From Streptomyces sp. NRRL F-5123 (GTDB lineage: Bacteria; Actinomycetota; Actinomycetes; Streptomycetales; Streptomycetaceae), in NCBI RefSeq assembly GCF_000721495.1, contig NZ_JOHY01000035.1:9230-73229 (forward strand): a stretch of DNA of 64,000 nucleotides, written 5' to 3'. Each line of letters begins with the position of its first letter. Within the stretch, counting starts at the first letter, position 1. This document shows positions 1 to 64,000 of the stretch, piece after piece. Both the position numbers and the translations under genes were made by a program. The notes beneath the pieces were generated by a model, which was not told where the DNA came from, ran no database searches, and worked only from the letters and a program-made list of their open reading frames with translations.

Positions 1-330
1 ACACCTCCGCTCGCGCGGAGAGGACACCTGGGGGCCGGACACGGGCTTTCACGTGCACGGGACACCTCCGCTCGCGCGGAGAGGACGCCGGTTCCACGGC
101 GATGGCGCTCCACACCATCGGGACACCTCCGCTCGCGCGGAGAGGACACCGACGCCCTGTTCGCCGCGTACATCGGCGACGGGACACCTCCGCTCGCGCG
201 GAGAGGACACCTTCACGGGCGCCGGCGGGGCGGCGTCGTTCGGGACACCTCCGCTCGCGCGGAGAGGACGCCGGGCCGTCGGGGGCTGCGCCGGCGGCGA
301 GCGGGACACCTCCGCTCGCGCGGAGAGGAC
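1..330 (-). CRISPR. Type I-E CRISPR array 1 (left end outside window)
   Basis: Five full 29-nt repeats start at 58, 119, 180, 241 and 302, and a partial repeat fills 1-25. Five spacers of 32 nt separate them, giving an exact 61-nt period. Read on the minus strand the repeat begins GTCCTCTCC, contains the CTCCGC/GCGGAG stem with a GCGA loop, and ends with the 8-nt handle GTGTCCCG. This is the usual actinobacterial type I-E repeat. A leader at the right end shows that transcription runs leftward. All full repeats are identical, as expected for a recent, leader-proximal part of an array. No cas genes lie beside it within the window, so it presumably uses the Cas proteins encoded at 21318-30875. 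Confidence 0.97.
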
Positions 331-378
331 ACTTCGTGACCTGCGGCGTTAGAGGGGCTTTGCAATCTCTTTGCTCGA
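331..378 (-). promoter_or_regulatory. CRISPR leader of array 1
   Basis: Directly beside the first repeat. On the minus strand it reads TTGCAAAGCCCCTCTAACG, then CAGGTCA and AAGT up to the repeat. The same blocks, at the same distance from the repeat, occur at 21129-21175 and 30850-30893. Identity with the array 2 leader extends about 45 bp and then stops. Such conserved repeat-proximal leader blocks are the integration signal read by Cas1-Cas2. Confidence 0.88.
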
Positions 379-639
379 CTCCGGTCGCGCCTGGATGCCG
401 CGGGTGCAGGTCGGGGCAGGCCGGTACATGGAACGTCAGCCTACGGCTGGGGACGCCATGAGCACCACGCGGGCGGCTGCCGTATCGAACCCGAGCACCG
501 GGTTCCCGTAATCGTCTTCGGCCCTCATCGCCACCGGGGCCGCCCACGACCGGGTGACGGTCCACCCTTCGGCCATGGGGCTCCCGGACGGCGTCGCTAG
601 GCTGCGGTTCGCAGCCGACTCAGAGCCGCCGGAGGGGCC
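379..639. other. Intergenic region, no gene seen
   Basis: This stretch between the array 1 leader and the MazG-like gene contains no ORF with convincing codon use or ribosome binding site. The array promoter (leftward) and the promoter of the gene at 640 (rightward) should both lie here, but neither is clear by eye. Confidence 0.5.
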
Positions 640-945
640 GTGGACATCGCAGAGGCGCAGAAGCTCGCCTGGGAGAACAAGAGCGCCAAGGGTTTCAACA
701 CCACTGACGTGGCACTGGAGTTCGGGCTGCTCACCGCCGAGGTGGGGGAGGCGTTCACCGCGTGGCGGAAGAAGCTGCCGGACTTCGGCGAGGAGCTGGC
801 GGACATCGTGCTCTACGCCGCGGCGCTCGCCGAGATGAACGGGGTGGACCTCGACGTCGAGGTGGCGCGCAAGATCGAGAAGAACGTCCGCAGGACGTAC
901 GAGCGGAATGCAGACGGGGTGCCGGTCAGGACCAGCGACGGCTGA
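640..945 (+). CDS. MazG-like nucleotide pyrophosphohydrolase
   Basis: A 101-residue all-helical protein starting at GTG, with GGAGGGG a few bases upstream. It shows the MazG-type pattern: EVGEAFTAW in the first acidic helix and EELADIVLYAAALAE in the second, which together supply the metal-binding glutamates and aspartate of this fold. Family members hydrolyse (d)NTPs to monophosphates and pyrophosphate and act as house-cleaning enzymes; small stand-alone forms are common on actinomycete plasmids and phages. It stands alone between CRISPR array 1 and the Tad block. The actual substrate cannot be read from the sequence. Confidence 0.8.
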   Translation: MDIAEAQKLAWENKSAKGFNTTDVALEFGLLTAEVGEAFTAWRKKLPDFGEELADIVLYAAALAEMNGVDLDVEVARKIEKNVRRTYERNADGVPVRTSDG

Positions 946-1027
946 ACGCCTACGTTCCGGTTCGAGAGAGTGCGCCTGCCGGATTCAGCCATGAAGGCTT
1001 CTGGAACACTGGCTTTCCGCCAAGTCC

Positions 1028-1087
1028 ACGTTCCCGCACAAAAGTGGGAGCGCGCATAGCTCCGTTCCCACCTTGCAGTGGGAACGG
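1028..1087. promoter_or_regulatory. Inverted repeat upstream of the Tad block
   Basis: CCGTTCCCAC (1062-1071) and GTGGGAACGG (1078-1087) form a perfect 10-bp dyad around a 6-nt loop. A related but imperfect copy, GTTCCCGCAC-AAAA-GTGGGAG, sits just before it at 1030-1050. There is no T run. The pair could be operator half-sites for the lipoprotein/pilus genes or a terminator for the MazG-like gene; the duplication makes an operator the more interesting reading. Confidence 0.5.
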
Positions 1088-1153
1088 GGCGCGGGGGTAC
1101 GGATGGCTGACCGCAAGGTGAGCATCCCGACTACTCGTGAGGTGGGTGTGGCT

Positions 1154-1747
1154 ATGGCGGTGCCCCCACGGGCCTTACGGCGCTACCGGACGCCGTTGTT
1201 GATCGGTGTCACCGTGGTTGCTGCGCTTGCCCTCGCTGGCTGCAACTCCACCGCTGACTCGCCCCCGGCCGGCAAGCACGTGACGCAGGCACCGAGCTCG
1301 TCCACCGTCCGGTCGGCAGTGCCCACAGCTTCCGGCGACGTCGCCCGGCGCGCTGCCGCCGCGGCGTATCTGGGGATGTGGCAGGACATGGCGGCCGCCG
1401 GTCGAACCTCGGACTGGAAGTCGCCGCTGCTCGCCCATCACGCCACCGGCGACGCCCTGTCGACGATCTCCCGCGGGCTGTACGCGGACCACCTCAACGG
1501 CCTGGTCAGCAAGGGCGCACCGAAGGACGACCCCAAGGTGACCTCGGCCGTACCCGCGGCGGCACCGACGACCGTGACGGTCTCGGACTGCGGGGATTCG
1601 ACAGGGTGGTTGAAGTACCGCAAGGGCGGCAGCAGCCCCGTCGGGGACAAGGGCGGACGGCGGGCGATCACGGCCGAGGTCCAACGGCAGGCCGACGGCA
1701 CATGGAAAGTTGCCCGGTTCGCGGTCGAGGGGCTGGGGTCGTGCTGA
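1154..1747 (+). CDS. Putative lipoprotein at head of Tad locus
   Basis: A 197-residue protein from ATG 1154, chosen because GAGGTGGGTG precedes it and the signal peptide follows directly. A basic N-terminus (RALRRYRTP) leads into a hydrophobic stretch and the lipobox LALAGC, so it should be lipid-anchored at the outer face of the membrane. A serine/threonine/proline linker follows, then a compact domain with two cysteines (SDCGD and the final GSC) ending in a strand-rich stretch (TWKVARFAVEG), resembling small NTF2-like export domains seen beside actinobacterial secretion loci. No defined family is recognised. The stop overlaps the next gene, so it probably belongs to the pilus operon. Confidence 0.75.
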   Translation: MAVPPRALRRYRTPLLIGVTVVAALALAGCNSTADSPPAGKHVTQAPSSSTVRSAVPTASGDVARRAAAAAYLGMWQDMAAAGRTSDWKSPLLAHHATGDALSTISRGLYADHLNGLVSKGAPKDDPKVTSAVPAAAPTTVTVSDCGDSTGWLKYRKGGSSPVGDKGGRRAITAEVQRQADGTWKVARFAVEGLGSC

Positions 1748-2748
1748 GGCGGGGACTCGCCGTGGGCGCCGCCACCGCCGTGCTGCTCGGCATATCCGCC
1801 CTGCCCGCCGCCGCGGACGGGTGGGGGAGTGTCGACTGCACGCAGTCGACGTACGCGGGCTGCTCGCTCGGAGCTGGAACCGGCGGCTCCAGCAAAGGCG
1901 GCGACCACGGCGATGCGGGACACCCCGCGCGCGGACACAAGAAGGCCTCCGGAGGCAGCGCGCACACGAAGCCGAAGGACCCGAACCCCGACCTGAACCT
2001 CGCGGACTGCTCCTACCGGCGCAGCGACTACGTACCGCCGACCGGCGTCCTTCAGACCGGCTACAGCGGGAACCGCAACGACGCGCTGCCCGCTGTCTAC
2101 CGCCCTGCCCCACCGGCGAATGCCGTCCCCGTCGACGGCCCCAAGGCGAGCCAGCCAGGCGCCTGGTACGTGTACAAGTGCAGCGCCGACGGTGTGCGGG
2201 ACGCCTTCTACCGGCCGCCCGTGTGGATCCCCGACGCCCCGCGGCGGACGGCCCAGCCTGCCGTCCTCCCGGACCCGGCCGAGCTGGCGCGGGCGGCGTA
2301 CGAGCAGCTGCGGTTGCCGTCGCCGACCGTGGAGTCGAACCCGGCGGGGGATCAGCTGGTCGGCCTGCCGACGTGGCTCTGGCTGGACCACGGCGGTTGG
2401 GAGCCGGTCTCGGCGACGGCGTCGGTGCCAGGCGTCTCCGTGACGGCGGTGGCCCGGCCGGTCTCGGTGGTGTGGGCGCTGGGCGACGGCTCCACGGTGA
2501 CGTGCTCAGGGCCGGGGGCGGCATACAGAGTGTCCTCGGGGTCGAAGAGCGCGTCGCCGGACTGCGGGCACACGTACCGCGCTTCCTCGGCCGGGCGTCC
2601 TGGCAGCGCGTACGAGGTGACGGCCACGGTGCACTGGACGGTGACGTGGTCGGGCGCGGGGGAGAACGGGGTCTTCCCGGACCTGACGACCGTGTCGAAC
2701 GCGGCGTTCCGCGTCGCCGAGAGCCAGGGCCTGAACGACAGCAGCTGA
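1741..2748 (+). CDS. Secreted protein with PKD-like domain
   Basis: 335 residues from GTG 1741, which overlaps the end of the lipoprotein gene by 7 bp. The N-terminus (LRRGLAVGAATAVLLGISAL) is a signal peptide, probably cleaved after ALPAAA. A glycine/lysine-rich low-complexity stretch (residues about 40-80) is followed by a cysteine-bearing domain. A C-terminal beta-rich segment contains WALGDGSTVTCSGPG and CGHTY, the core pattern of a PKD/Ig-like fold. Similar proteins sit next to cpaB-type genes in Streptomyces Tad loci. It probably acts outside the cell as a pilus-associated or cell-surface factor; its exact role is unknown. Confidence 0.75.
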   Translation: MLRRGLAVGAATAVLLGISALPAAADGWGSVDCTQSTYAGCSLGAGTGGSSKGGDHGDAGHPARGHKKASGGSAHTKPKDPNPDLNLADCSYRRSDYVPPTGVLQTGYSGNRNDALPAVYRPAPPANAVPVDGPKASQPGAWYVYKCSADGVRDAFYRPPVWIPDAPRRTAQPAVLPDPAELARAAYEQLRLPSPTVESNPAGDQLVGLPTWLWLDHGGWEPVSATASVPGVSVTAVARPVSVVWALGDGSTVTCSGPGAAYRVSSGSKSASPDCGHTYRASSAGRPGSAYEVTATVHWTVTWSGAGENGVFPDLTTVSNAAFRVAESQGLNDSS

Positions 2749-2844
2749 GCAACGTGGCGGTCTGGCAGCCGCGCCCTCGTGATGACGCAGCCGCGCGCAG
2801 GGAGCGCGGCGCGAAGACCTCGTACGCCCGGAAGGCGGTGTTCG

Positions 2845-3537
2845 GTGAGCACCTTCGTACCTCCTCCGCCCGCAGCCCCGATGGGAACGGCGAACTCCCA
2901 CTCCCCCAGCGGGGTTCGGCGGTCCGTCGGTGCCCCGCGGCGGCGGCGACTGCCCTATCTGCTGCTGGGCGTCCTGCTCGTGGTGGGGTGTTCGGCCGGT
3001 GGCGTCGTAGTGGCGTTGCAGCTCGGGCACCGTCAGCAGGTGCTCGCGCTGGCCCGGCCCGTGGTGGTCGGCCAGCAGCTCTCGGCCCGGGACCTGAAGG
3101 AAGTCAGCGTGCCGGCCGACACGGGGCTCCAGATCCTGCCAGCCTCTTCCAAAGCACGTGTCGAGGGCCGTCCGGCCGCTTACAGCCTGCCTGCGGGCAC
3201 CTTGCTCACCGACGCCCTGCTCGGGACTGCCCGCGTGCCCCAGACCGGCCAGGCAGAAGCTGCCGTGGGGTTGAAGGCCGGGCAGTTCCCGCCGGGCCTG
3301 CAACCCGGCAACCGGGTGACCGTCGTGGTCGCTCCGCCCGCCGACGCCACGAGCGGAACGGCACCAAGCCCGCTGTCATGGACCGGCGTGGTCACCGGCG
3401 TCCGAAAAGACACGACCGAGCAGACCACCGTGGTTTCGATCCAGATGGCGCAAGCCGACGCGCAGGCCCTCGCAGCGCAGCCAGCCGGGCAGATCAGCGT
3501 GGTCATCGTGCCGGAACAGCGGGGAGGCGGACGGTGA
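2845..3537 (+). CDS. cpaB: CpaB/RcpC-like Flp pilus assembly protein (SAF domain)
   Basis: 230 residues from GTG 2845; the ORF is open further upstream but GGAAGG and the amino acid pattern favour this start. After a proline-rich cytoplasmic tail and an RRRRLP basic stop there is one membrane helix (LLLGVLLVVGCSAGGVVVAL). The extracytoplasmic part contains a SAF-type beta-clip: ARPVVVGQQLSARDLKEV, then AYSLPAGTLLTDALL and LKPGNRV-like PGLQPGNRVTVVV. CpaB proteins stabilise or gate the Tad secretion channel. The stop codon overlaps the start of the next gene as GTGA, so translation is likely coupled. Confidence 0.8.
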   Translation: MSTFVPPPPAAPMGTANSHSPSGVRRSVGAPRRRRLPYLLLGVLLVVGCSAGGVVVALQLGHRQQVLALARPVVVGQQLSARDLKEVSVPADTGLQILPASSKARVEGRPAAYSLPAGTLLTDALLGTARVPQTGQAEAAVGLKAGQFPPGLQPGNRVTVVVAPPADATSGTAPSPLSWTGVVTGVRKDTTEQTTVVSIQMAQADAQALAAQPAGQISVVIVPEQRGGGR

Positions 3538-4337
3538 CGCTGATCGCGCTGCTCAGCCTGAAGGGCTCGCCGGGGGTGACGACCACGGCGCTCGGTCTGG
3601 CGGTGTGCTGGCCCTCGGGGGAGCAGCCGGTGGTCGTGGAGTGCGACGCGGCCGGCGGGGACCTGCTGGCCCGATTCCGGCTGGAGCTCTCGCCGAGCCT
3701 GATGAGCCTGGCTGCGGCGGCCCGGCACGGCGCGGACGCCGGACTGCTGTGGCAGCACACCCAGCGCCTTCCCGGCGGTCTGCCCGTGGTCGTGGGCCCG
3801 GCCGGCGGCGACCAGGCCCGTGCCGCGCTCGCCCAACTCAACGCGGGAGTGGGAGAGGTCGACGTGCTGCGGCAGGCGGCCGACCGTGCAGGAACGGTCG
3901 TGATCGCGGACTGCGGCCGCTTCTCCGGCGACGAGGCCGTGATGCGGATCGTACGAGCCGCGGACGCCGTACTGCTGCTGGCGCACGCCCGGGACGACGC
4001 GCTCTCCCATCTCGCCACGCTGCTGGCCCGCCCGCCCTCGTGGCTGCGGGACCCGCTGTTCGTCCTCGCCGGTGACGGCTATCCCACACCGGAGGTCGCC
4101 GAGGCGCTGAACGTCACCGTGCTGGGACGGCTTCCCGACGATCCCAGGGGAGCGGCGGCCCTGGCCGGTCGTCCGGCCCGCCGGCCGGCACCCGCGAAGT
4201 CGCCACTGCTCCGGGCGCTCGCGCCGATCACCGCATCCGTGGCGCACCGTGCGGCCGCGTGTCCGCGGCACCGCTCCCGCAGCGCAGCCGGCGCCGTGTC
4301 CGACCCGCGCACGGTATGGGGCGGGGCGAGTCGATGA
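3534..4337 (+). CDS. CpaE/TadZ-like MinD-family ATPase
   Basis: 267 residues from GTG 3534. The N-terminus LIALLSLKGSPGVTTTALGL is a deviant Walker A of the ParA/MinD/TadZ type, and VVVECDAAGGDLLAR follows as the switch/Walker B-like strand. VVIADCGRFSGDEAVMRIV matches the second aspartate strand. TadZ/CpaE proteins position the Tad machine at the membrane. The C-terminal 40 residues are arginine- and alanine-rich, perhaps a membrane or partner contact. The usual Walker A lysine pair is only partly present (SLKGSPGVTTT), as in other Streptomyces members. It overlaps both neighbours by four bases. Confidence 0.8.
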   Translation: MTLIALLSLKGSPGVTTTALGLAVCWPSGEQPVVVECDAAGGDLLARFRLELSPSLMSLAAAARHGADAGLLWQHTQRLPGGLPVVVGPAGGDQARAALAQLNAGVGEVDVLRQAADRAGTVVIADCGRFSGDEAVMRIVRAADAVLLLAHARDDALSHLATLLARPPSWLRDPLFVLAGDGYPTPEVAEALNVTVLGRLPDDPRGAAALAGRPARRPAPAKSPLLRALAPITASVAHRAAACPRHRSRSAAGAVSDPRTVWGGASR

Positions 4338-5719
4338 GCCAGGCCGAGTCGACGTACGCGGAGGGCTTCGATCCCCGCGGGACCGCAGACAACGACTTCG
4401 CCGCCGCCCCCGCCGAGCAGTTGCGGCAGGAACTGCGCCGGAAGCTGTCGCAGGAGCTGTCCGACCGCATCCGCGCGGACGAGGCGGGCCACAGGCCGGC
4501 CATGACGGAGGCAGAACGTCGGGCGCTGGCCCGGCAGATCCTCACCGACGCAGCCGAGGCGCATACCCAGGCCATGCTCACCCACGGACGTCCTGTCGTC
4601 GCTCCGGAGGTCGAGGAGCTGGTCATCGTCTCGGTGATCGACGAGGTCTTCGGCCTGGCCGGGCTCGAACCGCTGCTGCAGGACCCGCAGATCGAGAACA
4701 TCAACGTCACCGGGGACCGGGTCTTCGTACGGTACGCGGACGGGCGTCGCGAGCAGCTGCCGCCGGTGACGGCGTCGGACACCGAGCTGGTGCAGCTGAT
4801 CCGCGACCTTGCCGCGCGCTCGGGGGTGGAGGAACGCCGCTTCGACCGCGGGAACCCCGGTGTGGGCTTCCAGCTCCCCGGTGGGGAGCGGGCCTTCGCG
4901 GTGATGGCGGTGACGGTCCGGCCCTCGCTGTCCATCCGCCGGCACCGCTTCGAGCACATCACCCTCGCGCAGCTTCGCGCCAGCGGCACCGTCGACCCCG
5001 GCACGGAGCAGCTGCTGCGTGCGATGGTGCGCGCCCGCAAGAACATCCTGGTCACCGGCGGAACGGCCATCGGGAAAACGACCCTGCTCCGGGCCCTCGC
5101 CGCCGAGATCCCGCCCTGGGAGCGGCTGATCACCATCGAGGACGTCTTCGAGCTGGGCCTGGACCGCGACAGCGCCGCACATCCCGACGTCGTCGCGATG
5201 CAGGCCCGGGAGGCGAACATCGAGGGGCAGGGGATGGTCAGCCAGGCGGAGCTGGTGCGGTGGGCCCTGCGGATGTCCCCGGACCGGGTCATTGTCGGCG
5301 AGGTCCGCGGGCCTGAGGTGATCCCGATGTGCAACGCCATGTCGCAGGGCAACGACGGGTCGATGGGCACGCTGCACTCCTCGACCAGCCGCGGCGCCTT
5401 CACCAAGCTCGCCGCGTACGCCGTGCAGGGGCCCGAGCGACTGCCGCTGGAGGCGACGAACCTGCTGGTGGCCTCGGCCCTGGACTTCGTCGTCCACCTG
5501 GACAAGCCGCGCGGTGACCACGCCAGGCGGGTCGTGTCGTCCGTTCGCGAAGTCGTCGACGCCGACGAACGGCAGATCGTCTCCAACGAGGTGCTGCGCC
5601 CCGGACCTGACCTGCGTGCCGTGCCGGGCGTTCCGCTGCGCAGCGCCACCGTCGACGACCTGGCCGCCGCTGGCTTCGACCCAGACGCCTTCCACCGCGC
5701 CGGGTGGTGGCGTACGTGA
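4334..5719 (+). CDS. tadA: TadA/VirB11-like pilus assembly ATPase
   Basis: 461 residues from ATG 4334 (ATGA overlap with cpaE; a longer GTG start at 4259 is less likely). The N-terminal domain ends around IENINVTGDRVFVRYADG, typical of CpaF/TadA. Walker A is GGTAIGKTTLLRAL near residue 240; ITIEDVFELGL and HPDVVAMQAREANIEGQG follow, then LRMSPDRVIVGEVRGPEV (Walker B) and GNDGSMGTLHSST (His box). This is the hexameric ATPase that powers assembly of the Flp pilus from the cytoplasmic face. The isoleucine in AIGKTT replaces the more usual small residue before GKT, but all catalytic positions are kept. Confidence 0.93.
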   Translation: MSQAESTYAEGFDPRGTADNDFAAAPAEQLRQELRRKLSQELSDRIRADEAGHRPAMTEAERRALARQILTDAAEAHTQAMLTHGRPVVAPEVEELVIVSVIDEVFGLAGLEPLLQDPQIENINVTGDRVFVRYADGRREQLPPVTASDTELVQLIRDLAARSGVEERRFDRGNPGVGFQLPGGERAFAVMAVTVRPSLSIRRHRFEHITLAQLRASGTVDPGTEQLLRAMVRARKNILVTGGTAIGKTTLLRALAAEIPPWERLITIEDVFELGLDRDSAAHPDVVAMQAREANIEGQGMVSQAELVRWALRMSPDRVIVGEVRGPEVIPMCNAMSQGNDGSMGTLHSSTSRGAFTKLAAYAVQGPERLPLEATNLLVASALDFVVHLDKPRGDHARRVVSSVREVVDADERQIVSNEVLRPGPDLRAVPGVPLRSATVDDLAAAGFDPDAFHRAGWWRT

Positions 5720-6585
5720 ACGGCTACGTGCCCCTGCTGGGGCTGCTCGGACTCGGCCTCGGCGCCGGGCTCCTCGTCCTCCTCCGCGCGTGGCGCACCC
5801 CGGACGCCCCGGCGGTCAAGCCCCGGATGCGCAAGCCGCGGCGGATACACGCGGGGCGGTGGGCCGCCGTCTCCGCGGCCGGCGGTCTGCTCGCCGCGCT
5901 GCTGACGGGCTGGATCGTCGGCGGTCTGCTCGCGGCGCTCGCCGTGTGGTGGCTGCCGCGCATGCTCGGCGCCGACGGGACGCGGGAGCGGACCGCGCGG
6001 ATCGAGGGCATCGCCGGGTGGACGGAGATGCTGCGCGACACGCTCGCCGCAGCTGCGGGGCTGGAGCAGACCGTCGTGGCGACGGCCGGCACCGCACCCG
6101 AATCCGTACGACCACAGATCCTCGACCTGGCCGCACGGCTGGAGTCGGGCGAGCGTCTTCCGAACGCTCTACGGCAGCTCGCCCAGGAACTCGCCGACCC
6201 GACCGCGGACCTGGTCATCGCCGCACTCGTCCTGGCCTCGGGGCATGAGGCCCGCCGGATCTCCCCGCTGCTGGGGGAGCTGGCGGCGACGGCCCGTGCA
6301 CAGGTCGAGATGCACCAGCGGATCGACGCCAACCGGGCCCGTACGCGTACCACGACCCGGGTCGTCGTCGGGACGACGCTCTTCTTCGCGGGCGGGCTGA
6401 TCGTGCTCAACCCCGCCTTCCTCAGCCCGTACGACACGGCGACCGGGCAGTTCGTGCTGCTGCTGATCGGCGGCCTGTTCTCCGCCGGCTTCGCGTGGCT
6501 GCACCGCATGGCGCACTTCGACGAGCCCGAGCGCTTCCTCACCGCGCTCGGTGCAGTCCCCGCAACCGAGCGGGAGATGAGCTGA
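5716..6585 (+). CDS. tadB: TadB-like type II/IV secretion inner-membrane protein
   Basis: 289 residues from GTG 5716, which overlaps the tadA stop (GTGA). Membrane helices lie at the N-terminus (LLGLLGLGLGAGLLVLL), around residues 55-85 (AAGGLLAALLTGWIVGGLLA), and at the C-terminus (VVVGTTLFFAGGLIVL and FVLLLIGGLFSAGFAWL). Between them is the cytoplasmic helical T2SSF/GspF domain, with EMLRDTLAAAAGLEQ and a second conserved helix pair ending in RARTRTTTRV. It forms the membrane platform on which TadA acts, together with the next gene product. Confidence 0.88.
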   Translation: MNGYVPLLGLLGLGLGAGLLVLLRAWRTPDAPAVKPRMRKPRRIHAGRWAAVSAAGGLLAALLTGWIVGGLLAALAVWWLPRMLGADGTRERTARIEGIAGWTEMLRDTLAAAAGLEQTVVATAGTAPESVRPQILDLAARLESGERLPNALRQLAQELADPTADLVIAALVLASGHEARRISPLLGELAATARAQVEMHQRIDANRARTRTTTRVVVGTTLFFAGGLIVLNPAFLSPYDTATGQFVLLLIGGLFSAGFAWLHRMAHFDEPERFLTALGAVPATEREMS

Positions 6586-6586
6586 G

Positions 6587-7486
6587 ATGCTGCCGCTGCT
6601 CGTCCTGCTGGGCGCCGGACTCGGCTGCGGCCTGTGGGCGACGGCGGTATGGCTCGTACCGCCGCATCCCCCGCTCGCCGAACTCGTCTCCCGGCTCCGT
6701 ACGCCGCCCAAGCCCACGCCCGTCCTCCGCGGCACCGACGACGCCGGATGGGCGATACGGCTGGGCAGCCCCTTCACCGGCCTTCTGCGCGAGCTCGGAC
6801 TGCCGGGCCACAGCCTCACCGGGGACCTGGCGGTCACCGAGCGGTCGCCGGAAGCCTTCCTCGCGGAGAAGGCCGCACTCACCGTGGTGGGCCTGCTGCT
6901 GCCCGGGACCGTCGAGATTCTGCTGGTGCTCGGCGGCCGTCCGCTGCCCTGGCAGATGCCGCTGGCCGGCTGCCTTGCTCTCGCCGTCGGCGGATTCCTC
7001 CTGCCGGACGTGACCGTGCGGCAGGAGGCCGCCCGCCGCCGCGCCGCGTTCCGGCACGCCCTCGGCGCCTACCTCGACCTCATGCACGTCCTGCTCGCGG
7101 GCGGCGCGGGCGTCGACGGCGCGCTCACCGACGCGGCGGCCATCGGCGAAGGCTGGGCCTTCCGACAGCTGCGCCGGGCGCTCAACACGGCGCGCCTCAC
7201 ACGCTCGTCGCCCTGGTCGGCGCTCGCGCAACTCGGCGACGAGTTGCAGGTCGCCGAGCTGTTCGAACTCGCCGCCGCACTGTCGCTCGCCGGAACCGAA
7301 GGCGCCCGTGTCCGCGCCTCCCTCGCCGCAAAAGCCGCTGCCATGCGCCACCGGGCCGGTGCCGAAGCCGAAGGCGCGGCCAACGCTGCCACCGAGCGGA
7401 TGGCATTACCCGGGATGGTCATGGCCATCGGCTTCGTCGTCTTCGTCTTCTATCCCGCCCTCACCCAGATCACCGCCTCCCTGTGA
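6587..7486 (+). CDS. tadC: TadC-like type II/IV secretion inner-membrane protein
   Basis: 299 residues; ATG lies one base after the tadB stop. It has the same GspF architecture as TadB: N-terminal membrane helix, helix pair around residues 95-150 (VGLLLPGTVEILLVLGG, MPLAGCLALAVGGFLLPDV), the cytoplasmic domain with ALGAYLDLMHVLLAGGAGVD, and a C-terminal helix (ALPGMVMAIGFVVFVFYPAL). The segment LAAKAAAMRHRAGAEAEG matches the basic helix that precedes the last membrane span in this family. It is the second half of the TadB/TadC platform. Confidence 0.88.
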   Translation: MLPLLVLLGAGLGCGLWATAVWLVPPHPPLAELVSRLRTPPKPTPVLRGTDDAGWAIRLGSPFTGLLRELGLPGHSLTGDLAVTERSPEAFLAEKAALTVVGLLLPGTVEILLVLGGRPLPWQMPLAGCLALAVGGFLLPDVTVRQEAARRRAAFRHALGAYLDLMHVLLAGGAGVDGALTDAAAIGEGWAFRQLRRALNTARLTRSSPWSALAQLGDELQVAELFELAAALSLAGTEGARVRASLAAKAAAMRHRAGAEAEGAANAATERMALPGMVMAIGFVVFVFYPALTQITASL

Positions 7487-7522
7487 CCGAGGCAGGTCAG
7501 CCCAGCCGAAAGGACACCCGCC

Positions 7523-7708
7523 GTGGACCGTCTGACCTCCCTGTGGACCCGCCTCACCACCAGGCTGCGCGTGCTCGCCGCGGACGACCGCGGGGTGACC
7601 ACCGAACACGTCATCTGGATCGCCTTCCTGGCGGCACTCGCCCTCACCGTCACCGCGCTGTTCGGGCCGAAGATCCTCGACGCCGCCCGGAACATCAGCT
7701 TCGAATAG
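7523..7708 (+). CDS. Flp-type pilin, major subunit candidate
   Basis: A 61-residue protein from GTG 7523 with AAAGGA upstream. A positively charged leader (RLTTRLRVLAADDRG) precedes VTTEHVIWIAFLAALALTV, the Flp/type IV pilin hydrophobic helix with its conserved glutamate at position +4 or so after the likely cleavage site. The tail is short (FGPKILDAARNISFE). Flp pilins are processed by a prepilin peptidase and polymerised by TadABC. No prepilin peptidase gene is seen in the window, so processing must rely on one encoded elsewhere. Confidence 0.85.
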   Translation: MDRLTSLWTRLTTRLRVLAADDRGVTTEHVIWIAFLAALALTVTALFGPKILDAARNISFE

Positions 7709-7715
7709 GGAGCCG

Positions 7716-8132
7716 ATGATGTCCCTCCACAGGCTGTGGACGTTCCTTCGCCGGGACGACGGCGGCTCGGTGACCGCCGAGATGCTGTTCGTCCTCCCCG
7801 TTCTGTTCACCCTGGTCCTCCTGCTCGCGCAGGTCACCGTCTGGTGGCACGCCACCCACATCGCCCAGGCCACCGCCGCCGACGCCCTCGCCGCCACCCG
7901 CGTTCAGGGCGGCACGACCGCGGCAGGGCAGACCGAGGCAGACCGGGTCCTGGACCAACTCGGCCGCGGCCCACTGGAGTCCGTGCACGTGAGCGTCACC
8001 CGCGGGGCCGACCGCGCGCAGGTCCGTATCACCGGCACCGCGAGCAGCGTCGTGCCGTTCGTCCACCTGCCCGTACGTGCGACGGCCGCCGGCCCCGTCG
8101 AACGCTTCCGCCCCGCGGACGGCACGTCGTGA
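7716..8132 (+). CDS. TadE-like minor pilin
   Basis: 138 residues; ATG at 7716 (a second ATG at 7719). The segment RRDDGGSVTAEMLFVLPVLF is the classic TadE start: a short cytoplasmic leader, then glycine-serine, then a glutamate inside the first membrane helix. The remaining 90 residues are a periplasm-like domain with a THIAQATAADALAATRVQGG helix typical of TadE proteins. It probably caps or initiates the pilus. It is the first of three consecutive TadE/G-like genes joined by GTGA overlaps. Confidence 0.82.
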   Translation: MMSLHRLWTFLRRDDGGSVTAEMLFVLPVLFTLVLLLAQVTVWWHATHIAQATAADALAATRVQGGTTAAGQTEADRVLDQLGRGPLESVHVSVTRGADRAQVRITGTASSVVPFVHLPVRATAAGPVERFRPADGTS

Positions 8133-8563
8133 ACCGCAGCAGGCAAGAACAGGGGGAACGTGGCTCGGCGACGGTCGAACTCGTCCTGGGCGTGCCCGTG
8201 CTCGTCCTGATGTTCTGGCTGCTGATCTACTGCGGGCGGGCGTCCGACACCCGGCTGCGCATCGAGGACGCGGCGCACCAGGGCGCCAGAGCGGCGAGCT
8301 CGGACCCTACGGCGTCCGTGGCGGCTGCCGACGCGCGCGCGACCGCCACGGCTGCGCTGAGCGACGCCGGCGTCGCCTGCCGATCGGTCACCGTGACCAC
8401 CCGCGGCAGCCTCGCTCCCGGCTCGGCCGTGACCGTGACGGTCGCCTGCACCGTCGGCCTGGAGGACCTCGTGCTGCTCCACCTTCCCGGCACCACCACG
8501 ATGACCGCGCACTTCACCGCACTGGTGGACGTCTACCGCTCGACGGACGGAACGGCACCGTGA
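8129..8563 (+). CDS. TadE/TadF-like minor pilin
   Basis: 144 residues from GTG 8129, overlapping the previous stop as GTGA. It begins QEQGERGSATVELVLGVPVLVLMFWLL, again glycine-serine followed by a glutamate in the membrane helix. The downstream helix IEDAAHQGARAASS and two cysteines (GVACRSV and VACTVGL), probably a disulfide outside the membrane, fit TadE/F-like pseudopilins. It is one member of a three-gene set and likely forms a heteromeric tip complex with its neighbours. Confidence 0.8.
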   Translation: MNRSRQEQGERGSATVELVLGVPVLVLMFWLLIYCGRASDTRLRIEDAAHQGARAASSDPTASVAAADARATATAALSDAGVACRSVTVTTRGSLAPGSAVTVTVACTVGLEDLVLLHLPGTTTMTAHFTALVDVYRSTDGTAP

Positions 8564-8988
8564 CTGGAAAGTGCTTGTCGCGTGACGACCACGGTCAGGT
8601 GACGGCGTTCATCGTCGTCTTCACCGCCGCCGTCGTGATGTTCGCCGGCCTGGTCCTGGACGGCGGCCTCGCGCTGGCGGCAAAGGTGCGCGCCCTCGGC
8701 GAGGCCCAAGAAGCCGCCAGGGCGGGCGCGCAAGCGCTGGACCTCGCCGCCTACCGGCGCGACGGCACCGTACGTCTCGTACCCGCCCAGGCCCGCGCGC
8801 TCGCCCTGCGCTACCTGGCCACGACCGGCGACGAGGGAAAGGTCAACGCGACCGCCGAGACCGTGACCGTCACGGTCACCGCCCGCCAGCACACCCAGCT
8901 GCTCAACCTGGCCGGTCTGCACACCCTGACCGTGACCGCCACGGGTTCCGCCCACCCCGTCCGCGGCATCAACGCTCCCGACTCGTGA
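8560..8988 (+). CDS. TadG-like minor pilin / Flp-associated protein
   Basis: 142 residues from GTG 8560, overlapping the previous stop by four bases. The N-terminus SRDDHGQVTAFIVVFTAAVV is the TadG-type helix, lacking the glutamate of TadE but with the GQ(V/A)T motif. ALGEAQEAARAGAQALDL resembles the amphipathic helix following the membrane span. It lacks the large von Willebrand domain that proteobacterial TadG proteins carry, which is usual for actinomycetes. Its own stop overlaps the next gene. Confidence 0.78.
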   Translation: MTGKCLSRDDHGQVTAFIVVFTAAVVMFAGLVLDGGLALAAKVRALGEAQEAARAGAQALDLAAYRRDGTVRLVPAQARALALRYLATTGDEGKVNATAETVTVTVTARQHTQLLNLAGLHTLTVTATGSAHPVRGINAPDS

Positions 8989-11702
8989 GGCACGGCATGT
9001 CTGCTCAGCCCACCGCGCACGTCCGCACCCGCCGAACTCTCCGGCGGGCGCGCGACATGGGGCGGGCATGCCTCGCCGCCGCGGCCCTGGCCGTGCTCGT
9101 CGCCGGGCTGCCGTACGGGCTGGCGCACTTCATCGGCTGGCCGCTGCCCCGTCACCTACCTGCCCGCGAGGACGTCACGGCTGCGCTCACCACGCCGATG
9201 AGCGCGACCTTCCTGCTTGACGTGCTGGCATGCGTTCTGTGGCCCACCTGGGCGCTGTTCGTGGTCGACACGGCTCGCGCGGTGGTACGGGAGGTTCGCG
9301 GGCTGCCGGTGCCCTCAGTGCCCGCGGCCCGGCCGCTCCAGTCGCTCGCGGCAGCACTCGTCGGCGCCCTCGTGCTGTCCCTGCTCGTTCTTCGCCCCGC
9401 GGCCTCCGCGTCCGCGGCTCCCGCCCCGACACGAGCGGCAGCGACCGCCCCCGCCCAGCCCGGCAGCACGCCCACCAGCAGCGCGGACCGCCGGGTTGAC
9501 GCAGCTACCGTCGAGGTACGAGCGCCCCGCGACGGCGTCTACGACAGCCTCTGGCGCATCGCCGACCGCGAGCTCGGCGACGGAAGCCGCTGGCCCGAGA
9601 TCTACGCCCTCAACCGCGGGCGCCCCCAGGCCGACGGACGGAGCCTCACCAGCCCCCACCTGATCCGCCCCGGCTGGATCCTGCGCCTTCCGGCCCCCGC
9701 GGTGTCACCGCGCCGTACGCCTTCGCGCCCGACGAGCCCCGCCCCGCCCACCACTACGGCACCGTCGCACCCTTCGACTCCGAGCCCGCCGCCCTCGCCG
9801 ACCAGGGCAGGAACGCCAGCTCCACATGAGAGCCGACACGACTCCCACGGCCCCGGGATCGTCCTGCCCACCGGCGGATTCGTCGGAGCAGCCCTGGCAG
9901 CGGTCGTGGCCGGCGCGCTCGCCACCGCCCTCCGGCGCCGCCGCATCCGGTACGAGCCGGGCAGCGGCGACCGGGGCGACCTGGCCGTCGCGCCGGTTGT
10001 ACGGGCGCTGCGGGTTGCCCACGGCCAGGCCGCTCCGGAAGTCCAGCCAGCTCCCCGCCCAGAACCCGCCGACACCCCCGGGCCTTCGAAGGCGGCCCTC
10101 TCCATCGGCGTCCGCGACGGACGCGCCCTCGCATGGGACCTGGCCCGGACCCGCGGGCTCGGGCTCATAGGCCCGGGCGCCCTCGACGCCGCCCGCGCCC
10201 TGCTCGTATCGCTTCTCGCGGAGCAGGCTGCGGACATCGTGACGCCGCGCGCCGACGCCGAACTCCTTCTCGACGGCACAGCGGCGGGAGGCTCGACCTC
10301 CGGCCTCCAACTCGTCGAGGATCTGGACGCCGCGCTCACGCAGCTGGAGAGCGAATTGCTGAGCCGGGCACGGGTGGCTGCCGACAGGCACGACGCCGTC
10401 GTGGCCCGGAGGCTCGTCCTGGTCGCGGCACCGAACACCTCCACCAACCGGAGACTCCAGGCCGTACTCGACAACGGCTCCAGCCTGAACATCGCCGGTG
10501 TCCTCCTCGGCCAGTGGCTGCCCGGCGGCACCCTGCGAGTCCGCGCCGACGGCACCGTGGCGGCGACGAGCCCGGACCTCGCAGCCACCTTCACCAGCGC
10601 CTGTCTGTTCCACCTGCCCCCCGCCGACGCCCGGGATCTGCTCGACCTCCTCAACCGGGCAGCGCCACCGACATCTCCGGAACCGACTGCCCTCGCTGCT
10701 GTGACCGCTCCCCGCGCGCCAAACGGACACCGCCCGGCGCCGTCCCACCCCGGCCCGCCGGAAGCGCGGCGGCCCCGGCGCAAGCTGGGCACGGGATCCC
10801 CGTCCGACACCGCTCCCCAGCAGGTTCAAACCGTGTCGAGCCCGAGCCCGGGAGCCCCCGACGAGGGCGAGCCGACACCGGCCGCGGAAGAACCCGAGCC
10901 GGACGACGCGCGGCTCCCGCTCGAACTCACCTTCCTCGGCCGCGTCCGTCTCACCCACCACCTCCCCGACGGCGACACCCACGCCGACCTCACCTCATCC
11001 CTGACCCCCAAACACCGCGAACTCCTCACCTACCTGGCCCTCCACCCCGACGGCGTCCGCAGAGAAGCCCTCGGCGCGGCCATCTGGCCCGACGCGCCGC
11101 GCACCCGCCCGTACAACAGCTTCCACGCCACCCTGAGCCAACTGCGCCGAGCACTGCGGACCGCCACACACGACGAGCAGACCGACGTCACCCTCAACAC
11201 GGACGGCGTCTACGCCCTGGACCCGCACCGCGCCTCGGTCGACCTCTGGGCCCTCAACGACGCCCTCCGCGCCGCCCGCATCGACGCACCCGCCCGGCGC
11301 CCGGCAGTGGAGCAGGCCCTCACCCTCTACACTGGCGACCTGGCCACCGACGTCGTAGCCGAGTGGATCGAAGCACCCCGCGAAGCCCTCCGCCGCGACC
11401 TGCTCGACGCCCTCAGCGCCCTGATCCGCGACGTCCGCCCCACGCACCCCGACGAAGCTCTCCGCCTCCTCGAACGCGCGCGGTCCCTCGACCCGTACAA
11501 CGAGGCGGTCTACCGCGCGATCGCCCGCCTCCAGACCCACCTCGGCCACCACGACGCCGTCCCCCGCACGGAGAGCCTCCTGGCCACAGTCCTCGCCGAA
11601 ATCGACGAGCGCCCCTCCGCCGAGACCAGCACCCTCTTCACCGAGCTCCGTGCCCGGCGGAACCGAAAGCCGGCACCACCGACATCAGCCGTCGGATCCT
11701 GA
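8985..11702 (+). CDS. Membrane-anchored LysM protein with SARP/BTAD regulator domain
   Basis: A 905-residue multidomain protein; GTG 8985 overlaps the previous stop, and ATG 8997 is an alternative. In order: two N-terminal membrane helices (residues about 25-45 and 70-95); another helix near 120-140; a LysM domain near 175-235 (VYDSLWRIADRELGDGSRW, PEIYALNRG, IRPGWILRLP); a proline/serine linker; a membrane helix near 300-320 followed by RRRRIRY; a central cytoplasmic region; and a C-terminal winged helix (LTPKHRELLTYLALHPDGV, SFHATLSQLRRALR) plus a BTAD helical repeat domain ending near residue 880. BTAD/winged-helix pairs are the DNA-binding half of SARP activators. It may link pilus or wall status to transcription. 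This is inference; family members next to Tad loci are known but poorly studied. Confidence 0.8.
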   Translation: MRHGMSAQPTAHVRTRRTLRRARDMGRACLAAAALAVLVAGLPYGLAHFIGWPLPRHLPAREDVTAALTTPMSATFLLDVLACVLWPTWALFVVDTARAVVREVRGLPVPSVPAARPLQSLAAALVGALVLSLLVLRPAASASAAPAPTRAAATAPAQPGSTPTSSADRRVDAATVEVRAPRDGVYDSLWRIADRELGDGSRWPEIYALNRGRPQADGRSLTSPHLIRPGWILRLPAPAVSPRRTPSRPTSPAPPTTTAPSHPSTPSPPPSPTRAGTPAPHESRHDSHGPGIVLPTGGFVGAALAAVVAGALATALRRRRIRYEPGSGDRGDLAVAPVVRALRVAHGQAAPEVQPAPRPEPADTPGPSKAALSIGVRDGRALAWDLARTRGLGLIGPGALDAARALLVSLLAEQAADIVTPRADAELLLDGTAAGGSTSGLQLVEDLDAALTQLESELLSRARVAADRHDAVVARRLVLVAAPNTSTNRRLQAVLDNGSSLNIAGVLLGQWLPGGTLRVRADGTVAATSPDLAATFTSACLFHLPPADARDLLDLLNRAAPPTSPEPTALAAVTAPRAPNGHRPAPSHPGPPEARRPRRKLGTGSPSDTAPQQVQTVSSPSPGAPDEGEPTPAAEEPEPDDARLPLELTFLGRVRLTHHLPDGDTHADLTSSLTPKHRELLTYLALHPDGVRREALGAAIWPDAPRTRPYNSFHATLSQLRRALRTATHDEQTDVTLNTDGVYALDPHRASVDLWALNDALRAARIDAPARRPAVEQALTLYTGDLATDVVAEWIEAPREALRRDLLDALSALIRDVRPTHPDEALRLLERARSLDPYNEAVYRAIARLQTHLGHHDAVPRTESLLATVLAEIDERPSAETSTLFTELRARRNRKPAPPTSAVGS

Positions 11703-12398
11703 CGTCTCGCGCCGGTTCCCGCGGGAGCGGACGCCGCCCTGTTCCGGCACCGCGGAGTCAGGCCGGTGCGCGGGCGGGTTGGCCTCTTGCCGCGCAGCCA
11801 TGAAGCGGCCCAGCAGGACCCACACCACGGCGCAGCTCTCCACGTACTCGATGGCGGAAATCCCCGAGATGTCGATCGAGTGGGCGGCACGGTTCCTGAG
11901 GGCGACCAGTTCGGCGATGAGATCGGCTACGTCGGCGTCCAGACCGGCCGCGACCAGGCGCTCCGCCCACCGTCGTGGGGTGATGGGGAAGACGCGGTAG
12001 GACGGCTCGCCGCCGTACGGAGTGCTGTCCCCGACGATCTGCTGCGCCTCGGAGAGCCGTAGTTCGACGCGGCGCCACGCTGCCATGATCGCTGCTTCCG
12101 GGGCGGTGACGGCGACATCGCGAAGTGCGTCGAACGCGCTGGGCCGCTGAGCGTCACCGCCATGTGCGGCGTCGGAGCCCCTACCGGCGTGGTCGTCTTC
12201 GTCCGCGGCCTCGACGACCGCCTCGTGGAGCTGGTTCACGTCAGCGGCGAATTCGAGTTCGCCAGCAGGCGTGCTGATGACCCGGATTCTGTCAACGAGC
12301 CCGGTTAAATGATCACGTAGCAGGTAGATGAGAGTGACGGTGACAGCGGGCCAAGTGAGCGTCCTGATGTACGCCAGTACGATCTCGGCGATCTCCAC
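11685..12398 (-). CDS. Membrane protein with HEPN-like RNxxAH motif
   Basis: 237 residues from GTG 12398. A single N-terminal hydrophobic helix (LTWPAVTVTLIYLL) would anchor it to the membrane; a charged linker of about 50 residues follows. The C-terminal helical domain contains LRNRAAHSIDISG, which fits the R-x4-H pattern of HEPN-type proteins, where such residues form an RNase or nucleotide-binding site. Whether it is an active RNase is not shown by sequence alone; many DUF4145-like proteins carry the same motif. It follows the winged-helix gene by 32 bp in the same direction and its 3' end overlaps the convergent SARP gene by 18 bp. Confidence 0.6.
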   Translation of the reverse strand: MEIAEIVLAYIRTLTWPAVTVTLIYLLRDHLTGLVDRIRVISTPAGELEFAADVNQLHEAVVEAADEDDHAGRGSDAAHGGDAQRPSAFDALRDVAVTAPEAAIMAAWRRVELRLSEAQQIVGDSTPYGGEPSYRVFPITPRRWAERLVAAGLDADVADLIAELVALRNRAAHSIDISGISAIEYVESCAVVWVLLGRFMAARQEANPPAHRPDSAVPEQGGVRSRGNRRETSGSDG

Positions 12399-12430
12399 GA
12401 GTTCATTGTGTCCAATCAGGTCGCCCGGCG

Positions 12431-12943
12431 CTACGGTACCGAGTTCTCGTCGTGGCGGCGCTGTCTCACGCGTTCAACAAGGTCCCCGTGCTGCTCTGCC
12501 CACTTGACCAGGGACTCCTCCGCGACCAGGAGGTTCCTTGCAGCGTCGGTGAGTTGATAGGTGGCGTGGTAGGGAAATTCGGGCTCTCGAATTCCCACGA
12601 CCAGCTCGCTCTGTTCCAGCCTCCGCAGTGTCCGGTTGAGCGTGCTGTCGCGCAGGTGGCGGTGCTGACGGCCAGGCCAGCCGTCGTCGGTGGAACGCTC
12701 CTGGATGGCGTTGAGCAGCTCGGTGTATTGGGAGGGGCCGCGGCGCAGGACGACAAGCACGTCCCATACCCACTCCCCATTCGTCATGTGACGTACGTCA
12801 ATGGAGCGTTGCAAATAGGTTTCATCATCCGGAGGATGCGATTCCGGTACTTCTCGGGTGCGCAGCCATCTGCCAATATTGACGGAGCCGTTCTGACGTG
12901 TGGTGATGGTCGAATCGGAGCGTCTTCTCGCGCGTTTCGGCAC
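12431..12943 (-). CDS. Winged-helix (HxlR/PadR-like) transcriptional regulator
   Basis: 170 residues from GTG 12943, chosen because TTGGAGGATCC stands just upstream; the open frame extends further but without a binding site. A 60-residue basic, disordered N-terminus is followed by a winged-helix domain: NGEWVWDVLVVLRRGPSQYTELLNAI, then STLNRTLRRLEQSELV as recognition helix, then EFPYHATYQLTDAARNLLV as the wing. This is the HxlR arrangement. It probably controls itself and the HEPN-like gene downstream, with which it is likely co-transcribed. The sensed signal is unknown; there is no redox cysteine. Confidence 0.75.
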   Translation of the reverse strand: MPKRARRRSDSTITTRQNGSVNIGRWLRTREVPESHPPDDETYLQRSIDVRHMTNGEWVWDVLVVLRRGPSQYTELLNAIQERSTDDGWPGRQHRHLRDSTLNRTLRRLEQSELVVGIREPEFPYHATYQLTDAARNLLVAEESLVKWAEQHGDLVERVRQRRHDENSVP

Positions 12944-13533
12944 GGCCGGATCCTCCAAGGATTGAGGCGGGCAATCGCCACGGTACGTCAGGCGCGTGGG
13001 TGGGCGAGACGTTTTTCGTGAACATGCCTTGGTGGTGCAGGTGTTCGGACCCGACGTGTGTCTGCGCGACGGCCGGCTCGCGACGCTCAACCTGATCACG
13101 CCTTGTGGGAGACCGATGCGCCTTCCTGTATGGGTTCTTTTGTCGGTTCCCTCTGGAAGGGAAGGGGGGAAAGACACTCCGTCGCTGGTGGGAGTGGTGG
13201 TGCCAGTGCTCAGGGTGCACGCAACTCGTCAGCCGCCAAGCGGGGTCATCAGACGGCGCGGTGCTGATGGTGGTGAACATGTGAATATCTCCTGGCTGCG
13301 AACTTTATGTGATGTGCTGGCCGCACTCACTCACTTCTATTGTTTTTCAGTAGGGAATAACTATTCGCATGCGCGTTGGTGAGGGGGTGGGTATGGGTCG
13401 CCATTGAGGAAGTATTGGACTGTTGAATATCTTGGAATTCTTTGCCGCACTCCCTTGAAATGAGTGAATTGGATGGGATAATCGAATTAAAAGGGGCGGT
13501 GCTCAAGGTGAGCGCACCGCGGGATGATGGGAG
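12944..13533. other. Divergent regulatory region, partly AT-rich
   Basis: No gene was found on either strand. The right half (about 13290-13530) is clearly lower in GC than everything around it. A sigma70-like promoter can be read there: TTGAAA at 13455-13460 and GATAAT at 13477-13482 with a 16-nt spacer, pointing to the gene at 13534. The left half would carry the promoter of the leftward regulator gene. Confidence 0.55.
13455..13482 (+). promoter_or_regulatory. Sigma70-like promoter for the gene at 13534
   Basis: TTGAAA, a 16-nt spacer, then GATAAT, located about 50 bp before the start codon in an AT-rich island. This is an unusually close match to the consensus for such a GC-rich genome. 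Confidence 0.55.
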
Positions 13534-14340
13534 ATGATCGTGGGAAGCGATTCGCGGTACCAGGGTCGGAGTGCGATCGATGTCCTTCCGGAGGAAATGA
13601 AGCACGTCACCGAGAACGACTTCCGTGAACTTCAGCGGATGGCCCGCGGGTACTGCCGGGCCGTCGATGCGACGCGTTCCCGGCGGCGCATGGACGGAAG
13701 CGCTACGGCGGTACGTGGCGGGCGTGCCCTTTACGGCACCGATGACGTGAGCGACGACGTCACGCAGGACGCCGTCCTGATGTTCGCCAAGCGGCTCCAC
13801 AAGATCGTCACGACCTGCGAGGTGTCGGCGTTCCTGGTCGCCACCCGGCAGCCGTCGGCATGGCAGTACGTCCGGCGGGACGGTGACGTCATCGTGGTCA
13901 GCCGGCGGACCGTGGGGTATTGGGCCGTGCGGGATGCGGCGGCGCGGAACGGGTATCGGTTGGACGTCCGGCCCGACGCCGCCGACACGGTCGCGGGGCT
14001 CCAGGCGATGCGCGGCGTCCCGCACGCCGACAAGCTGCCGTCCCTCGCCCTGGCGCCGTACCTCGCCGGGCACTCCGAGACGATCTTCCGGACCGCGTGG
14101 GGTGACGGGACCAAGTTCCCCATCCTCGCCGACGTGCTCGACCAGGCCAGCACGGCGGACGATCTTGGTCGCGCCGGAATCATGGGGAAGACCGCGCAGA
14201 AGATCTTCGGCGGGCCCCGGAACTCCTCCTCGAAGGTGCAGCGAACCAGGGATGCCGCGCTCGCGGAGTGGCGGGACTTATCGGCGTCGTTGGACGCGGT
14301 GCGCGACGACATGGTGTTCCGGAGCGCGCAGTCGCAGTAG
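13534..14340 (+). CDS. Hypothetical protein, possible sigma-like N-terminal region
   Basis: 268 residues from ATG 13534 with GGGAG upstream. No family is firmly recognised. Residues about 65-95 (GTDDVSDDVTQDAVLMFAKR) resemble helix 2 of sigma-70 region 2, where DD-(L/V)-x-QD is typical, so a diverged sigma or anti-sigma-related function is possible. The remainder is basic and helical, with a central tryptophan-containing segment (RTVGYWAVRDAAARNGYRL). Related genes of unknown function occur on actinomycete plasmids. It has its own promoter and a strong terminator, so it is monocistronic. Confidence 0.55.
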   Translation: MIVGSDSRYQGRSAIDVLPEEMKHVTENDFRELQRMARGYCRAVDATRSRRRMDGSATAVRGGRALYGTDDVSDDVTQDAVLMFAKRLHKIVTTCEVSAFLVATRQPSAWQYVRRDGDVIVVSRRTVGYWAVRDAAARNGYRLDVRPDAADTVAGLQAMRGVPHADKLPSLALAPYLAGHSETIFRTAWGDGTKFPILADVLDQASTADDLGRAGIMGKTAQKIFGGPRNSSSKVQRTRDAALAEWRDLSASLDAVRDDMVFRSAQSQ

Positions 14341-14356
14341 CGGACGCCGAGTGCAG

Positions 14357-14402
14357 GAGCGGCCGGATGTCGGTTCAGGAACCGCCCCGGCCGCTCTTTT
14401 TT
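14357..14402 (+). terminator. Rho-independent terminator
   Basis: GAGCGGCCGG (14357-14366) pairs with CCGGCCGCTC (14387-14396) and is followed by six Ts. It sits 17 bp after the stop of the gene ending at 14340. Confidence 0.9.
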
Positions 14403-14525
14403 GCGCCCGAGAAGTTGCTGAAAAAACTCCTCATGATCGGTATTCGGGCCGGTTCTGGTGCCGTATTTAGGTGACAGCGAAAACGAACCGAGTCTTCGCC
14501 CGGCTACGAGCGAAGGGGGCTCTCG

Positions 14526-14648
14526 ATGAAGGAACCTGAAACGCCCAAAGAGGAAGAAGTACGGTCGGACGTACTTCCGTGGATCGCCACGGTCGCAGTC
14601 TTCCTCATGTATCTGATCATCGCGCTCGCGGTATTCGTCGCGGGCTGA
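14526..14648 (+). CDS. 40-residue single-span membrane protein
   Basis: A short gene from ATG 14526 with GAAGGGGG at the right distance. The N-terminal half is acidic (KEPETPKEEEVRSDVLPW) and the rest is one membrane helix (VAVFLMYLIIALAVFVAG). It lies between two strong terminators, so it is an independent transcription unit. Nothing is recognised by family; small membrane proteins of this type often modulate a larger partner. Confidence 0.65.
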   Translation: MKEPETPKEEEVRSDVLPWIATVAVFLMYLIIALAVFVAG

Positions 14649-14671
14649 CTCGCTGATCTGTCGCGTCGCAT

Positions 14672-14707
14672 GGGCGGTAGCCCGGATCCTTGTCCGGGCT
14701 ACCGCCC
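14672..14707 (+). terminator. Strong hairpin terminator
   Basis: A 15-bp perfect stem: GGGCGGTAGCCCGGA (14672-14686) with TCCGGGCTACCGCCC (14693-14707) and a 6-nt loop. It has no T run, as is common for Streptomyces terminators, and follows the 40-residue ORF by about 24 bp. Confidence 0.8.
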
Positions 14708-14744
14708 GTCCGTTGCAGCAACATGATCGCACAGGAGAGGGAAT

Positions 14745-15128
14745 ATGCGACTCATGTACAGCGAATCCGGCGACGTCATCCGTCCCGGAACGATGATCCA
14801 CATGACGTCCGGCCCGTCGATCGGGCAGGCATGGCGGTTCGAGCGGATCACTCCGCACCAGGACGGCCACCGGATCCATTGCACGCGCTCACACCCGCGC
14901 ACCGGTCGCCTTCACCGCGAATTCCACCCGAGGGTCTTCGGGTGCCACGTCGCGGCCGACATCTGCTGGTATCGCGACCGCGCCCGGATAGCCCGATGGG
15001 TTTCGGTCCTGGTCACGCAGACCGTTGTCCTGACCATCGGTGGCGTGATCGCGTGGCTGGTCGCGGAGTACGGAAACGCGCAGTGGGGCGGGCTTCTCAG
15101 CGCGTTCGGCGTCCACCACACCCAGTAG
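14745..15128 (+). CDS. Hypothetical protein with C-terminal membrane helix
   Basis: 127 residues from ATG 14745, with GAGAGGGA upstream. The first 85 residues form a small beta-rich domain with many histidines, and three cysteines in total (IHCTRSH, FGCHVAADICW). A membrane helix follows (VSVLVTQTVVLTIGGVIAWLV). No family is recognised. It sits in a run of small plasmid-type genes, each separated by structured intergenic DNA. Confidence 0.6.
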   Translation: MRLMYSESGDVIRPGTMIHMTSGPSIGQAWRFERITPHQDGHRIHCTRSHPRTGRLHREFHPRVFGCHVAADICWYRDRARIARWVSVLVTQTVVLTIGGVIAWLVAEYGNAQWGGLLSAFGVHHTQ

Positions 15129-15347
15129 CCCGCGCCGAACCGACCTGTGCGGACCCGGGCGTGCTCCTGCACGCGCGGGGCCGTAAGTCGGCCCGGCCTC
15201 GCTCCGCCGCCCGCACCACAGCCTGACCGGCAAGAACTCCCGCGCCCCGTCCAGCTCCCCTGGCGGGGCGTGGGTCCTTCACCCCGTCGCCCCCCGCCGA
15301 GTCGACACTGCGCGCCCGGCGGGACCTCACATGAGAGGAGTCGTGCA

Positions 15348-15980
15348 GTGATCCCCGTCGACGCGTCCGAGCGGACGCGGGAGGAGTACGTGCAGAACAT
15401 CATCGACGTCTGGCTGTTGGCGACGCCCGAGCAGATGCGCCGTGGGCGGCGCTGGTACCGGACCGCGCACGAACTGGCGGAGAAGATCACCGACGGGAGC
15501 GCCCGTACCGGCGCGGGGGTCATCGCCGCGCTGTCGGCGAACAAGTCCTGGCCGGAGAACTGCCGCCTGGCGCAGGCTGCCTGCGGCACGGAAGGGCTTG
15601 CGTCGGGTCACTTCGCCGATGCGCTGCGGAAGGCCGCGCGCATCCTGGCTGGGGCCGACCCCCAGGACGTGCTCCCGATGGAGCGCAAGACCGGCCACTT
15701 CTTCCGCTGCATCGCCAGCCCCGAGGATCCTTCGGCCGTCGTGGTCGACCGGCACGCTCACGACGTGGCGGTGGGCGAGACCTACGGCAGCCGCGAGCGC
15801 GGCCTGTCGGCCGCCCATCGGTACGAACTGCTCGCGTCGTGCTACCGGGAGGCAGCGCGGCGACTCGGTGAACTGCCCAGCACCGTGCAGGCGGTGACCT
15901 GGGTCGTCCACACCGACCGGATCGCCGGTACGAGCACGCGCGGCCCGCGCCCCGACCAGCGCGCGCTGCTGGCAGCCTGA
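15348..15980 (+). CDS. DUF7178-like phage/plasmid protein
   Basis: 210 residues from GTG 15348; GAGAGGAG lies 7 bp upstream, which decides this start over longer open frames. Conserved-looking blocks are VIAALSANKSWPENCRLAQAA, then GHFADALRKAARILAGADP, then FFRCIASPEDPSAVVVDRHA, and DVAVGE. This arrangement (SxxxSWxxN, KAxxILxG, DRHAxDxAxG) resembles the DUF7178 family found in actinobacteriophages and plasmids, which looks like a helix-hairpin-helix glycosylase-type fold. The family assignment is from memory of the pattern; the biochemical function is unknown. Confidence 0.6.
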   Translation: MIPVDASERTREEYVQNIIDVWLLATPEQMRRGRRWYRTAHELAEKITDGSARTGAGVIAALSANKSWPENCRLAQAACGTEGLASGHFADALRKAARILAGADPQDVLPMERKTGHFFRCIASPEDPSAVVVDRHAHDVAVGETYGSRERGLSAAHRYELLASCYREAARRLGELPSTVQAVTWVVHTDRIAGTSTRGPRPDQRALLAA

Positions 15981-16002
15981 CCCGTCTTGCCGCTGATCGG
16001 TA

Positions 16003-16138
16003 ATCGGGCACCCCGACACCCCGTATCTGTACGGGCCCCCGTACTGCCGCGGCCGCACGCCCTGCCCCGCGTGCGGTAGGGCGTGCCCCCACACGCCCGG
16101 GCACCTCCGTCCCTCCCCCCCCACCGGAGGTGCCCGGG
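16003..16138. repeat. Cluster of consecutive hairpins
   Basis: Within 135 bp several perfect inverted repeats follow one another: CCCGTA/TACGGG (16020-16035), CCGCACGC/GCGTGCGG (16053-16076), GGGCGTG/CACGCCC (16079-16098) and CCCGGGCACCTCCG/CGGAGGTGCCCGGG (16096-16138, with a 15-nt C/T loop). The last two share bases, so they may be alternative structures. They lie between two genes and could form a terminator plus attenuator, a structured RNA, or an origin-type element. Confidence 0.7.
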
Positions 16139-16162
16139 TCCGCATCGGAAGAGGAGGACGTC

Positions 16163-16390
16163 GTGACCGGGGCAACGCCCGCCGCCGAACGGTACGTCGA
16201 GCGTCCGCAGGACCCGGACCGGCTGCTCCCGTACCTGGGCTGCCGGATCACTGCGTTGCCGGACGGCTCGCCGCCGTGGAGCGGCGTGCTCATCGCGCTC
16301 GGCGAGCGTGCACACATCCGGGCAGCGACCGGGGAGATCAAGGAGTTCCCGTTACCCGGCACTGTCTTCGCCGTCCCGCGCTTCCGGTGA
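16163..16390 (+). CDS. Small hypothetical protein
   Basis: 75 residues from GTG 16163, with GAGGAGGA upstream. It has the feel of a compact beta-barrel: LLPYLGCRITALPDGSPPWSG, then VLIALGERAHIRAATGEI, ending in a basic FAVPRFR. No family is recognised. Only nine bases separate its stop from the CRISPR remnant, and it follows the hairpin cluster. Confidence 0.55.
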   Translation: MTGATPAAERYVERPQDPDRLLPYLGCRITALPDGSPPWSGVLIALGERAHIRAATGEIKEFPLPGTVFAVPRFR

Positions 16391-16399
16391 CGGCGCGCC

Positions 16400-16550
16400 C
16401 GAAGCACCTCCGCTCGCGCGGAGAGGACCACAGCCCGAGCCGGGCCGCCAGGCCAAGCCGCGGGACACCTCCGCTCGCGCGGAGAGGACAGCCAGACCAG
16501 CATGCCCGCGAGCGTGGCGTCCGGGACACCTCCGCTATCGCGGAGGGGGC
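16400..16550 (-). CRISPR. Leaderless three-repeat CRISPR remnant
   Basis: Repeats at 16400-16428, 16461-16489 and 16522-16550 keep the 61-nt period and match the array 1/2 class. The middle one is perfect. The left one has changes in the handle (GTGCTTCG), and the right one has changes in the 5' part and the loop (GATA in place of GCGA), yet both keep the stem. Two spacers are 32 nt. The DNA to the right, where a leader should be, shows no match to the conserved leader blocks, so this is an orphan fragment or a decayed array. Confidence 0.9.
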
Positions 16551-16664
16551 AAAGCCTGCCACCAGCCCGGGGAAGTTCGCCTCTGAGGTGCCTCATCCCG
16601 CCGCGAAGAGGGCGGCCACTGGTGGGCGAAGCGTACAAACCATCCCGAACCCCAGGAGGAGTTG

Positions 16665-17246
16665 ATGAGCCAGTTCGAATACTTCCAGTTCCTCGGCTAC
16701 CGCTGGAACGTCGTCCACGCGAAGACGATCGCCGCCGACCTGCCGGTCGGAACCGTCGATGTCCGACCGTTCTTCGCGTCACTCGGCTTCGTCCGCATCG
16801 ACGCCGATCACGTCCCCCACGTCGACCTCACCAAGCCGCTCATCCTGGTTCGCATCGCCGAGCTCGGCGGCGCGGCGTTGCTCATCGACGGATGGCACCG
16901 CGTCGCCCGCGCCCGCCGCGACGGCGTCTCCGAGTTGCCCTGCGTCGTCCTCGACACGACGCAGGAGCGGACCGTCCGGCTCCTCGGCGGCACCGTCGAC
17001 GACGTCCCCGCGCCCGCGCCTTTCGCTGAACAGGACATCCGGGCCGCGGTACTCGGCGAGATCACCGACCACTTCACCGAGTGCCGCGAGGAGCAGCAGA
17101 CGTACGCAGGCCTCGACATCACCGAGGTCACCCATGAGCAGGACGGTGTCGTCGTCCACGGCTACGACCGCCGGTCGCGCCGCCGATTCACCGCCACGGC
17201 CACCGCTCGCGTCACCACCGAGCCGGGGCCCGCCCCCACCGCGTAG
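16665..17246 (+). CDS. ParB-like domain protein
   Basis: 193 residues from ATG 16665, with AGGAGG 5 bp upstream. The first 110 residues fit the ParB/sulfiredoxin-like fold: YRWNVVHAKTIAADLPVG, then PLILVRIAELGGAALLIDG, WHRVARARRDGVSELPCVVL. The LIDGWHRVARA block is the equivalent of the ParB GxxRxxA motif. The C-terminal 60 residues have no HTH. Such short ParB-fold proteins are common on actinomycete plasmids and phages, with roles in DNA binding or nucleotide-dependent reactions; partition function is not implied. Confidence 0.65.
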   Translation: MSQFEYFQFLGYRWNVVHAKTIAADLPVGTVDVRPFFASLGFVRIDADHVPHVDLTKPLILVRIAELGGAALLIDGWHRVARARRDGVSELPCVVLDTTQERTVRLLGGTVDDVPAPAPFAEQDIRAAVLGEITDHFTECREEQQTYAGLDITEVTHEQDGVVVHGYDRRSRRRFTATATARVTTEPGPAPTA

Positions 17247-17297
17247 CCACCACGCCACCCGCACACCTTCCACCACCTGCGCAGAAGGGAATTCCGC

Positions 17298-18485
17298 ATG
17301 TCCATCGACGTGAACGAGGCGTTCGCCGCAGGGCGCGAGCGCCAAGCCATCACCGCCCGCGACCGGCAGGGTGAACTCCGGGCGGGCGTCGAGGCCGGAC
17401 GGCTGCGGCGGCTGCCGGACGGCCGGTACAAGGTCCTCACCGGATTCGACGCCGGAGAGATCCTCAGCGCGCTGGGCGAGCCGGTGCACGGCCTGGACGA
17501 GAAGGCCAGGGGAGCCGTGGCCCTGTACTCCGCCGTCCCGGCCTGGCACCACCTGGGGCAGGTCGTCCCGGGCGGCACCACCGACATCGACACGGTCCTG
17601 TCCCTGGCCGGGATCGGCTTCGAGGTCGTGACCGTGCCCGCCTTCTACCTCTGGGACGGCCGTTACCTCCCCCACCCCGGGCAACGCCACACCGTACGGG
17701 CCGACACCGGGCAGGCGCTCGGCATCGTCGGTCCGGACTACGAGGTGATCCAGAACCGGCGCTCGTTCGAATTCCTGCAGGAGCTCGTCAGCGACACCGA
17801 CGCCGTGTGGGAGTCCGCCGGGTCCATGCGCGGCGGCAGCAAGGTCTTCGTCGCGCTGCGCGTCCCCGGCCACGTGGTGGTCGACCCCGGCGGTCTCGAC
17901 GACCGGATCGTCCCGTTCATCGTGGCGATCAACAGCCACGACGGCCGTTCCGCGTACGAGGTCGTTGCCACGCCGTGGCGGCCGGTGTGCGCCAACACCG
18001 AACGCCTCGCCGTCCAGCAGGCCGCAACCCGGTGGAAGGTCCGCCACACCCGCAACGCCACCGAGCACATCCGCGAGGCGCGCCGCACGCTGCGGTTGAC
18101 CAGCCACTACTACGACACCTGGGCCGCGGAGGAGACAGCGCTGGCGCGCACGAACCTCGCCATCGACGAGTTCAACACCGCCATCGACGAGTTGTGGCCG
18201 CTGGAGGAGAACGCGACGGCACGGCAGCAGCGCACCGCCGAGCAGCGGCGCGACCGCCTGCACGCACTCTTCGGGGAGGAAGCGTCGCGCAGCGGGCGTA
18301 CGGCGTACGCCGCCGAGCGCGCTGTCACCGACTACACCGACCACTTCGCGGCGATCCGCCCCAGCGCAGCCTCCGGGCTCAAGGGAAACGAGCCCGCCGC
18401 CCGCGGCCTGCGCCTGCTGGAAGGCACCGACGACGCGGTCAAGTCCCACGCGCACCAGCGCCTGATGCTCATGCGCCGCCGCTGA
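17298..18485 (+). CDS. DUF932 phage/plasmid-type protein
   Basis: 395 residues from ATG 17298, with AGAAGGGA upstream. The conserved DUF932 core is visible: VPAWHHLGQVVPGG near residue 75, then YEVIQNRRSFEFLQEL, GGSKVFVALRVPG, VPFIVAINSHDGRSAYEV, and PVCANTERLA. The C-terminal third is helical (RRTLRLTSHYYDTWAAEETAL). DUF932 proteins (also annotated as phage/plasmid-like TIGR03299) are encoded on many plasmids and phages; their role is unknown, with links to replication or DNA handling proposed. Confidence 0.88.
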   Translation: MSIDVNEAFAAGRERQAITARDRQGELRAGVEAGRLRRLPDGRYKVLTGFDAGEILSALGEPVHGLDEKARGAVALYSAVPAWHHLGQVVPGGTTDIDTVLSLAGIGFEVVTVPAFYLWDGRYLPHPGQRHTVRADTGQALGIVGPDYEVIQNRRSFEFLQELVSDTDAVWESAGSMRGGSKVFVALRVPGHVVVDPGGLDDRIVPFIVAINSHDGRSAYEVVATPWRPVCANTERLAVQQAATRWKVRHTRNATEHIREARRTLRLTSHYYDTWAAEETALARTNLAIDEFNTAIDELWPLEENATARQQRTAEQRRDRLHALFGEEASRSGRTAYAAERAVTDYTDHFAAIRPSAASGLKGNEPAARGLRLLEGTDDAVKSHAHQRLMLMRRR

Positions 18486-18499
18486 ATCGACGGTCCACC

Positions 18500-18533
18500 G
18501 GTAGGGCCCGGCCTCGCGAGGCCGGGCCCTACC
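18500..18533 (+). terminator. Perfect 34-bp palindrome, terminator-like
   Basis: GGTAGGGCCCGGCCTCG and its exact complement CGAGGCCGGGCCCTACC abut without a loop, 15 bp after the DUF932 stop. In RNA it would be a very stable hairpin. No T run follows. It could also be a dimeric operator for the next gene, whose ribosome binding site (AAGGAGG) is just downstream. Confidence 0.75.
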
Positions 18534-18558
18534 TCCCATTCGACAAGGAGGTCCCGCC

Positions 18559-19074
18559 ATGACCCCGAACTCCCCCGGCTCCTTCGACGCACCCCTGGAC
18601 GGCGCCTTCAAGGACCGGATCCTCCGGGCAATCACTCTGCTCTCCGAGCTCGCCGCCGCGCTCGGGCCCGGTCGCCACAGCATCACCTGCTCCGCCATCC
18701 GAGTCGGTGAAGGCTTCAGCCTCTCCTCGGAACTGCTGGTCGGCACGACCGGTGTGGACAACCCGGAGGTGGTGCCGCCACTCGCCCTCGCCCTGTCGGA
18801 AGGCCTCCAGCCCGACTGGTCAAGCGGATTGGTCGTGCGCAGCCACCACCACGAGGGCGGCCATGACCTCCTTCGCGGCTGGGTGACGGTCGACGACGGG
18901 CTGCGCCCTCTCACCGCTTCGGAGATCGAGCTCGCCCACACCACCGACCCGCTCACCGGCCAGCACCTCCCCCCGGAACCGGGCACGGTTTTCGGTGACG
19001 CCTTCCCGCTCGGCGATCCTGAGGGGCCTGACGACGGGGGTGACGAGCGTGGCACCGCCCTTCACGATGTCTGA
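18559..19074 (+). CDS. Hypothetical protein
   Basis: 171 residues from ATG 18559, with AAGGAGG 7 bp upstream. No family is recognised. It starts with an amphipathic helix (FKDRILRAITLLSELAAAL) and continues as a mixed alpha/beta domain with two conserved-looking histidines (VVRSHHHEGGHDLL). Its stop falls inside the start region of the next gene, which suggests translational coupling and a shared role with that protein. Confidence 0.55.
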   Translation: MTPNSPGSFDAPLDGAFKDRILRAITLLSELAAALGPGRHSITCSAIRVGEGFSLSSELLVGTTGVDNPEVVPPLALALSEGLQPDWSSGLVVRSHHHEGGHDLLRGWVTVDDGLRPLTASEIELAHTTDPLTGQHLPPEPGTVFGDAFPLGDPEGPDDGGDERGTALHDV

Positions 19075-19552
19075 GGAATCCGCCCAGGCGTGGCTTACCG
19101 AGCTGGTGGTGATGCACGAACTCACCGAATGCCTCGGCGAACCTCCCCTTTCTCATGGGGAGTTACCGCTAATCGGCATGACCTGGGACCCCGTTGACAT
19201 CGGCGAGGAGGACACCCCGAGCGCGCTCGTGCGCGCCGCCCAACGCGCCGGCGTCATCGCCAAGCCTGCCCACGCCGAGCTGGCCTTCGAGTACATCGAC
19301 GACGGGGACACCGGACGCTACCGCTGGCTCCTGGACCTGACCGCGCCGACTCCGCTCAAGCTCTCGACCCTGTCGGAGTCCCTCTCCCTCCTCGGCCGAC
19401 CCGGAGCTACGGGCATCGCGGCGGCGCTGGCAGTCCTGCGCGAGGCGGTCGAGGCGGCTAACCTCCTACTGCACCAGCTGTCCGACTACGTACGGGCCAG
19501 CACACCGTCGCCGGACGGCGAACCTGGAGCAGAAGGCCTAGGCCCACGCTGA
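19049..19552 (+). CDS. Hypothetical protein, coupled to previous gene
   Basis: About 167 residues from GTG 19049, with GGGGGTGACG upstream; ATG 19067 is an alternative, and both overlap the previous gene. The protein is acidic and mostly helical, with WLTELVVMHELTECLGE near the N-terminus and AALAVLREAVEAANLLLHQL near the C-terminus. No family is recognised. The tight overlap suggests that it forms a unit with the 171-residue protein before it. Confidence 0.5.
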   Translation: MAPPFTMSEESAQAWLTELVVMHELTECLGEPPLSHGELPLIGMTWDPVDIGEEDTPSALVRAAQRAGVIAKPAHAELAFEYIDDGDTGRYRWLLDLTAPTPLKLSTLSESLSLLGRPGATGIAAALAVLREAVEAANLLLHQLSDYVRASTPSPDGEPGAEGLGPR

Positions 19553-19639
19553 GCACACCGCCCGGGAGGCGATGCGGATGGACACCCGCTGCCGTACAAG
19601 GCGCGTCGCTGCCGCACTCCTTCCGGGCCGGGCCGCACG

Positions 19640-20140
19640 GTGAACCACGACACCGAAACGCTGATGTTCGGCGCCACCGAGCGCGTCCAGCAGGCCATCC
19701 TCGACCACGAGGCCCCCGCCGTCGTCGTCCTCCAGGGCGACCGCCTCCTGGTCATGTCCGACTACGACTACCACCGCGACCGCGACACCGCCGCCACCTT
19801 CGAACGCCGCGCCGCCGCCCAGGCCCACGAAATCCACGCCGTCCGCTTCGTCTTCGCCGTCCCCCAGATCTGGGAGCCGACCGAGTCCGGCATCAACGCC
19901 GGCCCCGTCTCCAACACCCCTCTACGCGAGGGCGAACACGAGGTCATCGCCTGGCTGGCCTACGACACCACCGACGGCATCGACTACGGCCACGTCCCTT
20001 ACACCCGCCGCCCCAACGGCAACCCGGTCTTCGACACCCCCGAGATCTTCACCAACCCGGTGCAGCCGTACGACCGCTACCCGGGCTGGTTGCTGCTGCG
20101 GCTGCTGCTCGAAGCGGAGGATGGGCCGCTCGGCGACTGA
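19640..20140 (+). CDS. Hypothetical protein next to CRISPR array 2
   Basis: 166 residues from GTG 19640. An acidic, soluble protein beginning with a helix (FGATERVQQAILDHEAP) and then AVVVLQGDRLLVMSDYDYHRDRD, a strand-rich core containing EIHAVRFVFAVPQIW, and a long aromatic stretch (GIDYGHVPYTRRPNGNPVFDT). No family is recognised. It ends 45 bp before the leader-distal end of array 2. Position alone does not make it a CRISPR gene. Confidence 0.5.
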   Translation: MNHDTETLMFGATERVQQAILDHEAPAVVVLQGDRLLVMSDYDYHRDRDTAATFERRAAAQAHEIHAVRFVFAVPQIWEPTESGINAGPVSNTPLREGEHEVIAWLAYDTTDGIDYGHVPYTRRPNGNPVFDTPEIFTNPVQPYDRYPGWLLLRLLLEAEDGPLGD

Positions 20141-20184
20141 AGGCTGAGCTTCTGCGCCTGCCGGTCGCTCTTGGGACGTGCGAC

Positions 20185-21128
20185 TGGATGGAACCTCCGC
20201 TCGCGCGGAGGACCTGCGGGCCCACTGGCCGTAGTCGCGGACGGCCGGGACACCCCCGCTCGCGCGGAGAGGACCTGCCCGGCGTTGTCGGTGAGCAGGG
20301 CGGCGGCGGGACACCTCCGCTCGCGCGGAGAGGACACCAGCAGTCGGTCACAGGTCCGTCACACCGCCGGGACACCTCCGCTCGCGCGGAGAGGACGGTG
20401 TCTCCCACCGGGCCTGCCAGCGCCTGCCCGGGACACCTCCGCTCGCGCGGAGAGGACGACACCCTCAGCACGGCCATCATCAACAGCACCGGGACACCTC
20501 CGCTCGCGCGGAGAGGACGGGTCGTGATCCGTGCCGCACCCCGTGCAGTGCGGGACACCTCCGTTCGCGCGGAGAGGACATGTCCGACCTGCGCGACCGG
20601 TACGCGTGGTGCGGGACACCTCCGCTCGCGCGGAGAGGACCTCGCCTGTGCCCATGCGGGCCCGGCGATCACCGGGACACCTCCGCTCGCGCGGAGAGGA
20701 CGGAGGAGCGCTACCGCGCCGCCCAGACTGCAGCGGGACACCTCCGCTCGCGCGGAGAGGACCCCTTGACGGTCTTGGAGCCCTCCACGCCCGCCGGGAC
20801 ACCTCCGCTCGCGCGGAGAGGACTACGCCACCGACGGCACCCACTGCTTCTACTACGGGACACCTCCGCTCGCGCGGAGAGGACCCGTCCTGCTGCGGTT
20901 CGGATGTCAGCCGCGCCGGGACACCTCCGCTCGCGCGGAGAGGACCGGCTATAAGGATGTTCACCCCGCAGGACATGCGGGACACCTCCGCTCGCGCGGA
21001 GAGGACGTCGCTCGATGGCGCCTGGTAGGCGCGCAGGTCGGGACACCTCCGCTCGCGCGGAGAGGACCCCGCCATGAGGATCTGCGCGTTGGGGAACAGC
21101 GGGACACCTCCGCTCGCGCGGAGAGGAC
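20185..21128 (-). CRISPR. Type I-E CRISPR array 2 (16 repeats, 15 spacers)
   Basis: Repeats start every 61 nt from 20246 to 21100, with a degenerate terminal copy at 20185-20213 that lacks two bases. The consensus is the same as array 1, with handle GTGTCCCG on the minus strand. Variants: the copy at 20246 has one change in the stem (T:G wobble), and the copy at 20551 has a stem mismatch. Spacers are 32 nt. The leader is at the right end and the degenerate repeat at the left, so transcription is leftward, away from cas3. The spacers are rich in GC and read like actinophage or plasmid DNA; for instance, the one nearest the leader is open on the minus strand as LFPNAQILMA. Confidence 0.98.
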
Positions 21129-21175
21129 ACTTTTTGACCTGCGGCGTTAGAGGGGCTTTGCAATCCCTTTGCTGT
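21129..21175 (-). promoter_or_regulatory. CRISPR leader of array 2
   Basis: Adjacent to the repeat at 21100. On the minus strand it has TTGCAAAGCCCCTCTAACG, CAGGTCA and AAAAAGT, nearly identical over about 45 bp to the array 1 leader and with the same core as array 3. The interval 21176-21317 must also hold the cas3 promoter in the opposite direction. Confidence 0.9.
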
Positions 21176-21317
21176 CTTGGCCGCGTAGGCCCGGAAGCTG
21201 GCCAGCTTCCGAAGAGATGTCGTTGTGCACGTGGTGAGTATGGGGCGAGGAGTCGCGGCTTGGAGTCATTTGCCCAGGTCAGCCCGCATTGTCAGAGGGG
21301 GGTGATAGCTCTGGGGC

Positions 21318-24170
21318 ATGGAAGCGAGCGACTTCGGTGCGGCGGCGGGCGTCTGCCTGGACTGCCGGTTATGGGGCAAGGAGAAGGGGCTGTTGCGGCC
21401 CTACCCGGTGGTGTGTCACATGCTGGATGCCGCCGCGGTGTTCTCCGCGCTCTGGGATGACCTACTGGGAGCTGAGCTGCGATCCCGTATCGCGGCAGCG
21501 CTGGGGCTCGACGAGGCGAAAGTGCGGGCGGTGCTGGCCTTCTGGGCAGGGCTGCACGACCTGGGGAAGATCACTCCGCCGTTTCAGGCGCAGGTCAAGG
21601 AGGAATTCGCCAGGCTGCGGCAGGACCCGGCGTACGCATTCGCGCGGGGCGCCGAGCGCGAGGGGGAGTTCCGGCACGAGGTAGCCACACACTGGGCGTT
21701 GGCCGAGCTCTTCGCAGATGCAGGTTATCCCGCCGGGACCGGTAACAGGCTCCTGAGGGCCGTCAGCCACCAGATCGCCCAGATGCTCGGAGGCCACCAC
21801 GGAACCGTGGGGTCGGCACTGAGTCGGCATGAGGTCGAGGGGGCTGACGCGTACAAGGCGGGGCTCGGCGGAACTGGTTGGGCCGACCAGCGGCGTGCGC
21901 ACTTCTTGGAGCTGAGGCGGATCACCGGCGGAACCGCCGTTCCGGCCGAGCTGCTGCCGGCCGAGCTGGCCGTGATCGTCCTCGGCCTGGTCATTCTCGC
22001 CGACTGGCTCGCAAGCAGCACCGAGCACATCTCCGGGCTCATGCCGTCGGCCGGGTGGAGCGGGACGCCGGACGAGCTGGACGCGCACTGGAAGCTGACG
22101 AACGCTGCGGCAGCAGGCCAGGTGCGCAACGCGCGGATCGGACGGGTGACCTTCGACGCCCAGGCGTTCGACGAGATGTTCCCGTTCGTTCCCAACCCGC
22201 TCCAGCAGGACATCGCCACGCACCTTCCCGCGCTCGTCGCAGGCCACCGCGGGGGATTGGTTCTGGTCACCGCGCCCACCGGCGACGGTAAGACGGAAGC
22301 CGCCCTGCACGCGACCTCGATCCTCGGCCGGGCCTCCGGCGCCCGCGGCTTCTACTTCGCCCTGCCCACCATGGCGACCGCCGATGGCATGTTCCCCAGG
22401 GTGCGCGACTTCGCCGGCAAGTCCCTCGGCGGCGAACGGGCCCTGGCCCTCGTCCACTCCATGTCGTGGCTGAGCCCGCTCTACGCCGCCCCGACGGAAG
22501 ACGACGCAGAAGTAGACGCGGGCCTCAGCGCAGACGCCCCGACCGCCCTGGAAGCCGATGCCTGGCTACGAGGTCCACGGCGGGCCCTGCTCGCGCCCCT
22601 GGGCGTCGGCACCATCGACCAGGCGCTCGCCGGCGTCCTCCCGCTGCGGTACAACGCCCTGCGCCTGTTCGCCCTCAACGACAAGGTCTTCGTCGTCGAC
22701 GAGGCGCACGCGTACGGACCGTGGATGCACAAGCTGCTGACCGTCCTGCTCGAATGGCTAGGTGCCTTCCGTGCTCCCGTCGTGCTGTTGTCGGCCACCC
22801 TGACCGGCCGGACGGCCGCTTCCCTGGTCGACGCCTACCGTCGCGGCGCAGGTTTCGCCGAGCCTGCGCAGATCGCGCCCTGCTACCCGGGGTGGCTGTA
22901 CGTCGACGCAGGGACCGGCGTCGTCCACCAGCCGCGCCACACCCCGAGCGCCCGCGAACGCGTCCTCGACGTCCAGGTGCGAACGGTCCGCTGGGATGCG
23001 ATGAGCGATCCGTCCTTTTCCCCTCGGCGCGGCGGTCGCCGCGCCGAACTCCGGAAGCTGCTCGCGCCGGTCGCAGAAGGGGGCGGCACGGCCCTGGTGT
23101 GCTGCACCACCGTCGCCGAGGCCCAGAGCACCTACCGCGACCTCGTCGCCGCCTTCCCCGAACTCGCCGCGTCCGACGGCGGAATCCGGCTGCTCCACTC
23201 CCGCTACCCCGCTTACGTCCGCCAGCGCATCAGCGCCGCATGCGAAACCGCCTACGGCAAGCCGACCAGTCCGCAGGAGACTCCCGCCGGGCCGCGGCCC
23301 GCCTCGATCCTTGTGGCGACGCAGGTGGTCGAGCAGTCCCTCGACCTGGACTTCGACCTCGTCGTCAGCGACCTCGCCCCCCTCGCGCAGCTGCTCCAAC
23401 GCGCCGGCCGCGCCCGCCGCCACGCCCGAGGCCCCGCGGGACGTCCCGCTTGGGCTGCCGAGGAGGACCGGCCGCAACTCGTCGTCCTGGAACCGATCAA
23501 CGAGGAGGGCCGCACCGCACCGCCGGTGACCTGGGGGACGGTGTACCCCCACTCGCTCCTTGTGCGGACAGCGCAACTCCTGCGCTCGCGGACGGGCGGC
23601 ATCAGCGTGCCGGGGGAAGTCCAGGAGATCGTCGACGAGGTCTACGCCGAGGAGTTCGTCGACCGGCTGGACGCCAGCGTGCAGGTCGAGCTGCGCGCGA
23701 TGGATGCGCAGCACCAGGCCGAGGAGCACGCCGAGACCCACCTCGCCGACATCGTCAGCATCCCCGCCCCGGCCGAGTTCCGCGGCGACCTCCACCCGCT
23801 CAGCCGCCGTGAGGCCGGCGTGACTGAAGAGCTGCTGACGACGCGGCTGGGCGCGGACACCGGTCGGCTCCTGTGCCTGTTCGAGCAGCCCGACGGCGCG
23901 CTGACCCTGGACGCGGAGGGCGACGTCCCGCTGCCGAAGGGCACCTCGCGGGCGGCTTTGAGGCAGATCGTGTCGCACGTCGCGCCGGTCCCGGGGCGGT
24001 GGCTGAGGGGCGAGGGCGAGGAGGGGCTGGTCCCGGCGTCGTGGCGTAAGCACTCGCTGCTACGGGACCTCGTGCCGCTCCGTGTGCGCCCGGACGGTGC
24101 TGGGGTGTGGGTGGGGTGGTACGGGTCGAGCCCAATTCGCCTGTCGTCACAGGGGGTTGAGAGCGGGTGA
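21318..24170 (+). CDS. cas3: CRISPR-associated helicase/nuclease Cas3 (type I-E)
   Basis: 950 residues, the usual size for actinomycete Cas3. The N-terminal HD nuclease has VCHMLDAAAVFSAL near residue 34, GLHDLGKITPPFQ near 85, GGHHGT near 160 and LADWLASS near 230. The SF2 helicase follows: TAPTGDGKTEAAL (Walker A, near 320), VVDEAHAYG (DEAH, near 460), LLSATLTG, and ATQVVEQSLDLDFDLV with QRAGRARRH (motifs V and VI, near 670-700). Cas3 is recruited by Cascade bound to a target and then degrades the unwound strand. It is separated from cse1 by about 250 bp, so it may be transcribed separately. Confidence 0.97.
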   Translation: MEASDFGAAAGVCLDCRLWGKEKGLLRPYPVVCHMLDAAAVFSALWDDLLGAELRSRIAAALGLDEAKVRAVLAFWAGLHDLGKITPPFQAQVKEEFARLRQDPAYAFARGAEREGEFRHEVATHWALAELFADAGYPAGTGNRLLRAVSHQIAQMLGGHHGTVGSALSRHEVEGADAYKAGLGGTGWADQRRAHFLELRRITGGTAVPAELLPAELAVIVLGLVILADWLASSTEHISGLMPSAGWSGTPDELDAHWKLTNAAAAGQVRNARIGRVTFDAQAFDEMFPFVPNPLQQDIATHLPALVAGHRGGLVLVTAPTGDGKTEAALHATSILGRASGARGFYFALPTMATADGMFPRVRDFAGKSLGGERALALVHSMSWLSPLYAAPTEDDAEVDAGLSADAPTALEADAWLRGPRRALLAPLGVGTIDQALAGVLPLRYNALRLFALNDKVFVVDEAHAYGPWMHKLLTVLLEWLGAFRAPVVLLSATLTGRTAASLVDAYRRGAGFAEPAQIAPCYPGWLYVDAGTGVVHQPRHTPSARERVLDVQVRTVRWDAMSDPSFSPRRGGRRAELRKLLAPVAEGGGTALVCCTTVAEAQSTYRDLVAAFPELAASDGGIRLLHSRYPAYVRQRISAACETAYGKPTSPQETPAGPRPASILVATQVVEQSLDLDFDLVVSDLAPLAQLLQRAGRARRHARGPAGRPAWAAEEDRPQLVVLEPINEEGRTAPPVTWGTVYPHSLLVRTAQLLRSRTGGISVPGEVQEIVDEVYAEEFVDRLDASVQVELRAMDAQHQAEEHAETHLADIVSIPAPAEFRGDLHPLSRREAGVTEELLTTRLGADTGRLLCLFEQPDGALTLDAEGDVPLPKGTSRAALRQIVSHVAPVPGRWLRGEGEEGLVPASWRKHSLLRDLVPLRVRPDGAGVWVGWYGSSPIRLSSQGVESG

Positions 24171-24255
24171 CCGAGTGGGTACAGTGATCGACGACAGCGC
24201 GTCGTAGTGCTAGCGACTTTTCCCAAAGGTGGCAGCCTTATGGCATCAGCTGTCC

Positions 24256-24390
24256 CCCGCCGTGGCCGCCCGCTACTGGGAGGCGGCGTAGTCGGCCACG
24301 GCGGGGTCAAAGCCCGCTTGCGCAGGCGAGTGGTGATCTCTGCCCTGCTCCCAGAGGTAGCAGCGGGCCCACCTCCACACACCTGTGGAG
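24256..24390. promoter_or_regulatory. Dyads between cas3 and cse1
   Basis: CCCGCCGTGGCCG (24256-24268) and CGGCCACGGCGGG (24293-24305) form a perfect 13-bp stem around 24 nt. CTCCACA (24373-24379) and TGTGGAG (24384-24390) form a second 7-bp dyad with a 4-nt centre, about 35 bp before the cse1 start. The first could terminate cas3 transcription; the second is in the right place to be an operator for the Cascade operon. A TATAGG hexamer at 24410-24415 could be a -10 box but has no good -35. Confidence 0.55.
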
Positions 24391-24426
24391 TCACCTTGTG
24401 TAGGGACAGTATAGGAATTGACTCAC

Positions 24427-25989
24427 GTGGCCAGCATGTTCAACCTCCTCACGGAGCCCTGGATCCCCGTCCGCTGGGCTCAGCCCGCCCCCTCCGACGA
24501 CGACCCGCCCGACCGCGTCGGCCTGCGGACCGCGCTCGTCGACGCCCACCGCATCAAGCAGCTCGCCCCGGCGCAGCCCCACGTCCACGCTGCCCTCCTC
24601 CGCATCCTCTACGCGCTCACCGCTCGCGTGACCGGGCTGGACGAGCAGGGAGCGGCGGGCGACTGGCTGGAGCGGCAGGATGAGGTCATCGACGCCGGGC
24701 AGCTCTCCAGCGCAGCCGTCGACGCGTACTTCGGCCGCTACCCGGACCGCTTCCACCTCTACGACGAGGACGGTGGGCGCCCGTGGATGCAGGACCCGCG
24801 GCTCGCCCGGCAGTGCGACCCGGCCAACACCGCGGGCGTCAACAAGCTGGTCATGACGCGGCCCTCGGGCAACAACCACGCGTGGTTCCGGCACGGAGGT
24901 GACGGTGCCCCCGACCTCCCCTCGTCCGCGGACGCGGCCCTGCACCTCCTGACCTGGCACTACTACGGCCCGTCCGGCCGCTGCTCCTCCCGCGAGGTCA
25001 ACGGCGTGAAGTCGGCCAGCACCACTGCGGGCCCGCTGCGTACGGCCCTCTCGTACCACCCCGAGGGCGAGAACCTCTTCCAGACGCTGCTCGCGGGGCT
25101 GGTCCCGCCCAGCTCCACCGTGCGCCGCGACGAGGACCTCTGCCCGTGGGAGTGGGAGAAGCTCCCTGACCCCGAGAAGGCGCCGGACGCCCCGACCGGG
25201 CCCTGCGCGCGGCTAACGGCGTGCTCGCAGCACGCGGTGCTGCTCGTACCGGGCGGTGAGAAGGGCGAGCTGGCGGCGGACGCGTACATCACGTGGGCAT
25301 ACCGGGAGGGGCGCATCCCGCGTGACGACCCGTACCTGATCTGGCAGATCAGCCAGCAGGGCAACCGCTACCCGCGGCCCGCCGACTCCTCGCGCGCGCT
25401 GTGGCGGGACGTGGACACGCTGCTTGAGCACCGTGTCAGCGACTCGGACGGGCCGCAGCCGCCGCTGGTGTTCGAGACCGCCCGTGGGCTGTGGCCGCAC
25501 ATGCGAGTGCGTGCCCTCGGCTTCGACCAGGAAGGGCAGGCCAAGAACGTCCAGTTCGTCGAGGGCGTGACGCCGTACATCCTCGGTGAGGCGGAGCAGG
25601 TGGAGCCGTCCAGCCGCCCCAAGGTCGCGCGGCTGCGGCAGTTGGGCGAGCGGTACGGGCGTCGGCTGGACCGCGCCGTACGGAGGGCCTACCGGATGTA
25701 CCTCGACGACAAGAAGGCCGACGCCGGCGCCTGGTCGGCCGACGCAGCAGCGCGCTACTGGCCTGCGGCGGAACGCGAGTTCTGGGCCCGCTTCCGTCCA
25801 CTCCAGTCCAAGGACGACGGCGCTCCGGAAGCCGCCGACTTCGACTTCGACGCCACCCGCTCGGCCTTCCTGCGGATCGCGGAGCAGGCGTACGACGTCG
25901 TCACCGAGCGGGCGGGCCGCACCCTGCGCGGCGCGCAGGCCGTCTCCGACGCGCGCATCGAGCTGTACGGCGGCCCCCGCCGCCGCTGA
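24427..25989 (+). CDS. cse1: Cascade large subunit Cse1 (Cas8e)
   Basis: About 520 residues; GTG 24427 is used here, with TTG 24418 and ATG 24436 as alternatives. The N-terminus FNLLTEPWIPVRW is the signature of Cse1. Further family features are LARILYALTARV-like LLRILYALTARVTGLD, RFHLYDEDGGRPWMQ, the loop SGNNHAWFRHG, ALHLLTWHYYGPSGR, and a C-terminal four-helix bundle. Cse1 recognises the PAM, holds the non-target strand and recruits Cas3. It is the first gene of the Cascade operon. Confidence 0.95.
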   Translation: MASMFNLLTEPWIPVRWAQPAPSDDDPPDRVGLRTALVDAHRIKQLAPAQPHVHAALLRILYALTARVTGLDEQGAAGDWLERQDEVIDAGQLSSAAVDAYFGRYPDRFHLYDEDGGRPWMQDPRLARQCDPANTAGVNKLVMTRPSGNNHAWFRHGGDGAPDLPSSADAALHLLTWHYYGPSGRCSSREVNGVKSASTTAGPLRTALSYHPEGENLFQTLLAGLVPPSSTVRRDEDLCPWEWEKLPDPEKAPDAPTGPCARLTACSQHAVLLVPGGEKGELAADAYITWAYREGRIPRDDPYLIWQISQQGNRYPRPADSSRALWRDVDTLLEHRVSDSDGPQPPLVFETARGLWPHMRVRALGFDQEGQAKNVQFVEGVTPYILGEAEQVEPSSRPKVARLRQLGERYGRRLDRAVRRAYRMYLDDKKADAGAWSADAAARYWPAAEREFWARFRPLQSKDDGAPEAADFDFDATRSAFLRIAEQAYDVVTERAGRTLRGAQAVSDARIELYGGPRRR

Positions 25990-26037
25990 CCACGCCGAGT
26001 TCGGACCCCGTACCCACCCTCACCGAGAAGGCCCCGC

Positions 26038-26757
26038 ATGACGACGATCTCCGAGCCCGCGCGCTCCACCGACCGCCTCACCCGCTACCAGGCGTACGTG
26101 CGGTGGGTCGAATCCACCTGCGGCAGGGATCCCGGCGCACGCACGACGCTGCGCAAGGGACTCGGCCGCGGCCTGGACGACATCCGCTACGTCCGCGGTA
26201 TGCACCGGCTCATCGCGCGCTGGCTGCCGCAGGGCACCGAAACGTCCGACGCCGAGCAGCGGGCGTACTACTCCGTCGCCTCGCTGATCGCCGCCCAGCC
26301 CCGGCACAGCTTCGCCAAGGACGAGCCTGAGCTGGACGTGGATGCGGCCGAGGACGTCGTGCCCCCCGCCGAGCCGGAGGACGAGCAGGAAGCCGCCTCC
26401 CCCGGGAAGGCGTACGGCGACAGTCTGGGCATCGCCTTCGCCGACGCTGTCCTCATCGGCGGCGGCAACCGCGAGATGCGCCTGTCCACCGCCGAGACGC
26501 GGCTGCATCTGCTGACGCGGCAGAGCCTGGACGGTCTGCACCGCCATCTCCCCTCCACCGTACGGTTCCTGCGCGACGCCGACGCGAAGATCGACTACGC
26601 CCGGCTGATGTCCGACCTGGCGGACTGGCCCGCCCGGCAGGGGCGGATCTCGCGCCGCTGGCTCCAGGACTTCTACTCGCGCTACGCGAAAAGCAAAAAC
26701 GAGGCCGCGAACGCCGCCGACGCCGACGAGACCCAGGACCCTGACGCGGGCCAGTAG
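26038..26757 (+). CDS. cse2: Cascade small subunit Cse2 (Cas11e)
   Basis: 239 residues, all helical. The conserved start RYQAYVRWVESTCGRDPGAR followed by LRKGLGRGLDDIRYVRGMHR is typical, as are YYSVASLIAAQPRHSF and RLMSDLADWPARQGRISRRW near the C-terminus. An acidic insertion of about 35 residues (residues 95-130) is a local addition. Two Cse2 copies normally form the belly of Cascade and stabilise the R-loop. It lies between cse1 and cas7e with short gaps. Confidence 0.93.
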   Translation: MTTISEPARSTDRLTRYQAYVRWVESTCGRDPGARTTLRKGLGRGLDDIRYVRGMHRLIARWLPQGTETSDAEQRAYYSVASLIAAQPRHSFAKDEPELDVDAAEDVVPPAEPEDEQEAASPGKAYGDSLGIAFADAVLIGGGNREMRLSTAETRLHLLTRQSLDGLHRHLPSTVRFLRDADAKIDYARLMSDLADWPARQGRISRRWLQDFYSRYAKSKNEAANAADADETQDPDAGQ

Positions 26758-26801
26758 CCCACCCCAGCCGCACCCCACCACCCTCACCACGGAGTCACAC
26801 C

Positions 26802-28004
26802 ATGCGCAGCACCGATCCCGCCCGCTTCATCGACATCCACATCCTCCAGTCCGTGCCTTTTTCCAATTTGAACCGAGATGACACGAATTCGGTCAAGACG
26901 GTGCAGTACGGCAACGCGCTGCGCACCCGCGTCAGCAGCCAGTCCTGGAAGCGGGCCGGCCGCGAGGCATTCGAGGAGCTGACCGGGCACCGCACCCTGC
27001 GCACCCGCCGGATCGGCGAGCGCGTCACCCGCGAACTCGTCGTGAAGGGCTGGCCGGACGCCCTGGCCCAGCGCGCGGGAGCACACGTCGCGGCGGGCAG
27101 CAGCATCAAGTTCGAGCTGGGCACCGACCGCGAGAAGAAGGTCATCACGAACAGGGTGCTGACCAACGCGATGATCTACCTGCCGGACCCCGCCGTCGAC
27201 GAGCTCGTCGCGCTCGCCGAGGAGCACCGGGCCGAGCTGGAGGCGGCCAAGGACATCAAGAAGACCGGCGACAAGAGCGTGCTGCCCAAGAAGCGCATCG
27301 AGGAGCTGCTGCGCGCCCGCAACGCGGTCATCAACCTCTTCGGCCGGATGCTCGCCGAGGTGGACGACGCGGGCGTCGACGGTGCTGTGCAGGTCGCGCA
27401 CGCGCTGACCACCCACCGCTCGGACGTCGAGCTCGACTACTTCTCCGCCGTCGACGACATCACCGACTCCTGGAACGACGCCACCGGCAGCGGGCACATG
27501 GGCAACGCCGAGTTCAGCGCCGGCACCTTCTACCGCTACGCGACGATCGACCTGCGCGACCTGGCCGCGAACATCGGTCCCGACCCTGAGAACCAGACCG
27601 CCCGCGAGCTGGCCGAGGCGTTCCTGAGCTCGTTCATCACCTCCCTGCCGCAGGCGAAGAAGAACGCCACCGCCCCGCACACCATCCCCGACCTCGTGCA
27701 CGTCGTCGTCCGCTCGGACCGTCCGCTGTCCTACGCCGCCGCCTTCGAAAAGCCCGTCGCCGCCACCGCGGAGGGCGGCTACGTCCAGCCGTCCGTCCGG
27801 CAGCTCGCCGCCTACGCGCACGCCGCCAACACGCTCCTGGGCCAGGACCGGGTGCTGTCCGCCGCCTGGGCCGGGCTGCCCGCGGGCGAGATCACCGCCG
27901 CCGACCTGACCGGGCTCGGTCAGCGCAAAGCGGCCTTCGACGCCCTCGTGCGCGGCGCCGTCGAGAGCGCCCTGGGCGGCAGCCCGGCGGAGGCGTCCGA
28001 GTGA
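26802..28004 (+). CDS. cas7e: Cascade backbone subunit Cas7e (Cse4)
   Basis: 400 residues from ATG 26802. RFIDIHILQSVPFSNLNRDD and KTVQYGNALRTRVSSQSWKRA form the RRM-like start and crRNA-contact loop conserved in the Cse4 family. DYFSAVDDITDSWNDATGSGH marks the thumb region. Six copies coat the spacer portion of the crRNA in Cascade. Its stop overlaps cas5e as GTGA. Confidence 0.96.
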   Translation: MRSTDPARFIDIHILQSVPFSNLNRDDTNSVKTVQYGNALRTRVSSQSWKRAGREAFEELTGHRTLRTRRIGERVTRELVVKGWPDALAQRAGAHVAAGSSIKFELGTDREKKVITNRVLTNAMIYLPDPAVDELVALAEEHRAELEAAKDIKKTGDKSVLPKKRIEELLRARNAVINLFGRMLAEVDDAGVDGAVQVAHALTTHRSDVELDYFSAVDDITDSWNDATGSGHMGNAEFSAGTFYRYATIDLRDLAANIGPDPENQTARELAEAFLSSFITSLPQAKKNATAPHTIPDLVHVVVRSDRPLSYAAAFEKPVAATAEGGYVQPSVRQLAAYAHAANTLLGQDRVLSAAWAGLPAGEITAADLTGLGQRKAAFDALVRGAVESALGGSPAEASE

Positions 28005-28873
28005 CCACCGACACCCTTCCCGCCACCGCGGCCGCCGAGGGCATCCCGCCCTCGGCCGTACCGGAAGCCGGCCTGCTGCTGCGGCTGACCGGGCCCCTCC
28101 AGTCCTGGGGCGAGCACAGCCACTTCAACGACCGCGACACCGCCGCCTTCCCGACCCGCTCCGGCATCCTCGGGCTGCTCGCCGCGGCCCTGGGCCGCCT
28201 GCGTACGGAGCCGGTCGACGACCTCGCGTGCCTGTCGGTGACCATCCGGATGGACCGGCCCGGCGTATACCTGCGTGACCTGCACACCGTCGGCGGCGGC
28301 CTGTCCGCGGACCGGACCGTCACCACCGCCGACGGCGGAAAGCGACCCGGCGACACCGGCACGCTGCTCAGCCACCGCCACTACCTCGCCGACGCCGCCT
28401 TCACCGTCGCCGTCACCGCTCCCTCCGCGGACGGCGACCTGCTGGACCGGTGCGCCGACGCCCTGCGCACCCCGCGCTGGCCGCTCTTCCTCGGCCGCCG
28501 GGCCTGTCCGCCCGAAGGGCCCCTGCTGCTCGGCCGCAGCAGCGACGCCCTGCGCCACCTCATCCGCCTGCCGCTGTCCGCCCGCACCCCGCGTGGTGAC
28601 GGGCGCCCCGCCGTGGAGTTCCTGTCCGACCGGCCGCTGGACCGGCTGCCCGTTCCCGCCACGGCGACCGCCCCGCGCAGCAACGACGGCGTCCACCCGG
28701 AGTCCGAAGTCAGCGATGACCCGGTGTCCTTCGCCCCGCGCGACCGCGCGTACCGCTCGCGGCCGCTCTACCGCCGCAGTGTGCTGCTGCCCGACACCGA
28801 GTACGCCGGCCTGGGCGCCGATGCCCTCCGAAGCCTCGCCCGCTACCTCGACGGTGAAGGGGGTCTGCGGTGA
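28001..28873 (+). CDS. cas5e: Cascade subunit Cas5e
   Basis: 290 residues from GTG 28001. Key features: GLLLRLTGPLQSWGEHSHF, then DTAAFPTRSGILGLLAAALG, and RMDRPGVYLRDLHTVGGG, the glycine-rich pattern that gives the RAMP fold of Cas5. Cas5e grips the 8-nt 5' handle of the crRNA, which is the part of the repeat that differs between the arrays here. It overlaps both cas7e and cas6e by four bases. Confidence 0.95.
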   Translation: MTTDTLPATAAAEGIPPSAVPEAGLLLRLTGPLQSWGEHSHFNDRDTAAFPTRSGILGLLAAALGRLRTEPVDDLACLSVTIRMDRPGVYLRDLHTVGGGLSADRTVTTADGGKRPGDTGTLLSHRHYLADAAFTVAVTAPSADGDLLDRCADALRTPRWPLFLGRRACPPEGPLLLGRSSDALRHLIRLPLSARTPRGDGRPAVEFLSDRPLDRLPVPATATAPRSNDGVHPESEVSDDPVSFAPRDRAYRSRPLYRRSVLLPDTEYAGLGADALRSLARYLDGEGGLR

Positions 28874-29544
28874 ACGTCTGGCTCACCCGCGTCATCCCCG
28901 ACCCGCGCAACCGCGCCGCCGCCTTCGACCTCGGTGGCGCCGGCTCGGCGGTGAACCTGCACCGCCGGCTGATGTCCCTCTTCCCCGACGGCATCGGCTC
29001 GGACGCGCGCGCGAAGCTCGGCGTCCTCTTCCGCGCGGAGGATACGCCGACCGGCACGCACCTGCTCCTCCAGTCCACGTACCAGCCCGATGTCGGCCGT
29101 CTCCCCGACGGCTACGGCACCGCCGTCTCCCGCCCGCTGGACCCCCTGCTCGACGCGCTGCGCCCCGGACTGGCCGTCCGTTACCGGTGCGTCGCCAGCC
29201 CCGTCCGCAAACCCGGCGCCACCACGCGGGCCGCCTACGGCCTGCCCGCCGTCGTCGCCCTGAGTGGCGCCGCGGCCGACGAGTGGTGGGCGCGCCAGTC
29301 CGAGGCGTGCGGGCTGCGCACCCTCACCCTCACCTCGCAGCAGCTGGACGGCATCCGCGGCCAACGCGGCAAGAACGGCGCCGCCGCCCAGCAGCGCATC
29401 AGCCACAACCGCACCCGCTTCGACGGCACCGCGCTCATCACCGACGCCGAGCTGCTGCGCACGAAGCTCGTCGAAGGCATCGGACGCGCCAAGGCGTACG
29501 GCTGCGGCCTGCTGTCCATCGCGCCTGCCAGGACGCCCGGATGA
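28870..29544 (+). CDS. cas6e: crRNA-processing endonuclease Cas6e
   Basis: 224 residues from GTG 28870. A double ferredoxin-like RAMP protein: NVWLTRVIPDPRN at the start; NLHRRLMSLFPDG, whose histidine is placed like the catalytic one of E. coli Cas6e; and the C-terminal glycine-rich loop GIGRAKAYGCGLLSIAP. Cas6e cuts pre-crRNA at the base of the repeat stem-loop, leaving an 8-nt handle. The stem-loop is the same in all arrays of the window, so one enzyme can process all of them. Confidence 0.95.
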   Translation: MNVWLTRVIPDPRNRAAAFDLGGAGSAVNLHRRLMSLFPDGIGSDARAKLGVLFRAEDTPTGTHLLLQSTYQPDVGRLPDGYGTAVSRPLDPLLDALRPGLAVRYRCVASPVRKPGATTRAAYGLPAVVALSGAAADEWWARQSEACGLRTLTLTSQQLDGIRGQRGKNGAAAQQRISHNRTRFDGTALITDAELLRTKLVEGIGRAKAYGCGLLSIAPARTPG

Positions 29545-30539
29545 GCGCGCCCGCGCGTCGCCGCCCACGTGGGTCCGGGCCCGGCCCGGGCGACGCGCGG
29601 CGCAAACTCGCGGCCCCCACGGTTGCGATGCTGCCGCGCGTTGCCGACTCGCTGTCGTTCCTCTACCTCGACATCGTCCGTATCCACCAGGACGACACCG
29701 GCGTCTGCGCGGAAGTGACCAGCCAGCAGCGCGGCACCGAGACCCTCTACCTGCCCACCGCAGCCCTCGCGTGCGTCCTGCTCGGCCCCGGCACCTCCAT
29801 CACGGCCCGCGCCCTGGCCACCTTCGCGCGCAACGGCACCACCGTGCTGATCACCGGCTCCGGCGGCGTGCGCTGCTACGCCGCCACTCTCCCGGACTCC
29901 CTCACCACCACCTGGCTCGAACGCCAGGTCCGCACCTGGGCCGACGACACGCAACGCCTGAGCGTTGCCACGGCGATGTACGAGCAGCGGTTCGGCGCCG
30001 GCACCGTCCCGGCGGGCACCACCCTTGCCCAGCTGCGCGGCATGGAGGGCCAGCGTGTCCGCGCCCACTACCAACTCCTCGCCCGCCAGTACAAGATCGG
30101 CCGCTTCCGCCGCGCCTACGACCCCGAGTCCTGGGACACCCAGGACCCCGTCAACCTCGCCCTGTCCGCCGCGAACACCTGCCTGTACGGCATCGTCCAC
30201 GCCGCGATCCTCGCCCTGGGTTGCTCACCCGCCCTCGGCTACGTCCACCACGGCAACCAGCAGGCCTTCGTCTACGACGTCGCCGACCTCTACAAGGCCG
30301 ACCTCACCATCCCCCTCGCGTTCTCCCTCAACGCCTCCACCAACCCCGAGGCCGAGGCCCGCCGCTCCTTCCGCGACGCGCTGCGCCTCTTCCGTCTCCT
30401 CCCGCGCATCGTCACCGACATCCAGCATCTCCTCGACCCCACGACCGACCGTGAAGCCCCCGACCCCGAGGAACAACTCGTCGACCTCTGGGACCCCGTC
30501 ACCGGCCCCATCCCCGGCGGCACCAACCACGCCACCTGA
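29541..30539 (+). CDS. cas1: Spacer-integration endonuclease Cas1e
   Basis: 332 residues from ATG 29541, overlapping the cas6e stop. After a 25-residue basic extension the family core appears: VADSLSFLYLDIVRIHQDD, VLLGPGTSITARALATFARNG, then LRGMEGQRVRAHYQLLAR (catalytic Glu), SAANTCLYGIVHAAILALG, GYVHHGNQQAFVYDVADLYK (catalytic His and Asp). All three metal-binding residues are present. Cas1 forms a complex with Cas2 that inserts new spacers at the leader-repeat junction. Confidence 0.97.
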   Translation: MSAPARRRPRGSGPGPGDARRKLAAPTVAMLPRVADSLSFLYLDIVRIHQDDTGVCAEVTSQQRGTETLYLPTAALACVLLGPGTSITARALATFARNGTTVLITGSGGVRCYAATLPDSLTTTWLERQVRTWADDTQRLSVATAMYEQRFGAGTVPAGTTLAQLRGMEGQRVRAHYQLLARQYKIGRFRRAYDPESWDTQDPVNLALSAANTCLYGIVHAAILALGCSPALGYVHHGNQQAFVYDVADLYKADLTIPLAFSLNASTNPEAEARRSFRDALRLFRLLPRIVTDIQHLLDPTTDREAPDPEEQLVDLWDPVTGPIPGGTNHAT

Positions 30540-30563
30540 CCCCTACGCGGGAGGCCCCGCACC

Positions 30564-30875
30564 ATGCCCTCCATGACCGTCATCGCCGCCACCGCCGTCC
30601 CCGACCACCTCCGCGGCGCCCTCACCCGCTGGCTCCTCGAAGTCACCCCCGAGCTCTACGTCGGCTCCGTCTCAGCCAAGGTCCGCGAAGAACTCTGGTC
30701 CGCCGTCTCCGCCTCCACGGCCGCCGGCACGGCGGTCCTGGCCCACCCCGCCGACAACGAACAGGGCTTCACTCTCCGCACAGCCGGCACCCAGCGGCGA
30801 GAGCCGCTGGACTTCGACGGAATGACGCTGATCGCGTTCAGGAGGGAGGGTCAAGGGATGGCAAAGGCCCTCTAA
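30564..30875 (+). CDS. cas2: Cas2e (type I-E)
   Basis: 103 residues from ATG 30564. The start SMTVIAATAVPDHLRGALTRWLLEV and VGSVSAKVREELWSAV match the CasB-type Cas2 (ygbF) family, and LIAFRREGQ gives the final strand. Cas2 is the structural bridge between Cas1 dimers. Unusually, the last 25 bp of the gene, including the TAA stop, lie inside the conserved leader core of array 3. Confidence 0.95.
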   Translation: MPSMTVIAATAVPDHLRGALTRWLLEVTPELYVGSVSAKVREELWSAVSASTAAGTAVLAHPADNEQGFTLRTAGTQRREPLDFDGMTLIAFRREGQGMAKAL

Positions 30876-30893
30876 CGGTCCAGGTCAGGAAGT
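30850..30893 (+). promoter_or_regulatory. CRISPR leader core of array 3, overlapping cas2 end
   Basis: GGCAAAGGCCCTCTAACG, CAGGTCA and GGAAGT precede the first repeat. These match the leaders of arrays 1 and 2 in order and spacing. The CTCTAACG block contains the cas2 stop codon. The array is thus likely read from the cas operon or from a promoter inside cas2. Confidence 0.85.
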
Positions 30894-32323
30894 GTCCGCT
30901 CCGCGCGAGCGGAGGTAGCCCGCGGCTGACGCCGCTTGGAGGCCGGCGGCTGACGTCCGCTCCGCGCGAGCGGAGGTAGCCCGAAACCCACCAGCGCGTG
31001 AGCCTGGGCAAGACCGTCCGCTCCGCGCGAGCGGAGGTAGCCCGCGCCGCGCTGCTGCTGCCCTCACCGACGCGGAGTCCGCTCCGCGCGAGCGGAGGTA
31101 GCCCGAACACCCCGGCGTACGAGGCGGCGGCGAGGACGTCCGCTCCGCGCGAGCGGAGGTAGCCCGGGACACCACACCGCCCTGAAAATGGTCAACGGGT
31201 CCGCTCCGCGCGAGCGGAGGTAGCCCGGCCCGCCAGGGCCTGGAGTGGTGCGCGAAGCGGTCCGCTCCGCGAGCGGAGGTAACCCGTCGGTCAGCGAAGG
31301 CGCCGACGTGCCGTTCCTGTCCGCTCCGCGCGAGCGGAGGTAACCCGGCGCTAGACCGCTTTTCCGACGCCGTCGACGAGTCCGCTCCGCGCGAGCGGAG
31401 GCAACCCGAGCTTCAGCCGCTCCTTCAGGCCGTCATCGACGTCCGCTCCGCGCGAGCGGAGGTAACCCGCGCTTCAGCGTATCGCTGGCCTGGGCGAGCG
31501 TGTCCGCTCCGCGCGAGCGGAGGTAACCCGCAGCGTGGGCGGCAGGACAGGTCGGGCTGGAGGTCCGCTCCGCGCGAGCGGAGGTAACCCGATCGTGTTC
31601 GAGAACCCGCCGCCACGTCAGTCGTCCGCTCCGCGCGAGCGGAGGTAACCCGGAGTTGCAGGAGGCGCTCGCCGGGTTGGCGCCGTCCGCTCCGCGCGAG
31701 CGGAGGTAACCCGGAACCGTTGCTCCTCCGCGGGGCTCAGGCCCAGTCCGCTCCGCGCGAGCGGAGGTAACCCGGCAGTCTGGGAGGCCTCGCACTCTGG
31801 GCTGAAGTCCGCTCCGCGCGAGCGGAGGTAACCCGACCGCCCTGGGCCCCCTGGTACGCGGCCTGGGGTCCGCTCCGCGCGAGCGGAGGTAACCCGACTC
31901 CGCGTCAGGCCCCGAGCGAGGCGTGAAGGTCCGCTCCGCGCGAGCGGAGGTAACCCGTTGGTGATGGGGCCGATGTCGGGGCCTGCGGGGTCCGCTCCGC
32001 GCGAGCGGAGGTAACCCACCGAGCCGCTGGGTCTACCTCATCGGGTCCACGTCCGCTCCGCGCGAGCGGAGGTAACCCGATCCAGCCCGGCCCCCTGCTG
32101 CGGGACCGTGTGTCCGCTCCGCGCGAGCGGAGGTAACCCGTAGACGAGCGGCCGGTGTTTGCGCGGCGGGATGTCCGCTCCGCGCGAGCGGAGGTAACCC
32201 GGTGGACTTGTCCAGCCTGATCGCCGCGGCGCGGTCTGCTCCGCGCGAGCGGAGGTAACCCGGCGACGGCGGCGCGGTCCCCGGTGTCACCCCGGTCCGC
32301 TCCGCGTGAGCGGAGGTAACGCG
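30894..32323 (+). CRISPR. Type I-E CRISPR array 3 (24 repeats, 23 spacers)
   Basis: Repeats start at 30894 and every 61 nt up to 31260, then at 31319 and every 61 nt to 32295. They begin GTCCGCTCC and keep the CTCCGC/GCGGAG stem. The first six end in GTAGCCCG, all later ones in GTAACCCG or single-base variants. The seventh (31260-31286) is only 27 nt, missing two bases of the loop. Others differ by one base: 31380 (GCAACCCG), 31990 (ends CCCA), 32234 (GTCTGC) and the last copy (loop GTGA, handle GTAACGCG). Leader at the left and degenerate repeat at the right give rightward transcription. Confidence 0.98.
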
Positions 32324-32373
32324 CCCAAGAGTCCCTAACGGTGCATAACCGATTTGCGTGCGAGGACACGGTT

Positions 32374-33399
32374 TCATGAGATGTGCGAAAGGCTGTCCGG
32401 AGTTTCGCCCGGTCCGCTGTCGGCACAGTCGCCGGTGCCGAGGGTGTTGGCGATGTTGTACGCGGTCTTCAGAACGCCGTTGAGGTGGTCGACGGCCTTG
32501 TTGGTCGTGGCGATCGCTGTGGCGTTGTTTGCTTGAGCAGTCGCAATGGCCGCACCGGCGCCCGGCACCGAAGGCAGGCCTGCGGCCGTCAGGGCGGTCA
32601 GCGCCTGCTGCAGCGTGGATATCTGGGTCCGTACACCGTCTATGTTCTGCTGTTCCTGGTCGACGTCGTAACTAGCGTTGGAGGTGACGTCGTAGCCCAC
32701 TACGTTCTCCGCGTCGTAGCCGACCACGTTCTCCACGTTGTAGCAGCCGTCGCCGTTGCCGCCCTTGGCGTCCTCGCGCTCCTTGGCCAGGTCCGCGTCA
32801 GTCGTGGTGACGTCGTCACGCACCGTCTTGGCGTTGGTGAAGGAGCGGTTGGTGCCTTGGAGCGTCGCGAGCGCGTTCTCGGCCTCTCGCAGGGCAGACG
32901 CTTGGGCACTGGCTCGGGCGTTGGCCTCGTTTGTGGCCTGGTCCTGTTGCTGGCCTGCCTGCTCGGCCGCCGCGTCTTCGGTCCAGCCGCCCTGTACCAG
33001 GGCGCTGCACACGCTCTGCCCGTATATCTGACTGCTGCTGTCACGGACCACGATCACGACGCCGTCTTTCTGGACGCCGCAGACCACGGGGACGACACCC
33101 TGCGTGCTGCTTGCCTGCGTGGTCCAGAAATCGCCGCCCCTGGAGAACGACTTCGCGAGTCCACCGCACAAGTCACTGGGATCCAAGGAGCCGTTGCCCG
33201 TCACCTCGGCACGTGTTGCGTGTCCGTACAACCAGATCGTGCAGGTACCCCCCGGAGCTTGACGCGGCGCTGGGGTACTTGCGCCGGGGGTTCGTGACGG
33301 CGCGGCGTGGGCGCCAGGCTTGGCGGCGGGGGAGGACGAACAGGCGGTGAGGAGCACGCCGGAACAGAGCAGGACCCCGGCGGCAGCGCCTGTTCTCAT
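32374..33399 (-). CDS. Coiled-coil lipoprotein at end of T4SS operon
   Basis: 341 residues from ATG 33399, with GAGGAG on the minus strand just upstream; a longer open frame lacks this. A lipobox, GVLLTACSSS, places it on the outer side of the membrane. A proline/alanine linker is followed by a small domain with four cysteines (GGTCTIWLYG, PSDLCGGL, PVVCGVQ, QSVCSAL) that could form two disulfides, then a long alanine/glutamine coiled coil (residues about 165-310). Inside it is a tandem short repeat, ENVVGYD twice and related copies. Its stop is 51 bp from the end of CRISPR array 3, converging on it. Confidence 0.7.
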   Translation of the reverse strand: MRTGAAAGVLLCSGVLLTACSSSPAAKPGAHAAPSRTPGASTPAPRQAPGGTCTIWLYGHATRAEVTGNGSLDPSDLCGGLAKSFSRGGDFWTTQASSTQGVVPVVCGVQKDGVVIVVRDSSSQIYGQSVCSALVQGGWTEDAAAEQAGQQQDQATNEANARASAQASALREAENALATLQGTNRSFTNAKTVRDDVTTTDADLAKEREDAKGGNGDGCYNVENVVGYDAENVVGYDVTSNASYDVDQEQQNIDGVRTQISTLQQALTALTAAGLPSVPGAGAAIATAQANNATAIATTNKAVDHLNGVLKTAYNIANTLGTGDCADSGPGETPDSLSHIS

Positions 33400-33669
33400 T
33401 GTGTGTTCTCCTCGTGGATTCGCTGTGAAGCAGATGTGTTGGGAGGCACTGTCCCAAATCCGTGCCGCTGATGTGGCCAGGTCCGGAATTTGTGGCTGTG
33501 CGGCCTGACCAGTGCGAGCGCATGGCCGGTGGCCGGGGTGTGTATTGGGTTGCGTCCGCCTCGCGCGACGCCTGGGGATGACGGCTCTTCGGCGTCCGTC
33601 CCCTACTACGCCCGTACCTGTCGGAGAACCCGTGTGGCAGTGCACGCCACCGACGGTGACCTGTGCGGG

Positions 33670-34605
33670 TCAGACGCGCGCCGGGGCGGCGGGCACCTTC
33701 TGCGTAGGCCTCGTCGCGCCCACGTAGTCGTCGCCCTCGTAGCGGTACGGCTCGACGCGGACGGTGGCTCCGGTGTGCGGCGCGTCGATCATCTGGTCGG
33801 CGCCGATGTAGAGGCCCACGTGGTGGATGTGGCTCGGGGCGCCGTAGAAGACGAGGTCCCCGGGTAGCAGGGGCGCGCCCGCAGGGAGGTGCGGGCCGCG
33901 GTGATACTGCTCCTGGGCCGTGCGGGGGAGGGGGATGCCGGCGGCTGCGTAGGCGGATTGGGTGAGGCCGGAGCAGTCGAAGCTCGTGGGGCCCGTGGCG
34001 CCCCAGGCGTAGGGGAGGCCGAGTTGGCCCTGGGCGTAGTTGAGGGCTTCGAGGGCGGCCGGGGTGGCGGCCCGGGGGGCGCCGAGGGTTGAGGGGCTGG
34101 TGTAGAGGGCGGCCTGGGTGAGGACTTGGGAGACGTACCACTCGGCGTGGTTGTAGGCGTAGACGGCGCGGTGGAGGTCGGTGGGGGCGCCGGAGCGGCA
34201 GAGGTAGGTGGCCGCTGCGTAGATCGCGTCGTGGGGGTCGTACGGGGACGGACCAGGGTCACCCGGCGGACGGGCGGTCACTGCGGTGAAGGTCGCCGGG
34301 AGGAACTGCATTGGGCCTTCCGCCCCGGCGGAGTTGGCCCCTGTCTGGACGCCGGGCAGGCCTGAGCGGCCGTGGTCGCTCTCGATCTTGCCGATGGCGG
34401 CGAGCACGGGCCAGTCCAGCCCCGGGCAGGTCTGAGCGGCGTCGACGTAGAGGGCGAGGTAGTCGGGCGGGATGTCGGACAGCGCGGTGGCGCTCGCCAT
34501 GCTCGCTGTGCCGGTGAAGGGGGAGAGGAGGGACGTCGCACCCGCCGCGGTGAGTGCGACGAGGAGGGTGAAGCAGGCCAGCGCTGCCGCGACCGCTTTC
34601 GCCAC
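33670..34605 (-). CDS. Membrane-anchored lytic transglycosylase with NlpC/P60 domain
   Basis: 311 residues from GTG 34605, just after the stop of the upstream gene. An N-terminal helix (AAALACFTLLVALTAAGA) anchors it. The SLT-like lysozyme domain shows LAAIGKIESDHGRSGLPGVQ with its catalytic glutamate and GPMQFLPATF; the NlpC/P60 domain has FDCSGLTQSAYAAAGI (catalytic Cys) and SHIHHVGLYIG (His). This is the VirB1-like, two-domain wall hydrolase that opens peptidoglycan for Gram-positive conjugation machines. It belongs to the leftward T4SS operon. Confidence 0.9.
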   Translation of the reverse strand: MAKAVAAALACFTLLVALTAAGATSLLSPFTGTASMASATALSDIPPDYLALYVDAAQTCPGLDWPVLAAIGKIESDHGRSGLPGVQTGANSAGAEGPMQFLPATFTAVTARPPGDPGPSPYDPHDAIYAAATYLCRSGAPTDLHRAVYAYNHAEWYVSQVLTQAALYTSPSTLGAPRAATPAALEALNYAQGQLGLPYAWGATGPTSFDCSGLTQSAYAAAGIPLPRTAQEQYHRGPHLPAGAPLLPGDLVFYGAPSHIHHVGLYIGADQMIDAPHTGATVRVEPYRYEGDDYVGATRPTQKVPAAPARV

Positions 34606-34610
34606 GGGCG

Positions 34611-35624
34611 TCAGCCGCTCGTGCGTACGGAAGCTGGCGGGGGCGTGGGCGACGGGGGAAGGAGTCCGCCCGGGCTGGGGGCGGCCACACCGCCGCTGCC
34701 TACCGGCGTGACCTGCGGCCACGCGGCGAGGAGCCCCGCGAGGCGCAGCCGGCCCGGCGTCGGGCGGTGCGCGTAGACGGGGAGCCAGTGCTCGCCCGCC
34801 GGGTTGCCGTCGGTGGTGAGGTGGTCGGTGGACGCCGTGGCCACGGGGACCCGGGCAGGCTGGTCGAGTTCGGCGAGGGCCGCGGTCAGGGCGCGGCGTA
34901 CGGCCGCTTCGCGGCGGGCGGTGGGGAGCCAGAGCAGGAGCGGTGTGGTGATGCCCGTGGTCGTGGCGAGTTTGGCGTACGCGGGGAGCTTCGCGGCGAC
35001 GCGGTCGGGGCGCTCGGTGGCGAGGTCGTACTCCAGGAACCACTCGACGGTGGAACCGGCCTCCTGCCAGCGGGCGTACGCGTCGGGGCGGACGATGTCG
35101 CCGAAGTGGCGGGCGCAGCGGGCCTCGGACCACCAGGTGGTCAGCTGCCCGCTTCCGCCGCGCCGCGCACCCGCGATCAGGGTGGTGAAGACCTCGTTGG
35201 TGCCGACGGTGTGGGCCAGGCGCAGCGAGTGGGCGATGCCGATGGCGCGTTCGTGGCGGTAGCCGAGGTCGCGCGGGTCGAGTCCGTCCTCGTGGGCGAG
35301 GATCGCGGCGCCCGCGGCGTCGAGGACGTAGTGCATGGGCGCGGAGCCGGACGGCGCGTACGGCTGGAAGCGGTCGACGACGCGCCAGGTGAACAGCTCG
35401 CGCAGCCGCATGTTCGCCGAGCGCTGCGAGGGCCAGGCCATGGCGGCGAGCTGGGTGCTGGTGAGGACCTTGTGCTCGTGGAGCATGCGGGCGATCCAGC
35501 GGTCGCGGGCGGTCAGCCGGGAGGCGAGGCGGGCGATGTACTCGCCGGTCGCCGCCGCGCGGGGGGTCGGCCGGGGCGGGCGGTGGGCGCGGAGGGCGCG
35601 CTGCGGGATGGGGTTGGTGATCAC
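34611..35624 (-). CDS. Replication-relaxation family protein
   Basis: About 337 residues; GTG 35624 is used because GGAGG lies at a suitable distance, and GTG 35636 overlaps that site. The N-terminal winged-helix part reads LTARDRWIARMLHEHKVLTSTQLAAMAW, RSANMRLRELFTWRVVDRF, followed by HYVLDAAGAAILA, then a second domain with a nuclease-like core (VEWFLEYDLATERPDRVAAKLPAY). This matches the replication-relaxation family (PF13814) of actinomycete plasmids and integrative elements. A proline-rich tail ends it. Confidence 0.8.
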   Translation of the reverse strand: MITNPIPQRALRAHRPPRPTPRAAATGEYIARLASRLTARDRWIARMLHEHKVLTSTQLAAMAWPSQRSANMRLRELFTWRVVDRFQPYAPSGSAPMHYVLDAAGAAILAHEDGLDPRDLGYRHERAIGIAHSLRLAHTVGTNEVFTTLIAGARRGGSGQLTTWWSEARCARHFGDIVRPDAYARWQEAGSTVEWFLEYDLATERPDRVAAKLPAYAKLATTTGITTPLLLWLPTARREAAVRRALTAALAELDQPARVPVATASTDHLTTDGNPAGEHWLPVYAHRPTPGRLRLAGLLAAWPQVTPVGSGGVAAPSPGGLLPPSPTPPPASVRTSG

Positions 35625-35647
35625 GGACGGGTTCACCTCCGGGGAGG

Positions 35648-38080
35648 TCAGGGGGTGCGGCGGGGGTCCGCGGCGGGGGCGGTGGGCTGCGGCGCGGGGT
35701 CGGGCGGCGGCAGGGCGTTGCGGCGGGCCGCGGCGCGGATGAGGCGGGCGCGGCCGGGGACGGGCGGCGGGAGCTTCTCGGTGACGGCGGTGAAGGCAGG
35801 GGCTTCGGCGCCGTGGAGGACGGGGCGGACGACGGCGTGGAAGGCGTCGAGGTTGGACAGGTCGTGGGCGGTGAGGCGGGGTTCGGTGTGCCGGGCGAGG
35901 CGGTGGGCGTCCTCGGGGGAGGCGTTGAAGAAGATCTTGGTGCGGGCGTTGGTGCTGACGCCCTCTTCGAGTTCCTTCGGCAGCTGGCGCAGGTGCTGGT
36001 GGGCGAGGGTCATGGACAGCCGGTAGGCGCGGGCCTCGGCGAGCATGTCCTCCAGGGCGTAGGGGAGGTTGAGGAAGTTGTGGGCCTCGTCGAGGTAGAG
36101 GCCGGCGTCGTGGCGGCGGGGCTGCGGGATGTGGGCGCGGCGGGTGGCGGCCTGCCAGGTGGCGGCGACGGCGATGGAGCCCATGAGGTGCGCGGTCTCG
36201 GTGCCGAGGGCGTCCTTGGCGATACGGACCAGGCAGATGCCGCCGTCGAGGACGGCGTCCATGCTCACGGTGGAGGGGCCGCCGGCGAGGGCTGCGCGGA
36301 CGAAGGGGCGCAGCAGGAAGCCGCGGAGCTTGTTCATCAGCGGGGCGGTGACCTGGGCGCGGGCGGGCGCGGACAGGTCGTCGTACCAGGACCAGAAGCC
36401 GCGCAGGATGTCGTCGTGGATCTGGGCGGTGGCGCGCTGCCGGAAGGCGGGGGAGGTCAGGAGCTGGGGTAGCTCGCTGAGCAGCGGGGTGCCGGGGAGG
36501 GCGCGCAGGGTGAGTAGGCCCGCGCGCAGGATGTCGTCGGTGCGCGGGCCCCAGGACGCGGAGTAGACGCGGGAGAAGATCGACACGAGGTTGTCGACGG
36601 TCGCGGCGGAGTCCTCGCCCTGGAGCGGGTTGAGGACCGGCGGGCGGGCCTTGCTGCCCGCGTCGAAGAGGATCACCTTGTCCCCGGCGTCCTCGGGCAG
36701 CCGCATCAGGATGTCGGTGATCAGGTCGCCCTTGGGGTCGACGACGACCAGACCCCGTCCGGCCTCGGCGTCGGCGAGGATCATGCGGGCGAGCAGCTCG
36801 GACTTGCCCGAGCCCGTGGCACCCAGGACGTGCAGGTGGTGGCGGGCGTCGGGGACGCGCAGGCCGACGGGCCGGGAATGGCCGGAGTCGGTCAGACCGA
36901 CGGGACGGACGGCCGCGCCGGTCGTGGGTACGCCGGGAGGGGGCGGGACGGCCCGCGCCCCGGCGCGCTGCAGAGCGGGGACGGCGTCGTCCCAGGGCAG
37001 GTGCGCCAGCGCGGCCAGTTCAGGGATGGACAGCAGGTCGCCGCGGTCGAGGCGGCGTTCGTCGACGCGCGCCCGTACGCGCCGCAACCGGACGCGGCGG
37101 TAGTAGTTGTGCTCGGTGTACGCCGAGAACGCCGCCGCGAGGGCGTGCGCCCGCCCGCGCAGCGCCGCCTGCTGGGACGGGCTCCGCTCGGCGGTTCCGG
37201 CCGCGGCCACGGCGTAGCGGATCCGGGTCTCGTACGACGCCCCGCGCTGCTTGACCACGATCGCCCGGTCCTCCGCGGCGGTCGCGAGCACGGTCTGCCG
37301 CTCCTGGACCGGGGGAGACGGGCGGGCTGGACGGTTCGCACCGGGGGTGAGCAGGTCCAGCAACCGGGCGACTACGCGGGCCGAGGCCCCGGCGCCGGTG
37401 CGGCGGGCGCGTTTCACCCGGCGGCCGGTGACCGGCCGGGCCAGGACCTGCACGATGGCCTGCTCGTCCACGCCGAGCCCGGCCGGAGCGCCGAGGAGCG
37501 CCCGGATCGGGTCGGCGGGGAAGTCGGTACGGATCGGCAGTGCTTCGGTGCGGGCGAGCCGCAGCTCGCCGCCCGCGGCCGCCACTGTGCCCTTCCCCGT
37601 GAGGAATCCGCTTCCCGTGGACGTCGTCCGGGTACGTGCGCCGGGCCAGGCCGCCTCGATCGCCCGCTCCACCATGCCCGGCGGGATGACGCCGGGCACC
37701 CACATCCGGATGCGGATCGTCTCGCGGTCGAAGACGTACTCCCAGGCCAGGTGCGGCTGCCCGGTCCAGTAGCGGCGCCATGCCGGACGGAGCAGGCCCA
37801 GCAGGTTCGCCCACAGGGCCGCGGAGCCGGCCGGGTCGGTGCCGGGCGGGGGCAGGATGCCGACCAGCCGGGCGTCGGCGGCCAGGCGGCGGCGGAGCCT
37901 GCGGCGCCACCACCGGCGGCCCCACGCGGCCGAGCCGAGTACGGCCGCGAGCGCCGGGGCAGCGATCGGCGCCCACGCGGTGGCCGTCACGAAGCTCTGC
38001 CGGAGGACCGAGTGCAGCGTGCCGCCCGGGTCGACGAGGAAGCGGCCCAGCGGGGAGGCGCTTACGGTCGGGTTCGTCAT
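35648..38080 (-). CDS. VirD4/TraG-like type IV coupling ATPase
   Basis: 810 residues from ATG 38080 (ATGA overlap with the GP88-like gene; the longer open frame is not used). A membrane helix is near residue 30 (ATAWAPIAAPALAAVLGS), followed by a long N-terminal domain. The motor contains HVLGATGSGKSELLARMIL (Walker A, near 425), VVVDPKGDLITDIL, then LYLDEAHNFLNLPYALEDML (Walker B, near 675) and LSMTLAHQHLRQLPKEL. This is the coupling protein/FtsK-HerA type that links cargo to the secretion channel. Confidence 0.88.
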   Translation of the reverse strand: MTNPTVSASPLGRFLVDPGGTLHSVLRQSFVTATAWAPIAAPALAAVLGSAAWGRRWWRRRLRRRLAADARLVGILPPPGTDPAGSAALWANLLGLLRPAWRRYWTGQPHLAWEYVFDRETIRIRMWVPGVIPPGMVERAIEAAWPGARTRTTSTGSGFLTGKGTVAAAGGELRLARTEALPIRTDFPADPIRALLGAPAGLGVDEQAIVQVLARPVTGRRVKRARRTGAGASARVVARLLDLLTPGANRPARPSPPVQERQTVLATAAEDRAIVVKQRGASYETRIRYAVAAAGTAERSPSQQAALRGRAHALAAAFSAYTEHNYYRRVRLRRVRARVDERRLDRGDLLSIPELAALAHLPWDDAVPALQRAGARAVPPPPGVPTTGAAVRPVGLTDSGHSRPVGLRVPDARHHLHVLGATGSGKSELLARMILADAEAGRGLVVVDPKGDLITDILMRLPEDAGDKVILFDAGSKARPPVLNPLQGEDSAATVDNLVSIFSRVYSASWGPRTDDILRAGLLTLRALPGTPLLSELPQLLTSPAFRQRATAQIHDDILRGFWSWYDDLSAPARAQVTAPLMNKLRGFLLRPFVRAALAGGPSTVSMDAVLDGGICLVRIAKDALGTETAHLMGSIAVAATWQAATRRAHIPQPRRHDAGLYLDEAHNFLNLPYALEDMLAEARAYRLSMTLAHQHLRQLPKELEEGVSTNARTKIFFNASPEDAHRLARHTEPRLTAHDLSNLDAFHAVVRPVLHGAEAPAFTAVTEKLPPPVPGRARLIRAAARRNALPPPDPAPQPTAPAADPRRTP

Positions 38081-38856
38081 GTCGGCTCCCCGGACCGAGC
38101 CGCGCGCCGGGACGAAGGGGCGGCGCCGGCCCCGCGGCGCTCGGCGTCCACCTCGGCCTGCCAGGTGCGGAAGGTCCTGGTGCCGAGGCGCTTGAGGTAG
38201 TGCGGGATGCGGTTGGCGGGGATCCCGACCAGCCGTGGGCCGAGGACGGCCAGCAGGTCGTTGGCCTCCTGGGAGTTCCAGCCCGCGTCGTGGACGGCCT
38301 GCTCGTCGGGGAAGACGTCGGCGACGCGGTCGCGGGCGACGTCCAAGGCCGCGTCCTGGGTGCCGCCGAAGCTGTAGACCCACAGGAGGTTGTCGGGCGG
38401 GTCGGGCTCGACCAGGGCGCGGAAGCGGGCGACTTCCTTGGTGTAGGCGTAGAAGCCGGTCGCGTCCCGGGCGCATATGACGCGCAGCCACGCCAGCAGG
38501 TAGGCGTCGGAGAAGAAGTCGCCGCTGTCGTGGATCCGCACCCACGCGCCGTGGAAGCGACGGCCGCCGAGTTCAGCGGTCATCGCTTGCTCCCACCCCG
38601 GCAGGTCGTCGAGGACGAAGGCGAGGTTCGCGTGGTGCTTGGCACGGACCTTCGGCCAGCGGTAGGTGCCGTTGCGGGCGTAGCAGACGTGGCGGCAGAT
38701 CCCGGCGGACGGGCACGTGTTGTACGTGCGCCCGTCGGGCAGCCGTCCGGCCCAGGCGGGGAGCGTCCAGTTCCAGACGCCGATGGCCCGCATCTCGCGG
38801 TTCTGCGTCAGGAGCCGTGAGGGTCGGTCGGAGGAGGGGCAGGGCGCTGGAGGCAT
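38077..38856 (-). CDS. GP88-like cysteine-rich protein
   Basis: 259 residues from ATG 38856, with GAAGGG upstream. It resembles the mycobacteriophage gene-product-88 family: TLPAWAGRLPDGRTYNTCPS, AGICRHVCYARNGTYRWPKV, then GAWVRIHDSGDFFSDAYLL, and VGIPANRIPHYLKRLG. The three cysteines C-x5-C-x3-C could hold metal or an Fe-S cluster. The family is phage- and plasmid-borne with no proven function. Here it sits inside the T4SS operon between the VirB4 and VirD4 genes and overlaps the latter. Confidence 0.75.
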   Translation of the reverse strand: MPPAPCPSSDRPSRLLTQNREMRAIGVWNWTLPAWAGRLPDGRTYNTCPSAGICRHVCYARNGTYRWPKVRAKHHANLAFVLDDLPGWEQAMTAELGGRRFHGAWVRIHDSGDFFSDAYLLAWLRVICARDATGFYAYTKEVARFRALVEPDPPDNLLWVYSFGGTQDAALDVARDRVADVFPDEQAVHDAGWNSQEANDLLAVLGPRLVGIPANRIPHYLKRLGTRTFRTWQAEVDAERRGAGAAPSSRRAARSGEPT

Positions 38857-38895
38857 GGTGAGCCCTTCGCAGCAGAGGCAGGGGGAGCGCGCCGG

Positions 38896-40767
38896 TCAGC
38901 CGGCGCCGAGGTCGAGGTAGCCGTCGTCGTCCTCCGCCAGCGCGTACGCCCCGTCGGTGTCCTCGTCGACGTCGAGGGAGAAGTCGTCCGGTGCGGCGTC
39001 GTAGGCGGCCAGCTCGGCGGGGTCGGTGGTGACGAGGGTGTGCTCGGCGGGGGAGGCGACGGCCTGGAAGGCGACGCGGTGCGTGCCGGTGGACAGCAGC
39101 CCCTGTCCGCGGTCGGCCGAGAGCAGGAACTGGCGCTCGCCGTCGGACAGGTTGAAGGTCGTGGTGATCTCGTCGATGGCCTGCGGTGCCTGCCGCAGCA
39201 GGATCTGGGTGGCGGCGTTGGCGACGACGGCTTTGCCGAGGTCGGTGCCGAGGACGTCGGCGGTGTCCTGGGTGGCGACGGTCAGTCCGGCCCAGCGTTT
39301 GCGGCCGGCCTTCGCCATCCGGAACAGGAAGTCGGCCCCGGCGGGCTCCCGCATCAGCAGCCACGCCTCGTCGACGACGACGAGCCGCGGGCGGCGCAGC
39401 GCGGGGTCGGAGATCTTGCGCCAGACGGCGTCGAGGGTGAGCAGCGTGCCGATGGGCTTGAGCTCGTCGGCCAGGTCGCGCAGCGAGTACACGACCAGGT
39501 GCCCCTCGGGCCGGGTGGTGGTGGGCCCGTCGAACAGGCCGGAGAAGGCGCCCTCGACGTACGGGTGCAGGCGCGCGGCCAGCTCGTCGGCCGTACGGTC
39601 CCCGGCCCGGCTCAGGACCTCGGCGAGGTCGGCGAGCAGCGGTGCCGGACGGGCCCAGGTGCGCGGGTCGCCGGTGATCCCGGCCCGCTGGTAGGTCGAG
39701 GTGATCGCGCGGTCGAGCACCGCCCTTTCGGCGGGGGCCGGTTCGGCGCCGAGCAGGACGGCGAGCGCGGTGTGGAGGAACAGCGAGCGGCGCAGCAGGG
39801 CGTCGCGCGGTGCGCTGCGGCGGCCGTCGGGGCGGGTGTGGAGCGGCAGGTCGAAGGGGTTGATGCGTACGCCCTGGTCGCCGAGGTGGACGTACGTGCC
39901 GCCGACCGCGGCGGTGAGGCGGGCGTACTCGTCCTCGGGGTCGATGACGTGGACCTCGATGCCGCGGTAGAGCGACCGCAGGAGTTCGAGCTTGACCAGG
40001 TACGACTTCCCGGCGCCGGAGCGGCCCAGGACCACGGAGTTGTGGTTGTCGAGGGCGAAGCGGTCCCAGTGGACCAGGCCCTGCGAGCCGATGTTGTAGC
40101 CGTAGAGCACGCCGCTGGGCGCGGTTGTGCCGGCCGGGTCGGGCGGCGGCAGGTCGGGGTTGGTGAAGGGGAAGCTCGCCGCCAGGGCGGCGGTGTCGAA
40201 GGTGCGGCGCATCCGGATCGGGTCCAGGCCGAGCGGCAGGCAGGTGACCCAGCCCTGGAGGCTGCGGTACGTGGTCGGCTTGGCGTCCATCAGCAGGCTC
40301 GCGGCCAGCGAGCGTACGGCGGTGACCTCGTCGGCGAGGGACTCGGCCGTGGCCGCGTGCACGGTCAGGTACAGGCCGGTGCGGTAGAGCTTGCCCTCGC
40401 CGCGGGCGACACGGGCAGATAGCTCGTACGCGTCCTCGGTCGCTGCCTCGACGTGCGGGTCCAGGAGCTTTCCGTGCTCCTGGGTGTGGCGGCGGCCGGA
40501 CTCCATCTTGGCCAGCTGGCGCTTGAGGCGGTTCGCGGCGGTGACGGGGTCGATGGGCTCGACGTGCAGGGCGACGTCGACCCGGCCGGGGTAGGTGAGC
40601 AGCGGCTGGAGCCAGCCGGGGTGGACCTCGCGCGGGTAGCCGGTGACGGCGAAGGACGCGACGTGGTCGGTGCCGACCTCCAGCCGGCGCGGGGTGACGG
40701 CGAGGGTGTCGGGGGCGAAGGGGCTCGCGGTGCGCTGCCGTGCCGGGGTGCGGGGCTTCTTGCTCAT
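38896..40767 (-). CDS. VirB4/TraE-like type IV secretion ATPase
   Basis: 623 residues from ATG 40767 (ATGA overlap with the PrgI-like gene). The N-terminal domain is typical of the actinobacterial VirB4 type (HPGWLQPLLTYPGRVDVALH). The ATPase core has NHNSVVLGRSGAGKSYLVKL (Walker A, near 255), HVIDPEDEYARL, RLVVVDEAWLLMREP (Walker B, near 470) and the C-terminal GLTVATQDTADVLG. It is the main energiser of the T4SS channel. An acidic tail (DDFSLDVDEDTDG) ends it. Confidence 0.92.
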   Translation of the reverse strand: MSKKPRTPARQRTASPFAPDTLAVTPRRLEVGTDHVASFAVTGYPREVHPGWLQPLLTYPGRVDVALHVEPIDPVTAANRLKRQLAKMESGRRHTQEHGKLLDPHVEAATEDAYELSARVARGEGKLYRTGLYLTVHAATAESLADEVTAVRSLAASLLMDAKPTTYRSLQGWVTCLPLGLDPIRMRRTFDTAALAASFPFTNPDLPPPDPAGTTAPSGVLYGYNIGSQGLVHWDRFALDNHNSVVLGRSGAGKSYLVKLELLRSLYRGIEVHVIDPEDEYARLTAAVGGTYVHLGDQGVRINPFDLPLHTRPDGRRSAPRDALLRRSLFLHTALAVLLGAEPAPAERAVLDRAITSTYQRAGITGDPRTWARPAPLLADLAEVLSRAGDRTADELAARLHPYVEGAFSGLFDGPTTTRPEGHLVVYSLRDLADELKPIGTLLTLDAVWRKISDPALRRPRLVVVDEAWLLMREPAGADFLFRMAKAGRKRWAGLTVATQDTADVLGTDLGKAVVANAATQILLRQAPQAIDEITTTFNLSDGERQFLLSADRGQGLLSTGTHRVAFQAVASPAEHTLVTTDPAELAAYDAAPDDFSLDVDEDTDGAYALAEDDDGYLDLGAG

Positions 40768-41822
40768 GACCGGTCCTCTTCGCCGTCGGGCCACGCTCCG
40801 GTGATGACGTCCTGCGGGCCGGCGAGTTCGGCGGACGGCGGGAGGAGGCTGTCCGGGTTGCAGGCCGCGGTGAGGACGGCGGAGGCCTGGTCGGCGTCCA
40901 GCGGCGTGATGGTGATGCCGGTCGGGCCCAGCAGCTCGGCCGCCTCGCTCAGCCGCCGGGCCAGCCGGTTCTCCGCAGCGCGCAGGGCGGCTTCGGTGAC
41001 GAGGCCCGAGCGGCGTCCCGCCCGCAGTTGGGCGAGCGCGGCCAGCGGTGAGGCGCCGCCGAGGCCGTCGGTGGGAGGTGCCGCGCCGAGCGGCTCGCGC
41101 AGGACGAGCAGGACCTGGCGGCGCAGCAGGACCGACGAACGCCCCAGCTCGACAAGGTAGTCGGCGTGCTCGCGGGCCGCGTTCTCCAGCGCGGGGTGCG
41201 GCAAGCCCGCTGCCTGGGCGTGGAGTTCGGCGATCTGCGCGGACAGGTCCAGGCGCTCGGCTCGTACCAGGACCTGGACGGGGGCGGTGAGCGAGTGCAG
41301 GTAGCGGCCGAACGCCGCGACGAGAGCTTCCTGCTCGGTCGGGGTGCGCAGCGCGAAGTTGACCGTGCCGCATGCCGCGACCGCGGCGAGACCGTCGGAG
41401 CCGAGGTCGATCACCCCCGCGTCGTTCACGCCGTCGACGGGGAGGCTCGGCGGGCCGGCCGCTTTCCCGAGGTGCTCCGTGCCTGACGTGACGCGGGCGG
41501 CGAGCCAGGCGGGTGCCGGGTCGGTCCCTTCCGGGGCGGCGATCTGCAGGCGGGCGGCGGCCCGTTGCCGTACCGCGGCCAGGACCAGCCGGTCCATCGA
41601 CATGCCGTCGCGCCGCCCCAGTGCGAGGAAGGCCGCGGCGCCTGCGGTCGGGACGGCGCCCAGCAGGAAGACCACCGCGGGGACGAAGCCGCGGCTCAGC
41701 GACCACGTCCCGTAGAGGACGACGCCGGTGACGGCGAGGATGAGCAACTGGCGTCCGGTGAGGTTCGCGACGACGGTGTCCTCGCGGTCGACGTCGGCCG
41801 GGATGCGTACAGGCTGGCTCAC
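40764..41822 (-). CDS. PrgI-like / SCO6880-type membrane protein
   Basis: 352 residues. The N-terminus REDTVVANLTGRQLLILAVT followed by two hydrophobic helices is the PrgI/VirB3-like membrane module that works with VirB4. The long C-terminal part is the SCO6880-type extension with many helices (LVAAFGRYLHSLTAPVQVLV). In many systems VirB3 and VirB4 are fused or adjacent, as here. It overlaps the VirB6-like gene by four bases. Confidence 0.8.
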   Translation of the reverse strand: MSQPVRIPADVDREDTVVANLTGRQLLILAVTGVVLYGTWSLSRGFVPAVVFLLGAVPTAGAAAFLALGRRDGMSMDRLVLAAVRQRAAARLQIAAPEGTDPAPAWLAARVTSGTEHLGKAAGPPSLPVDGVNDAGVIDLGSDGLAAVAACGTVNFALRTPTEQEALVAAFGRYLHSLTAPVQVLVRAERLDLSAQIAELHAQAAGLPHPALENAAREHADYLVELGRSSVLLRRQVLLVLREPLGAAPPTDGLGGASPLAALAQLRAGRRSGLVTEAALRAAENRLARRLSEAAELLGPTGITITPLDADQASAVLTAACNPDSLLPPSAELAGPQDVITGAWPDGEEDRS

Positions 41823-43588
41823 CGGCGATCACCTCCTGGCGGTGTGCGGCGGGGCGGTGGGGGTACTTGGGCGGCGCCGGCCCGGGGGCGCGGCTCGCGG
41901 AAGGTGGCGGGCGGGGGCGGCGCAGTCACCCGCCGGGGCTGCACCGGATTTGCGGGGACCGGCTGTCGGAAGAGCGGCTGCCGGGGCGGAGGGCCCGTGG
42001 GTCGAGCGGTAGCCCGTACCCGCGCAGGCGCACCCGGAGCGCGGAACGTCGGCGTCCCCGGCGGTTGCGCGGGCCGCGGTACAGGGGCGGGAGTCCCAGG
42101 GGCGCCCGGAGCCTGGAACGTCGGCATGGGCGGCGGACCGGCCGCCCGACGCGGAGATGCCGCGGCCTGCGGGCTCTGCCCCGGTGCCCGGAACACCGGC
42201 TGCCCGGGCGGCCGCCGACGCGCGACGGGTGCGGCTGCCGCCGGGTTGACGGCCCGCCGCGGCGCCACCGGGGCGGGCGCGCCGCCCGGCCGCCGCGGTG
42301 TCCCGACTCCGTTCGGCCCGCTGGGGACAGCGGCCCTCGCGTTCCCGGCGCCGCGCAGCATCCCCAGCGTCTGGTACATCAAGTACGCCCGCGCCGCCCG
42401 TCCCGCGAACGACCGGCCCTGGCCGACCCGCACCGACCCCAGGATCCAGAACGGGATCTTGAACAGAATGTACGTCAGCGCCAGCGTCACCAGCAGGTTG
42501 ACCAGCCCGCTCGACACCCCGCCGAACAGCCCCTTCCCGGCGAGCCCGCCGGGGTTCAGGAAGACGCGGATCCCGGTGATGAGCGTCAGCGACTGCGCGA
42601 CCTGGATGGCCAGCACTCCGCCGAACGTCCGCCACCACCACCGGGCGATCCCGTCCGTCTGTGGCAGCGCATGGCACATCAGCGCCAGCGGCGCGCCCGC
42701 CACGAGGATCACCGTCAGCGCCACCCGCACGACGTACGTGATCAGCAGCGCCACCAACACGCCGATGACGACGACCCACATGATGTCCGTGAACAGGTCA
42801 GCTCCCGGCACGAAGCTGCTCAGCACGAACGTCGCCAGCGTGTTGCCGGCTCCCTCGCCGTCCGCCCCGGCGCCCATCACCGCGTGCGAGAGCGCGTTGG
42901 CCAGGTCGACCGCCTTGCCCGCCAGGAACAGCGACAGCCCGGCGGCCAGCAGCCCGACGGGGATCCGCGGGGCGATCTCCTTGACCGAGTACCGGCTCTG
43001 CAGAGACTCGTACGACATCAGCACGATCCCGGCGAGCGCGATGAGGATCGCGTAGACCGCCAACACGATCTCCCACGAGTTCTGCCACAGTTCCCCGACC
43101 CGCGGGAGCGACGACAGGCTCGGCGTGGCCAGCAGGGTGTCGCCGAGCAGCTTCAGTAGCGGGTTCAGCGCCGCGGTGATGATCGTCTTGAAGAAGGCGC
43201 CGATCGCGGCGTTGATGCCCTTCGTGATCCACCCGGTGATCCCGCCGGGACCGCCGCCCGCGTCCGGCGGCGGGGACGTCGCTCCTGGCGCTGGGGTATC
43301 GGTGGGTGCCGAACTGCCCGGTTGCGGGATGCAGTCCTGCGGCGCGCACGAGGACGGGGCGGGCGTGGGGGCGGCGGTCAGCGGCGCGGTCGTGGTCGTC
43401 GGGGCAGGTGCGGTCGTCGTGGTGGTCGGGCCCGGCGAAGGTACGGGGTCGGCCCGCGCGGGCAATCCGCCCACGACGACCGCCACCGTGACGGCCACGG
43501 CGGCAGCCAACGCGCGACGCCGGCGCCGTCTGCGGACAGGGGAGCCGCGCCGGGCACGACGGCCCGGCGCGGCAGGAGCGCTGGTCAC
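41819..43588 (-). CDS. VirB6/TrbL-like channel protein
   Basis: 589 residues from GTG 43588 (GTGA overlap with the pilin gene). An arginine-rich N-terminus and signal-like helix precede a threonine/proline linker. Five or six membrane helices follow (for example WEIVLAVYAILIALAGIVLM, LLAAGLSLFLAGKAVDL, IMWVVVIGVLVALLITYVV, LVNLLVTLALTYILFKIPFW), then a 180-residue proline/arginine-rich cytoplasmic tail. This is the polytopic channel subunit of Gram-positive T4SS. The tail repeats the pattern FRAPG/FQAPG several times. Confidence 0.85.
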   Translation of the reverse strand: MTSAPAAPGRRARRGSPVRRRRRRRALAAAVAVTVAVVVGGLPARADPVPSPGPTTTTTAPAPTTTTAPLTAAPTPAPSSCAPQDCIPQPGSSAPTDTPAPGATSPPPDAGGGPGGITGWITKGINAAIGAFFKTIITAALNPLLKLLGDTLLATPSLSSLPRVGELWQNSWEIVLAVYAILIALAGIVLMSYESLQSRYSVKEIAPRIPVGLLAAGLSLFLAGKAVDLANALSHAVMGAGADGEGAGNTLATFVLSSFVPGADLFTDIMWVVVIGVLVALLITYVVRVALTVILVAGAPLALMCHALPQTDGIARWWWRTFGGVLAIQVAQSLTLITGIRVFLNPGGLAGKGLFGGVSSGLVNLLVTLALTYILFKIPFWILGSVRVGQGRSFAGRAARAYLMYQTLGMLRGAGNARAAVPSGPNGVGTPRRPGGAPAPVAPRRAVNPAAAAPVARRRPPGQPVFRAPGQSPQAAASPRRAAGPPPMPTFQAPGAPGTPAPVPRPAQPPGTPTFRAPGAPARVRATARPTGPPPRQPLFRQPVPANPVQPRRVTAPPPPATFREPRPRAGAAQVPPPPRRTPPGGDRR

Positions 43589-43959
43589 TGCGCGCCCACG
43601 ATGCCCTTGAGGATCTGCACGATGAGCGGCGCGAGCGCGGCCAGCCCGTATCCCCACCCGGCGCTCTTGAACGCGGTCTTGGCCTTCTCGACCTCGCCGG
43701 GGTCACCGCCGGCCATCAGGTAGCGGACGCCGCCGATCGACAGGAACACGGTCGCCAGACCGGCGAGGATGCCCATGATCCAGTTGCGGATGTTGTTCAG
43801 GACCGTGCTGACCGAGGTGGCCAGCGCCAGCACCTGAGACGGCTCGGCGGCGGTCGCCGCCGGCACGCCGACAGCGCACAGCACGAGGACGGCGGCGGTG
43901 ACCGTCAGCGCCCGGCGGCGGACGAGGCGGCGGCAGCGACGGACAACGGGAATCAGCAT
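43585..43959 (-). CDS. VirB2-like pilin
   Basis: 124 residues from ATG 43959. A basic N-terminus and cleavable signal (VLVLCAVGVPAATAA) are followed by two membrane helices (NWIMGILAGLATVFLSIGG and GYGLAALAPLIVQILKGI) linked by GDPGEVEKAKTAFKSAG, typical of the TrbC/VirB2 family. It would form the extracellular or membrane filament of the machine. It overlaps the neighbouring genes on both sides. Confidence 0.85.
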   Translation of the reverse strand: MLIPVVRRCRRLVRRRALTVTAAVLVLCAVGVPAATAAEPSQVLALATSVSTVLNNIRNWIMGILAGLATVFLSIGGVRYLMAGGDPGEVEKAKTAFKSAGWGYGLAALAPLIVQILKGIVGAQ

Positions 43960-44870
43960 CGGTGGCCCTCCAGGGACAGCTGGCGGTTCGGGGCGGGCGA
44001 GGTGCTCCCGCGCTTCCCCAGGCCCGGATCCGGGACCGTTTTGGACACTCCGTCGGTGCTCTTCCGCGGCTGGCCCGGCAACCGGTCCAGCGCGGCCGTC
44101 GCCGCAGGGTCGTCCGGATCAGCCGTCCGGCACTCCTCGCGGATGAACGCGACGAGCCGGGCCTCCGCACGGCTGCGTGCCTTGTACGCCGCTCCCACCG
44201 TCGTCCCGTGCCGGTCCGCCCACGTGGCCACCGGCATGTCCTCCAGCCGGGTCGCCCCGATGAGGTCCGCCTCGCCCCGCGACACGACCGCCGCCCGCAC
44301 CGCCCGGGCCAGCACCAGATCCGGATGCCCGACCGGCGACCGCGGCGCGACCGAACGGAACCCGCTCCCGCTCACCGGCACCGGCGCGTCGAGCGCCTCC
44401 ATCAGCGCCGCGTACCCCTGCCGGTACGCCGCCCACCGCAACCGCGGCAGCACATGCGGCCGCCCCAGATCCACCGTCGCCAGCCCACCCAGGAACCCGG
44501 CCAGCACCTCGGCGTGCACGTCGAACGCGTCCCCCGGAAACCGCGCACCCAGCCACCGCGCCACCCCGCTCAACGCCGGCAACGCCATCCCGGTGCACGC
44601 CAGCGTCCAGGCCGCCCCCTCCCGCCGCGACCGCCGCACCAGATACGCCCACACCTCGTCCCGCGCGCCGGCCGAACACCGCCGCCGCAACATCCGCTCC
44701 CTGACCTCGTCCAGCGCCACCTTCCGGTTGGGCAGCGCGCTGAACCTCCGCCCGTTCAACGCCAACGGCGCCGGCCCGGCCACCAACAACGCGAACGACG
44801 CCCTCGCGCTGTCCAGCGGCAACGGATCCCGCAACCCCTGCTGATCCCTTCCGACACGTCGAGCACCCAT
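43953..44870 (-). CDS. Sigma-like HTH protein heading the T4SS operon
   Basis: 305 residues from ATG 44870. No firm family. The C-terminal region has a sigma-70 region 4-like helix-turn-helix: DLIGATRLEDMPVATWADRH, GTTVGAAYKARSRAEARLVA. The N-terminal 150 residues are helical with many arginines. It is the first gene of the leftward operon, with its 3' end overlapping the pilin gene, so it may activate or repress the operon; this is inference from position and motif. Confidence 0.6.
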   Translation of the reverse strand: MGARRVGRDQQGLRDPLPLDSARASFALLVAGPAPLALNGRRFSALPNRKVALDEVRERMLRRRCSAGARDEVWAYLVRRSRREGAAWTLACTGMALPALSGVARWLGARFPGDAFDVHAEVLAGFLGGLATVDLGRPHVLPRLRWAAYRQGYAALMEALDAPVPVSGSGFRSVAPRSPVGHPDLVLARAVRAAVVSRGEADLIGATRLEDMPVATWADRHGTTVGAAYKARSRAEARLVAFIREECRTADPDDPAATAALDRLPGQPRKSTDGVSKTVPDPGLGKRGSTSPAPNRQLSLEGHRC

Positions 44871-45298
44871 GACGCGGCGCCTCCTCGATCGACGACGAGC
44901 TGACGCCCATCACCGAGCCAGACCCACGCCAAGAAACCGCCACGACCGCACCAAGACAGTGATCTTTAGCAGCGGACCGGCGACAAAGACGGAGCGGCTA
45001 TCGGCGACGGGGGGCTACCTCGTGTGCCTCTTCGCATACGCGCACGGGCGATCTTCCTGAGGGGCGCCCCTCGCGGTGAACGGTCCGGTTGTCCCCGGCG
45101 TCGAGGCCGTAGGCGGCAGCCAGATGTCGGCCCGCGGGGGCGGTTGAGCCGCGACGGGCGGGTGCTCACCATCGAAACTTTTTCGTTTCGTTCCGACACT
45201 GGACCGGGTGTTCGATTTCCTGTCATGATCCATCGGCCTGCGGATTTTCCGTGAAGATCCGGGGGCTGATTTGTGCTGTCTGGGGGATGGGAATGTGA
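44871..45298. other. Divergent intergenic region before Rhs and T4SS operons
   Basis: No convincing gene. It contains a 14-bp palindrome, GAGGGGCGCCCCTC (45059-45072), and a short AT-rich dyad, GAAAC-TTTTTC-GTTTC (about 45174-45189), in an AT-richer patch 110 bp before the Rhs start. These could control either of the two divergent operons. Confidence 0.5.
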
Positions 45299-48200
45299 AT
45301 GCGCGCGTGGGGTCTGTGGCTTCGGAGAGTGTCGCTGACGGTCTCGCTGGGACTGGTCGCGGGCGTTGCGGTGCCGGTGGGAACCACCTTCGCCCAGGGC
45401 GTGCCTGCGTCCGCCCCGCAGAAGGTGGCCGGTTCGGCGCCCACGCAGCGTTCTGGAACGGCGTCCGGTCGTAGCCACAAGGCGTCGGCCGCCGCGACCG
45501 CGGCTGCCAAGAAGCTTGGCGGAAGCGGTGCCGTTCCCTCGCCGAAGGGCGCCCTGCCGCCGGAAGCGGATGTCAAGCCGGTGGCCCTGCCCGGCAAGGC
45601 GGCGGCGCAGCCCGACCTCGTGGATGTGCTCCCCGCCGAGGCGAAGCCGCAGCCGCACGGGTACGACGCGGCCACCAGCCATGAGGTGACCAGCCAGCGA
45701 GGCAAGTACGTCCAGACCTTCGCCAACGCTGACGGCACCTCCACCACCCGGGTCTACAAGGACCCGCAGTTCTACGAGACGTCCGACGGCTCGTGGGAGC
45801 CGGTGGACACCACCGTCAGTGCGGCGGCCGTGGAGCGCAGCGCCTTCATCTCCGGCCCGATGACGACCACTTCGGGCTGGGCGGTGGACAGCAGCCAGAG
45901 TCCGCTGAGCTTCGCTCCGACGGCCGCGGGCGATCCCGTGGTGACGATGAGGCTGGACGACTCCCACTCCGTGGGCTACGGCGTTGCGGGCGCGGCAGCA
46001 GTTCCCGGCCAGGCGTCCGGGGACAGCGTTTCCTACGCGGACGCACGCCCCGGCGCGGACCTGGAGCTCAGGGCGACCGCCACCGGGGTCAAGGAGGACG
46101 TCGTCCTCAAGTCGGCGGACGCACCGGCGGACTGGGTCTTCCCGCTGCGTCTCGAAGGGCTGACGGCGTCCCAGGCGGCTGACGGCTCGGTAGTGTTCAC
46201 CGACGAGGCCGGTACGGCGCGCGCCTCCCTCCCCAAGGGCTGGATGGAGGACTCGGCCGTCGACCCGCACTCCGGCGACGGTGAGATATCCACCGCCGTG
46301 ACGCTCTCCCTGGTGACGTACCAGGGTGCGCCGGCGGTGCGGATGCACGCTGACGAGGCATGGCTGCACGACGCGGCCCGGGTCTTCCCGGTGCGGATCG
46401 ACCCCACCGTTGTCGGCAGTGTCGACGACAACTCCGACACCTACGTGGAGTCCCCGTACAACCAGGACTTCTCCGGTGACCTCGAGCTGAAGATCGGCAC
46501 GTACGACGGCGGCGCGCACAAGGCCAACGCCTTCATGAAGTTCGACAGCGTGAGCACCTCCCTGAAGAACCAGTACGTGCTCGGCGCGCAGCTGTACATG
46601 TACAACACCTGGGCGTACTCCTGCACCGCGGCCTCGGTCAGCGCCTACCCCGTCACCCAGTCGTGGACGTCCACGTCCGCGACCACCTACCCCGGCCCCT
46701 CCGTGGGTTCGGCGCTGGGCAGCGCGAGCTTTGCCAGGGGGTGGCGGCCGGACGGCGTGACGTCCTCGTCCTGCCCGGCGAAGTGGGAGCCGGTCAACCT
46801 CGGTACAGCCGGCAAGACGCTCGTCGAGGGGTGGACGCACGGCAAGGCCAACTACGGCCTGGCGCTGAAGGCCTCGACGAGTTCGAGCACGGGCTGGAAG
46901 AAGATCGTGAGTGCCAACAACGGCACCGGCGACCCGTATCTGTCCATCACGTACACGAAGTACGGCGCCGCCTACACTCTGTCCTCCGCCTCGCCGAAGC
47001 CGCCGGTCACCGGCTCACAGGACGGCAAGGTCTCGGTCAAGGTGACCAACCTGGGCACCGACACCTGGACATCGAGCAACGGCTACAAGCTGGGCTACAA
47101 GGTCTACGGCTACTCCAGCGGCAAGCTGATCACCACCAACACCGCGGCGGCCGCCATGCCGTCGAACGTGGCGCCCAACGCGTCGATCACCCTGAATCCC
47201 ACGATCAAGGCCCTGCCTCCGGGCAAGTACCTGATCGACTGGGACATGTACTCCGGCAGCACCGCCTTCTCGTCGCAGAGCGTCCCGGTCGGCAAGATGG
47301 CGCTGACGGTGCCGGCGGTGGCGCCCACCGTGAGCAACGTGCTCCCGCCGAGCGGCTACTCCGCGCAGACGCTGTCGCCGCAGCTCACGGTCATCGCCTC
47401 CGACAACAACGGCGCGGGACTGACGTACCACTACACCGTGCTGGACGGCACCACCACGGTGGCCGACTCCGGCGCGATCACCGACCACGTGTGGACCGTG
47501 CCGCAGACGCGGCTCCAGTGGGGCAAGACGTACACCTGGAAGGTCGTGGTCGCCGATTCCCAGGCATCGCAGACCATCGGCCCCAGCACGCTGCTGACCC
47601 AGGTCCCGCAGCCTCCCGTGGCCTCGCACTTGGGCACCACTGGCGGTGACCACGGCTTCAACGCGGAGGTCGGCAACTTCACGACCTCGGCCACCGACGC
47701 CTCCGTCGCCACGGTGGGACCCGATCTGACGGTGGGCCGCACGTACAACAGCCTGGACGCCGGCACCACGCATGCCTTCGGCGCGGGCTGGTCCTCCCGG
47801 TTCGACATGAAGGTGACCGCGGACGACGACGGCTCGGGGAACGAGGTGGTCACCTACCCCAACGGCCAGCAGCAGCGGTTCGGCCGCAGCTTCATGACGC
47901 TGACGCAGATGATCGGGGTCGGAGACCTCACCGGCGACGGCCTGAACGACATGGCCGCGGTCGATCCGGTCACCGGTGCGCTCTGGCTCTACCTGGGGCC
48001 GGACTTCTCCGGCACCGAACGGATCAAGATCGGCAGCGGCGGCTGGACCGGCATGTCGCAGCTGACCGGCGGCGACTTCAACGGCGACGGCATCGGCGAC
48101 GTCATCGGCGAGCAGACCAGCACCGGGATCCTCTACCTGTACACGGGCCGCTCCGACGGCGTCCTCAACAACCGGGTCCAGCTCACCACGGGCTGGGGCG

Positions 48201-51200
48201 GCTACAGCGGCACCATCTCCGCCGACTACAACGGCGACGGCAAGCGCGACCTCGTCGCCATTGACAGCGCCACCGGCAACCTGTGGCTGTGGCCCGGCAC
48301 GGGCACCGGCACCTTCGGCACCAAGGCGCAGATCGGCAACGGCTGGCTGCCCTACCGCCTCGTGACCGGCGGCGACTTCAACGGCGACGGCAAGGCGGAC
48401 CTCCTCGCCGCCAACAGCACCACCGGCGACCTGTACATATGGGCCGGCCACGGTGACACGAAGTTCGACGCGAAGCTCCAGACCGGCGACAGCTGGAACA
48501 GCGTCGCCCAGATCGCCTGGGTGGGCGACCAGACCGGAGACGGCACGGACGACTTCCTCGCCATGTGGACGAACCAGGACCTGCTCCTCTACAAGGGTCC
48601 GGACTTCTCCGGCTTCACCATGAAGGGGATCATCTACGGTAGCTATGTCTCCCCGGCGGGCCAGTTCGCCAGCCTGGTCGGAACGGTCGGCGGCGGCTGG
48701 CGGCTCACCGACAAGTCCAAGACGGTCTACACCTTCGACACGGCCGGCCGGTTGGCGAAGATCACCGATCTCGACCACATCAGCGAGACCCTGAGCTACG
48801 GCAGCTCGGGGAAGCTGGACACGGTCACCAACACCACGTCGGGCCGGTCCCTGCACGTGACCTGGAACGGCGCCCACATCGGGACCATCGCCACCGACGC
48901 GGTGAACGGCTCCCCGCTGACGTGGACGTACGGCTACGACGGCGACGACCTCACGCAGGTGTGCTCGCCCACGTCGGCCACAGCCTGCACCTCCTACTCC
49001 TACGGGTCGGGATCGCACTACCGCACCCAGGTGCTCGACGCCTCCCCGAACACCTACTGGCGGCTGGGCGAGTCCGCGGACGACGGCACCGACGCGGGCG
49101 ACGAGGTGGACGTCAACCAGGGCGGCAAGGACGGCACGTACTCCTCCGTGACCCTGGGCTCCGGCGGCGCGCTCGCCGGTACCGACGCGACCGCGGCCAC
49201 GTTCAACGGCACCTCCTCGTCGGTACGGCTCCCCGACGGCTCCGTGCAGAACGGCGGCTCCTACCTGGCGGCCGAGCTGTGGTTCAAGACCACCAAGCCC
49301 GGGCCGCTGCTGGAGTACGAGGACAAGGCGCTGGGCTCGACGACCACGCCGACCAACTACGTGCCGGCCCTGTACGTCGGGGCCGACGGCAAGCTGCGCG
49401 GCCAGTTCGGCAACGGCAAGGTCGAGCCGATCACCACCGCCGCAGCCGTCACCGACGGCGCCTGGCACCACGCCGCACTCACCGGCGAGGGCACGGTGCA
49501 GCGGCTCTACCTGGACGGCGCCCAGGCCGGCACGCTCAACGACACCCCGATCAAGAGCGTCGACAAGCCTTACACCTATGTCGGCGCCGGATGGTTCAAC
49601 ACCGGCTGGCCGTCCACCCCGTTCACCACCAAATACGGCTACTTCGACGGCCAGATCCAGGACGTCGCCCTCTACAACCACACGCTCGGCGCGCAGGTCG
49701 TCCAGTCCCACTACACGGCCCGGACCGCCGCCGACGAGCTGACCGAGGTCACCCTGCCCAGCGGCAACACCGCCTGGAGCGTGGACTACGACAACGGCGT
49801 CGACCGGGTCTCCGACGTCACCGACCCGCAGGGCGGCACCTGGCAGCTCGGCACCACCAGCGTCGCCGGCTCCGGCACGGACCTGACGCGTACCGTCACC
49901 GTCACCGACCCGTCCGGCAACGAGCAGGCGTACGACTACGACCCGCTCAACGGCGGGCGGGCCACCGGCTACTCCCTCACCGACGGCAGCAGCCGCAGCT
50001 ACACCTACGACACCGGCGGCTTCCTGTCGACGACGACGGACGAGAACGGGCACAGCGTCACCCAGACCAACGACGCCCGCGGCAACATGCTCTCCCGGAC
50101 CACCTGCCGGGACGAGTCCGCGACGACCTGCTACACCAGCTACTACGCGTACTACCTGAACGCTGCCGACCCGACCGACCTGCGCAACGACAAGGTCACG
50201 GCGGTGCGGGACGCCCGCTCGGCGAGCGCCACCGACAACACCTACCTGACCGGCTACACCTACACCGCCGACGGCCAAGTGGACTCGGTGACCGGACCGG
50301 CCGGCTCCGGGTGCCCCACGGGCTGCAAGACCAACCGCACCTACACCGACGGCACCGAGCCCGCGGTCGGCGGCGGCACCACGCCGGCCGGGCTGCTGAA
50401 GACCGCGACCAACGGCCAGAGCGGCGGCACCACCGCGTACGCGTACGACGCGCAGGGCGACCTGGCGAAGACCACCGACCCGGCCGGGCTGGTCACCGCC
50501 TACAGCTACGACCCGATCGGCCGCATCCTCACGCAGACCGACATCTCCGACTCCGTCCCCGCCGGCGCGACCACCACGTACACCTACGACGCCAACTCGC
50601 GGATCGCCACCCGGACCGACCCCGCCGCCGGCAACGCGGTGGACGGCACCACCCATCGGGCCCGCACGTCGTACACCTACACCGACGACGGGCAGGTGCA
50701 GTCCCAGACCGTCTCCGACCTCACCGGCGGCGACGAGGCCCGCACCACCACCTACGACTACGACGCCCAGGACCGGGTCAACACCCTCACCGACCCCGCA
50801 GGGCTGGTCACCAACTACGACTACGACCAGTTCGGCAACCGCACCTCGGTCACCACCGGAGTGGGCACCGACCAGGAGACCGAGACCGACTACACCTACA
50901 ACCTGCGCGGCGAGCAGACCGGCACCACCCTCAAGGACTGGACCGGCGACCCCGCCCACCCGTCCGACCCGCAAGACCTCGTCCTGGAGTCCCGGGCCTA
51001 CGACCCCGCCGGCCGCCTGGGCTCGGTCACCGACGCGATGGGCCGCACCACCTCCTACACCTACTATGCCGACGACACCCGGGCCACGGTCACCGCCACC
51101 GGCTACCACGACCCGGACACCGGCGCCGTCCGCGACATCACCCTGGAGTCCGACACCTACGACGGAGCCGGCCACCTGGTCAAGCAGGTCACCGGCGGCA

Positions 51201-54200
51201 CCAAGCCGGTCGAGACCGACTACACGGTGGACCCGGCCGGACGCACCACCCGCACCGTCGTGGATCCGGGCGGCCTGAACCGCGCCGTGACCAGTGCCTA
51301 CGACCCCCTCGGCGACGTGGTCTCCGCGACGCGTACCGGCGGTGGGGCGACCGAGCAGACCGAGGCGACCTACGACGCCCTCGGCCACCCGCTGTCGGCC
51401 ACGGTCCACAACAACTCCCAGGACCTCACGACCACCTGGACCTACGACCGGCGCGGCCTGCCGCTGACCATGGTCGACCCGCTGGGCAACACCGCCGGCA
51501 ACTCCCCGGCCGACCACACCACCAGCTACACCTACGACACCCTCGGACGGCTCACCGCCACCTCCCAGCCCGCCGTCCAGAACGAGACGTACGGCCGGCA
51601 GCCCGCCACCACGCACCCGACGAGCACCGTCGGCTACAACAACTTCGGCGAGCAGACCCACACCGCCGACCCCGACGGCAACACGGCCACGACCACCTAC
51701 GACGCCGACGGCCGCGCGACGAAGGTCTCCTCCGCCGCCTACACCGCCCCCGGCTCCGACACCCCGGTGCACGTCACGGGCACCACCACCTACGACGCGC
51801 TCGGCCAGGTGCACACCGTCGCCGACGCCTTCGGCAACACCACCACCTACACCTACGACCAGCTCGGCCACCTCACCCAGCAGACCCAGCCGGGCCTGCT
51901 GAAGGCGGACGGCACACGCGAGGACGGCGGCGTCTCGTCGTTCGGCTACGACCTCGACGGCGAGCAGCTCAGCGCGACCGACCCGACCGGCGCGCAGGTC
52001 CAGGCGACCTACGACGACCTGGGCCGGCAGATCACCTCCACCCAGGTCGAGCGCTACCCCGCCCCCGGCCGGTACCTGACCAGCACCATGCGCTACGACG
52101 ACGCAGGCAACCTCGTCCGCTCCGCGCTGCCGGGCATGGACGTCACCGTCGACTCCCAGACCACCGTCACCGCCTACGACGCGCTCGGCGAGGCGACCGG
52201 GACCACCGACCCCGACGGCCGCACCGTCCACGCCGGGTACGACCTGGACGGACGCACCGTCAGCACCACCCTGCCCAGCGGGCTGACCACCACGACCGCC
52301 TACGACGCGGCCGGCCGCCAGACCGGCACCGCCCAGTCCAAGGGCGGCACCACCCTGCGCTCGGCCGCCATCGGCTACGACCCGAACGGCAACGCCACCA
52401 GCGTCACCGACTACGCCACCCCGCCGCACACCACCACCTACGCCTACGACGCGGCGAACCGCCTCATCCAACAGGTCGAACCGGGCAACGGCACCACCCC
52501 GATCACCACGACCTTCGGCTACGACCCGGCCGGCAACCGCACCCGCTTCACCGACGGCCGCGGCAACGCCACCTGGTACACCTTCAACACCCTCGGCCTG
52601 CCCGAGTCCACCATCGAGCCGGCCACCGCGACCGCGCCCGACCCGGCCGACCGCACCTGGACCACCGCCTACGACAAGGCCGGGCAGGCCGTCACCGCGA
52701 CCGAGCCGGGCGGCGTGAAGCAGACCAGCGCCTACGACGCGCTCGGCCGCGTCACCAGCAGCACCGCAACCGGCGGCGGGACCGAGACCGGCGGCCACCT
52801 GTTCACCTACGACCTGGCGGGGCGGATCCTGACCGCTGCCACCGACGCCCAGGCCACCCCCGACGCCTTCACCTACAACGACCGCGGCCAGCTGCTCACC
52901 GCCACCGGGCCCAGCGGCGTCAGCTCCTACACCTACGACGACGCCGGGCAGATGACCGCCGGCACCAGTGCCGCCGGCACGGCCACCTACACCTACGACA
53001 ACGCCGGCCAGCTCACCGGCGTCGCCGAACCGCTGACCGGTGCCGCCCTCAGCTACCACTACGACCAGGACGGCAACCCGGACAAGGTCGGGTACGGCAC
53101 CGGCAAGGACACCCGCACCTTCGGCTACGACACCCTCGACCGGCTCACCAGCGACACCCTCACCACCCCCGCAGGTGCCACCGTCGCAGCCACGACCTAC
53201 GGCTACGACACCAACGACCAGCTCACCACCAGGACCACCACCGGCACCGCCGGAGCCGGCACCGACACGTACACCTACGACCCGTCAGGCCGCCTGTCCT
53301 CCTGGACCCGCGGCACGACCACCACCGACTACGGCTGGGACGCCTCCGGCAACCTCGTCAAGAACGGCACCACCACCGCCGACTACGACGAGCAGAACCA
53401 CCGCACCAGCGACAGCACCGGTGCCACGTACACCTACTCCCCCCGCGGCACCCTCACCACGGTCACCGGCGGCGACCACCCCCGGACCTACACCTACGAC
53501 GCCTTCGACCGCATGACCGCCGCCGGCGGCACCACCTACACCTACGACGCCCTCGACCGCCTCACCACCCGCGGCTCGACCGCGTTCACCTACGCCGGCG
53601 CCTCCACCCAGATCACCACCGACGGCACCGCCGCCTACACCTACGACCCGGCCGGCCACCTGATCGCCCTCGACCAGAACGGCACCGTCACCCTCGCCTA
53701 CAGCAACACCCACGGCGACGTCACCGCGACCTTCACCCCCGACGCCACCACCCCTGGGGCCTCCACCGCCTACAACCCCCTCGGCACCCCCACCGCCACC
53801 ACCGGCACCACCCCCGCCCTCGGCTACCAGGGCGCCTGGACCGACCCCACCACCGGCCAGGTCGACATGAACGCCCGCTGGTACGACCCCACCACCGGCG
53901 CCTTCGACTCCCGCGACACCTACCAACTCGACCCCAACCCCTCCACCCAGGCCAACCGCTACACCTACGCCAACGCCGACCCGCTGGACGTCACCGACCC
54001 GACAGGCCACAAGGGCAAGGGCGGCGGCAAGGGTGGGAAGTACCCCGTACCGGATCTGTGTGAATTCGAGCCTTTGTGGATGGCGGTGGTTTGCGAACTC
54101 GGCGACATCCAGAAGACTGAGACAGTGGACCACTGCAAGATCGTCCACTGTCCCGACCCCTCGCCCAACCCGTATCACGGATCGCCCAACTACAGCCCGT

Positions 54201-55141
54201 CAGTGCCAACCGGCACCATGGGCAGTGGCTCCCAGCCTCTCGGTGGCGGCGGCCCAGGCACCGCGGACGACCCCCACGGTGGCGGAGGCCACAACGGCCA
54301 CACCCAGCCCGTCACCCACCACCCGAAGCCCCCGCCACCTCCGCGCGACCCCTGCGCCCACCAGCACTGCGTCGTACCGCCCGGCCCCACGCTCCTCCCA
54401 TACATCGCCCTCCCCGTCGGCCTGACGGCGGTGAACGGCGCAGTCGCCGTGGCCGAGGATGTCGCCCTGGACTTCGGCGCCTGGGCCGTCGAAAATGCCG
54501 TGGACGGCGTGGCCGACCTGCTGGGCACCGGTGACGACCCTGCCCCCGACCCGGAGCCCGAGCCCGAGCCGAACGGCCGCGGCGGCGACCGCGGCCCCGA
54601 AAACAGGGCACCCTCAACATGCCTCGACAACCCGATCCCCGGCTCGGATCCGAACGTCAAGAACGGTGGCTGGGAGTACTACGCTCCGACCGGTTACGGC
54701 GGGCGATCGCAAGGAGCCGTCATCTGTGCGGCTCATAAGAACAAGATGGGATACAACAAGGCCGGTGAGCCGGCGGGGAACGTCGAGGCTCAGCGAAAGG
54801 CAGTCCAGTACGGTGGGAAGGTTAACAGCTGCCACCTTGGTCCCTCGGTTCTCGGGGGTCGCGGGCTCAGGGCGAACGTCGCGGCATGCTGGCGCAAGAC
54901 CAATACGGACAACGGCTCCAGTATGCGCACCTTCGAGAAAAAGGCGGAGCAAGCCTCAATGGCCGGTAACGTGGTCATGTACACAGGTCTCCCCGACTAC
55001 GCGACCGGGAAGAGCACGATACCCATCGGGTTCTACCTCGGTTACATGGCTCAGGATCCGGCCACTGGGGTGGTTGTAAGCTCAGGCACCACGTATGTCC
55101 GCAATGACGGCCAGGGACTCCTGCCCAATCTCGGCAACTGA
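45299..55141 (+). CDS. Secreted Rhs protein with C-terminal nuclease-like toxin
   Basis: 3280 residues from ATG 45299. In order: a signal peptide (VSLTVSLGLVAGVAVPVG), a DNRLRE-type domain (about 375-560, DDNSDTYVESPYNQDFSG), a beta domain (560-680), FG-GAP-like repeats GDFNGDG (about 870-1110), a LamG-like domain (1240-1480), and RHS/YD repeats (1480-2890) ending in the core motif ARWYDPTTGAFDSRD and ANADPLDVTDPTG. After a proline-rich hinge and a hydrophobic helix, the tip (about 3100-3280) has VNSCHLGPSVLGGRGLRANV and KTNTDNGSSMRTFEKK, which fits the HNH/DNA-RNA non-specific endonuclease pattern (catalytic His, following Asn residues). The tip is less GC-rich than the repeats, as expected for exchanged toxin tips. 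Confidence 0.88.
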   Translation: MRAWGLWLRRVSLTVSLGLVAGVAVPVGTTFAQGVPASAPQKVAGSAPTQRSGTASGRSHKASAAATAAAKKLGGSGAVPSPKGALPPEADVKPVALPGKAAAQPDLVDVLPAEAKPQPHGYDAATSHEVTSQRGKYVQTFANADGTSTTRVYKDPQFYETSDGSWEPVDTTVSAAAVERSAFISGPMTTTSGWAVDSSQSPLSFAPTAAGDPVVTMRLDDSHSVGYGVAGAAAVPGQASGDSVSYADARPGADLELRATATGVKEDVVLKSADAPADWVFPLRLEGLTASQAADGSVVFTDEAGTARASLPKGWMEDSAVDPHSGDGEISTAVTLSLVTYQGAPAVRMHADEAWLHDAARVFPVRIDPTVVGSVDDNSDTYVESPYNQDFSGDLELKIGTYDGGAHKANAFMKFDSVSTSLKNQYVLGAQLYMYNTWAYSCTAASVSAYPVTQSWTSTSATTYPGPSVGSALGSASFARGWRPDGVTSSSCPAKWEPVNLGTAGKTLVEGWTHGKANYGLALKASTSSSTGWKKIVSANNGTGDPYLSITYTKYGAAYTLSSASPKPPVTGSQDGKVSVKVTNLGTDTWTSSNGYKLGYKVYGYSSGKLITTNTAAAAMPSNVAPNASITLNPTIKALPPGKYLIDWDMYSGSTAFSSQSVPVGKMALTVPAVAPTVSNVLPPSGYSAQTLSPQLTVIASDNNGAGLTYHYTVLDGTTTVADSGAITDHVWTVPQTRLQWGKTYTWKVVVADSQASQTIGPSTLLTQVPQPPVASHLGTTGGDHGFNAEVGNFTTSATDASVATVGPDLTVGRTYNSLDAGTTHAFGAGWSSRFDMKVTADDDGSGNEVVTYPNGQQQRFGRSFMTLTQMIGVGDLTGDGLNDMAAVDPVTGALWLYLGPDFSGTERIKIGSGGWTGMSQLTGGDFNGDGIGDVIGEQTSTGILYLYTGRSDGVLNNRVQLTTGWGGYSGTISADYNGDGKRDLVAIDSATGNLWLWPGTGTGTFGTKAQIGNGWLPYRLVTGGDFNGDGKADLLAANSTTGDLYIWAGHGDTKFDAKLQTGDSWNSVAQIAWVGDQTGDGTDDFLAMWTNQDLLLYKGPDFSGFTMKGIIYGSYVSPAGQFASLVGTVGGGWRLTDKSKTVYTFDTAGRLAKITDLDHISETLSYGSSGKLDTVTNTTSGRSLHVTWNGAHIGTIATDAVNGSPLTWTYGYDGDDLTQVCSPTSATACTSYSYGSGSHYRTQVLDASPNTYWRLGESADDGTDAGDEVDVNQGGKDGTYSSVTLGSGGALAGTDATAATFNGTSSSVRLPDGSVQNGGSYLAAELWFKTTKPGPLLEYEDKALGSTTTPTNYVPALYVGADGKLRGQFGNGKVEPITTAAAVTDGAWHHAALTGEGTVQRLYLDGAQAGTLNDTPIKSVDKPYTYVGAGWFNTGWPSTPFTTKYGYFDGQIQDVALYNHTLGAQVVQSHYTARTAADELTEVTLPSGNTAWSVDYDNGVDRVSDVTDPQGGTWQLGTTSVAGSGTDLTRTVTVTDPSGNEQAYDYDPLNGGRATGYSLTDGSSRSYTYDTGGFLSTTTDENGHSVTQTNDARGNMLSRTTCRDESATTCYTSYYAYYLNAADPTDLRNDKVTAVRDARSASATDNTYLTGYTYTADGQVDSVTGPAGSGCPTGCKTNRTYTDGTEPAVGGGTTPAGLLKTATNGQSGGTTAYAYDAQGDLAKTTDPAGLVTAYSYDPIGRILTQTDISDSVPAGATTTYTYDANSRIATRTDPAAGNAVDGTTHRARTSYTYTDDGQVQSQTVSDLTGGDEARTTTYDYDAQDRVNTLTDPAGLVTNYDYDQFGNRTSVTTGVGTDQETETDYTYNLRGEQTGTTLKDWTGDPAHPSDPQDLVLESRAYDPAGRLGSVTDAMGRTTSYTYYADDTRATVTATGYHDPDTGAVRDITLESDTYDGAGHLVKQVTGGTKPVETDYTVDPAGRTTRTVVDPGGLNRAVTSAYDPLGDVVSATRTGGGATEQTEATYDALGHPLSATVHNNSQDLTTTWTYDRRGLPLTMVDPLGNTAGNSPADHTTSYTYDTLGRLTATSQPAVQNETYGRQPATTHPTSTVGYNNFGEQTHTADPDGNTATTTYDADGRATKVSSAAYTAPGSDTPVHVTGTTTYDALGQVHTVADAFGNTTTYTYDQLGHLTQQTQPGLLKADGTREDGGVSSFGYDLDGEQLSATDPTGAQVQATYDDLGRQITSTQVERYPAPGRYLTSTMRYDDAGNLVRSALPGMDVTVDSQTTVTAYDALGEATGTTDPDGRTVHAGYDLDGRTVSTTLPSGLTTTTAYDAAGRQTGTAQSKGGTTLRSAAIGYDPNGNATSVTDYATPPHTTTYAYDAANRLIQQVEPGNGTTPITTTFGYDPAGNRTRFTDGRGNATWYTFNTLGLPESTIEPATATAPDPADRTWTTAYDKAGQAVTATEPGGVKQTSAYDALGRVTSSTATGGGTETGGHLFTYDLAGRILTAATDAQATPDAFTYNDRGQLLTATGPSGVSSYTYDDAGQMTAGTSAAGTATYTYDNAGQLTGVAEPLTGAALSYHYDQDGNPDKVGYGTGKDTRTFGYDTLDRLTSDTLTTPAGATVAATTYGYDTNDQLTTRTTTGTAGAGTDTYTYDPSGRLSSWTRGTTTTDYGWDASGNLVKNGTTTADYDEQNHRTSDSTGATYTYSPRGTLTTVTGGDHPRTYTYDAFDRMTAAGGTTYTYDALDRLTTRGSTAFTYAGASTQITTDGTAAYTYDPAGHLIALDQNGTVTLAYSNTHGDVTATFTPDATTPGASTAYNPLGTPTATTGTTPALGYQGAWTDPTTGQVDMNARWYDPTTGAFDSRDTYQLDPNPSTQANRYTYANADPLDVTDPTGHKGKGGGKGGKYPVPDLCEFEPLWMAVVCELGDIQKTETVDHCKIVHCPDPSPNPYHGSPNYSPSVPTGTMGSGSQPLGGGGPGTADDPHGGGGHNGHTQPVTHHPKPPPPPRDPCAHQHCVVPPGPTLLPYIALPVGLTAVNGAVAVAEDVALDFGAWAVENAVDGVADLLGTGDDPAPDPEPEPEPNGRGGDRGPENRAPSTCLDNPIPGSDPNVKNGGWEYYAPTGYGGRSQGAVICAAHKNKMGYNKAGEPAGNVEAQRKAVQYGGKVNSCHLGPSVLGGRGLRANVAACWRKTNTDNGSSMRTFEKKAEQASMAGNVVMYTGLPDYATGKSTIPIGFYLGYMAQDPATGVVVSSGTTYVRNDGQGLLPNLGN

Positions 55142-55153
55142 AAGTTCGGAGCG

Positions 55154-55765
55154 ATGACAAACAGGGATTTGGAGCAGCTTACTCGGCTGCTGCCGCCACC
55201 CGCGGAGGACGTCTCCGCGCCACCGTGGGGCCAGTCCAGGGCGGACGTGGGGTTCGATTTCCCCTCGGACTACCGGGCTTTCGTCGACCTGTACGGCGGG
55301 GGCCACATCGGGGGGCCCGACTCCTTTGAGACGTTTGATATCTATGCTCCGTCCGCCGTCCCGAGGCGGCCTGGGGAACCCGGTGGATTCGAAGCCTTCG
55401 TGGCATGGCACACCTCGGAGTTCGCGTCGATGTTCGAGGGCGCCGACGCAGATTTCTGGGGTGGAACCGTCTATCCGATGTATCCCGCCCCAGGGGGTCT
55501 GCTGACGTGGGGCGAGAACGAGCAGGGAGACTTGTTCTGGTGGCTCACGGAGGGGGACGACCCGGATGCTTGGCCGGTGGTGATGTGGGCCCGGGGACCC
55601 GCGACCACGTACCGGTTCGACGTTGGCATGGTCAGGTTCCTGTACTCCATGGTCAGTGGCGATACGCTCAGCCCGGAGTGGCTGCATTTGTCGCAGCCCC
55701 GGTGGGTGCTGACCTCGGACTGGCGACAGCGCGGCCTCAACGTCTCTGCCGACCCGTCAAGTTGA
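55154..55765 (+). CDS. SUKH (SMI1/KNR4) immunity protein
   Basis: 203 residues from ATG 55154, with GGAG just upstream and only 12 bp after the rhs stop. The SMI1/KNR4 pattern is clear: VGFDFPSDYRAFVDLYGGGH IG, then PSAVPRRPGEPGGFEAFVAW, GGLLTWGENEQGDLFWWLTE and a tryptophan-rich C-terminal half. SUKH proteins neutralise nuclease toxins, and are typically encoded straight after the toxin gene. The pair forms a contact-dependent or secreted antagonism module. Confidence 0.88.
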   Translation: MTNRDLEQLTRLLPPPAEDVSAPPWGQSRADVGFDFPSDYRAFVDLYGGGHIGGPDSFETFDIYAPSAVPRRPGEPGGFEAFVAWHTSEFASMFEGADADFWGGTVYPMYPAPGGLLTWGENEQGDLFWWLTEGDDPDAWPVVMWARGPATTYRFDVGMVRFLYSMVSGDTLSPEWLHLSQPRWVLTSDWRQRGLNVSADPSS

Positions 55766-55934
55766 GTCGCGCCGCAGTGCCTGGCCTCCGAGCTCGCCGC
55801 ACGCGGGCGCGTGTCTGACCAACGACCTTTCTGGCTCTCTGGTGGTGACGGAACGTGTGAGGGTCGTTGACTTTCGCGTGAATGATGTCAGCGGTCTTGT
55901 ACAGGCGGTCTTTCGGGTCTCTCTCCCGTGGTCA

Positions 55935-56160
55935 TCGAGAGGCAGCCGTCCCGGCGGGCAGCACCAGCAGCGCAAGGCCGCTTTCAAAGACCTGTGCACC
56001 CAGTGTCCGTTGCGCCAGCGGTGCACCAAGGCCAAAGCCGGACGGATCCTGACCATCCGCCCGCACCACGACCTCCAGTCCGCCGCCCGCCACCAGGCCG
56101 CCACCGACCTCGGATGGCAGGCCGACTATCGCCGCTGGAGACCACCAGCCGAACGCTGCT
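55935..56160 (+). pseudogene. IS1182-type transposase fragment
   Basis: The plus frame reads AAFKDLCTQCPLRQRCTKAK, AGRILTIRPHHDLQSAARHQ and WQADYRRWRPPAER, the zinc-binding C-terminal region of IS1182-family transposases. There is no start, no DDE core before it and no tail after it. The fragment stops where the neighbouring DDE transposase element begins, so it was probably the insertion target. Confidence 0.75.
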
Positions 56161-56186
56161 CCTGCCGAAAATGTCATCCGTGCAGG

Positions 56187-57279
56187 TCACGCGGCATGTT
56201 CGTATTCGTGGAGGATGCCGCCGAGTCGGTCGCGTCGTCGGATGTCGAGGTGGTCGATCTGCCTCGTTTTCGCGGCTGGTGTCGGGGGTGGTTGGAGGGG
56301 ACGGGCGTTCGCGATGCCCTGGTGCGGTCGGTGGGAGTTGTAGTGCTCCTCGAACTCCCGTAGGGCGTGCAGCAGGTGGCGGTGGTTCCAGATCAGGGTG
56401 CGGTCGAGGAGTTCGCGGCGGCAGGTCTGCACCCACCGTTCCATGATCGCGTTCATGCGCGGGACTCGGATGCCGCTGAGTACGACCTGGATCGCCGCGT
56501 CGTTGAGGATGGTGTCGAACAGGGCGGGGAACTTCCCGTCCCGGTCGCGGATCAGGAACCTCGTCCGGCAGCCGGCGTCCTGTAGGTCCATGACGAGGTT
56601 CCTCGCGGCTTGTGTCACCCATACCGCGGTCGGGTGGGCGGTGGCGCCGAGGATCCGGATGCGGCGGCTGGCGTGCTCGATCACCGCGAATCCATACAGT
56701 CGTGTCCCAGACAAGGTGACGGTCTCGAAGAAGTCGCAGGCCAGTAGGGCGTCGACCTGGGAGCGCAGGAAGTCTGCCCATGTGCTGGAGGTCCGCTCGG
56801 GTGCAGGGTCGATGCCGGCGTCCTTGAGGATCTCCCAGACGGTGGATGCGGCAACCTTCACGTTCAGGACGAGGAGCTCGCCGTGGATGCGGCGGTATCC
56901 CCAGCTTGGGTTCTCCCGGGCGAGTCGCAGCACCAGGAGTCGGATGGAGCGCACGGTCCGTGGCCGTCCCGGGCGCTTCGGTCGGGACATGGCGGCGTGG
57001 CGGCGTGCGACCAGGTCGCGGTGCCAGCGCAGGACCGTGTCCGGGCGTACCAGCAGTCGCAGTCCGCGCAGCGCGTCCCGTGGTAGCCGGTGCAGCAGGG
57101 CGGCCAGGAACGCGCGATCGCTTCGTGTGAACCGGACTCGCTCCGAGCTGACGTTCGAGCACCATGATCTGATGCCGCAGCGCGAGGATCTCAGTGTCCC
57201 GCTCCCGATCGCTCATGGGGAGCAGACGTAGCATCGCGAACGCGTTCGTCACGGTCAGATAGGCCAGTCGAAGCAGCAC
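56187..57279 (-). pseudogene. Frameshifted DDE transposase (IS481/IS3-like)
   Basis: The family is usually one ORF of about 360 residues. Here the start (MLLRLAYLTVTNAFAMLRLL, ILALRHQIMVLERQLG) is in one frame from 57279, and the rest (RAFLAALLHRLPRDALRG, then WGYRRIHGELLVLNVKV, ACDFFETV, FLIRDRDGKF and MNAIMERWVQTCRREL) is in another. The break is near 57133-57142, a one-base change. The DDE residues (D in ACDFF, D in LIRDRD, E in IMERW) are intact in the second part, and an ATG at 56990 could still give a 267-residue product. Confidence 0.85.
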
Positions 57280-57571
57280 AGCTGATCATCATTCCCTGGC
57301 CTCACCGTCCATGCCAGGGCCTTCGAGCGGCCGCCCCTACCTGAACATGCCGCACCTCGCACACCCTCCCACCAGGGCGGATGGGGTTATCGGCAGGGGC
57401 AGCGCCGGAAGCCAACTTCGCGGCGGGGCGGGGCACCACGATAGGGCCCCGGCGCCGGGGCGAGACCCGGGGTCTCGACCCCACCTGGTTCCGGAAGAGC
57501 GGGGCGGCGCAGGCCGAGCCCCGTTTCCCGCGGCGCGCACGAAGCACGCCGCGGCCCTGCGAGCACGGGAG

Positions 57572-58249
57572 ATGATCTTGAACGCAAGGCGCACCATCGC
57601 GCGCAGCCTCATCGCCGCCGCGTCGGCCGCTCTCCTGGCCCTCGGATTCTCCGGCGAGGCCGCTGCCGCCTATCAGTACGTGTGGGTCTACAACTCGGGC
57701 GGCGGTACCTGCGTGTCGAACTACTCTGAGGTCACCACCGGTACCGGTGGCTCATATGTGAGCAGGGCCGGCGCGTGGAACAACGGATGCAGCAACAACT
57801 ACTACGCTGCGGCCGGCGACCTGGCCGTCGACACCATGCCGCTGTGGTACGACTTCGGCACGTCCACCTGGATCGTGTGCTTCGAAAGCGGCTGGTTCAT
57901 CAATCTGTCCGCCGGCCAGCAGGTATCGATCACCGGCAGCGGGTTGAAGTACCGATGCGGCGTCGACAAGTGGTACGCCAACAACACCGGCGCCTACGCA
58001 TACGTCAACGGCTCCATGCACGGCGGCTGGTACCCCTCCGGAAACGAATGGCTTGCCGCCGACGGCCTCGCTGCCAGCAAACCTCCGGCCGAGCCCAAGA
58101 TCAGCGCCGCCACCGCGATCCGCACCGGCCAGGTCCGTATCGGCAGCCCGACCGGCCCCAAGGCCACCAAGGCCCAGCTCCAGCCCGCACCGGGCCGCAA
58201 CGCGGCCGGCATTCCCCAGGCACTGCAGGTCGCGGTCACCGTGAAGTAG
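57572..58249 (+). CDS. Small secreted protein
   Basis: 225 residues from ATG 57572; a longer frame runs upstream, but this start leads straight into the signal peptide (RTIARSLIAAASAALLALGF, cleavage near GEAAAA). The mature part has four cysteines (GTCVSNY, NGCSNNY, IVCFES, YRCGVDK) and many tyrosines, tryptophans and glycines, which suggests a compact disulfide-bonded extracellular protein. A lysine/alanine tail ends it. No family recognised. It stands between two transposase remnants. Confidence 0.65.
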   Translation: MILNARRTIARSLIAAASAALLALGFSGEAAAAYQYVWVYNSGGGTCVSNYSEVTTGTGGSYVSRAGAWNNGCSNNYYAAAGDLAVDTMPLWYDFGTSTWIVCFESGWFINLSAGQQVSITGSGLKYRCGVDKWYANNTGAYAYVNGSMHGGWYPSGNEWLAADGLAASKPPAEPKISAATAIRTGQVRIGSPTGPKATKAQLQPAPGRNAAGIPQALQVAVTVK

Positions 58250-58705
58250 CCCCCGCCGGCCCGGCCACGACTGCCGGCACGGGCAGCGAATTCCGGGGTG
58301 CCGCCTCGGCGGCACCCCGGTCACGGCCTCCCGCGGCTGGCCACTGCCACCTGTGGTGCGGGCACGCCGCGCGTGGGGACTCACAGAGGACTGCCGCTGG
58401 CCCAGCGCCAGGCCGGGTACTGGACGCCGCCCGACCAGCGGCCGAGCAGGACGCCCTCACCCGCCTCGCCGACACCTGCCCCGACACGACCCTCGACGTG
58501 CCCGTCGCCTGAGGCCGGCACGACGAAGCCCCGTCACCAGTCCGGCGGGGCTGTTCTACGGTCCGAGCGTCGCGCCCTGCAGTTCGTCCTCCGAGCACAC
58601 GTGGTCGCCAGTACTGCGGTGTCCGAGATGATGGGGGCGCGGCTCCCCAGTGTTCCAGCAGAACCAGTACGCGTAGTCGCGGTTGCTGAGATACAAGACG
58701 GTGGG
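58250..58705. other. Gap with possible gene remnants
   Basis: No complete gene. On the plus strand a frame ending at 58512 reads AEQDALTRLADTCPDTTLDV, and on the minus strand a frame ending at 58556 reads LYLSNRDYAYWFCWNTGEPR. Both look like natural protein ends but lack starts, so they may be scars of genes broken by the IS5-type element. Confidence 0.4.
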
Positions 58706-59248
58706 TCAGGGCCCGGGCACGGCCACGTCCCGGTCCTGGACACAGGCGCTGGTGACGGTGACCGCCAGGAGCAGGCCGAGAGTGTCGACGACCAGGTGCC
58801 GTTTGCGGCCGGTGACCTTCTTCCCGGCGTCGTAGCCGCGACTCGCGGCGGCGACGTGCCAGGACGCCTTCACGCTCTGCGAGTCCACGATCGCCGCCGT
58901 CGGGTGTTTCTTGCGTCCGGCCGCCCAGCGGTCCTGCTCCCGCAGGGCGTCGTGGAGGAGGTCGAGGAATCCGTTCTCCCGCCACCGCCTGAAGAAGCGG
59001 TAGACCGCCTTCCGGGGCGGGAGGTCCACCGGCATCGCGGTCCACCTGATCCCGTTGTCGGTCAGGTAGAGGATCGCGTCGATCATGACGCGGTGGCAGT
59101 AGCCCTCTGGCCTTGCGCCGTGTCCGCGCAGCCAGGCCGGCACCGGGATCAGCCGGCGCACCAGCCGCCACTGCGCCCGGTTCAGATCCGAGGGATACGC
59201 CCTCGCCCGCCACGTGCCGTCACCGGCGTTCCCGGCCGTATGGGCCAT
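58706..59248 (-). pseudogene. Truncated IS5-family transposase
   Basis: From ATG 59248 the N-terminal two thirds of an IS5-type transposase are intact: YPSDLNRAQWRLVRRLIPVP, AILYLTDNGIRWTAMPVDLP, VYRFFRRWRENGFLDLLHDA, TAAIVDSQSVKASWHVA, KKVTGRKRHLVVDTLGLLLA. The frame stops after CVQDRDVAVPGP, about 90 residues short of the usual end, so the conserved last part of the catalytic core is missing. The element is therefore dead. Confidence 0.8.
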
Positions 59249-59468
59249 GCAGTCACAACGATGACCAGCCGACTTGCCCGGCATGCCGATTTCGATGTAC
59301 TGGGACGCATCAACGGGGCCTCGTTCCGGGCGTGTTCTGGATCTCGACAATCCACACGCTAGAACTGGGCGCCGTTGTCCTGTCCCGCCCTTCACCCCTC
59401 GGGCGACCCCTCGCACACCCGTCCCATCGCGCTCCCCGACCAACCGGATTCGCGAAGGGCTCTTACCC

Positions 59469-60720
59469 AGGTGGCCGGCGGCACCGCCAACTACGCGCAC
59501 CACGCCGGAGACTGGAAGGGTGCGACGACCACGGTCGCCGCGGTGACCGTGGCGGTGTGGGCGCTCGCACGCGCCGTCAGGCGCCTGGAGCCGGTCGCCT
59601 TGCTGATCGCCATGGTGGTGGTGAGCGTCGGTGTCGCCCTGCTGGGCACGGATGTGGAGCTGGTGAAGGGGATCGCCTCGATCCCGGCGGCCCTGCCGTC
59701 GTTCTCCGCGCCGGACCTGTCGGCCGTGCCCGGGCTGGTGGGAGGGGCGTTCTCGGTGGCACTGGTCGCTCTCGCGCAGGCCGCGGGTATCACGCCGTCG
59801 ATGCCGAACCCGGACGGCACGCGCTCTGACGTCAACGGCGACTTCCGCTCCCAGGGATACGCCAACCTCGCCGGCGGGCTGTTCCAGGCCATGCCGTCGG
59901 GCGGCTCGCTCTCGCGCACGGGTGTCGCTGTCTCCGCTGGGGCCCGCACCCGCTGGGCCGGGGTGATCTCCGGCGCCTTCCTCGCCCTGATCGTGCTCCT
60001 GTGCGGGTCGCTCGCCGAACGCATCCCCAGCCTGTCATCGGCGGCCTGATCCTCGTCGTCGGCGGCGAGCTGATCTGGGGCAAGCGCCACGACATCATGC
60101 TCGTGCTGCGCACTTCCTGGATGTCGTCGGGGGCGATGATCCTCACCTTCCTGGCTACCACCCAGCTCCCTCTGCAGCAGGCGATCGTCCTGGGGGCTGT
60201 CCTGTCTCTTCTTCTGTACTGCGTGCAGGCAGCCCGTCAGGCCCGACTCGTCGCCCTCCACCGGGTCCCCGGCAGCCCCGGTGGCCCCGGGCGCTGGGAG
60301 ACCGCAGACCCGCCCGCGCACCTGAGGCCGGGCACGGTCACCGTCCTGGACTACGCGGGGTCATCGTTCTTCGCCGAACTGCCCCGCATCGAAAAACAGC
60401 TCCCTGCGACCGACGACGCACGGGGGGCGGTGCTGGTCCTGGTCGTCAGGGCGCTGCCCGACGTGCCGTCCTCGGCCATGCTCAAGATCCTCGACCGCTG
60501 CACCGCCCGCCTCGCCGAGCAGGGCGGCCGGCTGATCCTGTGCGGCGTGCAGCCCGCCTTCGCGCAGCTCCTGGAGCGCTCAGGTCTGGCCGGGCGGCTC
60601 GGCCGGGGCGGCATCGTTCCCGCCACGCAGGAACTGCTCGGCCCTCTGGAAGCCGCGTATGCCGACGCCTCCCGCTGGGCCGGGAAGCGTTCATCCGAAC
60701 AGCCCCCTGCGTCTGGCTGA
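59469..60720 (+). pseudogene. Broken SulP anion transporter with STAS domain
   Basis: The N-terminal third is missing at the IS5 side. The remaining membrane part (LIAMVVVSVGVALLGTDVEL, LVGGAFSVALVALAQAAGI, GLFQAMPSGGSLSRTGVAV) ends out of frame at 60049. The next part continues in a second frame from VIGGLILVVGGELIWG and includes the STAS domain (VTVLDYAGSSFFAELPRIEK, LILCGVQPAFAQLLERSGL). The shift lies near 60022-60035, a single-base deletion. SulP proteins move sulfate or bicarbonate across the membrane. Confidence 0.85.
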
Positions 60721-60794
60721 CCGGCCCCGGTCCGGTGAGGCTGGACAAGGAGCACGCCGGCACGACCGGTGCGGCCGGCGAGGGAGGAAGAGCC

Positions 60795-62708
60795 ATGGCG
60801 TACGAGCCCAAGCCGGCCACCGAACGGACAGCGGCGGTCAACCGTGAAGCGCTCGCCCGGTACGCGATGGGCGACCGCCGCGACTTCGCCGACAACGACC
60901 GCGGCTTCCTCGCCCCGTTCCCCGACACGGTGCAGACCGCCGACGGGCGGGTGATCTTCGATCCGTCCTGGTTCGACTACATCCGCGACCAGGAGCAGGC
61001 GCCCGACACGGTCAACCCGAGCCTGTGGCGCCAGTCCCGACTGATGAGCAAGGGCGGCCTCTACGAGATCGCCGAGCGGGTCTACCAGGTCCGCAACTGC
61101 GACATCGCGAACCTGACCGTCATCGAAGGCGACACGGGCCTGGTCGTGGTGGACTGCACCGCCTCGGTGGAGTCCGCGACCATGGGGATGCGGATGATCC
61201 GCGAGCACGTGAGCGACAAGCCCGTCGCCGCCGTCATCTACACCCACACGCACATCGACCACTACGGCGGTGTCAAAGGCGTCGTCTCCGCGGACGACGT
61301 CGCCTCCGGGCGGGTGCCGATCATCGCCCCCGGCACGATCGCCTCCTTCGACAGCCACGCCATCGGCGAGAACGTCATCGCCGGCAACGCGATGTCCCGC
61401 CGCGCCGGCTACGCCTTCGGCAGCCTCCTCGGCCTGAACTCCTGCGGATGCGTCAGCGCCGGCATCGGCATCATGACCCAGGCCGGCCCCACCGTCTCCT
61501 ACCTGTCCCCGACCGACTCCGTCACCAAGACCGGGGAGCGGCGGGACCTGGCGGGCCTGGAGTTCGAGTTCCTCTACGCGCCCGACACCGAGGCGCCGGA
61601 GGAGATGCACATCTGGATCCCCGAACTCAAGGCCCTGACCTGCGCGGAGAACGCCAACCACACGCTGCACAACATCCAGACCCTGCGCGGTGCACGCACC
61701 CGCGACGCCCGCAACTTCGCCCGCTACCTCGACGAGACCCTGCAGCGGTGGGGCGACGACGCTCAGGTCCACTACGGCCCGCACACCTGGCCCGTCTTCG
61801 GCAACGCAGACGTCACCGCGTTCCTGGAGTCCCAGCGCGACACGTACAAGTACATTCACGACCAGGCGCTGCGGCTCGCGAACAAGGGCTACACCCCGCT
61901 GGAGGCGGCCGAGGTCGTCGAGCTGCCCGAAGAGCTCGGCCGGAACTGGGCCGGCCGCGGCTACCACGGCACTCTCCACCACGACGTGCGCGCCGTCTTC
62001 CACAAGGAACTCGGCCTGTGGGACGGCGATCCCGTCACCCTCCACCCGCACCCGCCCGCCGAGACCGCCCGACGCCTCACCGACCTCATCGGGCCGGACA
62101 AGATCCTCGCCGAGGGCCGGCGGGCCTTCGAGGAAGGCGACTACCGGTGGGCGGTGCAGATCCTGCACGCCCTGGTCTTCGCCGACCCCGATCACACCGA
62201 GGCGAAGAACATCCAGGCCGACGCGTACGAGCAGATGGGCTATCAGGCCGAAGGCCCCCAGTGGCGCGGCATCTTCCTCACCGCCGCCAAGGAGCTGCGC
62301 GAAGGCATCGTCCCGGCCGCGTTCGCCACCGCCTCGCCCGACACGATCCTCGCGATGCCGATCGACATCCTCTTCGACTTCGCCGCCGTCCATCTCATCG
62401 GCGACAAGGCCGCCACCGCCGATCTCCGCATCGACTTCCGCTTCACCGACCACGACGACACCACCTGGACCATGTGGATCCGCCGCGGCGTCCTCAACGC
62501 CCGCCCCGGCGCCCACCCCGACACCCACCTCACCGTCGCCGGCCCCAAACCGGCACTCGTCGCCGCCCTCCTGGACCCCGCCGGCGCGCACCAACTCGCA
62601 CAGGCCGGAAAGATCACCCTCGACGGAGACAAGGACGCCCTGCAGACCCTTGCCGGACTCTTCGACACCTTCGACCCCGACTTCGCCATCGTCACCCCCG
62701 ACGCCTGA
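60795..62708 (+). CDS. Alkyl/aryl sulfatase of the SdsA type (metallo-beta-lactamase fold)
   Basis: 637 residues from ATG 60795, with GGGAGGAAG upstream. The binuclear zinc centre is visible: YTHTHIDHYGG (near 150), DTEAPEEM (near 264), TCAENANHTLHN (near 282) and GPHTWPVFGN (near 330). The dimerisation and C-terminal SCP2-like domains follow (ILFDFAAVHLIGDKAATADL at about residue 525). Such enzymes cleave primary or secondary alkyl sulfates to alcohol and sulfate. There is no signal peptide, so the protein is likely cytoplasmic. The broken SulP transporter gene lies directly upstream. Confidence 0.92.
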   Translation: MAYEPKPATERTAAVNREALARYAMGDRRDFADNDRGFLAPFPDTVQTADGRVIFDPSWFDYIRDQEQAPDTVNPSLWRQSRLMSKGGLYEIAERVYQVRNCDIANLTVIEGDTGLVVVDCTASVESATMGMRMIREHVSDKPVAAVIYTHTHIDHYGGVKGVVSADDVASGRVPIIAPGTIASFDSHAIGENVIAGNAMSRRAGYAFGSLLGLNSCGCVSAGIGIMTQAGPTVSYLSPTDSVTKTGERRDLAGLEFEFLYAPDTEAPEEMHIWIPELKALTCAENANHTLHNIQTLRGARTRDARNFARYLDETLQRWGDDAQVHYGPHTWPVFGNADVTAFLESQRDTYKYIHDQALRLANKGYTPLEAAEVVELPEELGRNWAGRGYHGTLHHDVRAVFHKELGLWDGDPVTLHPHPPAETARRLTDLIGPDKILAEGRRAFEEGDYRWAVQILHALVFADPDHTEAKNIQADAYEQMGYQAEGPQWRGIFLTAAKELREGIVPAAFATASPDTILAMPIDILFDFAAVHLIGDKAATADLRIDFRFTDHDDTTWTMWIRRGVLNARPGAHPDTHLTVAGPKPALVAALLDPAGAHQLAQAGKITLDGDKDALQTLAGLFDTFDPDFAIVTPDA

Positions 62709-62879
62709 GACGCCGGCTCGCGAGCTGCTCTTGTGTCTCGGCGGCCGGCAGTGCCCGGGTGGCGATCCGGCTGCCGCGACGGACGGGTACGCAGGGGCGC
62801 GGGCCGCGGAGGCTCCCAGCAGCTCGCAGATGACCAGACCGGTCACCGGCTGCGACAGCGCGGGTGCTTCCGGCGGGAC

Positions 62880-63226
62880 TCAGATGGGGGTGGTGGTGGC
62901 GTCGGTGACGGTTTCGACGCTGGTGCGGGTGCCCCAGCCGGTGCGGGCGCACGTGGCGATGGCGTACCAGCGCACCACCCGCAGCACCACGAGGTTCCAC
63001 ACGATGGCCAGGGGAGCATGGGCGGCCAAGCGCAGGCGGGCACGCAGTGTCTCGCCTGCGCGGCGCACCGCGAGGTAGCGCAGGGCGTGGAGGCAGCCTG
63101 CGACCACGGGGACCAGGAAGGGCAGACTGGTCCAGTCGGCCGTGACCGGCCGCATGAGGACAAGCCACGCGAGAAGCAGGCTGCTGGTGAGAGTGAGGGA
63201 GGGTCTGGCGCATCTTTGGGTGACAA
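62880..63226 (-). pseudogene. C-terminal remnant of a family-2 glycosyltransferase
   Basis: The minus-strand frame, open from about 63226 without a usable start, reads SLTLTSSLLLAWLVLMRPV, FLVPVVAGCLHALRYLAVRR, and ends with VVRWYAIATCARTGWGTRTS. The final YAxATxxxTGWGTR is the hallmark end of NodC/hyaluronan-synthase-like processive glycosyltransferases. The catalytic domain is absent. The deletion joint is next to the hypothetical gene ending at 63236. Confidence 0.7.
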
Positions 63227-63235
63227 CAGGTCACG

Positions 63236-63724
63236 TCACCCGATCGTGCAGCAGACCCCATCGACTGCAGGCGCCGCTGAGGATGTCCACCCTGTTTCGA
63301 AGTTATCGGTGTCCCGGAGACGACCGCGCAGGTTGTCCATGCTGCCGAACAGGCAGAGGCCGACCCGCTGGCCGGTCGCGCGGGCGAGTTCGACGTGCAT
63401 CATCACGAACTTCTGCGGACTGTGCCAGCCCCGGTAGGTGGAGAATGCCACCTCCCCGACGCCGCGGACGAACATGGCCCTCGGCGCGACGAGGGCCTCG
63501 TCGAGCGCAGCTCCGAGGTGCCGTTCGAGGCGCGAAGCTTCCTGTAGGCGACGCCGTGTCGTGCGCTCCCGAGAGCTGACCGTCGCGGTGAACAATTTCC
63601 AGTTCAGGCCGACGGTCCCGGCTCGCCCTCCGACCAACTCGATATCGTTCTCCTCGGCGATCTGCCGGACGGCTCGGTCGGACCAATACAGGTAACGGCC
63701 GACATCGCCTCTATTGGAGCCCAT
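63236..63724 (-). CDS. Hypothetical protein, probably 3'-truncated
   Basis: 162 residues from ATG 63724. It begins RYLYWSDRAVRQIAEENDIEL and has VAFSTYRGWHSPQKFVMMHV, then ATGQRVGLCLFGSMDNLRG and TGWTSSAAPAV, a pattern seen in actinomycete hypothetical proteins of greater length. The last residues (DGVCCTIG) look foreign, and the DNA after the stop is a glycosyltransferase remnant, so the 3' end was probably lost at a deletion joint. No function is known. Confidence 0.55.
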   Translation of the reverse strand: MGSNRGDVGRYLYWSDRAVRQIAEENDIELVGGRAGTVGLNWKLFTATVSSRERTTRRRLQEASRLERHLGAALDEALVAPRAMFVRGVGEVAFSTYRGWHSPQKFVMMHVELARATGQRVGLCLFGSMDNLRGRLRDTDNFETGWTSSAAPAVDGVCCTIG

Positions 63725-64000
63725 GCTGCGGTTTCTCCCTACGTGTGACGATGGTGCCCATAGTGCCAGCGGTAGATAGCAGTTGGAGCGAACGTCCAGT
63801 TGCGGAACCCTGCGAGTAGCGGGCTTGCCCGGCGGGTTGCGTCCGTGGAAGTGGTGTAGCTCATTGGAACTGGTCTGGAATATCCCAGCGTCGGGTTGGT
63901 ATCCGGCGCAGAGGAATGGCCACCGACTGATCCCCGAGCTGTGGGGAGCCGCGGTGACGGGACTCGCCGCGGCTCTGGGGGTGAAGGGGCCGATGGTTGA
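63725..64000. other. No gene seen up to the window edge
   Basis: This is the upstream region of the leftward gene starting at 63724. No ORF with plausible coding properties starts or ends here; a gene may begin beyond the edge. Confidence 0.5.

Follow-up and report, generated by a model that had tools for sequence, protein, structure and literature searches.

In Streptomyces avermitilis, eight type I-E cas genes are flanked by two arrays, one upstream and transcribed in the opposite direction, the other downstream. Their repeats, 29 bp long, differ between the arrays, the repeat that is listed bears a CTCCGC/GCGGAG stem, and one array is in two parts (PMC4762764, as far as the available excerpts of that report go). 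The locus analysed here shares each of these features. Both S. avermitilis arrays beside the one cas cluster are transcribed, direct interference and acquire spacers (PMC4762764).

The type I-E system of Escherichia coli K-12 also resembles our locus, in its gene set, its 29-nt repeat and its 32-nt spacer (PMC4288178, PMC3764190, PMC3338789, each in excerpt), and in having an 8-nt handle with U at -7, a CCG end and a last repeat base that derives from the PAM (PMC3338789, PMC4288178). The E. coli handle is AUAAACCG, and Cascade makes base-specific contacts to it at -7, -5, -3 and -2; a random handle gave merely detectable crRNA binding and weak DNA binding, and targets were no longer recognised once one or two bases of the handle were removed (PMC4288178). 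For interference, C is required at -3, and also at -2 for full effect, while pairing at -1 is dispensable (PMC3764190). Among the matches listed for open-licence titles and the beginnings of abstracts, a body of text that lies mostly outside the subscription journals, we found neither handle classes within one type I-E genome nor a hairpin that depends on base 5 of the repeat.

Genes, arrays and repeats of the locus

The window, a stretch of 64,000 nucleotides from Streptomyces sp. NRRL F-5123 (contig NZ_JOHY01000035.1; G000:C35:9230-73229), holds a complete plus-strand type I-E operon of eight cas genes (21318-30875), with divergent arrays upstream and one array right behind cas2 (Table 1). 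This is an ordinary type I-E system. The genes cas3, cse1, cse2, cas7, cas5e, cas6e, cas1e and cas2e form one cluster; the I-E models of Cse1, Cse2, Cas7, Cas5e, Cas6e, Cas1e and Cas2e pass their curated cut-offs (NCBIfam), as do the models of the Cas3 core and HD domain. The repeat of 29 nt has a 6-bp stem, a 4-nt loop and an 8-nt 3' handle, the spacers have 32 nt, and the leaders are conserved, with the GTAG block at the leader end, which is indirect evidence that the leader marks the younger end and that new repeats copy the repeat next to it. By homology, Cas6e would cut where the stem ends on its 3' side and leave the 8-nt handle.

Table 1. Features of the type I-E locus (positions in the window)
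Feature	Position	Strand	Description
Array 1, leader end	1..330	-	T5, GTGTCCCG in 25/29; array extends outside the window to G000:C35:7823
Array 1 leader	331..390	-	last 40 nt 37/40 identical to array 2 leader
Leaderless remnant, 3 repeats	16400..16550	-	base 5 C, T, T; handles GTGTCCCG, GTGTCCCG, GTGCTTCG
Array 2	20187..21128	-	15 full 29-nt repeats and 1 degenerate; full ones T5 and GTGTCCCG, 15/15
Array 2, degenerate distal repeat	20187..20213	-	27 nt, handle GTTCCATC
Array 2 leader	21129..21188	-	matches leader consensus of related arrays (GCAAA...GCAGGTCA..AAG)
cas3	21318..24170	+	TIGR01587, TIGR01596 (NCBIfam)
cse1/casA	24418..25989	+	TIGR02547 (NCBIfam)
cse2/casB	26038..26757	+	TIGR02548 (NCBIfam)
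cas7/casC	26802..28004	+	TIGR01869 (NCBIfam)
cas5e/casD	28001..28873	+	TIGR01868 (NCBIfam); best-matching solved chain 5u07_N
cas6e/casE	28870..29544	+	TIGR01907 (NCBIfam); best-matching solved chain 5u07_A
cas1e	29541..30539	+	TIGR03638 (NCBIfam)
cas2e	30564..30875	+	TIGR01873 (NCBIfam)
Array 3 leader	30834..30893	+	overlaps cas2 end; last 40 nt 33/40 against leaders of arrays 1 and 2
Array 3, six leader-proximal, putatively youngest repeats	30894..31227	+	G5, handle GTAGCCCG
Array 3, 18 putatively older repeats	31260..32323	+	G5; GTAACCCG x15; GCAACCCG, GTAACCCA and terminal GTAACGCG once each
Array 3, short repeat	31260..31286	+	27 nt, 2 nt missing, stem-loop shortened, handle GTAACCCG

Read in transcript sense, the repeat of the upstream arrays is mostly GTCCT CTCCGC GCGA GCGGAG GTGTCCCG, and that of array 3 is GTCCG CTCCGC GCGA GCGGAG followed by GTAGCCCG (repeats 1-6) or GTAACCCG (15 of the 18 repeats 7-24). 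Searched on both strands with at most three mismatches, the 16-nt core gave 97 matches against 7.4 expected, far above chance. Array 1 in full spans G000:C35:7823-9559 and has 29 repeats, five full copies of them inside the window, with T5 throughout and altered distal repeats. Array 3 (30894-32323) has 24 repeats, 23 of them with 29 nt, with G5 in all and alterations in the last ones.

A listing of all repeats confirmed the core of the original prediction, namely T at base 5 in arrays 1 and 2, G at base 5 in array 3, and three handles, GTGTCCCG, GTAGCCCG and GTAACCCG, which differ at -6 and -5 only. Some details had to be amended. The CTCCGC/GCGGAG stem, said to be common to all full repeats, has two exceptions among the 46 full repeats of 29 nt in the window, 20246-20274 (GCGGGG) and 20551-20579 (ACGGAG); the other 44 have it. 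The three classes are also not divided array by array: GTAGCCCG and GTAACCCG both belong to array 3, where they are ordered by position. This differs from the description of S. avermitilis, whose repeat differences are given neither letter by letter nor as handle classes in the excerpts of the report (PMC4762764).

Arrays 1, 2 and 3 look adaptation-competent because their leaders are conserved, both with one another (Table 1) and, in a comparison that covered arrays 2 and 3, with the consensus GCAAA...GCAGGTCA.GAAG of 36 minus-strand and 45 plus-strand survey arrays, window included. The remnant does not look competent, the 40 nt before its first repeat agreeing with the three leaders at 11-13 of 40 positions. 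The alternative raised with the original prediction, in which arrays 1 and 2 would be silent relics, leaving array 3 as the only live one, could draw on the degenerate repeat that closes array 2, on the altered distal repeats in which array 1 ends and on the decay of the remnant. We nevertheless consider it very unlikely: the degeneration lies mainly at trailer ends, where array 3 is altered as well, while the first repeats are perfect and the repeats as a whole mostly so, and both arrays have kept a leader, that of array 2 matching the consensus of related arrays.

That one Cas6e serves all arrays, as first proposed, is correct for the window locus and does not extend to the genome. Contig C50 of the same genome carries a second I-E set (Cas3-Cse1, Cse2, Cas7, Cas5, Cas6e and Cas1), in which Cas3 and Cse1 lie within a single 1548-aa reading frame and which encodes its own Cas6e. 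Given this second set, array 3 might functionally be part of it, yet we regard this as extremely improbable. The several arrays that accompany the second system have a different repeat, in which stem, loop and handle (CYGCTCCCCGCGCCCGCGGGGATGGACCC) all differ from those of the window; the two Cas6e proteins are only 27% identical over a 199-column local alignment; and array 3 sits directly behind the window's cas2, with a leader of the window type. From repeat type, leader and position we infer that the arrays of the window belong to its own operon.

Compared with phage records, arrays 2 and 3 yielded no significant protospacer; the best match, at E 0.04, was rejected, as it takes in a repeat together with portions of two spacers. 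Two weak matches that cover most of a spacer were treated as chance: Streptomyces phage Raleigh matches spacer 23 of array 3 (E 0.4), and Mycobacterium phage Rey matches spacer 5 of array 2 (E 1). For both, the annotation is MuF-like minor capsid, each time from one record. Viral contigs contained no exact 22-mer of the four spacers compared with them, and the AAG PAM on targets is a prediction for this locus. Spacers common to the window and its relatives came to just single 14-mer matches, judged to be chance, the L036 matches being the window's own genome; the last array 2 spacer, of 32 nt, was entered in this comparison as 28 nt.

Handle variation among relatives

To place the three handles among related systems, we surveyed 49 loci around Cas1 relatives. 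Because scoring handle letters would bias the conservation counts, phasing was redone by stem geometry and flank length with no handle letters, which gave 94 arrays, 73 of them with flanks conserved at exactly 5 and 8 nt. Five arrays were dropped by hand: three were judged mis-oriented (window 65-325, L037 11315-12002 and L044 11388-11587), and two had a phase off by one base (L059 70 and L066 77). The counts thus cover 89 arrays with 1756 repeats in 46 loci (45 relatives and the window), with 64 distinct locus consensuses. Within-array counts omit the two trailer-most repeats and arrays of fewer than eight repeats, which leaves 1509 repeats.

Both ends of the handle are fixed between consensuses, with G at -8, T at -7, C at -2 and G at -1 in 64/64 each. 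Variation is found at -6 (G51/C12/A1), -5 (A41/T14/C5/G4) and -4 (G35/T16/C7/A6). Position -3 is C in 58 consensuses and T in 6, and the latter deserves notice, as it conflicts with the requirement for C at this position in E. coli. Single repeats deviate from their consensus everywhere, in 22 to 40 of the 1756 at each position from -8 to -2 and in 111 at -1; one array 3 repeat has C at -7. Arrays with differing consensus handles occur in 7 of the 34 loci with at least two arrays, window included, a count taken from the first phasing, which scored handle letters and accepted arrays with four or more clean repeats that had CC or TC at -3/-2. The survey, one of the checks proposed with the original prediction, found the kind of variation that the window has, both between loci and within them.

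The A at -6 is rarer. As an array consensus it was found in none of the 64 besides the window, and a four-repeat array of locus L085 with three -6 A repeats is too short to enter the 64. The exact 16-nt core followed by a GTA handle was found in 3 of 394 family genomes (21 matches in the window's own genome and one in each of two others), a rarity that is only indicative, the 394 being all genomes of the family, with or without the core.

The nearest relative, Actinacidiphila epipremni PRB2-1 (L037, NZ_JAATEJ010000022.1), has a Cas1 93% identical to that of the window. Like the window, it has an upstream array with T5 and GTGTCCCG, a downstream plus-strand array with G5, and three handles in the locus; unlike the window, its downstream handle is GTGACCCG (three repeats), and GTGCTCCG is found in an inverted array. 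Because T5 with GTGTCCCG upstream and G5 downstream recur in A. epipremni, the upstream/downstream split probably predates the two species.

Origin of the two handles of array 3

In array 3, repeats 1-6 have GTAG, and repeats 7-24 have GTAA or one-base variants of it; the chance of all six GTAG repeats lying at the leader end is 7.4e-6. In type I-E acquisition, the leader-proximal repeat is copied at every spacer addition. The last base of the repeat, in turn, derives from the PAM (PMC3338789; also PMC4762764, both in excerpt). Changes in the first repeat should therefore mark later repeats, and changes at -1 should not be inherited; both hold.

Position -1 is the most variable, with 76 variants in the 1509 repeats, but neighbouring pairs agree 2 times against 1.8 by chance and 72 of 74 events are single. 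This lack of clustering is as expected if the -1 base arrives with the spacer (PMC3338789). At -5, by comparison, there are 7 agreeing neighbour pairs against 1.9 by chance in the same repeats, five of the seven being the window's own block. Handle variants in runs of at least two account for 7 of 26 events at -5/-4, in five separate places, and for 0 of 54 at -8, -7, -6, -3 and -2 (Fisher p 2e-4; 0.002 when counted by separate places; 0.007 without the window).

A block such as that of the six GTAG repeats is the expected product of repeat duplication at the leader end. With every spacer added, a substitution in the repeat next to the leader would have been copied into the new repeat, and the A-to-G change at -5 would thereby set apart the six youngest repeats of array 3 and no others. 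If events took place in this order, acquisition went on once the GTAG change had arisen, most simply with five further spacers, and the handle change dates six repeats as younger than the remainder of the array.

Tolerance of handle variants

Handle variants are best read as tolerated, because the classes differ solely at -6 and -5, positions that vary in relatives. When we set the survey against the contacts known from E. coli, the two agree at -7 and -2 and mostly at -3, and disagree at -5, where the base is specifically contacted in E. coli K-12 (PMC4288178) but can be any of the four among the window's relatives. The original prediction had left open whether this Cascade tolerates handle variation or whether the arrays differ in efficiency. 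Variants at -5 could indeed load unequally, because the E. coli Cascade contacts -5 and binds a random handle poorly (PMC4288178). If Cas5e or Cas7 reads -5, and perhaps -6, crRNAs of the arrays would differ in efficiency; the contact at -5 in the E. coli structures, the importance of handle sequence in vitro (PMC4288178) and the array-wide, systematic nature of the handle change are all compatible with this. Unequal loading seems unlikely to us, however, since no other handle positions vary as much between consensuses as -5 and -4, which apart from -1 are also the sole ones with variant runs, spacers appear to have been gained after the GTAG change, and two arrays with unlike repeats both work in S. 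avermitilis (PMC4762764). Of the two options, tolerance is the better one: handle variation of the window's kind is present in relatives, and S. avermitilis provides a working example of arrays with unlike repeats beside one cas cluster (PMC4762764, in the excerpts available).

The handle variants were also thought to bear on self/non-self discrimination, which our comparison does not support. The I-E system of E. coli tells targets apart by their PAM, whether or not they pair with the handle, and a block by handle-target pairing of the type III-A kind is excluded there (PMC3764190, in excerpt). CC at -3/-2 is common to all three classes of the window, and since these agree at every position that faces the PAM (-3 to -1), the handle variants should have no bearing on self/non-self.

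The Cas6e of this locus most likely processes the crRNAs of all three handle classes, which are most likely loaded into the same Cascade, presumably equally well. We think it likely that the repeats have drifted at positions that Cascade does not constrain tightly, with all handles served by the same Cas6e and Cascade; base 5 may be the difference that matters most.

Base 5 and a competing hairpin

Base 5, treated as a side detail in the original prediction, is the class difference that alters the predicted Cas6e hairpin most. In the predicted fold, G5 lets UCCGCUC (bases 2-8) pair with GAGCGGA (bases 14-20), which excludes the CUCCGC/GCGGAG stem of the Cas6e substrate. As isolated hairpins, the two structures lie within 0.2 kcal/mol of each other in two parameter sets, and the canonical one is favoured by 0.9 kcal/mol with Andronescu and by 2.4 kcal/mol with Turner 1999. 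The stem probability of an isolated GTAACCCG-class repeat is 0.46 with Turner 2004 and 0.94 with Turner 1999.

We then compare the arrays with native 15-nt flanks under four parameter sets (Turner 2004, Turner 1999, Andronescu and Langdon), using the repeats with the class consensus (19/24 in array 3, 13/15 in array 2 and 24/29 in array 1). Averaged over these repeats, the Cas6e stem has a predicted probability of 0.31-0.67 in array 3, against 0.84-0.99 in arrays 1 and 2, across the four sets (19 vs 37 repeats; Mann-Whitney p 1.4e-6 to 1.9e-4). Changing base 5 of array 3 to T brings the stem probability back to 0.80-0.97, and changing base 5 of arrays 1 and 2 to G lowers it to 0.52-0.83, again in all four sets. 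Handle swaps shift the mean stem probability by at most 0.1, except in the six GTAG repeats, where the GTGTCCCG handle adds about 0.2 under Turner 1999 and Andronescu.

Array 3 also has the highest probability of the alternative hairpin among 87 of the 89 surveyed arrays in all four sets (0.45, 0.20, 0.27 and 0.45), which in effect means the highest among arrays with G5 (13 of 89), because the measure is defined for G5 and is necessarily zero in any T5 repeat. A fair comparison of the arrays has to use the stem probabilities and the base-5 swaps. Ranked by stem probability among the same 87 arrays, array 3 is the lowest under Turner 2004 and the 8th, 4th and 3rd lowest under Turner 1999, Andronescu and Langdon. 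Its short repeat is likewise predicted to adopt the alternative hairpin (Turner 2004). Other G5 repeats that share the core start with GCGCG, GTTCG or GTGGG and have canonical predicted folds (Turner 2004); among them is the GCGCG repeat of A. epipremni, which differs in this from array 3. A four-repeat array of locus L039 retains GTCCG, with the alternative hairpin at 0.15 and 0.23 in two sets, which counts against reading the other starts as avoidance of the hairpin. When whole arrays are folded with no span limit, the mean stem probability falls to 0.03 in array 3 and 0.57 in array 2, values that count for little here, since a long GC-rich transcript will hardly reach equilibrium.

Misfolded repeat hairpins have been tied by mutation to reduced crRNA-directed activity in Cas12a arrays (PMC6610086, in excerpt). 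Base 5 would be the class difference likeliest to affect crRNA output in the window, and we offer an effect of G5 on processing as a hypothesis, because Cas6e may remodel its substrate. It is tempting to speculate further, on a proposal that we consider possible but rather unlikely, that the G5 repeat is bistable: a fifth to half of the precursors would be held in the register-shifted hairpin (2-8/14-20), which would form first co-transcriptionally, and Cas6e abundance would then gate array 3. If this is true, one Cas6e serves a fast set of arrays (T5) and a slow or inducible one (G5).

The locus and its relatives form a natural map of the fixed and variable bases of the crRNA handle in actinobacterial I-E systems, in which -5, contacted in E. 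coli, varies. Base 5, more than the handle, is what most deserves to be followed up: the base-5 difference offers a cheap and specific test of whether competing hairpins tune the crRNA output of arrays that share one Cascade.

Handle variation among related arrays

Across the 64 distinct array consensuses of our survey (46 loci, the window included), T occupies handle position -3 in 6. This differs from the E. coli type I-E system, in which, according to passages of PMC3764190, interference requires C at this position. At position -6, the only run of A that we saw besides the window's own is in locus L085 (10243-10452), where three of the four repeats of the array bear the handle GTAAGCCG/GTAAGCCC; the Cas1 match at this locus spans residues 1-90 only. 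Some downstream arrays are reversed relative to the usual layout, and in the nearest relative, Actinacidiphila epipremni PRB2-1 (L037), a forward array adjoins the reversed one and their handles differ.

Arrays and repeat-like sequences by survey locus (L) or by genome and contig (G000, the window's genome; C, contig)
Feature	Location	Handle	Strand or contig
Reversed downstream array	L037 11311-12007		minus
Reversed downstream array	L043 11452-13799		minus
Reversed downstream array	L053 11529-13082		minus
-3 T consensus	L044, L048, L080	GTGGGTCG	
-3 T consensus	L039 12487	GTGAGTCG	
-3 T consensus	L077	GTGCTTCG	
Solitary repeat-like sequence	G000:C12:147926-147954 (L098)		not the window's contig
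Solitary repeat-like sequence	G000:C30:73374-73402 (L099)		not the window's contig

Other repeats in the same genome

No further repeat copy was noticed within 150 nt on each side of the two solitary repeat-like sequences. Solitary repeats in phages are known to be RNA anti-CRISPRs, according to the literature listing of PMC10651486. The genome also carries a second I-E system on contig C50 (L004, 9945-18964), with Cas3 and Cse1 matches both inside a single 1548-aa reading frame. Its several arrays (L004, L005 and L006) have the repeat CYGCTCCCCGCGCCCGCGGGGATGGACCC, in which base 2 varies from array to array.

Unusual repeats and neighboring genes in the window

Arrays 1 and 2 are separated by secretion-type T2SSE and T2SSF genes and a DUF932 gene (4259-6585 and 17298-18485).

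Within array 3, the repeat at 31990-32018 ends in CCCA rather than CCCG, an isolated -1 variant, as expected if a non-AAG PAM was used during acquisition. Another repeat (31260-31286) is 27 nt long, its stem-loop short by 2 nt, and its predicted fold (Turner 2004) is the alternative hairpin, in which bases 2-8 pair with 14-20 to the exclusion of the Cas6e stem. Because this hairpin is predicted there, a crRNA boundary may be lost at this repeat.
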